DNA of 64,000 nt, from positions 15,187,001 through 15,251,000 of the forward strand of contig CM073321.1 in the NCBI GenBank assembly GCA_037043015.1, written 5' to 3'. Shown piece by piece: positions 1-64,000 of this stretch. Both the position numbers and the translations under genes were made by a program. This DNA is from Bryum argenteum. Taxonomy: Eukaryota; Streptophyta; Bryopsida; Bryales; Bryaceae. Positions within the stretch are counted from its first letter, which is position 1. The number at the start of each line of letters is the position of its first letter. The notes beneath the pieces were generated by a model, which saw only the letters and a list, made by a program, of their open reading frames with translations, was not told the origin of the DNA and ran no database searches.

Positions 1-1003
1 GAAAAAGTTGATATTATTCTTTAAAAGACTCTTAAGATCGCGCTTTTTAGTAAATGACGTCTAGGAGGATGTCGTGCAAAACATCTTCATAGACATCCAA
101 GTAGATGTCTATGCGGACATTCATGCCTCGATCGTAGTTATGGTAAGTTGGACATCGTGTTAGACATCCGACTAGATGTTGAATGACTTGTCAACCGGTC
201 CGACGTGGAGTTTTTGTTGCCATGTAGATAAAGCGTAGATAACTTTATTAATCTATGTCCACGTGTTTTTGAGGATTAAATATCCACGAAATCACTTTTA
301 CTTTTTTTTTTGGCATCATTGTTATCTTGTAGATATTATATATATTATATTTTATACATAATATTTTTTAATATTTAAATATTTCTTAACCATAAAAAAT
401 TACAGAATTATAATATTCTAATTTATTTGAATATAATAAAAATTTACAAAATATTTTTTTATTGAAATATAATTATATATTTTAATATTTAAAAAATAGA
501 CCAATGAAAAAATAGTGAGAATAGCCTGAAATTAGTATTTTCAGTATTGCCACGTCACATAATGTTTTAGCAAGAAGAAGAAAAAAAAAGAAAAATTAAA
601 AATTAAAAAAAATTAAAAAAAAATAAAAAAAATAAAAAAACTACTAAAATGTGATGTTTCTTTTTCTACTTTTGAAAACGGCTGCCCATTCACCTACTCT
701 TTTAACATTGGAAATGCTTTTTACCCTGTCTACCAGTAAGTTTTGGTCGATTTTACCTTGCTGGTCTAAAATCCCTTGCCAGCGTGGCAGTTTGATGTCT
801 ATCAAGATGTCTTCAAAGACATCCATGTCTTCACCAACATCTTTTTGTTTGGTGATGTCTTCATGCCCCCCCAATCCAAAATGTGCCCGTTAGACGTACA
901 GACATCCTCCCGTCTTCGAAGACATCTTTTAAGACAGTAAGACATCACAAAATACATTAGACATTACACAAGACATCACAAAAAACAGGGTTTTTTTATA
1001 GTG
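1..1003. mobile_element. CACTA-like transposon, right end (truncated by window start)
   Basis: The segment ends at 1003 in TATAGTG, so its terminal inverted repeat read inward is CACTATAAAAAAACCCTG, close to the CACTA terminus. The subterminal part is rich in the word GACATC/GATGTC, many times within 60-240 and 790-980. Bases 1-230 are closely repeated at 16860-17090 in the second copy of the family. No transposase is visible in this part. The element ends inside what reads as an exon of the minus-strand gene at 1004-5012, so it interrupts that gene. Class is inferred from the terminus and subterminal repeats. The left end is outside the window. Confidence 0.7.
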
Positions 1004-4000
1004 TCAGGTACGATTGCCACACCCCGGTATGCGTGTGCCACTTGCCGAGTCTGGAACTTCGAAACATACTCTTTACGAACATAGACTTTGATGAGGAAGC
1101 AGTGAGTCTGCAAAGCACAAGTAAAAATACGTTAACATAGAAGCATAGCCGGAAATAATCATGAATCGTGAAATTTAAAATTGGACTCTGTTACGTACCG
1201 CTTTCGGTTTGGGTACGGTAGAGGCCATTGGAAGGGGATTATATCCCCACCAGTCTCGAACCAGACGAAAACTATATGTTGCAGACTCAGAATCGAGAGT
1301 ACGCTCGATTCTACGACATTTTGGATGCATCAGAAGTATGGCTCCAACGTCAGTCAAATGATAAGCGGCAAACACGAAGAGGCTCTCAAAGTAGGTTTTG
1401 TCACGCCGATTCCAGGATGGAATTTCTGTTGGAGACACACCCGGCACAGGCAAGTTCTCGGGAGCATCTGCAAAAATGAGATCAATTCCTGGATGCTTGG
1501 GTTCATACTCCATCGCCGAACACGGGTACTTACGGTCTTTGCCAATCTGAGATAGAAGAGAAAATTTAGATACTGGCTACTAGATTCACAAGTACTCAAC
1601 TTACATATGGAAAATATAGTTGACAAATCTATGAAACAATACCTTCTTGATGTGCTCAACGATATCGAGGATTTGCGAATCCCATTTTGCAGTCTTCGAC
1701 GACTGATGAACCAAGTCTCCAATGTTGCCCTTCTCGAGATACATTGGCAGAGTCACCGAAATTTTTGACGACGAGCTGCTACCAATGTGCTTGGGTTTCG
1801 GAAGAGTGCGTTTCGGAAACAATGGATGGCTGATGCGACGCGGAGACTGCTGTGAGTTGTGGTCCACGGTGAACGATTGAGGAGGGGACCCTGCATTCGT
1901 AAGTCCACCTGTAGAAAGCTGAGTCAGTCTTGCATTGCGTCGATTTGCATTGTTTGTCACTCCCTCTGAAGCCTGAGTCAGATCAGCATCTTCTGGCCCT
2001 GCAATGTCATCTGGGAGGGGAGCAGTTTCTTCCGATTCTTGCTCGAGATCGACTACATGTTCCGCAACAGCATTGCGTCACCTCCTGGTTGCACGGGACT
2101 TGGGCACTGCAACTGGTGACGAAGGAGAGGAGATTGGATCTGGTGCATCTGGTAAAATGGACAAGTCGTCATCGTCATCGTCGTCAATCTCCATCGGTGC
2201 TGAGTCAGCTGGGTTTGTAGCCAGATTTCGAAGAAGATGCTTCTCCTCCTTGTGGACGTAGTTGTCGTCGCACTCAAGAAACCAACCACCGGTCGTCAAT
2301 TGGGAGTTAGTAAACCGCTCTTGTTGGGCTGAGGAGAAAAAACTGCGGGGATCATTCGTCACTGCAACGTCCTCGAACTCCATGGGAATCGAGAACGAAG
2401 GTAATGCTCCTTTAGCAACGAGCTCTTGCTTTAAGTACCTACAAGAAAGTAAACAAGTTAGATAGGGAAAATGGAAAAGGTTTGAAACATTTTCTATAAT
2501 ATTTTATAAAAAAAGGAATACGCACCGAAATATAAGCCGCTTAATTGTAGCATTGCCTCCAGTAATTTTACGAAGATCCGAGCCTTTAATGAACTTCGGA
2601 CTCGCATTTGAATCGAGGTAGTTTCCGAATGCCTTCTCCCATAAGAGTAACCTCCACTTCTCGACGTACGCAGCTGGCTTTAGGACAACACTAGACCACT
2701 CAATGTTGAGGTTCTTGTTGTCTACTAGATTCTGCAATTCACTTTCTAGTGATTGCTCAAGCTGAGAATACAGGAAACATGTTAGTATTTCAAGTAACAT
2801 ATGAATTCAAATTTTGTAATCACGGAATGAAAAAGCAAGTTACCTGTGCCCAAAGAGAAGCACGATGTAGAAATGCAACCAAAGCTTTATCTTTCATAGG
2901 GCGATCTTCTGGAAAGCGAAATGATCGTCGAACTTCGTCTGATGAGTTCCACCATTGGAGCCACTTTCCTTGTAATCGGCGAACATTGGTAGTGGCCACC
3001 ATTTGTAAGCGATCGATTGTCATATCGGGTTTAAGGTTAAGGGCCAGTAATGAGAATTAATCTGCACATCGAATCACGCTTTGATTAGAGCAATAGAACG
3101 TAGGGACAGTTTGAGTGTTAGTAATCGAAGAACCCAGCCAGCAATACCTCTCTTGCAAAAACTTTCCCGAGATTGATATTGGCCACCGCGACCATTTTGT
3201 CGAAATTCTTGCCACGTATTAATTTAATTTCAGCCTTGATTGCGTTATCCATGGCACTCCATACTCCCGGTCCAGTTTGTTTATCTTTTGGAACCGTGGC
3301 GTAGTAGGTAGCTTCAGCATCGTCGGATTTTTTTGCTAACCTCCTCTACAGAACAACCAAACCAAAAATGAGAAGTTGATTTAGATAATTTAAAGAAAAG
3401 GAGTTGAGCACATATGAAATGAACGTACCGCATATAGGAATTTTACGAAAACGTCTATTGTGACAGCATACCACGTCTCCTTTTTTGCTTTGGCATTCTT
3501 ACAGATCATGTAATCTTCCGCAGAAATAAGGTCCTTGAAATCTTCGAGTTTTAACTTTCCAAACTTCCTCATTTGCTGGAGTTTCGCACACAAACTGTCT
3601 TCGACGTGATCATGTTCAGTGGACCTACAACATAGAATGAAAGTTCAGAAAAGTTGTATATGATAAAATCACAAAATAATTATTTTTTTAAAATGCGACA
3701 TTCACTTACTAGTTAATGTCGTTCATAGCATCGAGGAGGAGATTGCTCTCTCCTGGGGCATCGAGAACGATGCAATCAACCGAAATGTACCAGGAGGGAT
3801 CATTCTTGTGATACCTCTCGATATGGCGCATCCAGGCCGTAACACGGTGGTTACCTTCGTAGACATAGAAATATTTGTCACTAAGGTTACAAAGATCAGG
3901 ATCAGATCGAAGCGAACTCTCGAACTCTTCATTGGCGGCTGCCCAAAGCGGGTTCTTCCAAAGTTCATCTTCAGTCTCAACCATTTTCACTCGGCCTTTC

Positions 4001-5012
4001 CTGTCGAAGGGAGACACGTACATTACCCGATCGCCTTCGCGGTATCCCTTGTTGAACTCGTTCTCGAGTTTTCGGACGTCTTGTTCTGAGATCGGGCGAA
4101 CCTTCGGATAACAAACGAGGCGGCAAAGTGGAATTAGCATACGAGACTTCTTAACAGGTTTGTAGCGTAACCTGTTGATGATCGCAATTGAATCACTCTT
4201 GTGGAGCATGCGCATCTCGTTCGCACTCCAGTCAGGGTCCTTGTTCTGCAAATGTTGGGGCATGTGAATGATTCCAACATTCACACCTCCAGGCAGTGTA
4301 GTTTCTTCATCATCCGAGATAGATTGGAGTCCGTCATGGTCTTCACACGGTAGATGGAGATCTTCACTGTCGAGAGGGATGTCAGTTGAAACAACATTGC
4401 CTTCACCTCCAACATTTTGTTGTAATGTCTGAATCGTGTCATGACCAAAATTCCCATCATCAGAATTGGGCGCTGAGATGGGTATTTTGTTTGAAGCGAG
4501 AGAATCGTCTTGTCCATCTTGAAGGGCAGGCACTTCACATGCTATCATCTGACAATCCAAAAACCAAGTACAACAACGCACACAGGACAATAAGTAATTA
4601 TGAAAATGAAGATAAGATATCAATAGATTTATATATTAGTCTCATACTAAAAAGGTTCGCATGTATTTCATGAACTCTAAGCAGTCATTCACTTGGAGGT
4701 ATTTTTGGATGAAAGTCGTGGTGAACGACGTGGTTCAATTCTAGCCAATGCTATCGCTTGTAATCGACGAGCCTTTGCCTTTGCATAATTAGTTGATCTT
4801 GTGCAACTAATTTGTGCAACCCGATCAACGTCGTCATTAAAAGTACGACGGACAGGAGTTGTAGGAGATGGCGTTTCAGGAACGGCGGACATTGGTATTG
4901 CTAATCTACGAGACTCGACGTAAGCTTGGACATGGACTCTCAAAGCGGATAGATCGCTATCCGCATCCGATTCTTCTTCTTCAACAGCACATGCCCGCTT
5001 TGAAGGGTCCTG
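1004..5012 (-). pseudogene. Spliced gene with ParB-like and DNA-methyltransferase-like regions, disrupted
   Basis: Reading down the minus strand, I infer exons 5012-4703, 4551-3710, 3624-3429, 3345-3148, 3061-2844, 2761-2526, 2438-1643, 1546-1199 and 1107-1004, each bounded by AG and GT; the last five joins keep phase. The 4551-3710 exon ends in a ParB/sulfiredoxin-like stretch (YVYEGNHRVTAWMRHIERYH). Exon 1546-1199 has DLIFADAPENLPVPG, resembling motif IV of amino-methyltransferases but with DAPE in place of D/SPPY, followed by RDWWGYNPLPM. Exon 2438-1643 has a poly-Asp tract. Damage: a TAG formed across the 3710/3624 junction, a 1-nt phase error in exon 3061-2844, an in-frame TGA at 2078-2080 (CGA expected) and truncation at 1004 by a CACTA element. 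Family assignment is from motifs only and moderately sure; the 5' end is unclear. Confidence 0.55.
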
Positions 5013-5221
5013 CAATACAAACAAAAAGTTTAATACCGTAAAATGAGATAAGAATATCAAATTAGAATGCTCAACTACGCATAGTTGATCTCAAGGATCC
5101 ACAATCCAGCATCACTCATGGGCGATTCCAGCGAGGCACTTTCAACATTTCAGACAAAAAGCAATCATCAACGCATCCAACCCGAATCCAACCCGAAGGA
5201 CACCAAATTCAGTTGACTGCA

Positions 5222-6300
5222 TCGGGCTGGCTCAGCACCAGCTTCATCGCCAAACCCTCACCACGGCCACCTCCACGAGCTTCCCCGACCTTATGTAGAG
5301 GCACAGAGGCCCTGCTTCGATCGAGCTCGAGCCAGGCTCAGCCCTCCAGCTTCATCGCCACGGCGTTCGAGGGGCCACCGCAGAGGGCTCGAATCCATCA
5401 CCCCGACCACTCACGGTGCGGAACAAGGAGGGGGAATCCAGTTCTACAAGCTGCATTCAGATGGTAACAAGATCCACAAGCAAAAAATAAAAATAAAAAT
5501 CAAGGAATGGTCGGACAAGTGTCAGACTTGCGTCGACGCAAGTCTGACACTTGTCCGACCATTTCACGCATTCACAAATCCAGGACCCCATCACGCCATC
5601 ACGAAGCGCTCGGGCGTGATAAGCCATGACAGCGTGGGGCTGGCTCAGCACCAGCTTCATCGCCAAACCCTCACCACGGCCACCTCCACGAGCTTCCCCG
5701 ACCTTATGCAGAGGCACTGAGGCCCTGCTTCGATCGAGCTTGAGCCAGGCTCAGCCCTCCAGCTTCATCGCCACGGCGTTCGAGGGGCCACCGCAGAGGG
5801 CTCGAATCCATCACTCCGACCACTCATGGTGCGGAACAAGGAGGGGGAATCCAGTTCCACAAGCTGCATTCAGATGGTAACAAGATCCACAAGCAAAAAA
5901 TAAAAAAAAAATCAAGGAATGGTTGGACAAGTGTCAGACTTGCGTCGACGCAAGTCTGACACTTGTCCGACCATTTCACGCATTCACAAATCCAGGACCC
6001 CATCACGCCATCACGAAGCGCTCGGGCTTGATAAGCCATGACAGCGTGGGGCTGGCTCAGCACCAGCTTCATCGCCAAACCCGCACCACGGCCACCTCCA
6101 CGAGCTTCCTCGACCTTATGCAGAGGCACAGAGGCCCTGCTTCGATCGAGCTCGAGCCAGGCTCAGCCCTCCAGCTTCATCGCCATGGCGTTCGAGGGGC
6201 CACCGCAGAGGGCTCGAATCCATCACCCCGACCACTCACGGTGCCGAACAAGGAAGGGGAATCCAGTTCCACAAGCTGCATTCAGATGGTAACAAGATCC
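5222..6300. repeat. 412-bp tandem repeat, about 2.6 copies
   Basis: Three successive copies start near 5224, 5636 and 6048, spaced 412-413 bp and nearly identical. Each contains GGGCTGGCTCAGCACCAGC near its start. Copies one and two end in a long palindrome and a short A-rich tract. Copy three stops near 6300 before the palindrome. Apparent reading frames repeat with the unit and have no recognisable product, so I do not treat them as genes. Confidence 0.9.
5506..5563. repeat. 58-bp perfect palindrome, no spacer
   Basis: The two 29-bp arms meet at the centre GCGTC|GACGC (5534/5535) with no loop, and every base pairs. A second copy centred at 5946/5947 is the same except for one mismatch (TTGG against CCGA). 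Such a sequence can extrude a cruciform or, if transcribed, form a near-perfect hairpin. Confidence 0.95.
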
Positions 6301-6450
6301 ACAACCCACCAGCTGCATCGCCACGGCGTTCTAGGGGAGCCTTGAGTACCACAGGTCGTAGCACACCTCAATGCAGAGAATCCATCGTCACCAACAAGAG
6401 TGAGGCAGATTTTACGATGAAGTAGGTGTAGGGTTTACTCGAATCCATAC

Positions 6451-6723
6451 CTCAAAATTTTTAGTGTACGCTTGAATCTTCATCGCTTGGCCCCAATATG
6501 GATCACTTCTGTAAATAGAAGCGAACAAACTCGATTCTCATGATTTAGAACTCACATTGTCGAGATCGTTCACGACTTCCTCCTCTCCTGGTACCAGCAC
6601 AGCTTCTTTCTCTCTTTCCAGTACGACCTCCTCCACTCCTCGCAGTAGTGCCATCTCTTCGCAAACTTTGTCCGCCATCTTTCCTTCGTCTTCGATCTGA
6701 GCACCTCTCTCCTTCAATTTCAC
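6451..6723 (-). other. Possible 5' exons of the ParB/methyltransferase-like gene
   Basis: Two minus-strand coding-like pieces lie beyond the tandem repeats. One ends at 6556 with GACAAT|gtgagt and encodes an acidic, Glu/Val-rich segment (LLRGVEEVVLEREKEAVLV). The other, 6508-6451, is bounded by ttacag and gtatgg and reads SDPYWGQAMKIQAYTKNFE. The second would join in frame to the exon at 5012. The phase between the two pieces does not match, so either the join is wrong or the gene is damaged here too. If correct, the 412-bp repeats sit in an intron. Confidence 0.3.
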
Positions 6724-7189
6724 AAATACAGAAATAAACCAACGACGATTCCAAACAAGGCTGTGTTACAATCTTCATCAACTTCTCAACTGAGTTTAGA
6801 ATTCAATGTCTAGGCATCTCGAATCTTATGTTGTCAGCCAAGATCCCTCATCACTTCTAAAAATAATACCCTACCAACCTCTCCATTTTCAAAGCGGCGG
6901 CCTACAGGAATCAACTGGTAGGGTTTAATAAATTGCGATTGTCGTACTATCTGCCTACTTCCTCCCACGCCTACACAAAACACCGAAACAGACAATCAAA
7001 CGATGCTCTGCCAGCATGAAATCCGAGGTACAAGCGAGAGATCCGGCTGCCATCGCTGGACAGCCATCGAACTGCCGCATTCGGCGAAGCGCTGTCAGTA
7101 AAATTATGCATCGGTGGCGGAGCCTTCGAGCGGACGAGGCGGAGCTCAGCGCGGCATCAAAGTCTTCTGGACCTTCGAGGTCCTCAGGC

Positions 7190-7570
7190 GGTCTCAACCC
7201 CCGAACCGAGCAAGCGTCATCCGGATACGATGGAATCGGGATCTACGGGGTCCCTTCCTGGTCCTCACCGCGGTCTCAAACCCCGAACCGAGCAAGCGTC
7301 ATTCGGATACGATGGAATCGGGATCTATGGGGTCCCTTCCTGGTCCTCACCGCGGTCTCAACCCCCGAACCGAGCCAGCTCTTCCGGATACGATGGGATC
7401 GATATCTATGGGGGCCCTTCCTGGTCCTCACCGCGGTCTCAACCCCCGAACCGAGCCAGCCTCGTAAGGATACGGTCCTCACAGTGGTCTCAACCCGCGA
7501 ACCGAGCCAGCCTCGTAAGGATACGGTCCTCACAGTGGTCTCAACCCGCGAACCGAGCCAGCCTCATCGC
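7190..7570. repeat. Minisatellite, 81-bp then 49-bp units
   Basis: The phrase GGTCTCAACCCCCGAACCGA recurs at about 7190, 7271, 7352, 7433, 7481 and 7530. The first units are about 81 bp and the later ones about 49 bp, apparently shortened by internal deletion. All three forward frames stay open through it, which explains the long frames there. I see no gene. Confidence 0.9.
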
Positions 7571-7574
7571 ATCT

Positions 7575-7745
7575 ATACCCGAACCTGGCCCTACCCTGAT
7601 CTCACCCTATCCCCGGCCCTACCCGTACTAACCCTGCCCCCAGCTTATCCGGTTGTCCTACTAGCCCTGGCCCTACCCTTACCCACCCCGTACTTATCCG
7701 GCCCAAACCTACCCGGCCCGCCCTTACCCACCCCTAACCTACCCA
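7575..7745. repeat. C-rich degenerate CCCTACC/CCCTAACC tract
   Basis: The plus strand is a run of degenerate CCCTACCC, CCCACCCC and CCTAACC words, so the minus strand is strongly G-rich with many GGG runs and could form G-quadruplexes. It directly follows the minisatellite. Confidence 0.7.
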
Positions 7746-8005
7746 ACAGTCAAAAACAAAGGGTACATATTCACGTCATAATATCTAATTCTTTCAAGTA
7801 AGTCATAAATATGCACACAAAGTAAATTAACACCAAAAACATATGTATTCGTTATAATTCTAAAAGTACAAACTAAAGGCTCACATGTACTTAACTGAGA
7901 CCTACAAGTACTAAATTGGCGCCCGCGAGTACTAACATGGCATTTAGTCTTGGATTCGTATATGTCATGGAACTCTATAATATCATAAGTTCTACCTACT
8001 TCATA

Positions 8006-8512
8006 CCGAAAAATGTACTCTCGTTTACTGAATACTTAATTAACCCTAAGTCCTCCCAATATACCAGGAAGTAGGGTTTCTCATGTACCTCTTCTAACTC
8101 TTCAGCACTTGTCTCAAATCCATCCGTAGTATCATCTTGTGTTTCCTGCTGAAAAGAGACTCCTGCTCTGTCGCCCACGTCGGTGACCCTTTTCTCCTCA
8201 GAAATTAGTGTTTCATATCCTGATCGATTGTCTTTCTCTTTGGATTCTCTGCGGCCTTGAAAAAATGACATCTTCATATTAAACCATATACATAATCGGT
8301 AATACTTTAACCTATACAAATATTCAGAGCTTTAACATACACAATTTCCTTACCTCATATGTAGAGTCTACACCTCCATCGTCATCTCCGTCGGCGCAAA
8401 TAATCCCGCTAGACTTCCTGATTTGCGTGCTACGCCCTTCCTCCTCGTCTTCTTTCGACTTCGTCCACCGCAAACACTCTCCGCACACTCGCCGAGGTTC
8501 GGGCGATCGCAT
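8006..8512 (-). other. Possible exons of an unrecognised acidic protein
   Basis: Minus strand: one piece ends at 8354 with TATGAG|gtaagg and includes RRVCGECLRWTKSKEDEEEG. A second starts at 8255 after ttcaag and is acidic, ending before a TAA near 7996 with ELEEVHEKPYFLVYWEDLGL. The phases of the two pieces do not agree, so a continuous product is not shown. I do not recognise the family. It may belong to the neighbouring minus-strand gene or be a separate remnant. Confidence 0.25.
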
Positions 8513-9367
8513 CTCAATAGTCCGCCCGAATTCGGTAGGACATCATCGTCTATCGTGGATATCGTATCCGTCAAGGTCCCGATCGTCGCCGCTAAAGTTT
8601 TTCTCATCGCGCTTCCGCAGCACTACGCCCTGCGCTTTAGAATTACCAACTTGATACCACCCGCTTTCTTCTTCTTTCTCGACCAATTTCCTTTCCTCTC
8701 TCACTCTTTGCTAGCGTTTTTCGTCCATGTCGCTTGCAATGAGAGAACTTATCACTCGATGCACCTAACGAGTCCTAGTGTTCTTCGTGCAAATGAAGAG
8801 GTCGAACTATGATTTTCAACTCCAATATATTAGTATCTCTTGCGGTCAGAAACCCTAATCGCCCACCGTGTAATCCCTAACACCCCGTAATGACCGTGTT
8901 TGACAAATCAAAATAAGCTTACTTTGGGACGCATCTATTATCCAACTAAATTTCGACAATGACGGCCCGCCGTCACTTTACCGTGATACACTTACTTATT
9001 TTGTTGGGGATCTCCTATTTAAAATCCTAAGTACTTAAGGCAATTATGGCGATCTTGATATTTTAAGTCTTTGTAAGTAACGTGTTTTCAAATTGTCATG
9101 CTCACGATTGAGTGTCTAGTATCCGTATGTTGTCTTTGTATGAAATTACGTTTTATAGGTGTTCATGACGTATTCAAATACGTTAAACCAAATTCACATA
9201 TTTGAACTTTCAAACGCACCTCCGACTCTCTTTCTCTCTCTTCACTTGTTGATGTTTTCTTCCTCGCTTGCATCTATCATGGCATCCGCCGCTCCCCCGC
9301 TCCACTACCAACGCTATCGCCATCGGTCCGAAGACTTAAGTCCCCCATCCGCATTCCTTCAGGGTCG

Positions 9368-12300
9368 ATGGAGTGGCGTGTCACTCCGTCTTGGCTAGCA
9401 ATTCGATTCAGGTTTGATGAGTCCTCTCTCTGGTTAGAGAATCAAGTCTTAGATCCTAATACTAATCTTGTCGACTACTCTGTCCTAGTCGAACCAGTCG
9501 CCCTAGACAGTAACTGCAAAATCTATAAGCTACGGCCTGGACAGTATCGACTGTTTGGCTTGACTGAGTCCATCATGAACGCCTCCACCGTCCTCCTCAC
9601 TCCTCGTAGTTCTTCTACCATCTCCACAGTTGTTCCAGTTCTTGCTCGTGTCAAGGTCGAACCCGGACTCGAAGCCCGTATCGGTATTTCTGATTCATCA
9701 GACGATGAAAGAAAATCGTCCATCGAGTCCCGTCGTCTAGCATCAAGTGTCCCTCCCCCCTTGTCTGGTTCCGAACACCGTCTCAGAACCACCCCCGTTG
9801 CACTTCTCGCGTCCAAAGTTGAAAACCATAAAAACATTCTTTCCTCGCTCCGAAGACTAGGTAGCATGTCTCGCAACAAAACTATACTCAAAAAAATTGA
9901 TTTCGATTCCATTCCTACTCACAACGTTTCTTTCCTGCCTCCTACTTTCAATGGTGATGTCCTGTACATTCTTCCTCCCATTCTTCCGACTACTGCTGTC
10001 AAGGTAGCCAAATCTATGGAAGGGATGGACAAAAGATACGACGGTCATGTGTGGACAAGGACAATGACAACTAACATCAGTAGCAACCTCGGTTTGTCTT
10101 TCCGCTATTCTAACTCGTGAGGGCATCTTCAATGCCACAATGACAAGTGCGGCTTCTTGCTACGACCTGACCGCAGAGCACAAGTCAATGAGGTGGAGTT
10201 CGAGGGCTTCTCCAAGGACCCCTTCTCTGTCGGCCAAGCGCCTCCTCCTTCTTCAACACTGGTCTGTAAGATCTGCAAAGAACCTCCCGTTTGTGTTGCT
10301 ATATGTCATTCTAAAATATTCTACGTATTCGGAGACGAGAGTCAAGAGCGTGCGTGTGTGCATATTGGTATGCACGAACATCCTGTTAAGGTCGGAGACT
10401 ATAGATGTGCACGTAGAATAATTGATGAGTTAATAGAGGAGCACGTAGAACGTAACCCACAAGCTACCACGTCCAAAATAGTCATGGAGGCTAGCAAGGA
10501 CTTACTCGGAAACTTACTTCTCCGTGAAGAAGGTGACCCTGTAACCTCCAAGCTCACCCTCCAGGAGCTAGAGCCTATCTTCGATCTGTGTAAAGAGCTA
10601 AACTCTCCGAGTGTCGTAATCGTATTACCACTTTCAAGCACTTGCACAGATACGGTGTTCTTGATGGGATCACCAAGCTTCGAGGCCTCAAAGAATCGGG
10701 CTTACATCCAACGTAACTCGTTCCCGCCAAGGAGATGAAAGTGACAAAGTTTTCATTTTCAAGATGTCCAAGGTCGGCCCCGGAAGCGGTGTAGACCTTG
10801 TTCGTCGATGCAACCTCAAGGCGACTTGTCCCACGCGTGGATGATGTTTGACCATGTCAAGCGTGTGAAGAACTGGACCACCATGGCCTGCCATGTATAT
10901 GACTCAAAAATCAGTCGCATTCTAACTATTGCATGCTGTGATTTCCAGTCTGAAGACGGAGATGCTCAAATCGTCTTCTGGAAAAACCTAAACCACGTCT
11001 GTGGGGCGTAAACGGAGTGCAAGTGCCGCAGTTTCAAGGGTTCATGGCCGACAGTGCGCAAGCCAACTGGAACGCTGTGCGGATCATTTACGGCTCCGGA
11101 GATCCTAAAGTGCCCATGGAAGGCCGGGAACGAACCTGCTACTTCCATTGGACGCAATCCCTAGAGAAACACACCAAACAATACATCGTGCACGAGCTGC
11201 AGGATCAACATCGACATCTTTGTAAGCAATACAAAGATGCACGCACCATGGCCGAGGCGGAGACAAGATATCAAGCGATCCGAGCTTGGTGGGCGCGCGC
11301 CACACCTCCGGTTGGATTAGGTCACCTCGAACACTGGCTTGCATTCTGGCACTTCCTATACAGGCAATGGGGTGGCTTCATGGAACTGGTGAGTCCGCAG
11401 CCACTAGAGCAATTATGTACCGAGCTTTTATGTCAAGCACATCCGTAAATTTTAGTTACCTTTTTACCATAGAATATTCTCTTCTTTATTGATTAAATTA
11501 AAAACATTTTAAAATATTTGAAATTTCAAAAAATCTATTTTTAGATCAGACTTTCGGTGACGAAAGTCTAACCCCCTCTGGATATCGTTATCAACTTTTT
11601 TTGTTATTAAGTCAAATGTCTTTGCACCTTGCAGGAAAATAAATATTCTACAGAGGAGCTGGCGGAGATGCCTTCATGTAACCTTGCGGAATCTATCCAT
11701 AACAAATGGTTGCAAGCGTCCGGCAACAAGGGTGGGGACTTGTACGTTGCAGCTGTTGATGATTATGTTCGTGCTTTCCTCCAAGTTGTGGGTTACCACG
11801 ACTTCAATGGAGGTGGCAAGGGTGGTAGTGGACCAACATCCGAAGAACTCTTACTTCGTCTTGCCCATAAAGCTCAACGTCATCGATCCATCAAGCCTAC
11901 ACAAAGGCGGTGTCGACTATCCGGGAGCCGAAAAAGATTTGTACCGAGATGCCCACCTTGAAGGGGCCGAGGTGTTCGGATCCAAGAAACGTAAGGCGAT
12001 GTTCCGATTGAGCCGATGATGAAACGCACACCGACACACCGTGAGCTACTCACGTCCCCGAATTGGGAGAAGGGTTACCCGAGCCTTGGCTGAAAATCTG
12101 AGTACTATTCATGAAGAGGATGAAGTTGACGAGCCACCGACATTACCATTTCCCTTTGGTGGACCTAGTATTGAACGTGTGACCGCTGTTCAGGAGACTA
12201 AAGTAGACGAGAGGCTCGCACATTGCTCGTTTGAGGAGAATTCTCGCCAAGGCTTGTTGGGGTATCATGCGAAAGAGTAAAAAAGATGTGACTCACGAAT

Positions 12301-13059
12301 TATTCGAAGGGGAAGGCAACCGCAGCTCCAACTTACACCGTAGTATGGCAACGCCCTCAAGAGGGGCCAAGAAAAATTGATCGATTCTTTTTTTTTTGCG
12401 GATGATATTGACAAAGTGTGTGAAGGGTCATCGTCGCAAGTGGATTGAGCCATTCTCTATAAGCGAGGATAGACCCCCTATTCCTTCAGTATGGCCTGTT
12501 AAGATAGGGACTAACCTCACACGAGATGAAATGGAGGCGTTGGAGAATGCGGGCTTTCGACTACCACAAAAAGAACAGCTTCCTACGAACCGTACTTTCA
12601 ATAATGCTGCTCCACCAAGAGACTTGTCCCATATTCCAGTCCCGGAGAAGCCGGACGTGTTCCCTAGGTCAAGAAGATCGAAGAACATGAAACGCATTCC
12701 AGCTATGACTTCAAAGCACATGAAGAATATTGAGTCTGCCACCTCAATGCGGGCCAAAATTCTGAAGGTGACCATGATCCCGCAGCCTGGTTTTGGGTGT
12801 ATCGTCGACTTAGAATCGGATTCGGATGCAGTTCATAGGCTTTCAATTCCCGGATTGCTCATGCCCAGTGTTCAAGAAAACAATATCTTCGTTAGGACGG
12901 AGAGATCCATACCGACCTTGCAAGCACCTATACTACATCACCGTATTGGTTTGCAAATTTGATCCGGATGCAGACCTCTTCATCCACGCGGCCACTCTTA
13001 GTTTTAACGAGGTGAAGAAGATTCTGGAGGGAGGAATCCTAGACCATGCTACAGATTAG
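9368..13059 (+). pseudogene. MULE-type transposase with SWIM motif, degenerate
   Basis: Plus-strand pieces combine into a Mutator-like transposase. An N-terminal region reaches 10120, then a Cys/His segment (CKICKEPPVCVAICHSK) near 10260. The MULE catalytic region spans about 10830-11388, with FDHVKRVKNWTTMACHVYD and FMADSAQANWNAVRIIYGSG carrying the expected Asp residues, followed by RTCYFHWTQSLEKHTKQ. An intron probably runs from GGAACTG|gtgagt (near 11388) to ttgcag (11634). A C-terminal SWIM-like CxC...CxH (CSCPVFKK...RPCKH) lies near 12850-12930. Breaks: an in-frame TGA at 10118-10120 where CGA would restore the frame, frameshifts near 10735, 11890 and 12820, and further stops at 12280-12390. 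Not functional as it stands. I found no terminal repeats. Confidence 0.75.
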
Positions 13060-14319
13060 AATGCCTTACATCTCCTCATCTACGTACGCTATGTGTTAGT
13101 CTTATGATTGGGTGCTCCACACTGTATGTGATATTTTTTCACAAGTGATTAAAAATAATTATACCAGTACCTACATGTACAATAAACCTTGCCAATTTGT
13201 CTAACTCGGGGTACTATTCACTTAGAAATATTACCTTAGAAACCTCTTGACATTTAAAAATTTGTGATTTACTGTTTAGTTTTGTAGCTCAAGTCTCACA
13301 AATTCAGGGAATTTAAGCCTTATTTCCACGGGTTTGGGTCACCAAATCCACGGTGATAAGTCTATAATATTCGAATATTCCCAAGAATATTCGAAAATTA
13401 TTCTCAAAATTATTTTTAAAATCTATTTTAAGAAATTGTTTTACTAAAAATACAAACTTAGTCCTAAAAATTCTAAATCTTACCGCTCACTGCTCACCGC
13501 TCAACGCTCAACGCTCACACGGTAGCAACGTCCGTTAATTTTGAGTTTAACTTGAGTTTAAATGAGTTCAAGTTTGATCTTACACGACTGAAAATGGCAC
13601 TCTAATAGAAATTATGCCTAAGCATTTACAAGGAACCCACCTAATTGGATACTCCTATTACATAATTATTTAGTGATTACATTCCAAAATCTTGTTATGG
13701 TTATAGAGCATCACAGACTCAGGTGCATTGATCGTCTAGATATTTCAAAGTTTTTTATTCAGCTCACGCTGAGCTAAATGACTCAACAACATGGATCATT
13801 AGCAACAATCTTTCTCGTAAAAGCATATAACTCTAACATTCAAGATATTGTGGTGATTATCAGACATCGCTAGTATGATGTGGACAACTAGAATTGTCTG
13901 CGTTGACACCAATGCGCCTACTGAAGATACCGTGGAGAATGTTAGATTGGTTTCTCACAAAGCAGGAGATATTGCCTACATAAGACCCAAGAGGAATTTG
14001 TTAATCAATATATTATTACTTTGACTTAAACTAATGTGAACGATTTCGATGAGAATGCTACACTTCTCTTACAACCAGAGTTGATTGCATTCCTGCACTA
14101 GGTGAGCTTTGTGATTTAATTTAGCTCAATTCAAGCTAAAACATTCAGACTCTTGATAGTTGCCTCGAGCAAAGCTATCTAGTAATACGGTGTCTATCGA
14201 AGGGATAGGACTGAGGGTGTAGACTATGTAGTTTTTGAGATTTATTTCATTCAAAGAAGGTGTATCGAGGGTGTGCACTTCCCTCTTCTCCTCCTTCAGT
14301 TTCTAAAGTTCTTGAAAGA
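13060..14319. other. No recognisable gene
   Basis: A+T-rich DNA with a short tandem of GCTCACCGCTCAACGCTCA near 13485-13520 and no frame I can assign. The final few hundred bases may be an eroded part of the gag fragment that follows. Confidence 0.5.
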
Positions 14320-14481
14320 TTTCTACCTAGTAACAAGGGGTGTTGCAGTCACGGGCATGGTGCCCAATTTGACCGCATTTGACACACACAACTCGTACTT
14401 ATCAGGTTGACCAAACTGACCTAAAGATGTGCCCTGACGATCGTATCGCTCGCGGCGATTCGGGTAGTACCGATTATAGTT
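14320..14481 (-). pseudogene. Retrotransposon gag fragment with CCHC zinc knuckle
   Basis: On the minus strand, near 14340-14390, the reading CVKCGQIGHHARDC fits the C-x2-C-x4-H-x4-C knuckle of retroelement gag proteins. A basic stretch (NYNRYYPNRRERYDRQG) just upstream is in a different frame, so there is at least one frameshift. The fragment is cut at 14481 by the left end of the CACTA-like element. No protease or reverse transcriptase follows. Confidence 0.55.
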
Positions 14482-17400
14482 CATTATAAGAAGACCCTGT
14501 TTTTTAATGTCTAAATCTGATGTCTATAATGTCTAAAACTCAACGCGTTGACAACAAGCAAGTCGATGTAGGACATTTTAACATCCAAGACATCAAGTTA
14601 AACATCAAAGGCATCAAGTTAGATATCCAAAATAATCTAAAGACATTAGGGTTGGATGGTAACTTTGGGAGGGTAAAACGTTTGCCACGTAGGTGACACA
14701 TCAGCGCCATGTGTACGGCCAGTGCCACATGACAATGAATTACATTCTAATGTGGACTTTTTGGTGCTCACGTCGAATGTGATGTGGCGGCCCCAAAATC
14801 CTACGCGGACCCGGGAAAATTCGACGTGGCACCTGGGAAATCCGACGCGGAACCCGGAAAAATGACATGGCCTGCCTCGTCAGCAACGTTTTGGGGGGGG
14901 GGTTTAGGGTCAAATGACGTTGCTGTTAGACATCACTTTAGACATCAATGTCTCCTGCTTGATGTTCCTAGTGGCTAGGATAATGTCAACATGGATGTCT
15001 CCGGTGCCTAAAACGATGTCAAGATTGATGTCTCTAGTGCGTAGAATGATGTTTAGGTTGATGCCCTTCTTAAATTTGTGATCTTTGCTCGGATGTTTGT
15101 AGCGACATCCCGTAGGACATCGATGTAAACGTTTTGCGTTTGACATGATGTTTGCAACAATGTTACTATTGATGTTTTCTGGGCATATGAAAGGACATCT
15201 AGGATGACATTTTTAGATGTTTATATAGTCATCCACAGATGTCTCACGTAACATCAATAGGAAACACTGTCACATCAAAAAGTGTGAGTCAAACATATAT
15301 TGCTTAGGTCATTAGAACCTCAGATAACACAAAACTAGAGTATTTACTAATACGCCTGTCAACAACTACGATATACTACGCATGCACAATCTGAACTCCA
15401 AAATCCCCTCCACAGCCATCGCTTGCTGTCGATACCTGTACAGTCATGTGCATGTCCCGCCGCTACATACGTTCAATAAGCCAATAACAACTGCACTTAA
15501 AGAAGGGTTTGTAAAGGTAAAAAACATTATAATTTAATATCATTCAATTGCACTACCTAAGTTGAGATGGTTTACTTCCTCACCTCAAGATACCGACACA
15601 GTTAGACATTCTTGCAGACATTTGTTCAGACATCCTTCCAAACATCCTTTTAGACATGCTCTAAGACATCCTTGCAGACATCATCATAGACATCTTCTAC
15701 AACAGATCAAATACTACAAGTACTAGAGTTTCTTATATATAATGCTTTTGAAATCGAGTACCTACTTGAGAGCTACTGGATTTCTACAACTACTATTCTC
15801 TTATTGTGGTTAATAATCATTCTAAACCTGAATGGAAACAATTTTGAAATCTTCTACACTTTGAACACTAGTTCTTTGGAAATATTAAGGCAAAAATGAG
15901 CTCTGTACTTTCATTTAAAGGTCTCACAACCTAACTATGTCGGCGCCAACAAACCCTAGCGACATGAAGAAGCAAACCTTAGCCTCTACACTCTAAAACT
16001 AACTCCTTGAAGAAATGAAGGCAAAATGAGCTTTGTGCGGCCTCTAATTCTACTTAAAGGTCTCATGACCTAACTATGGCGGCGGCAGCAAACCCTAGCC
16101 GCCTCTGTTCATCCATTGAAGTCGATGAAAATCATCACTGTAGATAGTTTTGGATGTTGTCGTATATGTCATCTTCGACATCTTCATAGACATCATGTTA
16201 GACATCTTCATGGACGTCATCTTAGACATCCCTGAAGACATTATCATAGACATCTGATGACATCTTCAGGGTTTCAACCACAACACATTAACTATAAAAG
16301 GTTTTTCGTTTTCCTCTACAACAAATCAAATACTAGATGCTTCAAAGTTCTTTCCACAACAAAGCACGTATTGTAAGTCTTAAAGTTTCTTCCACAACAA
16401 CTCAAATAATCTTTATTGATAGAAAAAGTGTAGAATTACAATCATGAGACTATTTATAGTCTCCCATGGTGATAGGCTCTCTTTCAAACTCTTAACTACC
16501 ATTTATTTCTACCCTAATTAACTTTCCAACCAACTTTCCTAATACTAATTCTATTCTAGAATTGTCTCCTAAATTGTATCAAATAGCTACTTTCATAAAT
16601 TCATATCTCTTGTAAATTTGCTTCAATTTGTATAATATTGGTTGTTGATGATAGAGTAATGCATAATCTTGCCAATAGACTATAATACTCTAATCTATAA
16701 GTAATCATTAATATTGAATTCCTTCTTGAAGTAAGCCAAAAAATACTGTTTATTGTTTTTATTTTCTCTTTATATTTTCTTTAAGTATTCGAGAATTGAG
16801 GGTTATTAGATACAGAGCCTTATCAAAGACCCGCGCTAGTAGAGGACAAATAGTAAGAGAAGAAGTTGATATTATTCTTAAGAGACCCTTAAGTACTGCC
16901 ACTTTTTGGTAAATGACGTCTAGGAGGATGTCGTGCAAAATATCCTTAGACATCCCAGTAGACGTCTATGGGGACATTCATGCCTGACCGTAGTTATGGT
17001 AAGTTGGACATCGTGTTAAACATCCGACTAGATGTTGTATGACTTGTCAAGTGGTCCGACGTGGGGTTTTCGTTGCCATATAGATAAAGCGCTGTAAATA
17101 ACTTTTTAATTCTATATCCACGTGTTCTTTGAGGATTAAATATCCACAAAATTACCTTTACTTTGAAATTCTATTTTTCGGCATCATTGTTATTTTACAG
17201 ATATTATATTTTATATATTTAATTTTTAAATATTTACTTTTTTTCAAATCAATAAAAATAATTACAGAACTTTAATATTCTAATTTATTTGAATCTAATA
17301 AAAATCTACGAAAGATTTTTTTTATTGGAATATATTTCTATATCTTAATATTATCAAAAAATAGACCAATGATTAAATAGTGGGAATACCGTGAAATTAG

Positions 17401-18620
17401 TAATATCAATATTGCCACGTCACATAATGATTTAATATTAAAAAAATTGAAAAAAAAAATCAAAAGTGTGATGTTTTTTTTTCTACTTTTGAAAACCGCT
17501 GCCCATTCACCTACTTTTGTAACATCAGAAATGCTTTTTACCATGTCCACTAGTAACTTTTGGTCGTTTTTACCTTGCTGGTCCAAATTTCCTTCCTAGC
17601 GTGGCAACTAGATGTCTTCGGCAATGTCTAGTCAGACATCTAAAACACTTGGAGATTTGGACCAACATCGGAAGTCTCGACCGCGACGTTGTCCTCTGCC
17701 ACCACGAGAAAGACGCTTAGCAGCTTTGGTGTTGTGTACTTCTGGAACGGGCTTAGAAGGAGTTGGCATTGGTCGTGGAGTAGTTGTGGAGGCTTTTGTA
17801 GATGTTGTAGGGGGCATCGTGGTTGTGTAGATCTTGCGCGCCAGCTATGTTTTTGAGCGCCATTCCTCCGTATTATCGAGATTAGTGCGGGACGTTGCGG
17901 ACATCAAAGGAGAGGTCCATCATGTCTTGGTCAATTATACCAAAACGCCAAGACGCCACTCTTCTTGTTTGTGGAGTAGTCCAAGACGTAGGCTTCTACT
18001 TTTATCCTCTGTTGGGACGTTTATATATCGTTCGTTTCAAATGAGATTCATAACTTGTTCGTTAAGTTAGGGACAACTGATCTCCCAGAATATGTCTTCA
18101 TCATCTTTTTTCTGCCAAACAAAGTTGGGTATTCCAACAATGTCATCCGTGAGCATTTGATGGTTAAGATGGATCCAACTTATATGAGCTACATGTTTTA
18201 GAAACTCCCGAATTTGACGTAGCCAAAAGCCATCACTAAATCGTACCACTTTTACACAACCAACATTTGAAAGGCCCTTGCTCATTAGGAGGTTGCAAAA
18301 CTAAAGGACAAGAATATTGTTTGGCATGTAGGAGCTCTTGTTTTGCAGGTCGGGTCTCGGTTAGGGAGGGCTCAATTGGGTCGTAGGACGCCAAAAGCAA
18401 CACATAGAGGTCAGCGTAGGAAATTTGAACCCAAATCCTTCTTCTCCTAGGTCAAAGGAATCTAAGACATCTTCGATCTCAAGACATCTGCCTTTCTTTT
18501 TAGACCGCTGCTTAGACATCTGTCCTGTTTAGGATGTCTTATGGTCTATACGGCATCCGAATTAATGTCTACATCGTCTTTCTAAACATCAATTACAACA
18601 TCACTAAAAACGTTATAGTG
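14482..18620. mobile_element. CACTA-like element, second copy (4.1 kb)
   Basis: The left end reads CATTATAAGAAGACCCTG. The right end, read inward from 18620, is CACTATAACG. Both ends carry dense GACATC/GATGTC subterminal words (14510-15260, 15600-16260, 18470-18600). Bases 16860-17640 match the first element's 1-800. The 3-bp flanks (GTT left, TCA right) do not match, so the ends may not be one original pair or the duplication has decayed. No intact transposase is seen. Confidence 0.65.
17650..18470. other. Extra segment inside the CACTA-like copy, absent from the first copy
   Basis: Relative to the element end at 1-1003, this copy has about 800 additional bases between the shared 16860-17640 part and the terminal GACATC cluster. 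Minus-strand frames here are short; one includes KRLSRGGRGQRRGRDF. It could be residual transposon coding sequence or captured host DNA. No family is recognisable. Confidence 0.4.
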
Positions 18621-19300
18621 TCAAACTCTTCCTGCTCTCCCCAAGGCGCCTATTATAGCACGCCCCTTTGTTCTTCCGAGTTCTAAACAGGTACTTTCAG
18701 TGAAGCAAGATATCCTTGAAAACTTGCCCCACTTTCGAGCAACGCCTCTCTTTCTCGCATTTGACGAAGTGACAAAGGGGTAGCGAGTTGCTATCAAAGT
18801 GATCAAGAAAAGTGGCGACATATTGCGGATACTACTGAATGAGGTGACTTGTCTTGAACAAAAAGTTCTTCAATGCTTTCTCCAAGAATTTCTAAATCAC
18901 ATTTTTATTGATTGGGTGACAAAGATGGGTCTCAGAAGATCTTTGCGCATTGGTCAAGCCTAGAGATTTGATACGTCAGGGAGGATTGCCTCGAGTATCC
19001 ACTTGCCCATCAGAACATACATCGCATCGTCTATGAGTCCCAGATCCTTATTGTTTCTGTCTGCGCGACAATTGTTCCAAGAGACTCTTGTCCTGCTTCT
19101 ATTTGTGGTGCGCAACCAGTGGAAGTTGCGCATCACCGATTTGATCTTCCAAATGCATTTAAGGAACCTCTTCATATCAAGACAAAATACCAGAGTGTAG
19201 ATAGCATAACGACATTTACTACGATTGCCCTCCCCGTGAAAGACAACTAGGATGTTGTAAGCCAAATAACCACCATGGAGGTAGCAATTAATTAGAAGGA
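18621..19300 (-). pseudogene. LINE reverse-transcriptase C-terminal relic
   Basis: The minus strand from about 19290 to 18960 reads as the end of a non-LTR retrotransposon polyprotein: IKSVMRNFHWL, then TRVSWNNCRADRNNKDLGLI and DAMYVLMGKWILEA, matching the usual W-x-C...K...GGLG...A...KW order. A stop follows at about 18960 and the remainder to 18621 is broken. It abuts the right end of the CACTA-like copy, which probably inserted into it. Confidence 0.6.
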
Positions 19301-19449
19301 ACTCACAGTTACACTTTAAAAAATTACACGAAAGAAACATACAAGGGGAAGAAAAAGTCGAGAGAAAACGAAGAAGAGACAAGAAGAAGTGAGTTGAAAG
19401 CATCTCGCGAGCCTTCTCCTGAGCCTCTTTCAGTTTTCAGGTTGTCATT

Positions 19450-22270
19450 TCTTCATTTTAGCTTGGAATTAGGTGTGCCATAGATTTTTAAAAATTTAAC
19501 TTAATTATGCATCTATCTTCAAAATTTCAAATATATAGGATGCTACTTCTAGTACAAATTGATAAAAGACTGGGGCCTATTTTTCTACTGCCGACAAGGA
19601 AAGTCCTTACAACACTTCTAACTTTTGAGGAGTGTTTCTTACTCCCTATAATTCTATTAGAGATCTATTTGCTTTTTAGATCTTGTTGTATTTCTAAAAA
19701 AAATTAGAGAATTATAGAGAAAACAAATAGGCCTACTTCCATAGAGTAAGAATAAGACATAAGCTACCAATAACATCAACAAAAGGGAGATCATGATGAA
19801 GAATAGAAGACAAAACACTTGAGGAGGAGGCCCATGGCGCTCTTTCTCGTAACATTTAAAGAAGAGAAACTCCAACCTATTTAGAGGTCGGCATGAATAG
19901 AGTGTTTGTTTGACCTATCCTTGGATGCATGCCCGGAGGTCATTACACCAATGGCATGACTACTAACCCCTCTCGAGGTGAACTCTACGCTAGTTCTTAT
20001 CTAACTACTAGTGCCTTAGAGATACCCGACATGGTGTACACCTAAAGGGCTTTGAGGTATCCATACAACGAGGTCCAAAAAGAATGAGGAGGCCCATGGC
20101 CTTCTTTCCCTACTAACAAAAGATTAGAAGACAGGAAATAGAGAGAAATAATGAGATACATTGATTGATGACTTGAGGATTTGACATTAGATTGAAAACA
20201 AGCTGTTAAGGTCAAAATGTGCAGTCGCAACAATCATCACGTTCCACTTTGCACAAAGTAGATTGTATCTCCCGAAAGAAAGCCCAAAGAATGTTTTACA
20301 TCGACTCACAAGATTACCACCTTACGATTAGTTAATATCCGATAACTAAAATTTTACATAAGACCTTAAAATAGTATCTTGGTCTAAAATCATATCGTTG
20401 AAAATACAAGAAATAAGAATTATTCTTCCCATGCCCTAAAATTGGTAAAAATGGGAAAACCCATGTGTCTAATTCGAGTGCTAAAATCTTCCAAACGAAC
20501 AAGAAAAATTACCTAAGATTTGGAAAAGTCCCAAGACCTTAGGACTTAAGGGAGTTAGTTTGTTTGATAGTAAGTTAGATAGTTACATAATTAGGTTCTT
20601 CATTAGTTAATTTCAAAGTTAATTGGTTAGTTTCATAACTTCTTAGTTACTTAGTTAGTGTGTTAGTGTGTCAGATTATTAGTTTGTTATTGAGTTTATT
20701 TGATTGTTAGTGTGATGATTACTTTGATTGTATGTTGCTTAAGTTGGTTGGGTTGATTGGGTTGGTTGGATTAGTTTTGGTTGGTTTAGTTGGTCTGGTT
20801 GGTCTGGTTGGTTGGTTGGTTGGTTGGTTTTGTCTGTTTGTTATCTCAAAAATTGCTAGTCGGATTGGGACGCACGAGATGTTCTAAGATATTGAATTTC
20901 CTAGTATTTATGAGTCTTGGATTACTAAAAATAATCAGCATGGCAACGCCGTGGTGACGTTTGTGTTGATATTACATAACCAATACTAACTAAGTTACTT
21001 TGTAAAATAAGTTTCATAAGTTTTCGGCAAATGCATTATCATTTTGACCTTGTACTTTGACCGACGTTTCCTTCTACGGACATGGCCGCCCACAACCTCA
21101 CTGACTGGTTAGTTATGGCCCACTTTGTTGCCTCACTGACTCGTTAGTTTTGGCCCACTTTGTAAATGAGGACTCAACACAAGGGCACTTCAGCTTTGGA
21201 TGGGCCGCAATATAAAGTTGCCGGCTCATGCGTAATCCTTGTAAATCCCTGTGGGTTAAATGATGTGACCCACCCACCCAAATTACAACATTAGACGTTG
21301 AAACAACTTTTCTCGCAGGGGAGCTCTGCGTATTCTGTGCGACCTTAAGATTTGCCCAAAAGCGGGCCTGTGCCTGAAGGTCTTCCTCGGCCTGGTTAAG
21401 GTTGAGTGTCCTATGACCACCAACTTAATCGATTTGACCTATTTTTAGCAGCAATAAATTCGAAATAAAAATATGATCACGTTCGAAATAAGGTTTCAGG
21501 AGGATTGCAAAAATTTGCAACATGTAATTTGCATTTGTGAAATGTATACAAAATTCCAAAGTGCTAAGTAAGTTTTCACCTATTCATGATTCAGGATTTG
21601 TAGTATTTGCACACACCATGAATCCAGTATGTGCTCCTGTTAATATCCAGAAGTAAAACCCAGAGAATCTACAAAAGCGAGTCAATGTGAACAAGAACGT
21701 GAAGTTTCCACAACTAAAAACCCTGTTAGGTGGAGATCGTGAATAGGTCACGCAATGTCCTAAAAGCGCTACCACATCGGAGCAAATGTGAGCAAGGCGA
21801 ACCCGCCAAACGCTCCAAGTCGCCGCTCATTCCCGCGCGACCTTCTTCCATCGTACGCTTAGTCTCCCTCCCAATTCATGTCGAACCTATTCGGGAATGC
21901 GGGCGACAGTTAGCTGCATGGACCACGCTGCAACAATCTTGGAAGCCGGGGAAACGTTTTCTGTTCCTCTTACTCGCAGCGATCAGATTTGCTACGGATG
22001 AGAAAAAACAACAAAAAATTGGGGTGTTTGACTTCGCACCTTCGAGATGGAATAATTGATTTTGACCTTCTGGCATGAGCGTCCAACTAGTATATAAGTC
22101 GCACCCTGTGCTCACTTACAGTATCATTTCCCCCAGCTGACTTTGCTCAAGTTTAACCGCAGCCAGTTCTAGCTACAAAACTGGATCATGGAAATTTATT
22201 CAAAACGCGTCAGGACATCCAATGAGATCGGAATCAATGGGGAATCAGAGCATCAGAATGTGAGTCCAGA
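19450..22270. other. No recognisable gene; short repeats
   Basis: No frame with a recognisable product. There is a GGTT-rich tract (about 20745-20835, GGTTGGTTGGTT) and a doubled 36-bp phrase containing GGCCCACTTTGT at about 21095-21165. Part of this stretch may be intron or 3' sequence of the WD40 gene read leftward from 22279. Confidence 0.5.
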
Positions 22271-22278
22271 AATGATAC

Positions 22279-22975
22279 CTTGATCGTATTATCAATACCA
22301 CTTGTGGCGATGGCACAGTCGAATGGATGGCTCTGGACGCAATTCACAACTGCAATGGTATTGAGTGTCAGTTACAGTACACTTTTTGTGCACTTTCCCC
22401 ATATATACCAGTCGCATGCAATACGAGTACATAAACGAGTGGCAGGCAGTCATCTGTTAAGCGCAATGTTCTTCATGGGTCTCTTGTGGAGTGCATTCCA
22501 CAGTCTGCTTTTTTTGCAGGTTGTGCTGGCTGCTAATGACATGCCATCCATCAACAACATCACTTATGAGGAGCTCGTGCAAGTTATCTTGAAGGTACTT
22601 CAATATTTGTCATTTAACTTAGTGTCCATGTCTCAAATGTCCCTTCACCTGTACCTGTGTGCAGTTTTGTTTTCTTAAAATATGAATGTGTGTTGAGATT
22701 TTCACCGACGACACTATTGAATGTCGTTGGTTGAGCCTGTATCATCTCTGTACAATTCACAACTGCAATGGTATCCGTTTATCCAACAAAAACCACATAA
22801 TTCACAGACTGAATAGTAGTGTCTTTCAGTCCCCCCACCTAGTGCCGAAATAGAGTCACAAACTTTCAGAGAAACTAACCATTTCTTTCACCGTTCAGCA
22901 TTTTGAGAAGTCTTCCCGTCTTCTTCGACCATATGAACCAGCGTCCATCGTCACTACCACTTGCAACGAATTCCC
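22279..22975 (-). CDS. WD40-repeat protein exons (ASG2/DCAF-like), partial
   Basis: Two minus-strand exons, 22975-22892 and 22349-22279, have clean splice signals (cgcag|GG, AACG|gtgaaa, ttgcag|TT, AAG|gtatc) and join in phase. They read GEFVASGSDDGRWFIWSKK, then TGRLLKMLN, then VVNCVQSHPFDCAIATSGID and NTIK. These are two successive WD40 blades, and the GSDDGRWFIW...NCVQ.HPF pattern is that of plant ASG2/DCAF8-type proteins, substrate receptors for CUL4-DDB1 ubiquitin ligases. Flanking exons were not found within a kilobase on either side, so this may be a real gene with long introns or a gene fragment. The junction CACAACTGCAATGGTAT is repeated at about 22759-22775. Confidence 0.6.
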
Positions 22976-23446
22976 CTGCGAATGAAAACCAAGTTGCAAA
23001 ACATTACTGACTCGGGAACTCATTGAGCATAGGCAGGAGAACTCAAACAAAGAAGATACAGTGCAGCAGTATTCTTGCTTCTGACTTCCTATACATCTGG
23101 CCATCCCAAAACCTCCTGGAATGTACTACACGTACACTTGCCACTGCATCTCACTTCTCACAAACTCGCTCCACCAGCTGCTGCTTCCAGTGAGAGTCAA
23201 GTACTCAGATTTCACCACTCGATCGTTGTATTACATAGAAGCCGCCTTTTAAGGTATGTAAGTGCGGATACGATATATTTGTGCTGCACATGATGTGCAT
23301 ATTGGACAAGTGTCGCATTCAAAATGGCCATGAATAGTAGGAAATTTGGTGAGGTGGTTGGAATCTGATCGGCCTCTTCTCGACCAGCAGCCGCCACTAT
23401 ATATTTGGAAAAGTGCTCTGCAAATGACGTGTTTGTGCGTCCTGAC

Positions 23447-23885
23447 ATAAGGTAGAATGACCTTAAACCGCTCAAATAAGAGATTCAACATGGTTGTGGA
23501 CCTCGTGTGTACTGTTTGTAATTTTTCTTGGATGGGAAAACAGGAGGGAGAGTGAATGCAAAAATTTTGAAAATAAAATAGCAAAAATTGGATTTACTAC
23601 AAATTTTTGAAGTCAAAAGTGTACATGACCTTAAAGTGATCAGTAGACTCTCCTTTTTATCCGGCAGACGAGTACTTTGTGGCGCTCACGCATGTAGCTA
23701 AAACCGTGCAAAATAGAGTTAATGAATCATGAACCATGAACCAACCACCTCCCTACACATGTCCATATCGAGTCACTATTTATGGAATTGCTATGCACGC
23801 AATAAGGTCACGCCATGGGCGGCTCCAGGAGCGGTCTACCCTGCGCTTCTGGGGGGCCGCGCGGTTTAAGGTCATTCTACCTTAT
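23447..23885. repeat. 25-bp inverted repeat flanking about 390 bp
   Basis: The sequence starting GCGGTTTAAGGTCATTC at 23861-23885 is found as an exact reverse complement at 23447-23471. The enclosed DNA has no recognisable gene. This is either a small foldback or MITE-like element or two oppositely oriented copies of a repeat. Confidence 0.7.
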
Positions 23886-23889
23886 AGCT

Positions 23890-25138
23890 TTTGCAGCCTC
23901 AAGCAGCCTCGCATACCGATTTAGAGACAACCTATAATGGCGCCCACTGCAATTAAGAGTTGCCCCTCCCACGACTCGATCATGTTCATGCTTCCAGAAA
24001 TTATGCAAATGGGTCAACCTGACGGTGGTTTTGGAGTAAATTTGCATATCGCTTTTAGGGGGGGTAACGCTTATAGGTCAGTCAACCGTGTGTGGTTACT
24101 CGTCCGCTACTTGCTTCGGCTTGGCTAGCTCCTCACGCAGGGTATCCGTCTCTGTCTGGCGCTGTTGCGATGTTTGCTGAGGCGGAAGTATTTCTAGTCT
24201 CGCTTGGCTGCTCCTTCTGTCGAGTGGTGTGACCGCCAGTGCCCAGAGCCTTGGCGCATGCGGTGGGGATTCTGCTGACACTCCTGGGATGGATTCTGAA
24301 TGTTGAGGAGCCATCGGCGAATCTGTCTCGCCTTCGTTCGTGTTTTGATTCTCGCGGATGAGAAACTTCTGCTATATTCCTGTGGGCTCACGCATAATCA
24401 TGTCCGTTTCTATAATATTCTAGGTGAGAAGTGTAGGGTGGAAGTTCCACTGAGGCTCTCTTGTTTAGGCGGGACCGTGATCACACACGAGTTCCACTAG
24501 ATTCTGTTCTTGCGTGTGAAGGAGCCAAGTGAATTACTTTGGAGGACTTCTCTTAGACTTTTGGTTGGCATTTCGGTTCGTGGAAGGATTTTGGAGGCGA
24601 ATTACTGTATGCCTACGTGAGGATGTGTCCCACGTTTACGAACCTGTTGTCTTCAACTTCCAAAACAATGTACGAGTGAATGGATGTGGTTTATATGAAG
24701 CCGTGGGGAGATGCTTTGGATGTCGTGTGATGCCTTGGTTGTCGTGTGATGAAAGTGGTGGTTGTGATGTTATATAATGATGAGCGGTTCTGCTCTCTAG
24801 GGTGTTGTGCTCACTATGAATTGCTTGATTTCTAGCTTATGGGAGTGCGCGGGAAGCAGCAAAGAACTCAGTTAACTGTTGTTTATTTCTATTTCTTGTG
24901 AACTGGAAATCTCATGATCAGTGATGTTTGAAGTGTGTACTCCTGGAAGTTAAAGAACTATTGTGATGTGCTACATTGATTTCATAGAGAATCATAGATC
25001 AGGTGGACTCAAATGTTATATATCTAATATCAACGGATAGGTGAATGATTTTTGTTATGATAAAGTAGGTCCGAACAGAGGCAGGGCTGCTTAGCTCTTT
25101 ATTTACTACTCGCTAACGCCTATTCTCTACGACGTTGC
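23890..25138. other. Probable 5' region of the CCHC/KH gene
   Basis: No protein-coding frame I can support. A 3' splice signal (ttgcag, ending 25138) sits just before the first coding exon of the downstream gene, so at least one upstream non-coding exon and an intron probably lie here. Confidence 0.4.
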
Positions 25139-25203
25139 AGGACGTCGTACCATAATCATCGCTAGTAATCAAACAGCTGGTGGTGTTGGAGAATTTTCGT
25201 GGA

Positions 25204-27788
25204 ATGTCAGAACTAGAAGATGATAGAGATGAAGTATGGTTCAAAGAGATATACGGAACCAAGTATCAGGGCCCGCGGCTTGTTGCAGGAGCAACTCAAA
25301 GAGGACTTGATACGGCCTTGCCGAAAGCTGCCTTGAAGCACGCACCCAACCCAAGTGATTCTAAGGATGACCAACCTCGAGATCCTAATGCTGTCCCTAC
25401 GGACTTCACCAGTCGGGAGGCGAAAGTCTGGGAGGCCAAAGCTAAGGCCGTAGAAAGGAATTGGAAACGCAGGAAGGAAGAGGAATTCACTTGCCGTCTT
25501 TGCGGTGAGGTTGGCCACTTCGCACAGGTAAGCCACTTCTAACAGAAACCTACAGGGTTGAATATACTAACCTGTTTTAAGGAGAGGCATTGGCTGTAGT
25601 TTCCTTCGTGATGGCAGCTATTCAGGTCAGTGCTACTTTTTTAACATAGATCACTATGTCTTGTCTCGCTCTCAAATTCAGTGAGGTGGATTCCTTGGAC
25701 GGTTTCTCGTATGTAGATCGCGAAATCATGTTATAAACCTCCTCGCTCTTACATCCAGGGCTGTCCAATGACTCTTGGCGGCAAGCGCAAATGCGGAGAA
25801 GTAGTAGAAGCTATCCCACTTCGTGACAAGCGGCTGAAACCGCGGCTGATAGGCACCGGAGGTGTCGTTGTACAGGGGATCGAGAAAGAAACAGGTTGCC
25901 GGCTAAAGCTAGAAGACAACTTAGACGTCGGAAACGGGTCTTTCTTTGTGAAGATTACGGGTCCTGACAAAGTGAAAGTGAGTAAGGCAATGGCATGTGT
26001 CACCACACTTGTTAATCAAGTAGAGGATGAGTGGAAGCAGCAGGCTGGCGCTCGTAATTCGAAGGAAAGGGAGCGGGAAAGAGCAGGAGAAGGATGTGTG
26101 GAAGGTGGGACTAATGCATCTGCCAATGTTGTAGTCTTTGCTCATACGCAGTTGATTACGGCACGAAGACATCAACATGAGAACAATATTCTTGGAGGTC
26201 CTGATCGAAAGGCAGATCTGGCCATCTCACCGCTGGATGAGGAGAAGGGCACGATTGAGCGCGTTGCATCTCAGCTGGAGGATCGTAGACACTGGAAAGC
26301 CTTGTCTGGCTCTTCGCAGCAGTCCTTGAGTGGCTCGTTTAAAGAGGGTAAGTATAGCCTTTAGCCTTACGGACACCATCGTACTACAGGCTCTTATAGA
26401 GCAGATATACAGAAGAAAGCTTGTAGGGAAGTCCTCGTGTGACGTAAAATGTAACGTTCTCGATATTGAAGGAACATTATTCATCCTTCTTGATGGTTAT
26501 CCTACCCCAGTTCCCTCGTCTGGAGCTTACTGGTTAGTGCTGCTCAGTTGATAATCTCGTGAATTTTAATTTTGGGACTGAATCGAGATTATTTACCGAG
26601 GCTCATTAACTGCGCTCATCAGCAGCTCTTCGTGCACTGAGATTGTAGGATCGCGTGGGGCGGTAAGTGACGATCTTTCTTTTGGCAATAGGTTCGGTTC
26701 AGCCCACTCAGCGTGACCTGTTCAGAGAGTTCCCTCTCATGCCTTGTTCCTCCTTTCATGAATGCCGCGGTGCTTCAGGAGTCGGGAGTTCACCACCAGT
26801 ACACTCTGGGGGACTCAATGGCGCGATTGCATACTATCCAAACATTGCTCCTTCCTACTCTATTCAGACCGAGCACCAACTGGAGATGACGCTGAAGCAC
26901 AATGTACAGAGCTTGGATGAACTTGAATGTCGTTTTTTGGATGAGAATATGAAGCTTACCAAGGATCGAAACATGGACGAAGACAAAGAAATTGCTCGTC
27001 ATCGCGAGGTTGGTTATCGAATTCTTGAGTTTAATACTCAGAAATCGTGGCTCTTTTGCATAAAATGTCCTCGCTTTCCGGTAGGTCTTTCACAATGACG
27101 TGTCGCCATATGTTTTCCGTAAAGTCTAAAATGGTAAGCATTAAGGAGCCTAGATTGAGCTTCGCGCAGTAACAGCAAGTTAGATCAATTCATTGGTCCA
27201 ATTATATCTTTTCGCACACAGCCTTTGTTGTAGATTCAGAGGTCATGAAAGTCCACCAATTGCTGTAGTTGTAGAAGACCTTCGCAGCTTCTTTTTTTGA
27301 ATTGGTTGTTTTGGTAGCATGTAATTGTCCGGCTAATATTTGGTCATGAGGGGCGCAGGATTAGTACCTCAAATTCCCTGTAAAATAGCAGTGTTCTGTG
27401 TACATGTTAGTATTAACGGCACATTTGACGGATATTATGTCAGGTCAACTTCCCGTGTTTAGCGATTGTGGAGTAGTAAACGTAATGCCGAATTTGAGTG
27501 TTTCTTACTCGCCGCAGTTTATTAGCGTTTGGGTCGGTGAATTTTGATAGAGTTCGTGAAGAGTTTTTGCGGACTAAAGCTCAGCTGCGCTATCAAGTAC
27601 CTGCAGCAGCAACCTACCCTCGCTATCAGAATGGGTTCTCCGAGGGCTCGTTGCCACCACCTTCTGCCCAACATGTCTCCAATTATCTTTCATTTTCAAC
27701 ATCTTCGGCACCGTGTGTACACCCTGTTTCTCAGATTGAGGGGTCTTATGACGCCAGGTACGAGAGAGTGCGACAAACGAGGGTATAA
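25204..27788 (+). CDS. CCHC zinc-knuckle and KH-domain protein, multi-exon
   Basis: Exon one runs from the ATG at 25204 (MSELEDDRDEVWFKEIYGTK) to 25527 and stops mid-knuckle (CRLCGEVGHFAQ). The intron is gtaagc...tccag. Exon two, from 25759, completes it with GC, giving C-x2-C-x4-H-x4-C, and continues into a KH domain with the GxxG-type loop LIGTGGVVVQGIEKETGCRL. It ends at 26347 (GAGG|gtaagt). Exon three is 26692-27008 (SVQPTQRDLFREF...DEDKEIARHREV) and joins in phase. A final exon near 27518-27788 is plausible, but its phase does not fit my acceptor. The knuckle rebuilt exactly across an intron is strong evidence of a spliced gene. The domain pair suggests an RNA-binding nuclear protein. 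The start upstream of 25204 uses no ATG. Confidence 0.7.
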
Positions 27789-28232
27789 AAAAGGCAGGCT
27801 GTAAGCATAACGATGTCTACCGAAAACCTCAGGTGTATGACATTGGAACCTACTCGTACGGAACCTCTTCTCATTACTCTGCCTGTGGTTGAAAATTCTA
27901 CAGTGGTCGAAGGGCAGTGACGACCTCAACGCAGGTCATTTATTGAAGAGTTCTTTTAGAGTTTCAGAGTCGTAGGCTTCCTCCTTCAGATGCAGCAATG
28001 ATGTTGCAACAAATAGAGGGGATCTGAAAAATTTATGCTGAATGTTTTCATTGCTGAGATTGTGAATTATGCACTCCTTCTAGAAGTTGATGTGTAGACA
28101 GGACGGTACACCAAGAGGCTATCAGCTATGTTGGTTCTTCTATATTATTGGAAAGCCTGCGGTTTCCGAAGATTGCTTTGACGATGTTCGATGTTCAGTT
28201 CTACTTGTCAGCTACGTTTGTTTTCATGGCGT

Positions 28233-29180
28233 TGTACAGTACCCACCAACAAGTTTACGTTCAGAGCAATAAGAGATAACATACCGTCAACTTTCAAATG
28301 ATCACCATGTTTGCGAAATCTATCAAAAGTGCAAATCATGAAGTATGGAAGAAAGGTAGTGCATTTTTCTTTACCAATACATGAAAAACCTCCAAAAAAT
28401 GTATAAATTTACTTCATAACTTTGGTATCTTTTAGCTTACTTTTCAGTATCTACCTTTGACTATTATGAAGACTATTATGTAGTGAGGTTTGTCAAGGAA
28501 GAGAGTTGAAATATCTCTTTAGAAACCTCTTTTGATGTCCTTTACATATATGTGGCTCACATTTACAAATATTGAGTTAGGTTGGTGCAAAAAACCTTCA
28601 TGTTGTCTCTTATTGAAAAAGCAACATACACATTTTGAAGTGCAAATTTACCGATAAACTTTTCTTACACATGGGCCTTGGATAAGCATAGAAGAGCTAG
28701 TTTCTATAACATTTGCTGCATTTCGAGCATTTTGGTGGTAGTATCATGGAATTTGGTTATTCTAGGTGCTAGATATGATCATTTGCCCTTGTTTATTGTG
28801 GCATTTACTAAGAGTACAAAAGTCCAATGTTGAACTTCTTGGGGGCTACAATTCAAATTCTTTCTAAAAAGCTATTGCATATACATAAAGTGTATCGCAG
28901 TAGTTTCCATAAACGATTGTTTCATGCCTCAGCAAAAGTAGCTTGTGATAAGAGCTAAGGGTATAAAGTGAATAATATATTAAAAAGTCATATATTAAAA
29001 TAGAAATTCTAATTTTTATTGAAATTTCTTCAAATGATGGTATAAAATACTACATGATCTCTTCATACAATTTGTAGTTGGCAATTTGGATTATTTTTGT
29101 GAACATGGCAATTGTTCAAAGATTTCAACATGTTCTCTTGTTTCAATTCTGAACGTAAACTTGTTGGTGGGTACTGTACA
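28233..29180. repeat. 33-bp perfect inverted repeat, arms 882 bp apart
   Basis: The arm at 28233-28265 (starting TGTACAGTACCCACCAAC) is exactly the reverse complement of 29148-29180. The interior is A+T-rich with no recognisable gene. No matching flanking duplication is seen. It could be a non-autonomous transposon with long terminal repeats or a foldback at the 3' side of the CCHC/KH gene. Confidence 0.8.
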
Positions 29181-29304
29181 TGCTTGTGGAAGCTTTTGTT
29201 GCCCATTTTTTCCTGGAAGTGAACCACTGGCTACTTCTTCAATAAGCATGATATCAATGTCTAGCTTAGCACTTAGTACCAGTCCATGATGAGGTTTGAA
29301 GATG

Positions 29305-29395
29305 AATGTGTGGGAGGTTCTGGAAATGAATGTGGGAGGTTCTGGAAATGAATGTGGGAGGTTCTGGAAATGAATGTGGGAGGTGTTAAATTATG
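29305..29395. repeat. 22-bp tandem repeat, four copies
   Basis: TGTGGGAGGTTCTGGAAATG plus AA is repeated head to tail about four times, ending at GGGAGGTGTTAAA. Confidence 0.85.
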
Positions 29396-31904
29396 AATCT
29401 TGGAAGGTTGTGAATGTGAACATCCCCGGTTTTGGAAACAAGACCAGTCGAACCGTGAGGCTTTGTCCTCTGTAAAATTATTTTACAAATAAATAAAATT
29501 CAGATCAAATCATATATTGAAAACCTTCACAAGAATAATGATTTGGGATTTATCAAATGATAAATCATACCAATAATGATTACAATTTGTTTTCTCAAAT
29601 TCTTAAATTTTTCTAAAGAGGGATCTAACACATAAGTTTTGGTTGCCACAAATTGAGGGATGTTCTTAAACCTTCTACATTGAAGGTGCTCTTATTCAAG
29701 ATCAAGCTCCAATTGGGTTGCTCAAATGTCCTCAATTGGCACCTATTGACCAACCACCAAGGTCCAGGTGGGTTGCTCAAATGTCCTCAATTGGCACCTA
29801 CTGACTAACTAGCAAGGCTAGCTGAATGGCCGCCCCTCCTAATTTCTAACATGAATCCTAAGCTCACTTTTAATTCATTTAAAAAAAAAATTTTACATCA
29901 TTTTTGAAATTCTCAAGAACTCCCTTCTAAAAATGCTCAAGAATCAAGATTACAAATTTAGAGGGGCTAGAAAGCCAAGCCTGGTCCGCCTTCCCAATCA
30001 AAATATTAACTTAAATCCGAGATCCTATAGTTAAATCTTTCAATTCCTGCTTCAATTGAGGTTTGATAGGCATGAAGTTGAAGGTGGTCATTGTAGAGAG
30101 TTTGGGCAATTTAGATCAAGGATCCTCAATGTTGTGGTCTAATATCCAAAGTCACTACCAAGGGTATTTAATATTTCAAGAATGTAAGTTTTTTGGGTCC
30201 TTTAGGAAGAAAATTTAACATTATAATCAAGGGTCAAACGAGATTTAAAGGAAATTTTAAATTGAGGCTCAGAAGAGTATCATTTCTATAACATGTGAAT
30301 ATTCTATTAATATAAATTGAGTAATTTATTTATTTTTATTCACTTAAAGTTGTCATTTATAATTATCATGAAATATTAGACAATATAGACAATAGAAACA
30401 AATATTTATTTGCTTTGTACACGTCATTTAAGAATTATTCTATTTATTATGTGTGGAAAAACAATATAAGAAATTATCATATGCTATATAAATAGAATAA
30501 CTTCCACTCAGATAAAATTCAAGTTCAATCATAATATAAGAATGCTAAATAATCATTCTTTTTCAAGAAAAAATAAATGCAAAATCTATGTTCACACATT
30601 GCCACTACGTAACTTTCTACATAACTAAGTATGTTATACAAAAATACAATAATTAGATCCTTCTCGGCACTTTAAAAGACGAATATTAGCAAATACTAGT
30701 TTGCATCCATCTACGAATTGGAAACCTCATTTACCTCATTTAAAACCTCATTTAAAACCTAGATTGGTAACATATATTGTTCACACCAACCCTTCAATCA
30801 TAAACATGAGAAGTTTTGGTTAATTTAGATTACTTAATATTAGAGAAACTATCATTATTCTTCTCAAATTACTACTAACATTTTTCTGTTGTAACATATG
30901 TATTATATCTTTAGGCAATTATATCAGAAGGGTACTTAATATTGAGACTTAAAGTTTTAGACTCTTTCTGTTGTTACAAAATGACTATTAACTAGCAATT
31001 CAAGCGATTCAACCATACTGATCTCCATATTGTCTTTGGAGGGAAGTTCACAAGTGCTAGGAAACCTTACAATTCATAAGCCATCTAGATTTTCTTTGAA
31101 ACCACTTGCTTAGGCCTATAGATGTAAAATAATTAACTATGCATTGGAGACAAATAAAATTTGATTAGATTCTTATATCCATAAGATTGTTAACAACAAC
31201 AATAGTTTCCAAGATCATAAATTAATTTGAAAATACCTCAAATTCAATGGAGACATGTGGATATTATACCTCTAAAGAATTCCAAATCCTCCATGGATAG
31301 TTGAAGTTAAGATTCATTTGCACCATCCACAAGAAATTCTATCACTCGAAGCTCATTAGATCTTTGTCGTAATTTTTTTTCTATAATGCCAAAAAGCTTT
31401 TCTTGACATTTCACAACCATATTTGGAGGACGATTCAAACCAGAGAAGGGTTGCAAATACAATGTGAAGTGCTTAAAAATAGAACACTTCTAAAAGCAAG
31501 CACGCGGAAGAAGAAGAGGAGTGGAATGGAACGAAGGAGTATTTGTAAGTGAAAGAAGGGAGGGGGGAGCGCTTGAGGTGGATCTAGTTGCTAGATTCAT
31601 TGTTTGATGAATTGAGCAGCTATGAGTGAATACACTTCTTAATCTAGCCTATAAGATGACCGATGTGATCGCGGATAACCACGATTGGACGGCTATCGTC
31701 CAATGGCTAATGTTTACTGAGTCTCCAATGGCATGAATAGAAGTCTAGGCTTTCATTCCCACTCACTTTGGTTGGCACACCAGACAATTTGGCTTTAATA
31801 CATCATTAACTGCGTTTCTCAAAGTACCTTTTGAACATCTCTAACTCCATTATTTTGTTGAGAAATATGTGAAGGGAGAGGCATGCAAGTACTCCCAACA
31901 AGAC
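29396..31904. other. No recognisable gene; one doubled 60-bp phrase
   Basis: A+T-rich DNA. A phrase containing GGGTTGCTCAAATGTCCTCA is tandemly doubled at about 29713-29805. No coding frame or RNA gene could be supported. Confidence 0.5.
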
Positions 31905-32255
31905 TAGGGCAGCAATAGATGATCCAAATTGTGTTGTTGAAGGTAGATGGCGGCAGGTGGAGGCACGTCTTTGGAAATGCAGCGTGTACAAGAAATATGT
32001 GAAGATAAAACACCTAATAAAGATACGGCCAAGAAAACAAGTAGCCATATTTAGAACTCGAGGTAAAGATCTCGCAAGCAACTGCCTAGACAAATGTTTC
32101 AAGCAACAATATTCTAAAATAACAATTGCGCTTGGAGTCAAAATTCAAGCCATTGATGATGTATTCTAACATAGCCAAGATGTTGTATTCTAACACGCAG
32201 GGAAGAATATCTGTAACTATATTAGAAATAGTCCTACTTGATGGGTTGAAATCTC
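31905..32255 (+). pseudogene. Relic of the transposon-cargo KKYVK/MYHI domain gene
   Basis: From 31921 the plus strand reads DPNCVVE..WRQVEARLWKC, then KKYVKIKHLIKIRPR, then SKITIALGVK, ending at TAA (32164-32166). This parallels the cargo gene at 48322 (DPNCVAE..WREERADIWNC, KKYVKMYHIMKLWPR, HEVTIAVGIK). Nucleotide similarity continues past the stop to GAAATAGTCCT near 32235, also present at about 48693-48703. Key residues are lost, for example the second Cys (now Tyr) and the H of MYHI. It lies 2.5 kb outside the intact hAT element, so it comes from an older insertion of a related element. Confidence 0.7.
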
Positions 32256-34782
32256 CTTGAAAAGACCAAGACATGTAGGAAGCAACATCTGGAGTTCTAC
32301 GGAGCGAGAGAGAGGACTAACGTGAACTAGCAGTACTTGGTCAGGTTGGCACACATCCTGAGATTAGACCTTGAAATAGAGAGGTTTGAGAAGCTTGTAA
32401 CACCAAGGATAATTTTGAGGACGTTCACAATGTTCTCTATTGAACAAAAAAAAATAATGTACTAGAAATGCCCTCTCGGAGAATAAATGTGAGGAGGAGC
32501 TTCAAGTCTCGTAGAGGCATTTTCAACCACAAGCCTACATTGAATCGTTCTAGCAACACTTGAAACGACTTCTTGAGACGTGGCCTCCTTACAACATTCT
32601 GATAAGCATTTCAACAGTCATCCGCAATATTTGGATCGATGAAGCAGAGCAATTCTAAAACACATAGGACAATGTATTTCTTGAGGACATGGGGTCAATC
32701 GAACAAGAAATCTACGTGGACATGTGCTTGAATAAACGAGAAGTCAAATACAATTAATATTGAGAAATGACAATAGTAAAGTCGAGACATGACTCATATC
32801 GGCCGACAACCAACATTGAAAGAGGAGATAAAATAAGAAAAGTCTCAAGGCTAGCATTTGATATAACAAAGTACATGACAAGAATCATATTGACAGTGAG
32901 CTGACATCATATAAATAACAAGAGAGAGCTCATAGAAGACAAAGAATAATGCATAAAAAGGTTGTTTATCACATAGCAATGAACACATGTAAGAGCAATA
33001 ATGAAATAATAAAGTTGATAATTATATACCATATTGAAAAGTTCCTGGACAAGAAAGAAGTCCCCAAAATGTACAATTACTAAAGAAGGACAACCTTAGT
33101 TCAATAAAACAATAGACCGAGACTTCTAGGTATTGAGGAAGTCTATGAAGTCGAGGCAAGTTGCCTCAAGTCCGAGTGGAGGGGATTTGAAGGAAATACC
33201 TCGTCTTCCCGATATCGACATGGGCTTGAAGAAACTCAGGTACTGGAAGTGTAGACATCGTCAGCTCAAATAGCAAGGGCTATAAGACAATAAAGGAGGG
33301 CTGACTCGACGAGGTCTTTTCTGAGTTCATGGTGAAACTCAGAAGGTGAAATGTAATGAACGGATTGTTTAGGACGTTCTTGTATATAGAGTCATCGATG
33401 ATGGCCATATTCTCCTCAATGGCTCTACGCGCAAATAGCACAGGGCATAGCTTCCACATGTAGGAAAAAAGTGCAAATCTGACCGGCATTTTGAATTGAA
33501 AAATTGCATATAACTATGACTTGACTATGGCTAATATTAGCATTTTTGTGGTCATATCGGACAAGTCAAATGGAGTAGTAAGATAGGCGGTTCCCAAAAA
33601 AGTTTTTGGAACCTTGATTCTGGGCAGCCCAAAGAATGTGACCATATTTAATCATATGACATGGCTAGCTACTGCATCTCGGCTAGCTACTGCATGTCTC
33701 ATCTTCATGGATTGTTTAACTCCATGGGAGCATAGAGAATGTAGTTGTTGTTGTTGCTCTTTTGCACTTACACTGAGACATAGTTTTGGATTGTGACCCA
33801 TGCAATTTGGCCCCCTCCACATTGTCCACCTTCCCAATACCAGCCACCAATTCTTCTTCTACGTCTCTAATACCCATAATCTCTACAACGTCTTCTTTGC
33901 TAGCACCTCTTTGCACAATCCGTTTCAAAAGCTGTAATGACCATAGTCAAAGTAAGAATTTGAAAACCTTGAGTCAAGACAAAGGACCATCACCATACAG
34001 AGAAGTGGCTATTTACATTGCACTGAGCCATAGAGCTAACGAGCAAAGAATTTATAAACAACTCACTCAAAAATACTTCACGCAAAAACTCAGACATGAC
34101 GTTCTATTGACAACATATACGCGTCTGCAGCCACAACAAACATAGAATGCACGTATCACAATCCAATTAGGTCTAGCTTGAGGACAACAAAGAAGTAAAA
34201 GATGAGCAAGCTCCACAGACATAATTGTGGCGCTTCATAAAACTAAACCTGGCGCTGATTTAAAACGATGATAGGGTGGAAGGTTTGTTGCTCACTTATA
34301 GACGTCGATTGAAAAGGTGCTTACAGCTACAATTTGCATGCAGGTGAAGAGCTAGGGGCAGAGAGAGAAAAGGAGCGAGCATGCAATATTCATGTGCACT
34401 AATGCAAGTATCATGCGGTGGGTGTGGAGGTCCTTTCATAAATACTTACTCAATTGGAAAAGCTTGAAATGGTTGGCAAAGATGATGGAAGACTGGAAAC
34501 GGCGGAGCCTACTTAGCACACTGGTCGCTAGCAACGAAGGTAGGTGATCTTAAGGATCGCTCCGCTTGTCCACTTTTCTTCTAGCTGTGCATCATTTCTA
34601 TCGTATGCCAGTTGAAGTAGACATGATCAATACCCCACCGGGAATAAGTTGTGTATCCGCCGGGGACTCTTTATGGTGCCATTACTCCATTGAAGCATAC
34701 TCTTACTCCGCGCCTACAACCACATCTACCAGAAGCAAACTTGACAGCCAAAAATTCTTGCTTTCCATTATGCTTATTTCAT
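32256..34782. other. No recognisable gene; host or older-element DNA left of the hAT insertion
   Basis: Several short frames, none with a recognisable product. It may include other eroded parts of the element that left the relic at 31905-32255. Confidence 0.4.
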
Positions 34783-34790
34783 TGTGTCGC
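34783..34790. repeat. 8-bp target-site duplication, left copy
   Basis: TGTGTCGC directly precedes CAGGGATGTCA. The identical 8 bp follows the other end at 53455-53462. Eight bp is the duplication length made by hAT transposases. Confidence 0.95.
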
Positions 34791-34818
34791 CAGGGATGTC
34801 ACAGCGTCCGGACGTCCG
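34791..34818 (+). repeat. hAT terminal inverted repeat, left
   Basis: Starts CAGGGATGTCACAGCGTCCG and continues GACGTCC. It matches the reverse complement of 53427-53454 over the first 11 bases and again over CCGGACGTC, with a small offset between. Confidence 0.9.
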
Positions 34819-34899
34819 GCAGGGTTCCGGGGACCGTCCGTGACTTAGAGATTCTGGTTGTTTTACTAAGGGTAAATGACCAACCGGGTGCGTTCATTG

Positions 34900-35095
34900 G
34901 TCGAACCACCTCGTCGACCGGTCCCCGAGCTCGCCGTCGGCCCAACCGACCGGTCAACGGGCCAGGGCGACCGGCCGTCGGCCGCGGGTGACCGGCCTTG
35001 GGTCCGGCCGTCGGCCCGGGCGACCGGCCGTCTGTCCGGCCGTCGGCCCGGCCGACCGGCCCTCGCATCCGGCGACCGCGTATGGCCAGATGGCC
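34900..35095. repeat. G+C-rich GACCGGTCG-type block upstream of the transposase
   Basis: Dense degenerate words CGACCGGTC, CGACCGGCC and CCGTCGGCC in an otherwise A+T-rich element. It lies between the left terminus and the transposase ATG at 35374. The sequence just after it, CATCCAACGGT, is also found at the outer edge of the right-hand block. A TATA-like GGTATATGAG is at about 35163. Confidence 0.8.
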
Positions 35096-35373
35096 CCTTT
35101 GAGCATCCAACGGTTTAGGAGCATTTCAATTTCAAATTGCAACGGTCATATTCAGAGTTAGATGGTATATGAGAGAAGAGACATTGAGTCTCACTTCACT
35201 TCCAAATTTTGAACACTTTCCAAGGGCTTTGAGCTGCATAATTCATTTTATGTGTACATTGCTTGGTAGGTATTGAGTTCGGAAGTGAAGATTTCCGTAA
35301 GGAACTTTTGCCATTTTTTTCCCCGTCACGGTCCCACCACTGTTTAAGACTTTGAGGCGTCCTATTTATCAAA

Positions 35374-38277
35374 ATGGGCCCTGCTCCACATGAGCCTTGG
35401 TTTAGAGACATCGAGAAGGAAGGCAAAGCGTCTGGGTCCTTCCTACAGTGCTCACTATGTCATGTAATTGTTTCGAAGAAGAAGAGTCGGAATTTGAGTC
35501 ATTATGGGTACGAGAAGATTCCTGGACATAGGGATTCAAGTTCTGCCCTTTGCCCAAAGCTGCCTAGGGAAATTAGGCAGTTATTTTTAAGATGTGGTGG
35601 GGAGTTCCCTCCATATAACGGAGAATTGGAACTATTTCTCGGTGAATGTTCTCTCACTCCATCCACGGACGTTCCAGGTGCTTCAAAACATGACATTCCT
35701 GAAACCCCTAGGAGTGACTCTTGTGTAGGGTCCTCGCTAGGCACCCCCATGAATTCAACAAATCTTTTGGTAGGGTCAACCTCTGCTTCTTCCATGCTTA
35801 TGAGGGGAATTAGGGATACTCGCCCGATGTTTGGATCTATGAAGCAAACGAAGCAATCTTCAATTGAAGCTACTTTTGCAGAAGCGGATAGGCGGGAGTT
35901 GGATAAACTCTAGGCGAAATTATTTTATGAAGCAAATATACCATTCTCAGTAGCCCGGAATGATGCGTTCAAAGCTGCCGTGATGAAGACTGCTAGATTT
36001 CAAAAATCCTATGCTCCACCATCTTACCATAACATTCGGACAAGGTTGTTAGGAGAAGTAAAGACGGAGTTACAAAAGAAACTAGATAGTAGACTCTCGG
36101 AGAGCCTTCGGAAGTTTGGAGGAACTTTGACTATGGATGGATGGTCATCTGTGACTAGTCGCCCTTTGGTGAATGCGATGCTCGTGACTCAAGCTGGAGA
36201 GCTTTTTCTTGGTGCTGTGGATACTACTGGCATAGAAAAAACAGCGGTGTACATGTCATCTCTCATGTTGAAGTACATAGAACAAGTTGGACCAGAGAAC
36301 ATTGTTCAAGTATGCACAGACAATGCTTCTGTAATGCTCAATGCCTCAAGAATAGTCTCTGAGAAATATCCGCACATTTTCATGCAAGGGTGTGCGACAC
36401 ATGCAATGGACTTGTTGTTGGAGGATTGGAGAAAGGCTGGATGGATGGCGAATACTTTGGTCATGGCGAAGAGAATGGTCAAGTTTATTAAGAGGCGACA
36501 AATGCCCCTAGCTGTGTTTCGTAAACACGAGGCGAAATTCAGCCTACTGATGCCTGGGAAAACAACATTTGCTAGTCAATTCATAATGATAGATCGCTTG
36601 TTGGAGGTCAAGGAATCATTGGAGCAAGTTGTTGTTGACCCTATGTTCACAGCCTATGCCTCGCAGAAGACGGTATCTGCTAGAGATAAGCTTATATTCT
36701 CCCGTAAGGTCAAGAAGGTGGTGTTGAGCGATGACTTTTGGGAGCAATGCAAAAGACTACGGGATATGGTTGCCCCCGTAGTGTACGCTCTGAGAGAATT
36801 CGACGGCAAGGCTCCTAGTACGGGCAAGGCTTAGCATATCATGCGTGATCTTGAAAGACATGTCTATACTTTGCACGCACCGTCCATCTCATTGGAACCA
36901 CTTGAGGTGGCCACCGCAAAAGAGGAGTTTTACCATCGGAAACGGCTCATGACAACGGATTTACATGGCGCGGCTGCACTTTTAAATCCTTATTTACTAC
37001 ATGACCAAGAGTTAGCTGACGATCCCGATCTTACAATAGCTTGCAAGCGTGTTTTACAAAAATTATGTCCCGCGGAGGATTATGCAGACGTGGTGAGTGA
37101 ATTTCTTGCGTTTCGAGTAAGGAGTCCACCATTCCATGACGTGCTGGAGCCTAATACTCAAAAACTAGCTCCACATGCATGGTGGGAGTTTGAAGGTGCT
37201 TGTGCTAAGCTCCTCTCTCCAATTGCAAAACGAATACTAGCACAGACCGTGTCCTCGTCGGCTTGCGAACGCAACTGGAGTAGCTACTCTTATGTTCACG
37301 ACAAGAAACGGAATCGGTTACTACCGGGTAGAGCTGATGACTTGGTCTACATATATTCCAACTCGAAATTGCTCGCGAATGATAAGTTGAGTGATGATGG
37401 GCGGTGGTATAGAGAGAACTTGGATTTAGAGGAAGACCAAGTACATGAGAATGATGAGGAAGCTGTCGAGGATGAATCAGAGTCTGATGACAATGATGTT
37501 TTTGAATTTGGTGATGAAGACGATGATATGACTTTCTTCCCCGCTTCAAATGATGAAGATGCTCTAAATGTTCATGATGCTAATGGTGATTTTATCGCTC
37601 ATGGTGTTTCGGCGGATGATCTAGATGATGAGCAGCCGTTAGCACGGTTAATGACACAAGGCGGCATGGACAAATCGAATAATGTCCTACCTGTTATCGC
37701 TACTGGTTTACTGTTGGAAAAGGAGGCGATAGATGTGAAGACCACTGCGTGCAACACTACTGCGGGCACTATGAGCTCTGATCCGGTCGCGGAGAATATC
37801 GCATCCGGTAGTAAGGATCAAGTATCTGATCAATGTGCTACTCCTTGCGCTTTATTTCAACCCTCTACTACAAGGGTTACGACAACCTTGGAGAAATCCT
37901 CTATGGGTTTAGTATCCCTTTCAAGAGCCAAATATGGGAGCATCTCTAGTGACTCTGATGTACCGTTGGGCAGGTATTTAAAGAATGCCAATGTTCTTCG
38001 TACTGCCACGGGGTTACAGCACATGCTTGGCACTTCCAAGTCGCATAAACGGAAATCTGCAACGGTTCCAATTGTTCCGCCTAAAAAACCGAAGATCCCT
38101 GTTAATCTCCCCGAATTTGATACTTGGCATAAGTATGGGAATATACAATGTCCAGAGAATAAACCCAAGATCAAAGAGGAGGTTCCAAGCGATTATGAAT
38201 ATGATCCTACGGGGTCTAGTGGAGCTGAAGTGAAGGGAGATAGCAATTATGAGCAATCCTCTGGTCCTGATGAGTAG
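35374..38277 (+). pseudogene. hAT transposase with two in-frame TAG codons
   Basis: One frame of 968 codons. The N-terminus has a BED-like zinc finger (QCSLCHVIV...LSHYGYEKIPGH, about residues 28-58). DUF659/hAT core: TMDGWSSVTSRP with Asp about residue 255, and VCTDNASVMLNA with Asp about 316. The hAT dimerisation region has SSACERNWSSYSYVHDKK (Glu about 632) and RNRLLPGRADDLVYIYSNSK. An acidic C-terminal tail of about 300 residues ends with SGPDE. TAG codons at 35911-35913 (DKL*AKLFYEA) and 36832-36834 (TGKA*HIMRDLE) interrupt an otherwise conserved frame, and CAG to TAG would explain both. It is 583 bp inside the left terminus, the expected place for the element's own transposase. The ATG is the first in frame. 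Confidence 0.88.
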
Positions 38278-39009
38278 TTGAATTTGGCATCTTTATGTAG
38301 TATAGGTTCATAGGACTTATACTTATTATAGAAATTGTAGCTATAGTTTACTGTAGTACTTTATTGTTATACTCCAAATGCATTTGGAGATTCTATTGTC
38401 TACATGACTACATTTAATGTGTTGAAAAATATTACATATATTTTTACATACTTGTCGTACGATAGTCTTGACTCTCAAGTATACAAAAGAAATGCACATT
38501 AACACTAGGACCGATAACATATGTGTTACGCTTATAGGGCTGAAACACACCTATCTTTTTCTTGTGCTTTGAGCCTAAACCCTTGATGTTTCTACATCAA
38601 TGGTCTGTATACATTGCCTAGCAACTATTTTGATTGATTAGACCTTGTTGATGTGGGATATGACCCACAACTTTGACCAATCAGAACTATCCATTTTGAA
38701 CCATTTCCAGAATCTCATGGCGTACTCATTTCACTCCGTATGAGTGCATCAAAAGTATGTTCTATTGGTATATTGTTGTTGTAGCTATTTTAGGCAAGTT
38801 GTTAGGAAGTGCTACACCAAAGTCTAAGTCATTTTGTGCAACCAATGAACCTCCACCCTATGGATAAGCTTATATGTTACAGATACGGTAGCAATCGGTC
38901 CTAGTATTAAATCAAAAAGATTGTAACCCTTTACTTCAAAAATAAGGCACCATCGATCAATGGTGGCATTTTCATCATTTTTAAAACAACAACCATACAA
39001 TCTAAAAAA

Positions 39010-39104
<95 letters not shown>

Positions 39105-39229
39105 TATACGTGCAACTTAAGGTCCAACATCCGTTCTAGCTTCAAACTGAAGATCCATCCGATTGGCCAATCTGAGCTACACTACGAGTACGCGGTCTTT
39201 GACTTGGACGGGCAATTCGACCGCCCTCT
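38278..39229. other. Non-coding between transposase and RING gene, with (TA)n
   Basis: Both flanking genes converge here, so this holds their 3' ends. A pure (AT)n tract runs from 39012 to about 39100. No further gene is seen. Confidence 0.7.
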
Positions 39230-42200
39230 TCATACTCTCGATCGACCACGCGATTTTCCTCTCATCTCCGCCTGCCAACTATCCTCCCCATCTTCGCCCG
39301 ATTGGCTCTTCCGCTTTTTGCTAGGATCCACTTGTTTGTTACGTAAGATTTCCATGGCCTTCTCGATCTTTGCAACGACATCCTGTACAACACCTTCAAA
39401 CTCATCCAATAATAGAAGTTGTGTGTCTTTTGGGTTTAAAAGACATTCTCTCCAAAATGAAATGGCGTCATCGATACGCACATCAAACTTCTTCACCGCA
39501 TCCCAATAAGAGACCTCCACATCTTCAAAAGAATTTTTCGGTATCGAAGTCCGGTATATTGCGGCCTCCTCCAATTTTGCGAGTACCACAGCTCTTCCAA
39601 TTGGAGTATGATCGTACTTCTTGTACTCCTCACCAAAGTTGGTTGAATCGGATATTTCGTGCCACGAACCATCTTCTCCCTTTTCCACTTTCTTTGGAGG
39701 AAATCGAAAGAAACGGTTGTGTTCAACGCTCCAATGCCCTCCGAAATTACGACAAAACAACTCTCGTTGCTCATCACCTTCAATATTCCTCGCCCTGATC
39801 TCTATTTCGTAATCTCGTGTCATCCAAAATAACTGATCATGATCCCCACCAAATTGAATGGCTAGTTGGTGTTTTGATTTTGACGTACTCTTCTCAAGTG
39901 CATTTCCCCAATTAGAATAGTTTAGAAATTTCTTTGGGTATTGATCCAATGGAAGATTCCATCGGTTGAACTCGTGCCCTGGTGGCATCAGATCTCGTAT
40001 GCCCATCATCTCATAGAATCTCGTGCTAAATGGGGAGCGACATATTGGACATACCGATTTTGTCATTGCATATCGGCATATGCAAGTAACATGAAAGTTA
40101 TGGTCACATTGACCCAACGTGTATGCGCCCTCTGGATCAAAATTATGTAGGCACACCGCACATTTGTCTTTAAGTATTGCGGGAGGAGGGTCGCATGTGT
40201 TGATTACAATGCAAGCTGACTCTTGTAGGTGGGATGAGAATCTACTATACGCCGCCCATCCTTCCTCTATCTCCATAGTCCAATCAACATCATTGTTTCG
40301 TCCCATCTTAGAGTAGTTTGTACGCTCCATCATCTCTTCAATATCCCCCCAAAAAGTGACCTCTATGGGGTCATATCGTTTTTTCGATCTGTTCGTACAG
40401 AACTTCTCCAATGAAGCATCTACAACTTCACGTGATTCCTTTGATGTAGATGCAATCGATTTCAGATCTTCTTTTGCCCTCGAAACCAAGCTCCTCCTAT
40501 TTTGAAGTCGATGAACCCATCCCAACCATGGTAGTTTGCGTAGGTGGATTGTTGCCTCTGTAGAATCTACCGTTTTGAAGGTTTTCCGTAATGCCTCCAA
40601 TTCAGCGACTGCCTCATCTCTCTCTTTACTTGTAGCCTCCAACTTCATTGAGCATGCTTTTGCTTCCTCCTCCAATTTCGCAACTGTAACATCCCTCTCC
40701 TTCTTCACTGCCGCGAACTTCATCGCCCATGCTCGTTGTCGCTCAATCTGTCCATCATCTATCTCCTTTTGTGATATTAACTTCAATTCCCCCGAAATTT
40801 CATCATCGTCATCATCGTCTATTTCGATAATGGTTTTTTCCTTATCTTCTTTACCATCCTCTTCACCAACCTCTCTGAGAGGAGATAAACCCCTGATATA
40901 GGTCTGTCCCTTATCTTCTTCACCATCCTCTTTACCACCCCCATCAATTTGTGAAAGAAAAAGACTATGAGAAGTCCCGATAATGGTCTTCCCCTTATCT
41001 TTATTACCATCCTTCTCACCATCCTCTTTACCATCGTCTTTACCACCCGCATCACATTCTGGAACAACATGACTACATGAAGCCCCCTGAGTGTCATCCT
41101 GTGTTGGAAAGAAGTTTAAATACTTATATCGGTTATCTTCTAAGTCTTCTACCGCCTGCCTTTGGCGCATTGCTTCTTCGTACTTTGCCACATACTCGCT
41201 AGCAGGACCTTGGCCAAACAACCGCAATTCCTTGTAAAACTCGTCAAGGAGACGTTGCGTAATTCGGTGTTGTTTCTGCAGTTTCTCAATGATTAGCTCA
41301 TTCTTCGCTCGCTCATTCAGTAGAGGGTGGAATCGATCTATGATTGCCTCATAATTCACCGCAGCTTGTAGAATGTTAGGCAAGATCCTTGCCAAAGCGT
41401 CACTCATTGTCACAAAACCGGGAGATATAGTAGCAAGTCTTTCTGACGCCTCTTTCAAGTCGAGGCCTAGAGCAACTATTGCACCGCCTGAGGCTTTATG
41501 CCTATCCTCCCCTGGCAAACTTTGGTCTTTATCTACCTCATTGCACCAATCAGCCATCATTTCTGCGGTTTTCAACCACTCCACCAATCTCTTATTGCTT
41601 GGTACCGTATGCAGATAGTCCACGAAATTTTCCACCATACCCGAATCTGTATGCATGACATCTATGGCATCTGTAGGTGATCTGATTTCCCGTGGTTCAC
41701 TTGGCCCTGCCTCCTCTGATGTTGGTACCGGGGTTACACTTGGCCCTGCCTCCTCTGATGTTGGTACCGGGGTTACACGAGGTTCTTCAACTACGTTTGC
41801 ACCTTCGAGCCTATCAGTTATAGTTGGTTCTACGATTGGGGCATCCGTGGCAACCGTATTCCTTCCATCCTCCTGATGTGTCGTGGTTGTTGGAGGAGAA
41901 TCCTTCTCCGCCGTCTCATGAGTTTTCCTCCTCAAGTACTGCAATAAGGCCTTTGTAGAGTTTGATTCTGAATCAAACCTATCAGGGATACCCTTTTGAT
42001 TTCTCCCGATTCGAAGAGGATGTGCACTACTCGCCGTGAATGTGCTCCAGTTCACCTTGCGCTTCAATATGAGCTCAGCATACACCATGCTCAAGAGCGT
42101 ATAGGAAAAATAACCCTTGCTCTTGGGAGGAGTTCCAAACAGTGCCACCCAAACTTCTTCAGCACGATGAAGGAAGTGATCATCCTTGCATGTTTGAGGG

Positions 42201-42532
42201 TTGCAAGTAAAATTATTGGTATTAACTTTGTGACATTCTCGAGGCCAAAGTTTCCCAATGTGATACATCTTCACATATTTCTTGCACGTCGCCATTCTCC
42301 AGTATTCCTCCGTTTCATTGGCCCAACCGCTCTCAGCTTTGATGGCCTCATTATCCAAGATCTCGTAGTGCAACTCATGTCTCGCTCCTTTTGGTTTCAC
42401 TCTCTTTAACGGTGTCTCATGTAAAACCAACTCAGTCCCCACCAATCCTACGTTTGTGTTTTCTGTCGCAGGTGACCTCAAGGTCTGTTCAGAATCAGCT
42501 TCCATGTTCGTGTTATCGATATCCGTCGCCAT
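39230..42532 (-). CDS. RING-H2 protein with N-terminal KKYVK/MYHI domain (transposon cargo)
   Basis: An intact 1,100-residue frame from the ATG at 42532 (MATDIDNTN) to TGA. I prefer this start because upstream codons fall in untranslated-looking DNA after a TATA-like box. About residues 65-165 hold the domain shared with the gene at 48322 (CKKYVKMYHIGKLWPR, TCKDDHFLHRAEEV, VYAELIL...W). A Ser/Glu-rich linker has a doubled VTPVPTSEEAGPS and repeated KEDGEKD-type acidic units. A coiled coil lies at about 590-660. A RING finger at about 790-835 reads CAVC, then CDHNFHVTC, then CPIC, that is C-H-H-C order. About 260 further residues are unrecognised. The RING suggests ubiquitin-ligase activity; its target is unknown. 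No introns and no stops. Confidence 0.85.
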   Translation of the reverse strand: MATDIDNTNMEADSEQTLRSPATENTNVGLVGTELVLHETPLKRVKPKGARHELHYEILDNEAIKAESGWANETEEYWRMATCKKYVKMYHIGKLWPRECHKVNTNNFTCNPQTCKDDHFLHRAEEVWVALFGTPPKSKGYFSYTLLSMVYAELILKRKVNWSTFTASSAHPLRIGRNQKGIPDRFDSESNSTKALLQYLRRKTHETAEKDSPPTTTTHQEDGRNTVATDAPIVEPTITDRLEGANVVEEPRVTPVPTSEEAGPSVTPVPTSEEAGPSEPREIRSPTDAIDVMHTDSGMVENFVDYLHTVPSNKRLVEWLKTAEMMADWCNEVDKDQSLPGEDRHKASGGAIVALGLDLKEASERLATISPGFVTMSDALARILPNILQAAVNYEAIIDRFHPLLNERAKNELIIEKLQKQHRITQRLLDEFYKELRLFGQGPASEYVAKYEEAMRQRQAVEDLEDNRYKYLNFFPTQDDTQGASCSHVVPECDAGGKDDGKEDGEKDGNKDKGKTIIGTSHSLFLSQIDGGGKEDGEEDKGQTYIRGLSPLREVGEEDGKEDKEKTIIEIDDDDDDEISGELKLISQKEIDDGQIERQRAWAMKFAAVKKERDVTVAKLEEEAKACSMKLEATSKERDEAVAELEALRKTFKTVDSTEATIHLRKLPWLGWVHRLQNRRSLVSRAKEDLKSIASTSKESREVVDASLEKFCTNRSKKRYDPIEVTFWGDIEEMMERTNYSKMGRNNDVDWTMEIEEGWAAYSRFSSHLQESACIVINTCDPPPAILKDKCAVCLHNFDPEGAYTLGQCDHNFHVTCICRYAMTKSVCPICRSPFSTRFYEMMGIRDLMPPGHEFNRWNLPLDQYPKKFLNYSNWGNALEKSTSKSKHQLAIQFGGDHDQLFWMTRDYEIEIRARNIEGDEQRELFCRNFGGHWSVEHNRFFRFPPKKVEKGEDGSWHEISDSTNFGEEYKKYDHTPIGRAVVLAKLEEAAIYRTSIPKNSFEDVEVSYWDAVKKFDVRIDDAISFWRECLLNPKDTQLLLLDEFEGVVQDVVAKIEKAMEILRNKQVDPSKKRKSQSGEDGEDSWQAEMRGKSRGRSRV

Positions 42533-42726
42533 GAAGAATAGGGAGTATTTAAAATACCCCGAAGATATCCCAAGTATGCAAAAATTCGATCGCGGCACCG
42601 CAAGAGTATCACGCCGACTTCCCCCACACCACAAATGCAAAGACACGAGAAGCTAATGCCCACGGTTGCAGCTCAGTTGAGATGGATGAATACAAGGAGA
42701 AGTGAGGGGAAATGAGGCCCCAAAGG

Positions 42727-42737
42727 CCTTTTATCCC
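42727..42737 (-). promoter_or_regulatory. TATA-like box of the RING gene
   Basis: The minus strand reads GGGATAAAAGG, about 195 bp upstream of the ATG at 42532 and just downstream of the G+C-rich block, the same order as at the other two cargo genes. Confidence 0.5.
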
Positions 42738-42764
42738 CCCTCCTTCCCAACCCTAGAGACCGGT

Positions 42765-42998
42765 CGCTCGACCAATCACGGCCGCGACCGATGCTGGCCG
42801 GCCGATCCAGCCGACTGATCGTGGCCGGTCAATCCGGTCGACCGATTGGGGCCGGCCAATCGCGGCGGGCGTTCTCGCCGGCCGGTCGGTTGCCGCTGAC
42901 CGCCGCGATCGGCCGACCGATGTGGCCGGCCGATCGTGGCCGCTCGATGTCGGCCGACTGATGCCGGTCGACCAACGCGGCCGACCGATCCGGCGGCA
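42765..42998. repeat. G+C-rich GACCGGTCG-type block upstream of the RING gene
   Basis: Alternating GGCCGGCCGATC, CGACCGAT and GGTCGACC words in about 230 bp, bordered by poly-A/T and (TA)n. It sits just upstream, on the minus strand, of the RING gene's TATA-like box. Confidence 0.85.
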
Positions 42999-43062
42999 TT
43001 GCTTTTTTTTTTTAATTTTTTTAAAAATAAATAAATAAAAAAAATAAATAAATAAAATAAAT

Positions 43063-43065
<3 letters not shown>

Positions 43066-43119
<54 letters not shown>
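43066..43119. repeat. (TA)n microsatellite
   Basis: An uninterrupted TA run of about 50 bp beyond the 5' side of the RING gene. A similar run at 39012-39100 lies beyond its 3' side. Confidence 0.95.
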
Positions 43120-43124
<5 letters not shown>

Positions 43125-44010
43125 GTTCGTAGATCTTACAAAATTGCAAAGGATCCTTTTTTATTTCGCAAAGATTTTTGTTATTTGATTCTCAGTGATT
43201 ATCACACACTGAAAAAAGGAATCCTATGTTGATTTCTGAAATGCAATATATTATTTTTTCTCTTATACATCTTAACTCTAAATTTTAAGTTCATAACCAT
43301 TTTGAGTGGACTCTTTAAAGTGTAAATCTTCACAAATTCATAGATGTTTCAAACATTAGGCATTCATTTGGTTTCGAATCAATATCTTTCTTCTCTATTT
43401 TCCTTTTGTAAATTAATTGACCATTGGCTTCATGAATCAAACTTTGAACCACATGACCGACAACAGTAACTCTATTCCAATATTGCATGGTTGAGAATGT
43501 CAATTGGAGTATCCTCATCTTAATGTAGGACACTTATTTTGGAACAACGTCATTTGGTGAAAAATAGGCTATGAGATTGAAGATTCTATAATCCTAAATC
43601 CTATGTTGAATGTTCAATGTTCAATATTGTACAAGTATATTTATTGCAATAAATGTGTGATTTATTCCATGTCAATAACATCTTCATCAAAAATGATAAA
43701 TACAAAATAGATTATTTTGCACATATTAAGTATGCAATGTACAGTACTACAATTGTTATCCATTTAAAATATAACTTAGAACTACACCATACATACACGA
43801 GTCCAATATTTCCCTTCCACACACAATGGTGTTTGCAAAGCTTTGCAACACCAAAACTAGAATTAAAATGAATTCTATCCCAAAATCCCAAGATCCTAAA
43901 CCGTAATCCGTAAACCCTGTACCATAGAGGCCTAAAGAGTTATTCATACATCCTAAACCATAAACCACAAATCCTATCCACAAGTGATTTTATCCACTAG
44001 ATACTCTAAA
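43125..44010. repeat. Module B, first copy (duplicate at 45150-45990)
   Basis: Shared phrases occur in order in both copies: GGATCCTTTTTTATT, AGGAATCCTATGTTGATTTC, GTGTGATTTATTCCATGTCA and AAATACAAAATAGATTATTT. This is a direct duplication of about 850 bp with scattered differences. No coding content is recognised. Confidence 0.85.
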
Positions 44011-44496
44011 TGAAGAAGAGATGCCTATTTAAAATATTATATTTTCAAAACAATCAATCGAAGGAAGAGTTAATTCGGAAATTACTAGAAATTGTGAAGA
44101 TTATTTTTGTAATCTCTCAAGGCAACCCTTGTGAAATTGACAAACATTTTGACTTGGGTCACTTTGGAACTCAAGTAGTAAATTGTTCATGAACATATTT
44201 CCAAAAAAGAATTTCAAACAAAGACTAGATTTAACTGCCCTTAATGGACTTCAGACCTAAATATTCTAGATGTAGGTTGTAAATTTGGAATTTGGATATG
44301 CAAATTTTACCACATGCACTTTGCGGTGTAAGGAGCACCTAGAAAAATTTAATAAAAAATTATTACTTTTGACCTCTTCATATAAGCTGCCCGAAATAGG
44401 AAACCTCCACTTTGGTGTCCATGGATCTTTAGGGGTTAAGAAGGAATATTTTAACAATAATAAATTAAGGTGTACAATCAAAAGCATGGTCTCCAA

Positions 44497-45075
44497 CTTC
44501 TAATGAGAATTGGCCCCATGGCCTTTGCTTTCCTTATAGACAAGGGCATCAACTCCCAATGCCTTCACAAATGAGAAAATTGACCACACTATATTGATTG
44601 TTAAATGTTTACTCCGATTCAAACCAATTGGGCACAACAACTCAAAAAGTGAGTGTATTGGCGTGGAGATTTGCTCGCCTTAACTCCCCTTGAAGAGAGT
44701 CCCTTATTATGGATTTATTTAAAGCCGAGAGTATCTTTGTCATAAAACATTCTCGCTTGGGACAAAGAGATATTCCCGACATTCTCTTGTCAGAAAATTC
44801 CTTGTCCATATTTAGACGCCACGTGGATCATACAGGCTAAATATAGTAGTTTTGAAAATGCAGGTATGCAACGCGAGGAAGTGATCGAAGTTGTGCAAAC
44901 GGGGAGTTTTGGGGAGAGGCAAGAGGAGGAGGGGGAAGGGGGGACGCGGAAGGAGCGACCGACCGGTCGCCCGGGGGACGTGGTCCGTCCCCAGACCGGT
45001 CGCCGGTCGCCGGGCCGGTCGCCGGACGCCGGGCCGGTCGCACGCCCGCCCGATGGCGGCCAACCGACATGGGCG
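44497..45075 (+). repeat. Module A plus G+C block, first copy (duplicate at 47350-47900)
   Basis: The stretch from GAATTGGCCCCATGGCCTT through GACGCCACGTGGATC to the G+C-rich start GACCGGTCGCCCGG is repeated nearly base for base at 47350-47870, where it leads into the cargo gene at 48322. The first copy has a shorter G+C block (44955-45075) and no gene after it, so it looks like a duplicated, gene-less promoter. A CACGTG G-box core is present at about 44820. Confidence 0.85.
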
Positions 45076-45149
45076 GCCGCTGTACAGTTTTTTATTTATT
45101 TATTTGTTTTATTTTTTTTAATTTTTTTTTTCTTAAATATATAACTAAA

Positions 45150-45990
45150 ATCTAATAAAATTGCATAGGATCCTTTTTTTATTCCTCAAAGATTTCTGTT
45201 ACTCGATTTTCAGTAATTACTACACAATAAAAAAAGGAATCCTATGTTGATTTCTGAAATGCTAAGTATTCTTTTTTCACGGATACATCTAAACTTTAAA
45301 TTTTAAGTTCATAACCATTTCGAGTGGACTCCATAAAAGTATAGATCTTTTGGAATTCAAAGATGTTTCGTACAAATACTACTTCAGTACTCATACGTTA
45401 TGATCTATGAGGCTCTATGAATTAAACTCTGAGCCACATGACTTACAATAGTAACTCTATTCCAATATTGGTTAAAAATAGGCTATGAGATTGAAGACTC
45501 TGGAATTATTATTCGTATGTTGATGTTGAATATTGTACCTATATATTCTCTGCAATAAATGTGTGATTTATTCCATGTCAATAACATCTTCAATCAAAAA
45601 TGATAAATACAAAATAGATTATTTTGCACACATTAACTATGCGATGTAGAGAAGTGCAACTTGTATCCATGTAAGATATAATTGAGAACTACACCATACA
45701 TACATTAATCCATTATTTTACATCCACACACAATTGTGTTTGCAAAGCTTTGCAATACAAAAACTAGGATTAAAATGAAATCCACCCCAAATCCCCAAGA
45801 CCATAAACCCTAAACCCTAAACCCTATACCCTAAACCCTATACCCTAGAGGCCTACATAGTAATTCATACATCTTTAACCAAGAACTTAAAGTTTATCCA
45901 CAAGAGAATGTATCCATTACATACTGTAAATGAAGAAGTGATGGCTCTTGAAAATATTCTATTCCCAAATCAATCAATCATAGTATACGA
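45150..45990. repeat. Module B, second copy, with telomere-like CCCTAAA run
   Basis: Second copy of 43125-44010. At 45803-45850 it contains a run of TAAACCCTAAACCC and ACCCTATACCCTA. In the first copy the matching part is more degenerate. The run resembles the plant telomere unit but is short and internal. Confidence 0.8.
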
Positions 45991-47349
45991 ATAATCAATT
46001 TTATATAACATCTAATCTTAGTACTAATGTACTATACGTGTACAATATCAAATATGCTTAAAAATTTAGAAGTTGATGCCATTATTGCCATATGTTAAAC
46101 ACTTATAGGGTGGGATATTTTTTAAAATTTATTTGTCTCCCTATTTATTTCTCTTATTTTATGATTGCAAAAATAGTAACAATGAAAACTTATTTCGATT
46201 ACCTTTGTAAGAGGAAAATAAGTAACTATTCAAATCCATACAATAAGAATAATGCTACAATTAATTATATGTACTAGATTAATTATATACTCCTAGGTTA
46301 GTTGAAGGTTGTTAAACAAAAAATAGCGAATAATAGAAATAATTGTTTATGCACCGTATTTTTTATAATAAGTTCTACTAATTAGAATACACAACGATGG
46401 AGTAATTTCCAAATACCCATCAATTAATATAGACCATACAATGTGGAAAAGTTAAGGCCCAAATAGAAAGTCTAAATATTGACAAACTCAGTAAGACCAA
46501 AGTTATGAAAAGTAAATGCTCACACATGGTCACCTACATTTCATATATACTCGGATCTCTCCAATGTTAGACATCAATATACTCTCACCAAGGAATAGGT
46601 AAAATTTATGGAATGTAATCAGAGGGGATTTAGAGCCACCTCAGGGTACACAGTAGGGGGCAAGTCATGAATGGGGGCCAAAACATGGCAAAATCTCCTA
46701 GTGAGAATGGATAACTTTTGACAAAAGTTGGAAGATAGAAGAAATGAATGTGAATCCATGGGAGCTTGCAATACTAGCACTCACCACTATGAACTATGGT
46801 GAAACCACCTAAAGGCGGGAGGCAAAGATTCTTGCCTTTATAAAGATCTCACCTCCCTTGCATTTACCTCATGCGTACATATTTAGGGTGGCCGCCTTTA
46901 GGCTTCTCCTTCTAAAATTTGTATTTCTTCATGTGTGTGCTTTAAAAAAGCACATAAATAGGGTTAGCTTGTCTTTTTCTGTTTTCTATCCGTGAAAAAT
47001 AGTAACCCACTCCTTTCTCACACCAAGTATATAGATTCCCTCAATTTTCCTTAAGTGTACGAGAATAGGTGGTTTCACTATAAAGGGGCTATGTCCAATA
47101 TTTTTGGATATAGTTTATAATTTCAACCATAGGATCTTGAGTAGACTACCATATGTAGTAGTGTGAAATCTTCAACCGTTGGATCATCACTAGATGCGAG
47201 ATCATAAGATTTGAAATTGAATATGAAACATTTTTTGGCTGTGACGATAAAAGACGAAATGGTGGCCATGGTTGTTAAGGTGTTAGGGAAGAATAATTCC
47301 AAAAAATAAAAAATAAAAAATAAATGTGTACAAATAAAAAACATGGACT
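45991..47349. other. No recognisable gene, inside the hAT element
   Basis: A+T-rich spacer between module B and module A of the second unit. No supported frame. Confidence 0.5.
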
Positions 47350-48175
47350 CTAGTTAATAATAAGAATTGGCCCCATGGCCTTGGCTCTCCTTCTAGACAT
47401 GGGCTTCAACTCCAAAGGACTTCACGACTCGGAAAATTGGCCCCACTAAATTGGTTGTTAAATGTATTGTCCAGTTAAAGCTAATTGGGCAACATAACTC
47501 AAAAAGTGAGTGAATTGGCTTGGAGATTTGTTGGCCTTCACTCCTCTTGCAAAGAGTCCCTTATTATAGATTTATTTAAAGCCGATAGTATCTTTGTCAT
47601 AAAACATTCCCGTTTATAACGAAAAGACATTCCCGACATTCCCTTGTCAAAACGTTCCCTATCCATATTTAGACGCCACGTGAACCAAACAGGCTAAATA
47701 TAGTAGTTTTGAAAATGCAGGTTTGCAACGCGGGGAAGACATCGAAGTTGTGCAAACGGGGAGTTTTGGGGAGAGGCAAGAGGAGGAGGGGGAAGGGGGA
47801 ACGCGGAAGGAGCGACTGACCGGTCGCCCGGGGAACGTGGGCGGTCGCCAGCCTGGTCGCCGGTCGCCGGCCCGGTCGCCGTTCGCCAGGCCGATCGACC
47901 GACCGGTCGCCGGTCGCCAGTCGGTCGGGCGGACGGCCGCAGTCGGCAGGCCGGCCGGCGGGACGTCGCCGGCCGCCGGATCGGTCGGCCGGGATCGGCG
48001 GCCCCGATCGACCGATCGGCGGCGCGCGCCATCGGGCGGCCCGATGAACCGATCGGACGTCGACCCGATCGGTCGTCGTCGCCCGCCCCGTCGCCGCCGC
48101 CGGATCACCGATTGACGGTGCCGCCGGCGGATCGGACGTCCATCTGCCTACCGCCAATGGCGTCCGATCCCGGTC
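47350..48175 (+). repeat. Module A plus large G+C-rich block, second copy, upstream of the 48322 gene
   Basis: 47350-47812 repeats module A. 47813-48175 is a G+C-rich block (CCGGTCGCCGG, CCGATCGGTCGG, GGCCGGCCGGCGG). Reading frames on both strands are open through the block only because stop codons are rare in such sequence. Confidence 0.85.
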
Positions 48176-48178
48176 GGC

Positions 48179-48185
48179 ATAAATA
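48179..48185 (+). promoter_or_regulatory. TATA-like box of the cargo gene at 48322
   Basis: ATAAATA follows the G+C-rich block directly and is followed by GGAGGGGAGGGG, about 140 bp before the ATG. Confidence 0.55.
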
Positions 48186-48321
48186 GGAGGGGAGGGGCTC
48201 ATTGTCCTCACTGGTGAACGGGTCAGACGTTGCGGCTTTTTTTAAAGTCGCATCGATCATAGTTACTCGAGTCCGCGTGGATCACCCACGCCCAGTCTGT
48301 GCATACTTGTCGCTGCTGGGA

Positions 48322-49539
48322 ATGGCGCCGAAGTTTTCACGTTCGAGGGGCGAGGCCAAGTCTCCACGACCAAAGGGCGACCCTCCTAAAATGGATTGGG
48401 AAGCATGGAGTGACCCAAACTGTGTTGCAGAGCCGGGTTGGCGAGAGGAGAGGGCGGACATTTGGAATTGCACCATATGCAAGAAGTACGTGAAGATGTA
48501 CCACATAATGAAGTTATGGCCGCGGCACCAAGCAGAGAAATATGGTCCTCGTCGCGAAGGCCCAGTGAAGAGTTGCAAGAGCGACCATTTTGCGCACAGA
48601 TATCATGAAGTCACAATTGCGGTTGGAATCAAGAACACAAGGCCAGAATTGATGTTGTATTCTACCATGGCCATGGTGTGGGCTGAAATAGTCCTTCACA
48701 AGGACATTGACTGGACCACTGTGATAGGTTTGAAGGTGCATTTATTGGATCGCAACAACCGATTCATTTCCACAAATTGGATGGGACCAAGCGATTGTTA
48801 TACTACTTATTCAGACCGTTCAGCTGATATGGATGCCCAACTTCAACAACATGGAACTCCAAGGGCATATGGGGGCACTCAGCAAGACAGAAGCCATGAC
48901 GATCGTCAAGCACCAGTATCCTTTGGCACAGGAAGTGAGGGGTATTACCATGGAAACCACCAATTCAGTACTCCGGTGAGTTATATGCCACCTCATCAGC
49001 AAAACATGTACGGAGCCGAACGCGAGTACGGTAGAGGTGGATCTAGTTCGAACTACCCATCTCCAATGTATACAGGAGGTACACATGGTTTAGGAGGTGA
49101 GGAGGGTAGCGGATCCAATGCTCAATGCAACTCAAGCCCAACTCATCCTATAAACCCATACAATCGTGGGAACCAATACGGTACAACATTCGGAAGTCCC
49201 GAGTACCGTAGGCCATCACACCCGAAGGAAACATACGAGTATGGAGGTTAATATAATAGAAGATCAGACATTGTTGGCTACACAAATTATGGATATGGTC
49301 AGAATGCATACGGAAGTAACGACCTGCCTTCAGCACCTTTCCTATCTCCTTAGGACGAAGAGGCGAGGTACCAACGAGATCTGCAACAAGCCACACTTCT
49401 AAGTTAGCAGGAATACATTGAACAGCTTGAAGCCGAAAGAAACTTTAGGCAAACGTACTTGTTTGGAGAATCTTCTCGAGGACCACCTTCTTACGGCGCT
49501 GCGCCAAGCCGTAAACATGATGATGAAGAATCGGATTAA
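48322..49539 (+). pseudogene. Cargo gene: KKYVK/MYHI domain plus Gly/Tyr/Asn/Gln-rich tail, three in-frame stops
   Basis: Start MAPKFSRSRG at 48322; it follows the TATA-like box. Residues 40-131 form the domain shared with the RING protein: WNCTICKKYVKMYHIMKLWP, SCKSDHFAHRYHEVTIAV and MVWAEIVLHKDIDW. Cys50, Cys53, His61, Cys85, His89 and His92 could bind zinc. A low-complexity tail rich in G, S, Y, N, Q, H and P follows and looks disordered. The first stop is TAA at 49249-49251 (309 residues), but the same composition and frame continue through TAG at 49351 and 49405 to TAA at 49537, ending KHDDEESD. All three early stops would be CAA/CAG with one C-to-T change. Either the product is the 309-residue form or the gene is newly inactivated. 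An intron ending ctccttag (49353) is possible but breaks the frame. Function unknown; possibly DNA-binding. Confidence 0.7.
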
Positions 49540-50921
49540 GAATGACAAATCATCATACATAGTGTCATTATAGTGAAGATTATGTTGTTTTTTGCAACGG
49601 ATAATGTCTACACTATTATCGCCTTGCTAGGGGCCAATTTTGAGGATAATGAAATCCATATTTTGTTTGCGAATGGATTATCCGAATATCGGACTATATT
49701 ATTATACATTAGGGCAATGGTAAGCTTGGGGTATCACTTTTTGGACACACTAATTAGGTTATTTTTATTGAAAGCCTCCAAAATTTGTCTAATTTAGTCA
49801 TTTTAATCAAGTAAAAAGACCCTAAAATAGAAAATAAAATATCATGCACCTCACTGAAATCAAAGTATATATGCCTATAGATTTTCTTTTAGATTTTTTA
49901 TTTTTTTTGGATCCATTCATAGATGAGGGGAAAAGTGTTGAATTTGGGGATTTGCAGGCATTATAGTGCACAATGAATTAATTTTTTTATTATTAAATGA
50001 ATTATTTTGTATTCTATACAAGAAGATGTAGGTCATATTCAAAAATTATATTAAAATAAAAATGGTTGATATTCCATTTGCTTGATTCTATGGATTTTAG
50101 GTTATTGGGACATGACTTACTTTTTCAACTAAAAAATCAAATAAAATTACTTCAAAATATTTTTTTTAATTTTTAATTTTTTTTCTTGATACATTATAAG
50201 TATTGACAACTAAAACCACATCTAATGAAGTCTTATTGTATTACAGTTTAAAAATGGATATGTTTGTCACACCAGCATAGAGTGCAATTGTTCATGGGAC
50301 AACCTTTTTGGGTACCCCAACCAAACCATCACCCATTAATATACTATGCAATTTGTTATTTCAAGGATTTTATTGCAATGTCTTGTATTTTTACTATGAG
50401 TTCACTTGGTGGTAATAATTTCTTCTGTTTGGCTTTAAGCCTTTTTTCACAGTCTCACACTCTCACCTAACATATAATATGTTCATCAATCCATACAAAA
50501 AAAGGCATATGTAAGAAAAGTCATATTATGCTTGACTTGACTTCGGACAAACCATTAATATCGCAACTACGCAAGGTTGATGTAATGAAGAAGTTCCACA
50601 ATTCATTATATATTCTCAAATGTTGTTCATGAAGATTTGGAAATATTTCTATTGAAGGTAAGAAGTAATAAAATAAAATAACAAACAATGGAGAAGAAGT
50701 CATTCATTAGAATCATTGCAAGGTATATATAAACAAGAATGGAATTGAAGCCGCTACATATAGAAGGCATGTAATACATTTGACTACAAAAAATTTGCCT
50801 ACATCTACATGAGAACTTCAATGAAGAATCTAAAAATCTAATAAAGCCGCAAGTACTAAAAGAAATGCGCATAACTAATTTGCTAATCATACTTGGTGCG
50901 ATAATGATCATTTGGCACCGG
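49540..50921. other. Non-coding between convergent cargo genes
   Basis: A+T-rich 3' flanks of the genes at 48322 and 50922. No supported frame. Confidence 0.6.
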
Positions 50922-52373
50922 TCAATGGAATGATTCCATGAAGCGGTTGACAATGTGGGTCAGCGTATACTTTGCATCAGCGACCATCTCCAAGTATTGG
51001 TCAAAAGCATTTGCCAAGTCTTGATTTGACCACCGGTCAGGCCCCATTGTACTTTGGCAATTCTCGTAGGCCTTCGACATGCTCTTCTTGAGGATGCGTT
51101 GTGCTATTCGTGCCGTAGCAAACTCCTCCGAAGCGCAATCAAGAAGGGGAATAACGTGAATGTCATCACTCCGTTTGTACAAGTACGCCACCCGAAGATC
51201 TACCCAATATCGTGCTTGTAGAGTATCAATTCTCTCTTGGGGTTTTGTGAACGTATACAAGGACCTCATTTTATCATCCATGCTCGTGGTTAGCCCCCAA
51301 TCACATACTCCAATATACACCCGTGATTCATCTTGAGGGAAGTGAAGAAGTATGTTGTCTGGAGACACATCGTTGTGGAGGTAGTTCAACGAGTGGACTT
51401 CACACATGATATGCACTAAAGCCCAAGCAAGCTCTGTTCGTTTTTTGCGAAACCGGACCAACTGCCAAGCTCGAATAAGTTCATCATCAGAATGAGGTGA
51501 GAGTCCGATCTCTCCATGAACATCATCTCTATATCTTGCATCAAGGGCCAACATCGATTGAATCGTGCCGCCATTCCACCAATACGTATAGCCTTGGAAT
51601 TTATTTGCATGAATGGCTATAAAACAAATAACACGTGGATGTTGTATCCTCACAGCAAGCGCCTCATTCTGATGCTCCACCTTGGCCAAGTCTGGTCGTG
51701 TCACAGCATGGATGGGAGTCTTTGCAGCAAATTCCCAAAACTCTTCAATACCCACAACCCCTCTTATGTGAACTTTGGAAATTGTGCCGTATCCTCCTCT
51801 TAGAGTTCTCTTCTCAAGCTCGATGATACGGGCCGTGACAGGAATTACTATCAAATTATTCATGCGACCCAGCTCCATTAACCTTCCTTGTTCCGTGTGC
51901 CACCATCCTATGGAACCAACCCGGTTTTTATTATTGGAATACGGCCTCATCGCTTCTTGAAAAGCCTCCGCCCTCAATACCACATCCCTAAACTCCTCAT
52001 CACCCGCTCGACTGGTTCTCTCATACCTCTTCAATATGTCGACAGCGTTCCAGAGAGCATCAATTAATCTATCCTCCATCCAATCCGTAAAACCACGCTT
52101 ATCGGTCTCCGGTCTCCACACCGGATCTTGGAGCGCTTCCATCATGAATTCCATCATGTCGTCCTTGAATTTGGCCACAGCTTCCTCTTTGTATCTCACG
52201 TATTTGCTGAACAAACGTGGAAGACTGTTAGCCTCATAAAATCGCACGATTACATTCTCCCGAAGAAAGTTCTTGCACTTATTGGATGGGTGCTCCCACT
52301 TCTCAAGATGTCTAAAAGGCCTTGGTCTCCGGCCTCGATTCCCCCCATTGCCCCCAGCTCCATGTTTGGGCAT
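50922..52373 (-). CDS. Divergent protein-kinase-like protein (transposon cargo)
   Basis: An intact 483-residue frame from the ATG at 52373 (MPKHGAGGNGGNRGRRPRPF) to TGA. The frame is open further upstream, but only through G+C-rich repeat and past a TATA box, so I reject the longer start. Residues 1-185 are unrecognised. The kinase-like part: glycine loop RGGYGTISKVHI (192-203), likely Lys218 in FAAKTP, a hinge near YWWNGG, catalytic loop HNDVSPDN (333-340, with Asp335 and Asn340 kept and the usual Lys replaced by Ser) and metal motif DWG (358-360) for DFG. The core Asp, Asn and Asp residues remain, so activity is possible. No transmembrane segment is obvious. It is the rightmost gene of the hAT element and intronless. 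Confidence 0.8.
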   Translation of the reverse strand: MPKHGAGGNGGNRGRRPRPFRHLEKWEHPSNKCKNFLRENVIVRFYEANSLPRLFSKYVRYKEEAVAKFKDDMMEFMMEALQDPVWRPETDKRGFTDWMEDRLIDALWNAVDILKRYERTSRAGDEEFRDVVLRAEAFQEAMRPYSNNKNRVGSIGWWHTEQGRLMELGRMNNLIVIPVTARIIELEKRTLRGGYGTISKVHIRGVVGIEEFWEFAAKTPIHAVTRPDLAKVEHQNEALAVRIQHPRVICFIAIHANKFQGYTYWWNGGTIQSMLALDARYRDDVHGEIGLSPHSDDELIRAWQLVRFRKKRTELAWALVHIMCEVHSLNYLHNDVSPDNILLHFPQDESRVYIGVCDWGLTTSMDDKMRSLYTFTKPQERIDTLQARYWVDLRVAYLYKRSDDIHVIPLLDCASEEFATARIAQRILKKSMSKAYENCQSTMGPDRWSNQDLANAFDQYLEMVADAKYTLTHIVNRFMESFH

Positions 52374-52539
52374 CTTTGTGAAAAAGAAAAGCAAAATCTC
52401 CCCCCTTACAAACGGAAAGACTTCTTTCCTCCCCAGGATAAGGAGCCAGTGGATGAAAATTAAAAAAAATTCCAACCTACAGCCACTCCGCACCTTGAAA
52501 AGGAAGGAAAGAAGTGAGGAGAGTGGAGGACCGGTCGGC

Positions 52540-52550
52540 CTTATATAGGC
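52540..52550 (-). promoter_or_regulatory. TATA box of the kinase-like gene
   Basis: The minus strand reads GCCTATATAAGG, about 170 bp upstream of the ATG at 52373, at the inner edge of the G+C-rich block, followed by CTCCTCACTTC-type pyrimidine-rich leader. Confidence 0.7.
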
Positions 52551-53290
52551 CGCGGTCGCATGGCCGACCGGCGACCTAAATCGGACGGCCAATGGCCGAC
52601 TGGTTCGACCGACGTCGGCCGGCGCCCGACCCGCCCGGCCGTCGGCCATGGCCGACCAGACCGTCGGACGGCCCGGCGCCAGACCAACAACCGATCGGAC
52701 GGCGGCGCCGACCAACCAACCGATCGGCCGACCGACCCGACCGATCCCGGCCCGACCGACCCGACCGATCGCCGGCCCGACCCGACCGATCGCGTGGCCC
52801 GACCCGACCGATCGCGGACCCGACCCGACGCCGGCCGGCCGACCAGCCGATCGCCCGGCCGACCCGACCGATCGCCGGCGGTCGACCCGACCGATCGCCG
52901 GCCGACCCGACCGATCGCGGCCCCGACCCGACCGATCGCGGCGGCCCGACCCGACCAATCGCCGGCCCGACCGACCCGACGGCCGGCCGACCCGACCGTC
53001 GCCGGCGGCCGACCCGACCGATCGCCGGCGGCCGACCCGACCGATCGGCCGACCGTCGGACGGCCGACGGAGACCGCGACCGATCGGACGGCCGACGGAG
53101 ATCATGACGACGGTCGGTCGGTCGGCCGACGCCGACCGGGCCCATCCGACGGCCGATCAAATCGCGACCGATCGGACGGTCGGCGTCGATCAAGCGACCG
53201 TCGATCACCGCCGCGACCGATCCGACGGCGTCGACCGGTCGGTCGGCAAGGCCAATCGGACGGTCCTGGGCCGCCCGATTCAATCCAACG
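52551..53290. repeat. Largest G+C-rich block, GACCCGACCGATCGCCGG units
   Basis: About 740 bp made of 18-23-bp degenerate units around GACCCGACCGATCGCCGGCC. It is subterminal to the right end of the hAT element and upstream of the kinase-like gene. Frames of over 200 codons are open on both strands with Pro/Thr/Arg/Asp-type repeats, an artefact of the composition. Confidence 0.9.
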
Positions 53291-53426
53291 GTAATCACCT
53301 AGACTCACAAATTTATTTGAACGGCTACGATGCGACTTTCAATACGATCTGACGGTTAAAAAATTTACTACATGCATAGTAATTCCGATTTACCCCCCGG
53401 ACGGACGTCCGTCCGACCAAAAAAAC

Positions 53427-53454
53427 CCAAAAGACGTCCGGATTGACATCCCTG
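53427..53454 (-). repeat. hAT terminal inverted repeat, right
   Basis: The minus strand starts CAGGGATGTCAATCCGGACG. It is followed inward by the palindromic GGACGGACGTCCGTCC (53398-53413). Confidence 0.9.
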
Positions 53455-53462
53455 TGTGTCGC
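53455..53462. repeat. 8-bp target-site duplication, right copy
   Basis: TGTGTCGC, identical to 34783-34790. Confidence 0.95.
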
Positions 53463-56400
53463 TTCATCGACCACCACCCTTGAAGTAATCGTCATTATCA
53501 TATTGCCTCTGAAACAATTTCAATGCAACAGCCGCCATTGTAGAGGTCGTTGCTTTCTAATAAATTATAAGGTCCTCACCGTGTTGGTCTTGCCTCACAT
53601 GGCTATGGCCGGGTATTACCATGCATTGCATCCTATCACCACCCTTCATGGCACCAAAGATGTTCACACAGGTGGCTCAAGCCGGGTGCACACCAAGCTT
53701 CCATGCAAGTAATACTACTCCTTAAAGTCAAGAGTCCCTAACGCGTCAATTGAGGTTTTGTCAGCCTCTCATTTACTATATTTAGCTCACATGAAATTAG
53801 AAGGTTTTGCACGTTGAAGAGTTTTTCAAAATTGCTTTAAATAGTCATTTCATGCCTCAAAAGTCCTTATACTCTAGAAAATATTCAAGGTGTGAAAATA
53901 ATATTTGAAATCTACCCAAATGGCAGTAGATGCTCATTTGTTCTCAAATTCTGCCCTAAATCAATTAAAATAAAAAACTTTAAAATTCACTAGAAATCTA
54001 GATTTCAATTTTTTTCAAGTTTTTTTTGGTACTTGTAATTTACTTTTAAGTTTTTAAGGTATGATCTCACTGTTTGGATCTTCAATTCAATTATCCTTCA
54101 CATGCCATTTTTATCATCAAAGAACGGCATTTGTATTTGTAATTCAGAATTCCTCTATGTGAAAATTCAAGCATTTCTTTAGGTTTTATAGGTTGCATGA
54201 GGGTAGAAATTGCATAGGCATGTATCTAACTCACCTAGGAACAAGAATAGGAAGAGCCAAAACTCAAATTTACTCTTGAAATTGGTTTTTTAGGCTCACA
54301 AAATACTTCAAATTTTATTCTTCAATAAGGGAAGAAAACTTTTTAATTCAACTTTGAATGTTATGATCTCACAATTGGTAAGAAATTTGAAGCTAAAATT
54401 TGGTACACATACATGAATGAGTTAGCTAGAAGATCTTACGATAACATATATGTAATTACGTCAAAAGTTGAAAGTTTTCATCTTGCATTGAAAGAAAAAG
54501 GTTAGGAGGAGTTTTGGCAATTTTGGGGCTTTCAACTCTAGGGGTTTAGTCAGATTGTGCTGAATCTGTGGACCATAGTAAGGAACATGGAACTATTGAA
54601 TCAATGTTTTTCAACTATAAATGAGGAGGAATGGAGTGTTCAATTCTAACATTAGAGTGAATAATTCAACTAACATTGTTTAATCTCTACATAGGTCAAT
54701 CTATGTTCAATACAAAATAAATGAAAGGGTCATGAATGTTAATGAAGGTAATTTATGGTTGTCTCAAGCGCACAATCTTGTAGTAGAATTGTTGTAGGTC
54801 ATGTGAATTAAAAATGAAATCACAAAACCATATAGATTGCAAGATCGGTATATATCAGCCATTAAAATAGATTATACTATGTCATTATTTTCACAAGTTT
54901 TGTACAGATGCTTTTGTCAAACTTACGAAAATAGAAATCTCTAACTACAAACTTGTGCACGTTCATTTTATAAACACTTTTGGTTCAAAGAGAAAAATAA
55001 AACTAATTCTAAGCTCAAGTATTGACCTTGTAATGGTAATTCTACAACAAAACTCTAAAATAAGATCCCTTACACAATCTTCATCACATCTTGAATCAAA
55101 TTTAGATTTCTATCACACAACCTAGATCCAAATTGAAATCTAATGGTAGATGAAGGACATATACAACTCCTTAATGACCACATCCTTTTCTTTTTTTTGC
55201 AGTACAAAATTTATTTTGCAAATCAAATGCAAAATTTATTGCGATAAAAAATCTCTCAACAAAAAAGTTGAACATTGGACTATATCTTGGAATCATACTT
55301 GTGTAAGAAAACATCATAAGTTATTTTTTCCCATTTTATTGGTTGGCCTACAATGATAAAAAGTGCCGCATGTTTCAAATCCAAAAAACCATAGTTGCCT
55401 TTACAAAATTACATGCCATAGATTCATACCATGTTGAAGTATTTTTCAATTTTTACCACAAGAACTAGACTTGGTTTGGAATCTTGCAAGAATCGAATTT
55501 AAGCAAAGATATAGAAATATTAGAAATGATAAGAATTGCACAAACTAATTAGAGGACCATTTGTGAACCTTAATATGGTACAATAAGCCCACCTTTTTAT
55601 CGTTAATTTATTCTGAGATGAGTGTTGTGATTATGAAGAATTGAATTTAAAAATCCCCAGTCCGAATTGGTTTACAATAAGACCTTGTACACATAATTAA
55701 CATGCATTACACAAAAATAACTTGAAATAATGAATGGTCAAGTACAACGAGATCGTTTAAATGAATGAATGGTTAGATAAAACAAGAACGTGAGGAAGTG
55801 TCAACAATTTGTATTATTTTAAGGATCACAATCATATGGTGAAAACACCTATTACCAACCATTTAAGAAAATACTATACTTGCTCTAAGAGGCAATTGTT
55901 AGATAATTTTTCTCAAGAGATTGGTAAACATTAGTGAAACATAGAGGAAGTAAAAAATTCAATCGGTTATATTTATAACTTGTAATTTCTATGAACTTCA
56001 GAGTAAATTTTTTGATAATTAGATCCCTATATTTGTGTATAGGTGATTCTAATTTTGAGTTGTCACTTCCCAAAATAAAAAAAGAAAGGCCAACATGTGC
56101 AACTATCCTTATAGAGTGAAAGAGCAAGTTCCTTTAGCCTAAAAAATAAGATGAGAAGTGTAGAAAGCTATAATATTTCAAAGCAAACTTAAAGCATATG
56201 ACAAATCTAGACACTCACCAAGAAAGAAGCATCTAGAGCGAATGTAGGCAAGACAAAGTGTTACACAGAAAAATGAATGCAAGATAAGACACAAGGAAGT
56301 TGCTGAAATGGGATCATACTCTTACTAACGGTGCTTATAAAGCCTCAAGGGGGTATTCATTATTTGAGACAATTTGCAATCTCAATTTAAAGAAGTGGAT

Positions 56401-57825
56401 AAAAATAGTAATTCTGGTGTCAAGTAAAATGAGACTATAATGAAAATGAGACTCCAATCTCCTCAACACAAGAATGTAAGGGCCACTTTATATTAGGGGC
56501 CATTTGGAGTTGGGCCCATTTGGACTTGAAGTGGGCCTTAACTTGAGCTCTACTTTACAAAGTGGGTCATAGAGTGGACTTTGCAATATAAAGTCCTTAG
56601 GCCCACTTGGAAGGCCCAAATTGAAAATTCTAGAGAGAGATATAGATTAGTATGCACCTAACTCCTATGGACTCACTCACAAAAACCTAAAAGGTAGTAA
56701 TTATGAATATGAAGTAAGAATAATATGTACTAAAATTCATAAGGAGGTATGAAATTCACATGTTTTCCTTGTCCTTTTATCTCCCTTGTCCACTCACTTT
56801 CTCATCTATTACATCTTATTATTTTAGGCTTGGCTCGTATACTTATTGGCAAACCTTCTGAAAAATTTATTTGGAAACTTTCGGCTTTGAGGGGCTTTTT
56901 GAGCTCTCTTATTGGCTCATACGCTTTTAAACAAGTGGTGGGTAGGATTGCGGTATCGAAAACATTCTATTATAGAGAAAGATGTATAATTAGATTTGTG
57001 AAGATAAGTATATTTTGTTATTATATATTTATATTCAAATATTTCTTATATAGTTATTTTCAATTTCGAATAATTTATTGTTTCTCGCTGATTGAGATGA
57101 ACAAGCAAATCTTTTTGTCCAATTTGTGTGGGGTTTATTTTGGAAACACAAACCACAGAAACTAATCAGTCATATTCTTTGCACTTTTGGACTTTGAGTA
57201 GTTGCTTTAGAGCATAAAGAGAGAGTTAGTTTGTATATAACACCATTACTTTTATGGAGTTATTCCCTTGGTACGTGGTGATGATACACATGAAACTCAG
57301 TATTTTCTCCATGCGCTCAGCATATGTACAAAGATTTTTTCTTCTCAATTTTTTGTAAAATTTGCTCTAGACTAAAATTAAATAACTAAATTTACAAAAA
57401 AATAATTATAAATAGAGGAAAAAAACTTCAAAATACAAAACAAAAGAGAAATGTGTAGAAAGTGTTGGTTAAATGACTCTTTTATTTTCCATTATTTTTA
57501 CAACAAACCAAAAAACTATATCGTTGAGGCAATAAGAAAAGTACACATAATATGTGTGGGAAAAAACTACTCTGAGTCGTCATCTGAGCTAGGCAATGTG
57601 ACATCACCGTCTTTTTGCACCTTAGCATTATAAAATGTTCGAGCCATATACTCGTAAAATTGGGTTGTTTTGAGTAACATCTTCTTTGTATTCTCTTCCT
57701 TCTCTTTCTTGGTTCGTGATGAATCTTCCAATTCATTGCCACTGCCACCATACTCGTTTCCATCCTCGACAATTTGTTGAATAATTAGAAACTTTAGGTT
57801 TCTACAATGACTGCATTTGCTTTAT
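53463..57825. other. No recognisable gene
   Basis: A+T-rich intergenic DNA right of the hAT insertion. Its first bases should be continuous with 34782 in an empty site. Short frames at 56749-57165 and elsewhere match nothing I know. Confidence 0.5.
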
Positions 57826-59006
57826 TCATGTCTCTGCAATGTGAAACATATCAGCGCTGTGCAATTTACCAAAAATCCCATTGCGTGTCTTCTCCATTTC
57901 TTCTTCACCTAGTTTGGCCCATTGCATGTCAAAGCCATCAATGTGAATGAGGCAAATGTTGTGCAAACATATGCAAGTTGTGACAACATCCGGTACGTGA
58001 TGTAGTGGAAGATCAATGCGTTTTAATAGAATTCGCCATCTTCCTTTCAACATTCCAAATGCTTGTTCTACCGCCATCCTCGTACTTGATTGTATGAATT
58101 TCAATATTGTTTATCTCTAGAGAGTCCACTCTTTGATTCTTTAAATGGAAGAATAAAACGAGGCCACATAGGATATTCTACATCACTTATAAGCTTGTAT
58201 GGCTTGAATTTCCCTTGTATGAATTTTTTGCGTATTTCAGTTCTTTGGAACACTGACCAATCATGATTACTTCCTGCCCAACCAAAGTCAGAGTACCAAA
58301 ACAAGCATGTCGAGTCCACTACACCTTCCAAAAAAGCCGAGGAAAATCGTTTTCGGCAATAATAGGATGCGGGATCTATTTTGGGGGCAATAATTGGTAT
58401 ATGACTACCATCTACTGCACCTATGATATACGGTATACCTCTCACTTCTTCAAATTCAGATGCTATGATTTGAATCCGTTCTTTAGTAAGTCTTGAAAAT
58501 ACTAAAGGTTTTACACGAATCATAATTGCTTCACAACACTTCCTAACAATTATAGATGTGGTTGATTCGGCTAAGCTATACAACTCTCCACACATTCCCA
58601 AAGTGTTTCCAGTCGACAATTGTGATTGAGTTACGGCCACTTGTGTTTCTACGTCTATGCCTAACTCCATAATGCGAGTTCCATCTCTATGTAGCATCGG
58701 ACGCAACACTTCACACAAATACTTGAATGTATCGAGACCCAATCTTGACCTCTCCTTTATCATTTGTGGAGAAAAAGAGGTTGTTTGACCGCTATTAAAG
58801 TGACGTTGCACAAATCCTTTCACCCTCCCATAACGCCACAAACTCCTAGACCTTAGACGTGCATTTCCCTCTACAATTAAAAACAACATCATCATCATAC
58901 TTTGGTTTATGCTTGTAAGGGCCAAGGAAAGAAATGACGACGATATGTATTTTAACGCCAAAACATACACAAGGCACACCAACACTCTCTCACGCCTTGT
59001 AGCCAT
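57826..59006 (-). pseudogene. PIF/Harbinger (DDE_4) transposase, one frameshift
   Basis: From the ATG at 59006 (MATRRERVLV): LWRYGRVKGFVQRHFNSG, then GLDTFKYLCEVLRPML and IIGAVDGSHIPI with the first Asp (about residue 199), then YSDFGWAGSNHDWSVFQRTE with the second. Past 58104 the frame shifts by one base and continues SSTRMAVEQAFGMLKGRWRI with the catalytic Glu, then CICLHNIC, ending in TGA near 57826. Order and spacing match plant Harbinger transposases. The frameshift falls in GATAAACAATATTGAAATTC. Otherwise all three catalytic residues are kept. The partner gene lies upstream on the same strand. Confidence 0.85.
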
Positions 59007-59867
59007 TGTGCTATTACTTATGCAAGAGAGATAGAATATAGGATAACAAAAATCAAACATAGAATATATCAATAGTGCAGTAATAAAATATATGTTTTAT
59101 AAAGAACTTGTATCATACCATTGGTTTTTCCATCTAAAATTACCATTAATTGTACTCTACTCCTCCAGACTAAGATTTTAGTACCTCTACGCTAGAATGC
59201 AAGTAAGACCTTTTCCTATTTTTAATGTAACTTTTACTTATCTATATCTATAATAAAATGTAAACTAGAAATTTCCATTTTCGACAGGCCAATTAGAGAT
59301 TTTGAGAGCCAAAAAGCCGAAATATTTTACTGAAGTTAAGTGACTGTAAGTATTTTGATATTGATATATGTCCATGTCCATGTATATTTTCAAATACCTA
59401 TATACTCAAAATAAGGCCTTTTACATTACTAACTGTGTGGTATCTGAACACTATAATGCTAGAAAGACAATTTTCTATTTCTTAATTGTTAAAGATCCAA
59501 GAAATAAAAAATTACTTACATGAAGGGGTTAAAACTAATATTTTTAGATGTCTTCAAATGATATGAGAGCAAAAATTGCATAGAAATACTCCTAGTTACT
59601 TAGAAAAAAGACTGAAGAGCAATAGCACACAATTTGTACACAGACGTCATTCATTTGGAAACCCAAAATGCAAATAAATAAACTTTTCAACCTCTACAAT
59701 CAATTGATTGTAAAAGACTACACCTTGCAACAAGCATGCAAAGTTTCTTATATCTTCATTGTAGATCCATATCATCAACTAGCCTCAACCCCTAACTACT
59801 AGGAATCATCATCTCAAACTGAAAACCAAATACAAATCTCAATAGTCTCTACAAACAAGGAAAGAGA

Positions 59868-60401
59868 TCACAAAAACATATCGTGAGCTATGAATTCAAA
59901 GTTTGTCATTTTTCTGTCCATCTGATTGTTTAGGATATCAGTGGTGCGGTTGAAGCTTTTCAACAACCCCTCACTTGTCTCCACCATCTTCCCAAAAAGA
60001 ACTAGCGTTTCATCATGGAACTTTGTATTTTCACAAGCCTTATTGGTTGAAGTCACCTTCTTGGTGCTATCTAGTGAGTTCTGCAGATCTATCTCATCCT
60101 CAAAGTCTTCCACAGGCAAGTCCACATCATTAGCTGAAGCACTTACATGTTTCTGGACAGACCCAGTTTGGGAAAACCAAGATTCAAATTGCTAATAATA
60201 CTTGCATTTATGGCGGCTTTCACCAAAAACATTGTTTGCTAGTTTTTCCTTCTTATAGACCTTGAACAAGCTGTTGAACTTTTTTTTTATGGCCACAGTT
60301 GTTTTCGTGAAAGTAGGCATTTGGGAGAGAAGACGAGCATGAAGCTTTTGCCATATGTCAATCACTTCACCAACCAATCGCAAAAACAAGCCGAACATCA
60401 A
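59868..60401 (-). pseudogene. Harbinger Myb/SANT-like partner protein (ORF1), C-terminal part
   Basis: One frame on the minus strand: WQKLHARLLSQMPTFTKTTV, then AIKKKFNSLFKVYKKEKLAN and VFGESRHKCKYY, then a TAG (60192-60194), then QFESWFSQTGSVQKHVSASA and the acidic VDLPVEDFEDEIDLQ, ending HDMFL and TGA. This is the W..I...L....P.FTRT...I..KF...K.YK pattern of the Harbinger DNA-binding protein, which carries the transposase to DNA. CAG to TAG would explain the stop. The N-terminal part before about 60380 is missing or frameshifted. Confidence 0.7.
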
Positions 60402-60419
60402 AACATAATTATCTCCTCA

Positions 60420-61617
60420 ACAATATCCATAAGTGTCAATGAGTGTCTTTAAAGCATTGAACAAATCAATAAGAAGACCAACATCACAAGACCAGAAGAG
60501 AAAGGAATTTCTCAGCCAGATATTACCTCCAACCCTCTTAATCATCTACATGTACGACCACCATGCCAAGTAAATTCATACACAACTGAATATTGTTACA
60601 CATCGTTTTGAATCATCATTAGCATGGCTCTTCTACATGGATCGATGTACACACACAATCACTAAAGTCTCGTGAATAATTGTAATTACTATAGTTCAAT
60701 TTCAAGGCACTATACTCAATGAGGAATCCTGTCAATGGTGGACTCACTTGTGGCAATTTGCAGGTGATTTTGAACAATTTCCACAGGGCAAAGCACGTCG
60801 AGTACAAGGAAATGGTAAGCCATTAATTTTCCTACGAGAAGAATAAGCTAATAGGTAGATATTCCAGAAATTGAAATATTCAGAGTTTATAGACTTCAGC
60901 TCTTAACCTCTAAACGCATTGACAATCGCATGTTGGGTCGGAAAGAGACGTTCGCATGGTGGGTCTCCTGCCCTCCCTTTCCCCTTCAAGAATTGTCAAC
61001 CAATTTTAAAACTTGAAAAGAAATTCGAAACTTGAAGAAGCAAATTTGAAACTTGAACCAGTGAATCCAAAACTTGAACCAACTTGGGTTTTCAATCAAT
61101 CAATGAACACAATTTTTATAATTCAGTTTTGTAAAACTGTAGAGCGTGGGTTATTGAATTTGTTGATGAGGTGGAGCGAAGATAGAATAAGCTCAAGGAA
61201 TCGTAGCAAAGAATTTCTACACAAACGAAATTCATTTGAAAACCCAAAATGCAAATTAATGAACCTTTAAACCTCTAGAATCAATTGATTGTAATGCGTT
61301 TCTATATTTTTAGCATTTGGTACCTGTTCAAATTTCACAAGAAGTTGAACTCGTGAATCACGAAAAGTGTGTAAACAAACAAAATTCATTTGAAAACCCA
61401 AACTGCAAAGCAATGAACCTTTCAACCTCTGAAATCAATTGATTGTAATGCGTTTCTATATTTTCAGTATTTGGTACCTGTTCAAATTTCACCGGGTGTT
61501 GAATCTCGTATATCACAAAAACTGTGTACACTTGGGGATTGTAAGAATTGTAACAACAACTTTGCACTTCCTTTCACACAAATTTTGATACCTTAGAATA
61601 CAATCGTTTGCTTGCTA
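60420..61617. repeat. Direct repeats, no recognisable gene
   Basis: A 155-bp phrase from AAATTCATTTGAAAACCCAA through CAATTGATTGTAATGCGTTT to CTGTTCAAATTTCAC occurs at about 61227 and 61380, and its first part also at about 59650. A short AAACTTGAA-spaced repeat is at 61010-61085. Confidence 0.75.
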
Positions 61618-64000
61618 CACTATAAGAAAACCATCGAATTTTAGACGTCTTAAGATTTGGGTTGATCACTTTTAAGATGTCTTGTTGTCTTGCAAAATGA
61701 AATTCCGGTACGGAGGTAGAAAGTAGCCCAATTGTAAAAAAAAAACATGATAATGGGCAGCGGTTTCTAGGAGGACAAAAAAAGAAACCTCATTCTTTTA
61801 AATACTCTTTTGTTATATGTGCATTATAAATTATTTTGTACAACTAAAAATATTGAAATATGAATTTCATCTTATTAATCTTGTAATTTCAGATTTTTCA
61901 TTGGTCCAATTTTTATAAAATTATTTATATATTATAATTTAATTTTAAATATATATAATATGAATATTTGAGAATTTTTTAATAATAAATATTAATATAA
62001 TATTTAATAAAATAGAAATTTTAAAATATTTATAAATTAATATTAAAATATTAGAATATTATTATTCAATTATTATTTAATTAGTAAAATTATTTAGTTA
62101 GCAAATATAATTATTTAAATATATACGGCAATTTTCGCATATTTATGAACGAAATTATATGTGGATATTTCATTAATTTCATAATTTACAGCTATTTATC
62201 TATAAGATAAACAAAAGTCCATGTCGGACAAGAGTACATGTCATATAATGTCTATGCAGTGTCTTCGTAGACATTTATATAGATGTCTTATAAAACACCT
62301 TCGAAGACATTGTATTATTGGGATGATTCTCATCGACTTCAGTGGATGAACAGAGGCGGCTAGGGTTTGCTGCTGCCGCCATAGTTAGGTCATAAGACTT
62401 TTATGTAGAAGTAGAGGCGACACGAAGCTCATTTTTGCCTTCATTTTTAGAAGGAGTTAGTGTTTAGAGTGTAAAGGCTAGAGTTTGCTTCTTCATGTAG
62501 TTAGGGTTTGCTGCCACCGCGATAGTTAGGTCATGAGACCTTTAAGTGGAAGTAGAGGTTTGACAAAGCTCATTTCTACCTTACTTTTTCTGAGGAATTA
62601 GTGTTTGAAGTGTAGAGGATTTCAAAATTGTTCCATTCAGTTTAAAATTATTGTTAAGTACAATAAGAGAATAGTAGTTGTAGAGAGAGCCATGAAACTT
62701 GAGAGTTACTAGATTTCAAAAGCATCATGTACAAGAAACCCTAGAACTTGTAGTATTTGATTTTTTGTAGAAGAAACTCTAAAACTTGTTATGGAAGAAA
62801 CTCTATGACTTACAATATCTACCTTGTTGTGGAAAGAACTTTGAAGCTTGATTACTTGTGGTTGATAACTTGAAAATGTCATCAGATGTCTATGATAATG
62901 TCTGAAGGGATGTTTCAGAGCATGTTCATGAAGATCACTGAAAAGATGTCTAATTGTGTTGATTGAATTCTGTTTTGTAGGGTGTAACATGAGGGGTCTG
63001 GGTCCCCGTACGGTGGTAAGGAAAGCTTAAAGAACACATGAACATAGAAGAATTATGCTAAAGTAAGTGAGTTGCTGTTTTTCACAACTTTAGAGAGGCG
63101 GCAAAACACGATTTGAGGTCGCGGACAAATGTCTGCATGGATGTATATGACGTTGTTTTCAATGATGTTTTCATCATGACCTCACAAAAGCCTCTACAAA
63201 CCCCTTGATTAAATACAGCGATATTGACTTAATGAACATGTGCAGCGGCAGAACATGCACATGACCGTAGAGGTATCAACCGCAAGCGATGGTAGTAGAG
63301 GGACATCGTGGAGGGACATCGTCTTTGAAGACATCTTATGAAACATTTTGTGAAATATGTCAAACAACACCTCGAAAACATCCTCTCAGACATCTTCAAA
63401 ACCTCGTATAAGACATCTTATAAAACATTTTGTAAGACTGTAAACCGCCAAAACGGTTCACGCTTGTTCAAAACACTATCTACAAGCACTAGTATAATAT
63501 TTTTACGTTCAAAATCCCCAATTGGGGCATTTAGGATAATTCCTCCGGTTGCCGGAATTTCTACGATAATTGGAGGGATCTACTTAGATGGCCCGGTGGT
63601 TGTTATTCTATTCCAAATTAGTAATATTAAGTTGCGTCAAAGTTTCATGACATGTTTTAGTTATGTTTTACTGTTATAATATCATTCATAAATTGCTCAA
63701 GTTTCCTCCTAGTTAATAAGCTAGGGAATTGGTAAAACCCTGCGGATGAACTGTCGGATGAACAAAATTTCATCCGTGCAAAATGGATGAAACTCGCCCC
63801 ATCCAAGTCTCCAACTAGGGAGAGAGGGTGGGAGTTATTTGCATTGATTTGGTTGTTAGAATTTGCTTGTTGGTTGTTTGAATTTGCTTGTATGTTTGTT
63901 TGAATTTGCTTGTTTGATTATTTGAATTTGCTTGTTTGGTTGTTTGAATTTACTTGTGTGATTGGTTGAATTTACTTGTTGATGTTTAGTATTGCAATTC
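61618..64000. mobile_element. CACTA-like element, third copy, left end (continues past window)
   Basis: Starts CACTATAAGAAAACC at 61618. Subterminal GACATC/GATGTC words are dense at 62220-62310, 62870-62980 and 63110-63430. The text around 62345-62640 is the reverse complement of 15850-16120 in the second copy (shared CATAGTTAGGTCATAAGAC), so it is inverted relative to that copy. No intact transposase is seen before the window ends. Confidence 0.7.
63850..63985. repeat. Degenerate 20-25-bp tandem repeat
   Basis: TTTGAATTTGCTTGTTTG recurs six or seven times with small changes near the window end. Confidence 0.8.

Follow-up and report, generated by a model that had tools for sequence, protein, structure and literature searches.

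We conclude, with a probability of roughly 0.8 judged from sequence comparison, that the large hAT element described here belongs to a multi-copy family of giant hAT transposons with a fixed four-gene unit, in which the genes beyond the transposase would form the element's own regulatory or accessory module and not captured host cargo. The element lies in a 64,000-nt window of the genome of the moss Bryum argenteum (contig CM073321.1, positions 15,187,001 to 15,251,000), where it spans window positions 34791-53454 (18,664 bp) between perfect 11-bp terminal inverted repeats (TIRs). The left TIR, CAGGGATGTCA (34791-34801, + strand), is a terminus common to 10 other full-size copies; the right TIR (53444-53454, - strand; TGACATCCCTG on the + strand) is its reverse complement, and these are the only two exact CAGGGATGTCA matches in the window. 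They are flanked by target duplication copies TGTGTCGC, at 34783-34790 and 53455-53462, identical at 8/8 bases. The matching ends and identical 8-bp flanks had been noticed in an earlier sequence-only reading, and both CAGGGATGTCA and TGTGTCGC were verified in the window. The TIR is of the short CAGGG type, as in the hAT superfamily, and the element and its family show the other hallmarks of this superfamily: a transposase with a C-terminal dimerisation domain, an 8-bp duplication and insertion into sites that contain the target sequence once.

Four genes are laid out in alternating orientation. The hAT transposase frame (35374-38277, + strand) has its first in-frame ATG at 35374, which lies 583 bp inside the left terminus as previously claimed, and is broken by stops at 35911-35913 and 36832-36834; Pfam identifies DUF659 (1.8e-35, 122.3 bits) and Dimer_Tnp_hAT (1.6e-12, 47.5 bits, cut-off 21.4) in its pieces. 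Each of ten aligned copies carries a stop or frameshift in this gene, and several other copies have open transposase frames of 951-976 aa, some of them (965-976 aa) without a stop in the matched part. The RING gene (39230-42532, - strand; first Met at 42532) lies in an open reading frame of 1140 aa and encodes an N-terminal KKYVK domain, a long variable middle, a RING domain and a conserved C-terminal region. Pfam finds a RING-H2 domain in it, and a solved-structure search with the RING profile returned RING-H2 domains. The KKYVK zinc-finger-like gene (48322-49251, + strand) ends early here: its frame stays open for 354 aa, compared with 430-452 in many other copies. No Pfam match above cut-off was found for the window KKYVK protein, the best among 21 relatives having E 0.0094. 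A DNA-binding fold for the KKYVK domain is without structural support because the AlphaFold models are too poor for use (mean pLDDT 40.5 for the KKYVK protein and 39.0 for the RING protein).

The fourth gene (50922-52373, - strand) is an open frame whose MPK start, common to its relatives, has its Met at 52373. Its Pfam kinase match is weak (E 5e-4, below cut-off), a solved-structure search with the kinase profile gave weak matches only (best E 0.0014), and a scan of genome contigs with a kinase profile gave no relative. We identify it as a protein kinase because the catalytic residues K237, E256, H/N/D352-354, N359 and D377 are conserved in a 26-sequence alignment, all being invariant except H352, which is conserved in at least 90%. 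The RING, KKYVK and kinase-like genes seen earlier inside the element are indeed present, but they are not three unrelated genes, as had been proposed: the RING and KKYVK proteins share a domain (36% identity over 131 aa; hhalign probability 99.7).

The element is one member of a mobile family. Its ends are not a chance occurrence: the 259-Mb genome contains 616 exact copies of the terminus, compared with 102 of a reversed control pattern. Among the first 100 termini listed there were 10 convergent pairs 15.9-19 kb apart and no divergent or same-strand pairs, while random placement gave a mean of 0.35 pairs and a maximum of 4 (2000 trials). These 10 pairs represent nine elements, since two pairs have one right end in common. 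Only 4 of the first eight termini (L003-L006) resemble the element beyond the 11 bases, so that the 616 do not all belong to its family. Ten further full-size copies of 16.0-23.3 kb have the same interior, both ends and target bases that agree at 6-8 of 8 positions; with the window element included, the duplication is 8/8 in seven copies, 7/8 in three and 6/8 in one. The earlier view of a single mobile, unusually large hAT unit is thus upheld by copies that possess both ends and target duplications, and not one end only. Mobility is also evident from one family copy nested within another and from empty target sites found elsewhere in the genome for 3 of 7 copies (joined flanks searched, 93-96% identity; 40 places scored out of 658 candidates). 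The one paralogue of the window locus with matches to both flanks has no element in between. Another paralogue, L030, was rejected as an empty site, as it matches the left flank and only 3-4 bases past the junction. Three gene-less derivatives of 3.1-5.0 kb have both ends and, in 3/3, 8/8 duplications, and they retain some array-like sequence. Because these derivatives move, the four genes are dispensable in cis.

The same four genes, in the same order and orientation, are present in 10/10 other large copies fetched. One of these, E_4953242, is internally deleted: two thirds of its transposase are missing from the N-terminal side, as are approximately the first 495 RING codons. The arrangement extends to a second, diverged subfamily, from which one element was fetched (18,299 bp, TIR CAGGGTTGTCA, 8/8 duplication): its four genes have equal order and orientation at 30-75% amino-acid identity, with an open transposase frame and with the RING and kinase genes in several broken frames.

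Each of the four genes is preceded by a CpG-dense array of CGGTCG/CGACCG motifs. The left subterminal array (34791-35140, GC 0.67), upstream of the transposase, contains 6 motifs; the array upstream of the RING gene (42691-42990) contains 8; that upstream of the KKYVK gene (47741-48240) contains 13; and the right subterminal array (52491-53340, GC 0.72, CpG observed/expected 1.54), upstream of the kinase gene, contains 32. Altogether 66 motifs fall in 2.25 kb of arrays, compared with 2 in the element's remaining 16.4 kb, and first-order Markov resampling of the arrays yielded a mean of 12 and a maximum of 30 (500 runs). The left-end cluster was present in 11/11 copies examined. A fifth GC-rich array (44841-45090) has no adjoining gene and lies immediately downstream of a duplicated stretch (44476-44775 versus 47333-47632, 82%); given this neighbour, it probably arose by duplication of sequence upstream of the KKYVK gene. 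Most copies have a cluster in the corresponding place, and the second-subfamily element also has a GC-rich cluster there. The surrounding non-coding sequence forms a tandem duplication (43157-45979; 43157-44059 versus 45175-45979, in pieces 84-87% identical), in which repeat families D8, D10, D14, D15, D18 and D19 occur.

How might such a module work? By analogy, and at somewhat under even odds, we suggest that it is an anti-silencing system, VANC-like but assembled from other parts. Transposase from intact copies would act in trans on the ends of full-size elements and, equally, on those of derivatives that lack the genes. Of the two KKYVK-domain proteins, one is short and the other carries a RING E3-like module; they would bind the arrays or array chromatin and keep the element promoters active, for example via recruited ubiquitylation that displaces silencing factors. 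The kinase would act on the transposase or on host factors of silencing or repair. VANDAL elements of Arabidopsis, with their VANC proteins, likewise combine a plant transposon with accessory proteins, although their transposase is Mutator-like, unlike hAT, and the accessory genes here encode kinase, RING and KKYVK proteins. The likeness to VANC consists in the repeat arrays: VANC-target non-coding regions form tandem repeats (PMC10398659, in part). Should the extra genes act for the element, the kinase, E3 ligase and zinc-finger-like protein would make up a new toolkit with which a plant DNA transposon may escape silencing, a proposal that can be tested in tractable moss lines.

It is also possible, if on the doubtful side, that the module plays a direct role in transposition without anti-silencing. 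The arrays would then be subterminal transposase-binding sites, the KKYVK proteins accessory end-binding proteins comparable to TnpA of En/Spm, and the kinase and RING proteins would tune timing. The presence of arrays at both element ends, and of ends with some array-like sequence in the gene-less derivatives, would be expected of such a role. However, internal arrays also precede the RING and KKYVK genes, where end-binding by transposase is unneeded.

Another reading is true cargo: an ancestral hAT would have picked up the host genes on a single occasion, and selection would act on them for host benefit, as in Starships. We compared non-synonymous to synonymous changes per site for changes shared by at least two copies and for changes found in a single copy. 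The shared-change ratio was 0.21 for the transposase, 0.25 for KKYVK, 0.44 for the kinase and 0.31 and 0.32 for the conserved RING ends, compared with 0.94 for two non-coding control stretches. The RING middle (codons 276-710) was without constraint at 1.19, and the whole RING gene, at 0.72, did not differ from the controls (p 0.24); the split into ends and middle was made after viewing the relatives' alignment. For the kinase, the difference between shared and single changes reached p 0.06 only. Pairwise dN/dS was 0.39-0.68 for the genes and 0.84-0.88 for the controls, after low-coverage copies were dropped (E_4953242 for the transposase; E_18972131 for KKYVK and the second control; E_4953242 is also absent from the rows of both controls). 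These values replace a first set from tblastn alignments (0.50 transposase, 0.64 RING, 0.58 KKYVK, 0.60 kinase), in which frameshifted stretches had inflated differences. At the level of codon changes, the results show purifying selection on the transposase, KKYVK, the kinase and both conserved RING ends.

Changes confined to one copy were closer to neutral (0.68-0.80). This pattern is expected if it is the element that retains the genes, rather than the host at the individual sites, and it argues against capture for host benefit. Most relatives of the element genes are unnamed proteins from short contigs; two are named Ceratodon proteins, and those of the kinase include Ceratodon purpureus proteins. 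No characterised host gene was recognisable among the relatives found. On the other side, kinases and RING proteins are common types of host gene. Large elements that carry genes are also known (PMC12477816, in part). Yet the gene set is constant over 11 copies and the second-subfamily element, save for deletions and breaks, with no variation in cargo between related copies. We therefore consider capture unlikely: the sequence-only proposal of a gene-carrying transposon with Starship-like logic is unsupported, because the gene set is fixed across the copies and the diverged subfamily and the genes are under purifying selection.

Starships are giant eukaryotic mobile units as well, but they use a tyrosine recombinase (PMC12506042, in part), in contrast to the hAT transposase here, and have accessory genes in few copies whose size varies greatly (PMC10175614, in part), in contrast to the many copies here and their constant gene set; no tyrosine-recombinase (DUF3435) captain domain was found by Pfam in the four gene products. 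The fungal ToxhAT, or ToxTA, is a 14-kb multi-gene element formerly called hAT, but it is single-copy and has been reassigned to Tc1/mariner because of its TA duplications (PMC12506042, in part). Giant KDZ, EnSpm and Sola-1 transposons of algae generally exceed 10 kb and can reach ~30 kb, and accessory genes occur in some of them; they belong to other superfamilies, their accessory genes are mostly of unknown function, and the cited part of PMC12477816 does not list hAT among its giant elements. The window element shares hAT transposase domains and 8-bp duplications with plant hATs such as Ac/Ds, Tam3 and Tip100, and its CAGGGATG agrees with [T/C]AGNGNNG, the consensus for plant TIRs (PMC6027215, in part). 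It differs from them in having four genes and a length of 18.7 kb; in a survey of 276 plant hATs no consensus exceeded 7,144 bp, and none was detected in Physcomitrella (PMC6027215). The top-ranked matches of a literature search included no hAT element this large with a conserved accessory gene set. By analogy, the four-gene hAT would be closer in logic to VANDAL-type plant transposons and their accessory proteins than to giant elements that collect genes.

An integrated virus-like element that uses a hAT transposase is very improbable. Its size and multiple genes resemble Polinton-sized elements of 15-25 kb (PMC6431247, in part), but we reject it because none of the four gene products, when scanned with Pfam, matched a capsid, DNA polymerase, packaging ATPase or protease, and viral contigs scanned with the kinase and RING profiles gave no relative. 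A chance bracket of unrelated solo ends or small elements around a normal gene cluster, which so short and frequent a terminus might permit, half of the first eight places being unrelated to the element, is refuted by the ten other two-ended copies, the empty sites and the nested copy.

More tentatively, these elements may constitute a new lineage of giant multi-gene hATs in mosses, with a kinase, a RING E3 and a KKYVK array-binding module that would override silencing at shared CpG-dense promoter arrays. The lineage would be old, as its two subfamilies retain the same architecture at the identities given above, and would have heavily colonised one chromosome. This chromosome, contig 1, is possibly a sex chromosome. 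That none of 23 proteasome-domain rows falls on it speaks weakly for this; against it, in two Sphagnum species and two Hypnales no chromosome is smaller than the sex chromosomes (PMC10619864, in part). Contig 1 makes up 17% of the genome and holds 67-74% of scored gene matches and 45% of left ends (40 of 57 rows counted, the 17 dropped being secondary, shorter matches to places already counted). This load amounts to a natural experiment in which one can ask why such elements gather on one chromosome.

The span 34791-53454 of the window had been described from sequence as a single hAT transposon, and its termini, flanks and coordinates were all verified. This element is 18,664 bp long and is flanked on both sides by TGTGTCGC. 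ORF and Pfam scans placed in it a hAT transposase on the + strand, with two in-frame stops in this copy, and a RING-H2 ORF of 1140 aa on the - strand, whose frame is open; a KKYVK-domain ORF (+) has a frame of 354 aa, shorter than in many other copies, and a kinase ORF (-) is also open in the window copy. Two long AT-dinucleotide tracts lie within the element, at 39012-39105 downstream of the transposase and at 43044-43124 upstream of the RING gene. Outside it, GC skew is strongly negative (-0.22 to -0.27) at 6001-10000.

The exact terminus occurs at 616 genome places (290 + 326) versus 102 (51 + 51) for a reversed-pattern control. Among the first 100 places listed, all of them on contig 1 (C1), ten convergent pairs (nine elements) lie 15.9-19 kb apart, against a random expectation of 0.35 on average; divergent or same-strand pairs at this spacing were absent among these 100. 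We fetched the eight other elements of this class and two of the six convergent pairs at 19-35 kb; because selection was by terminus spacing, these ten copies do not sample all termini at random. Including the window element, target duplications match at 8/8 positions in seven copies, 7/8 in three and 6/8 in one. Half of the first eight termini listed (L003-L006) are family members by sequence. The other four CAGGGATGTCA places (L001, L002, L007 and L008, on C1) have no element match further inward, and some such places may belong to another repeat containing the identical 11 bases.

To look for empty sites, the two flanks of each of seven copies were joined through a single target copy and searched against the genome. 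An uninterrupted joined flank was present elsewhere for three of them (17.5, 17.0 and 23.2 kb), at 93-96% identity; all 40 places scored, out of 658 candidates, belong to these three, and none of the 40 is an empty site for the remaining four. At a paralogue of the window locus on contig 2 (L031), both flanks matched at 77% and are separated by 470 bp of unrelated sequence, the element being absent. A 17.2-kb copy at C1:11662875 sits 493 bp inside another family copy. Both parts of the interrupted copy show broad colinearity with the window element, the far one matching at 90% along 2 kb; a repetitive array blurs the exact alignment at the junction. Thus, the proposal of the sequence-only reading that this is one mobile unit is borne out by target duplications, empty sites and the nested copy. 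With its transposase, TIR, target duplications and empty sites, the family belongs to the hAT superfamily. At C1:11662282-11681800 (L011, L012, L033), the insertion lies in the GC-rich end array of the host member, and similar GC-rich sequence apparently surrounds the full-size copy E_16963299; such arrays may therefore be preferred targets.

Other copies share the termini of the window element, and the different cargo for which that reading proposed a search is not seen in them: the gene set is fixed. With the window proteins as tblastn queries, transposase, RING, KKYVK and kinase genes were found in 10/10 other full-size elements, in unchanged order and orientation. The exception in content is E_4953242, an internally deleted copy in which only the last transposase piece (429/480 codons) and the RING sequence beyond roughly codon 496 were found. 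The fetched sequences of two further copies, E_18972131 and E_9409540, are without part of the middle, and the KKYVK gene of E_18972131 was seen whole in a separate comparison. Most copies show decay, with at least one stop or frameshift in each of ten aligned transposase copies.

The same arrangement extends to a strongly diverged second subfamily, represented by one element (L034, L035) picked because its transposase, open over 972 aa, shares 75% identity in the DUF659 part. This element, at C1:35384206-35402504, has termini CAGGGTTGTCA/TGACAACCCTG 18,299 bp apart and an 8/8 duplication, ACGTGGAC. Its four genes have the order and orientation of those in the window element, at protein identities of 43-75% (transposase), 39-70% (RING), 30-41% (KKYVK) and 44-58% (kinase), with RING and kinase split over several broken frames. 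The Ceratodon purpureus protein P0002 shares 72% identity with the kinase of this element and 55% with the window kinase; the two subfamilies are therefore probably older than the split of the two mosses, horizontal transfer being the alternative.

Selection was assessed on codon alignments of 10-11 copies, with two non-coding stretches (9-10 copies, arbitrary frame) as controls and with sites assumed independent. Pooled pairwise dN/dS was 0.39 for transposase, 0.48 for kinase, 0.56 for KKYVK and 0.68 for RING, versus 0.88 and 0.84 for the non-coding stretches. Changes common to two or more copies were taken as marks of ancestors that spread. For these the ratio was 0.94 in the controls, and against the pooled non-coding data it fell to 0.21 in transposase (p = 1.8e-11), 0.25 in KKYVK (p = 3.5e-4) and 0.44 in kinase (p = 1.4e-3). 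Single-copy changes were closer to neutral (0.68-0.80 in genes, 0.89 non-coding); for kinase, shared versus single changes gave p 0.06. RING as a whole did not differ significantly from the controls (0.72, p 0.24). Split after inspection of the relatives' alignment, in which both ends are conserved and the middle is variable, it gave 0.31 for the N-terminal KKYVK region (p = 8.5e-3), 0.32 for the C-terminal part (p = 2.6e-4) and 1.19 for codons 276-710, which is above the controls but not significantly so (p 0.3); this middle may be under diversifying change. We conclude that transposase, KKYVK, kinase and both RING ends are under constraint.

Matches of the kinase to Pfam and to solved kinases are weak. 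Across 26 family sequences the lysine, glutamate, HND catalytic aspartate, asparagine and DW(G) aspartate are kept, so the kinase is probably catalytically competent. RING ligand positions are invariant in 9/9 aligned sequences. The KKYVK and RING proteins have in common the KKYVK domain (CxxCKxYVKMxHLxKLWPR ... C ... HF), which has no Pfam match above cut-off and which we read as zinc-finger-like from its conserved Cys and His.

Five stretches delimited by GC content (2.25 kb in total) contain 66 CGGTCG/CGACCG motifs, versus 2 in the element's other 16.4 kb, and have a CpG observed/expected ratio of 1.36 versus 0.74. Resampled at their own dinucleotide frequencies, they gave a mean of 12 motifs and a maximum of 30 in 500 resamplings. 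Four of these arrays lie directly upstream of the four gene starts, and the fifth borders on a duplicated part of the sequence upstream of KKYVK. The arrays are shared within the family: clusters of at least three motifs occur in 11/11 copies, 2-6 per copy (E_4953242 has the two end arrays only), and the second-subfamily element has arrays at corresponding positions.

Among the first 100 places listed, three convergent pairs lie less than 6 kb apart (3,065, 3,246 and 5,008 bp). Each of the three resembles the element at its two ends and has an 8/8 target duplication; blastn detected no match to any of the four genes inside, and their interiors are mostly without match to either subfamily. The element ends therefore suffice for movement in trans. 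The transposase would be trans-acting, KKYVK proteins may act at the arrays, and RING and kinase might target host silencing or the transposase. In its logic this scheme resembles that of VANC, the anti-silencing protein of Arabidopsis VANDAL elements, the target regions of which are arranged as tandem repeats (PMC10398659), with no claim of membership in that type.

The window element is far longer than any of the 276 plant hAT consensus sequences in a 2018 survey, which reach 7,144 bp at most; that survey detected no hAT in Physcomitrella (PMC6027215). KDZ, EnSpm and Sola-1 already include giant DNA transposons with accessory genes (PMC12477816). A word search of the body text of one giant-transposon review did not find hAT (PMC6431247), and ToxhAT is currently thought to be Tc1/mariner (PMC12506042). 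The top-ranked results of an open-access-weighted literature search included no moss element of this kind; an earlier description elsewhere is possible.

Contig 1 (44.09 Mb, 17% of the assembly) holds 60/90 kinase, 97/131 KKYVK and 92/130 transposase matches and 18/40 left ends, tallies that are not whole-genome counts since only the best candidates were scored and some copies are listed in two pieces. Among the matches scored, element density there relative to the rest of the genome is ~4-fold by left ends and 10-14-fold by gene matches. None of 23 proteasome-domain matches is on contig 1, which looks repeat-rich and gene-poor and may be a sex chromosome. In Niphotrichum japonicum, too, the putative sex chromosome is the largest, richest in repeats and lowest in gene density, whereas the sex chromosomes of two Sphagnum species and two Hypnales are their smallest chromosomes (PMC10619864).

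Organism names are attached to three kinase relatives: two proteins of Ceratodon purpureus (P0002 and P0036), so that the host of the window element is probably a moss as well, and P0018, filed under a Bacilli MAG and probably a moss contaminant there. The family may have expanded in Ceratodon purpureus too. By locus tag, P0002 lies on Ceratodon purpureus chromosome 3. P0036 (KC19_VG055000), which stands for 126 member sequences, has a locus tag pointing to the V sex chromosome.
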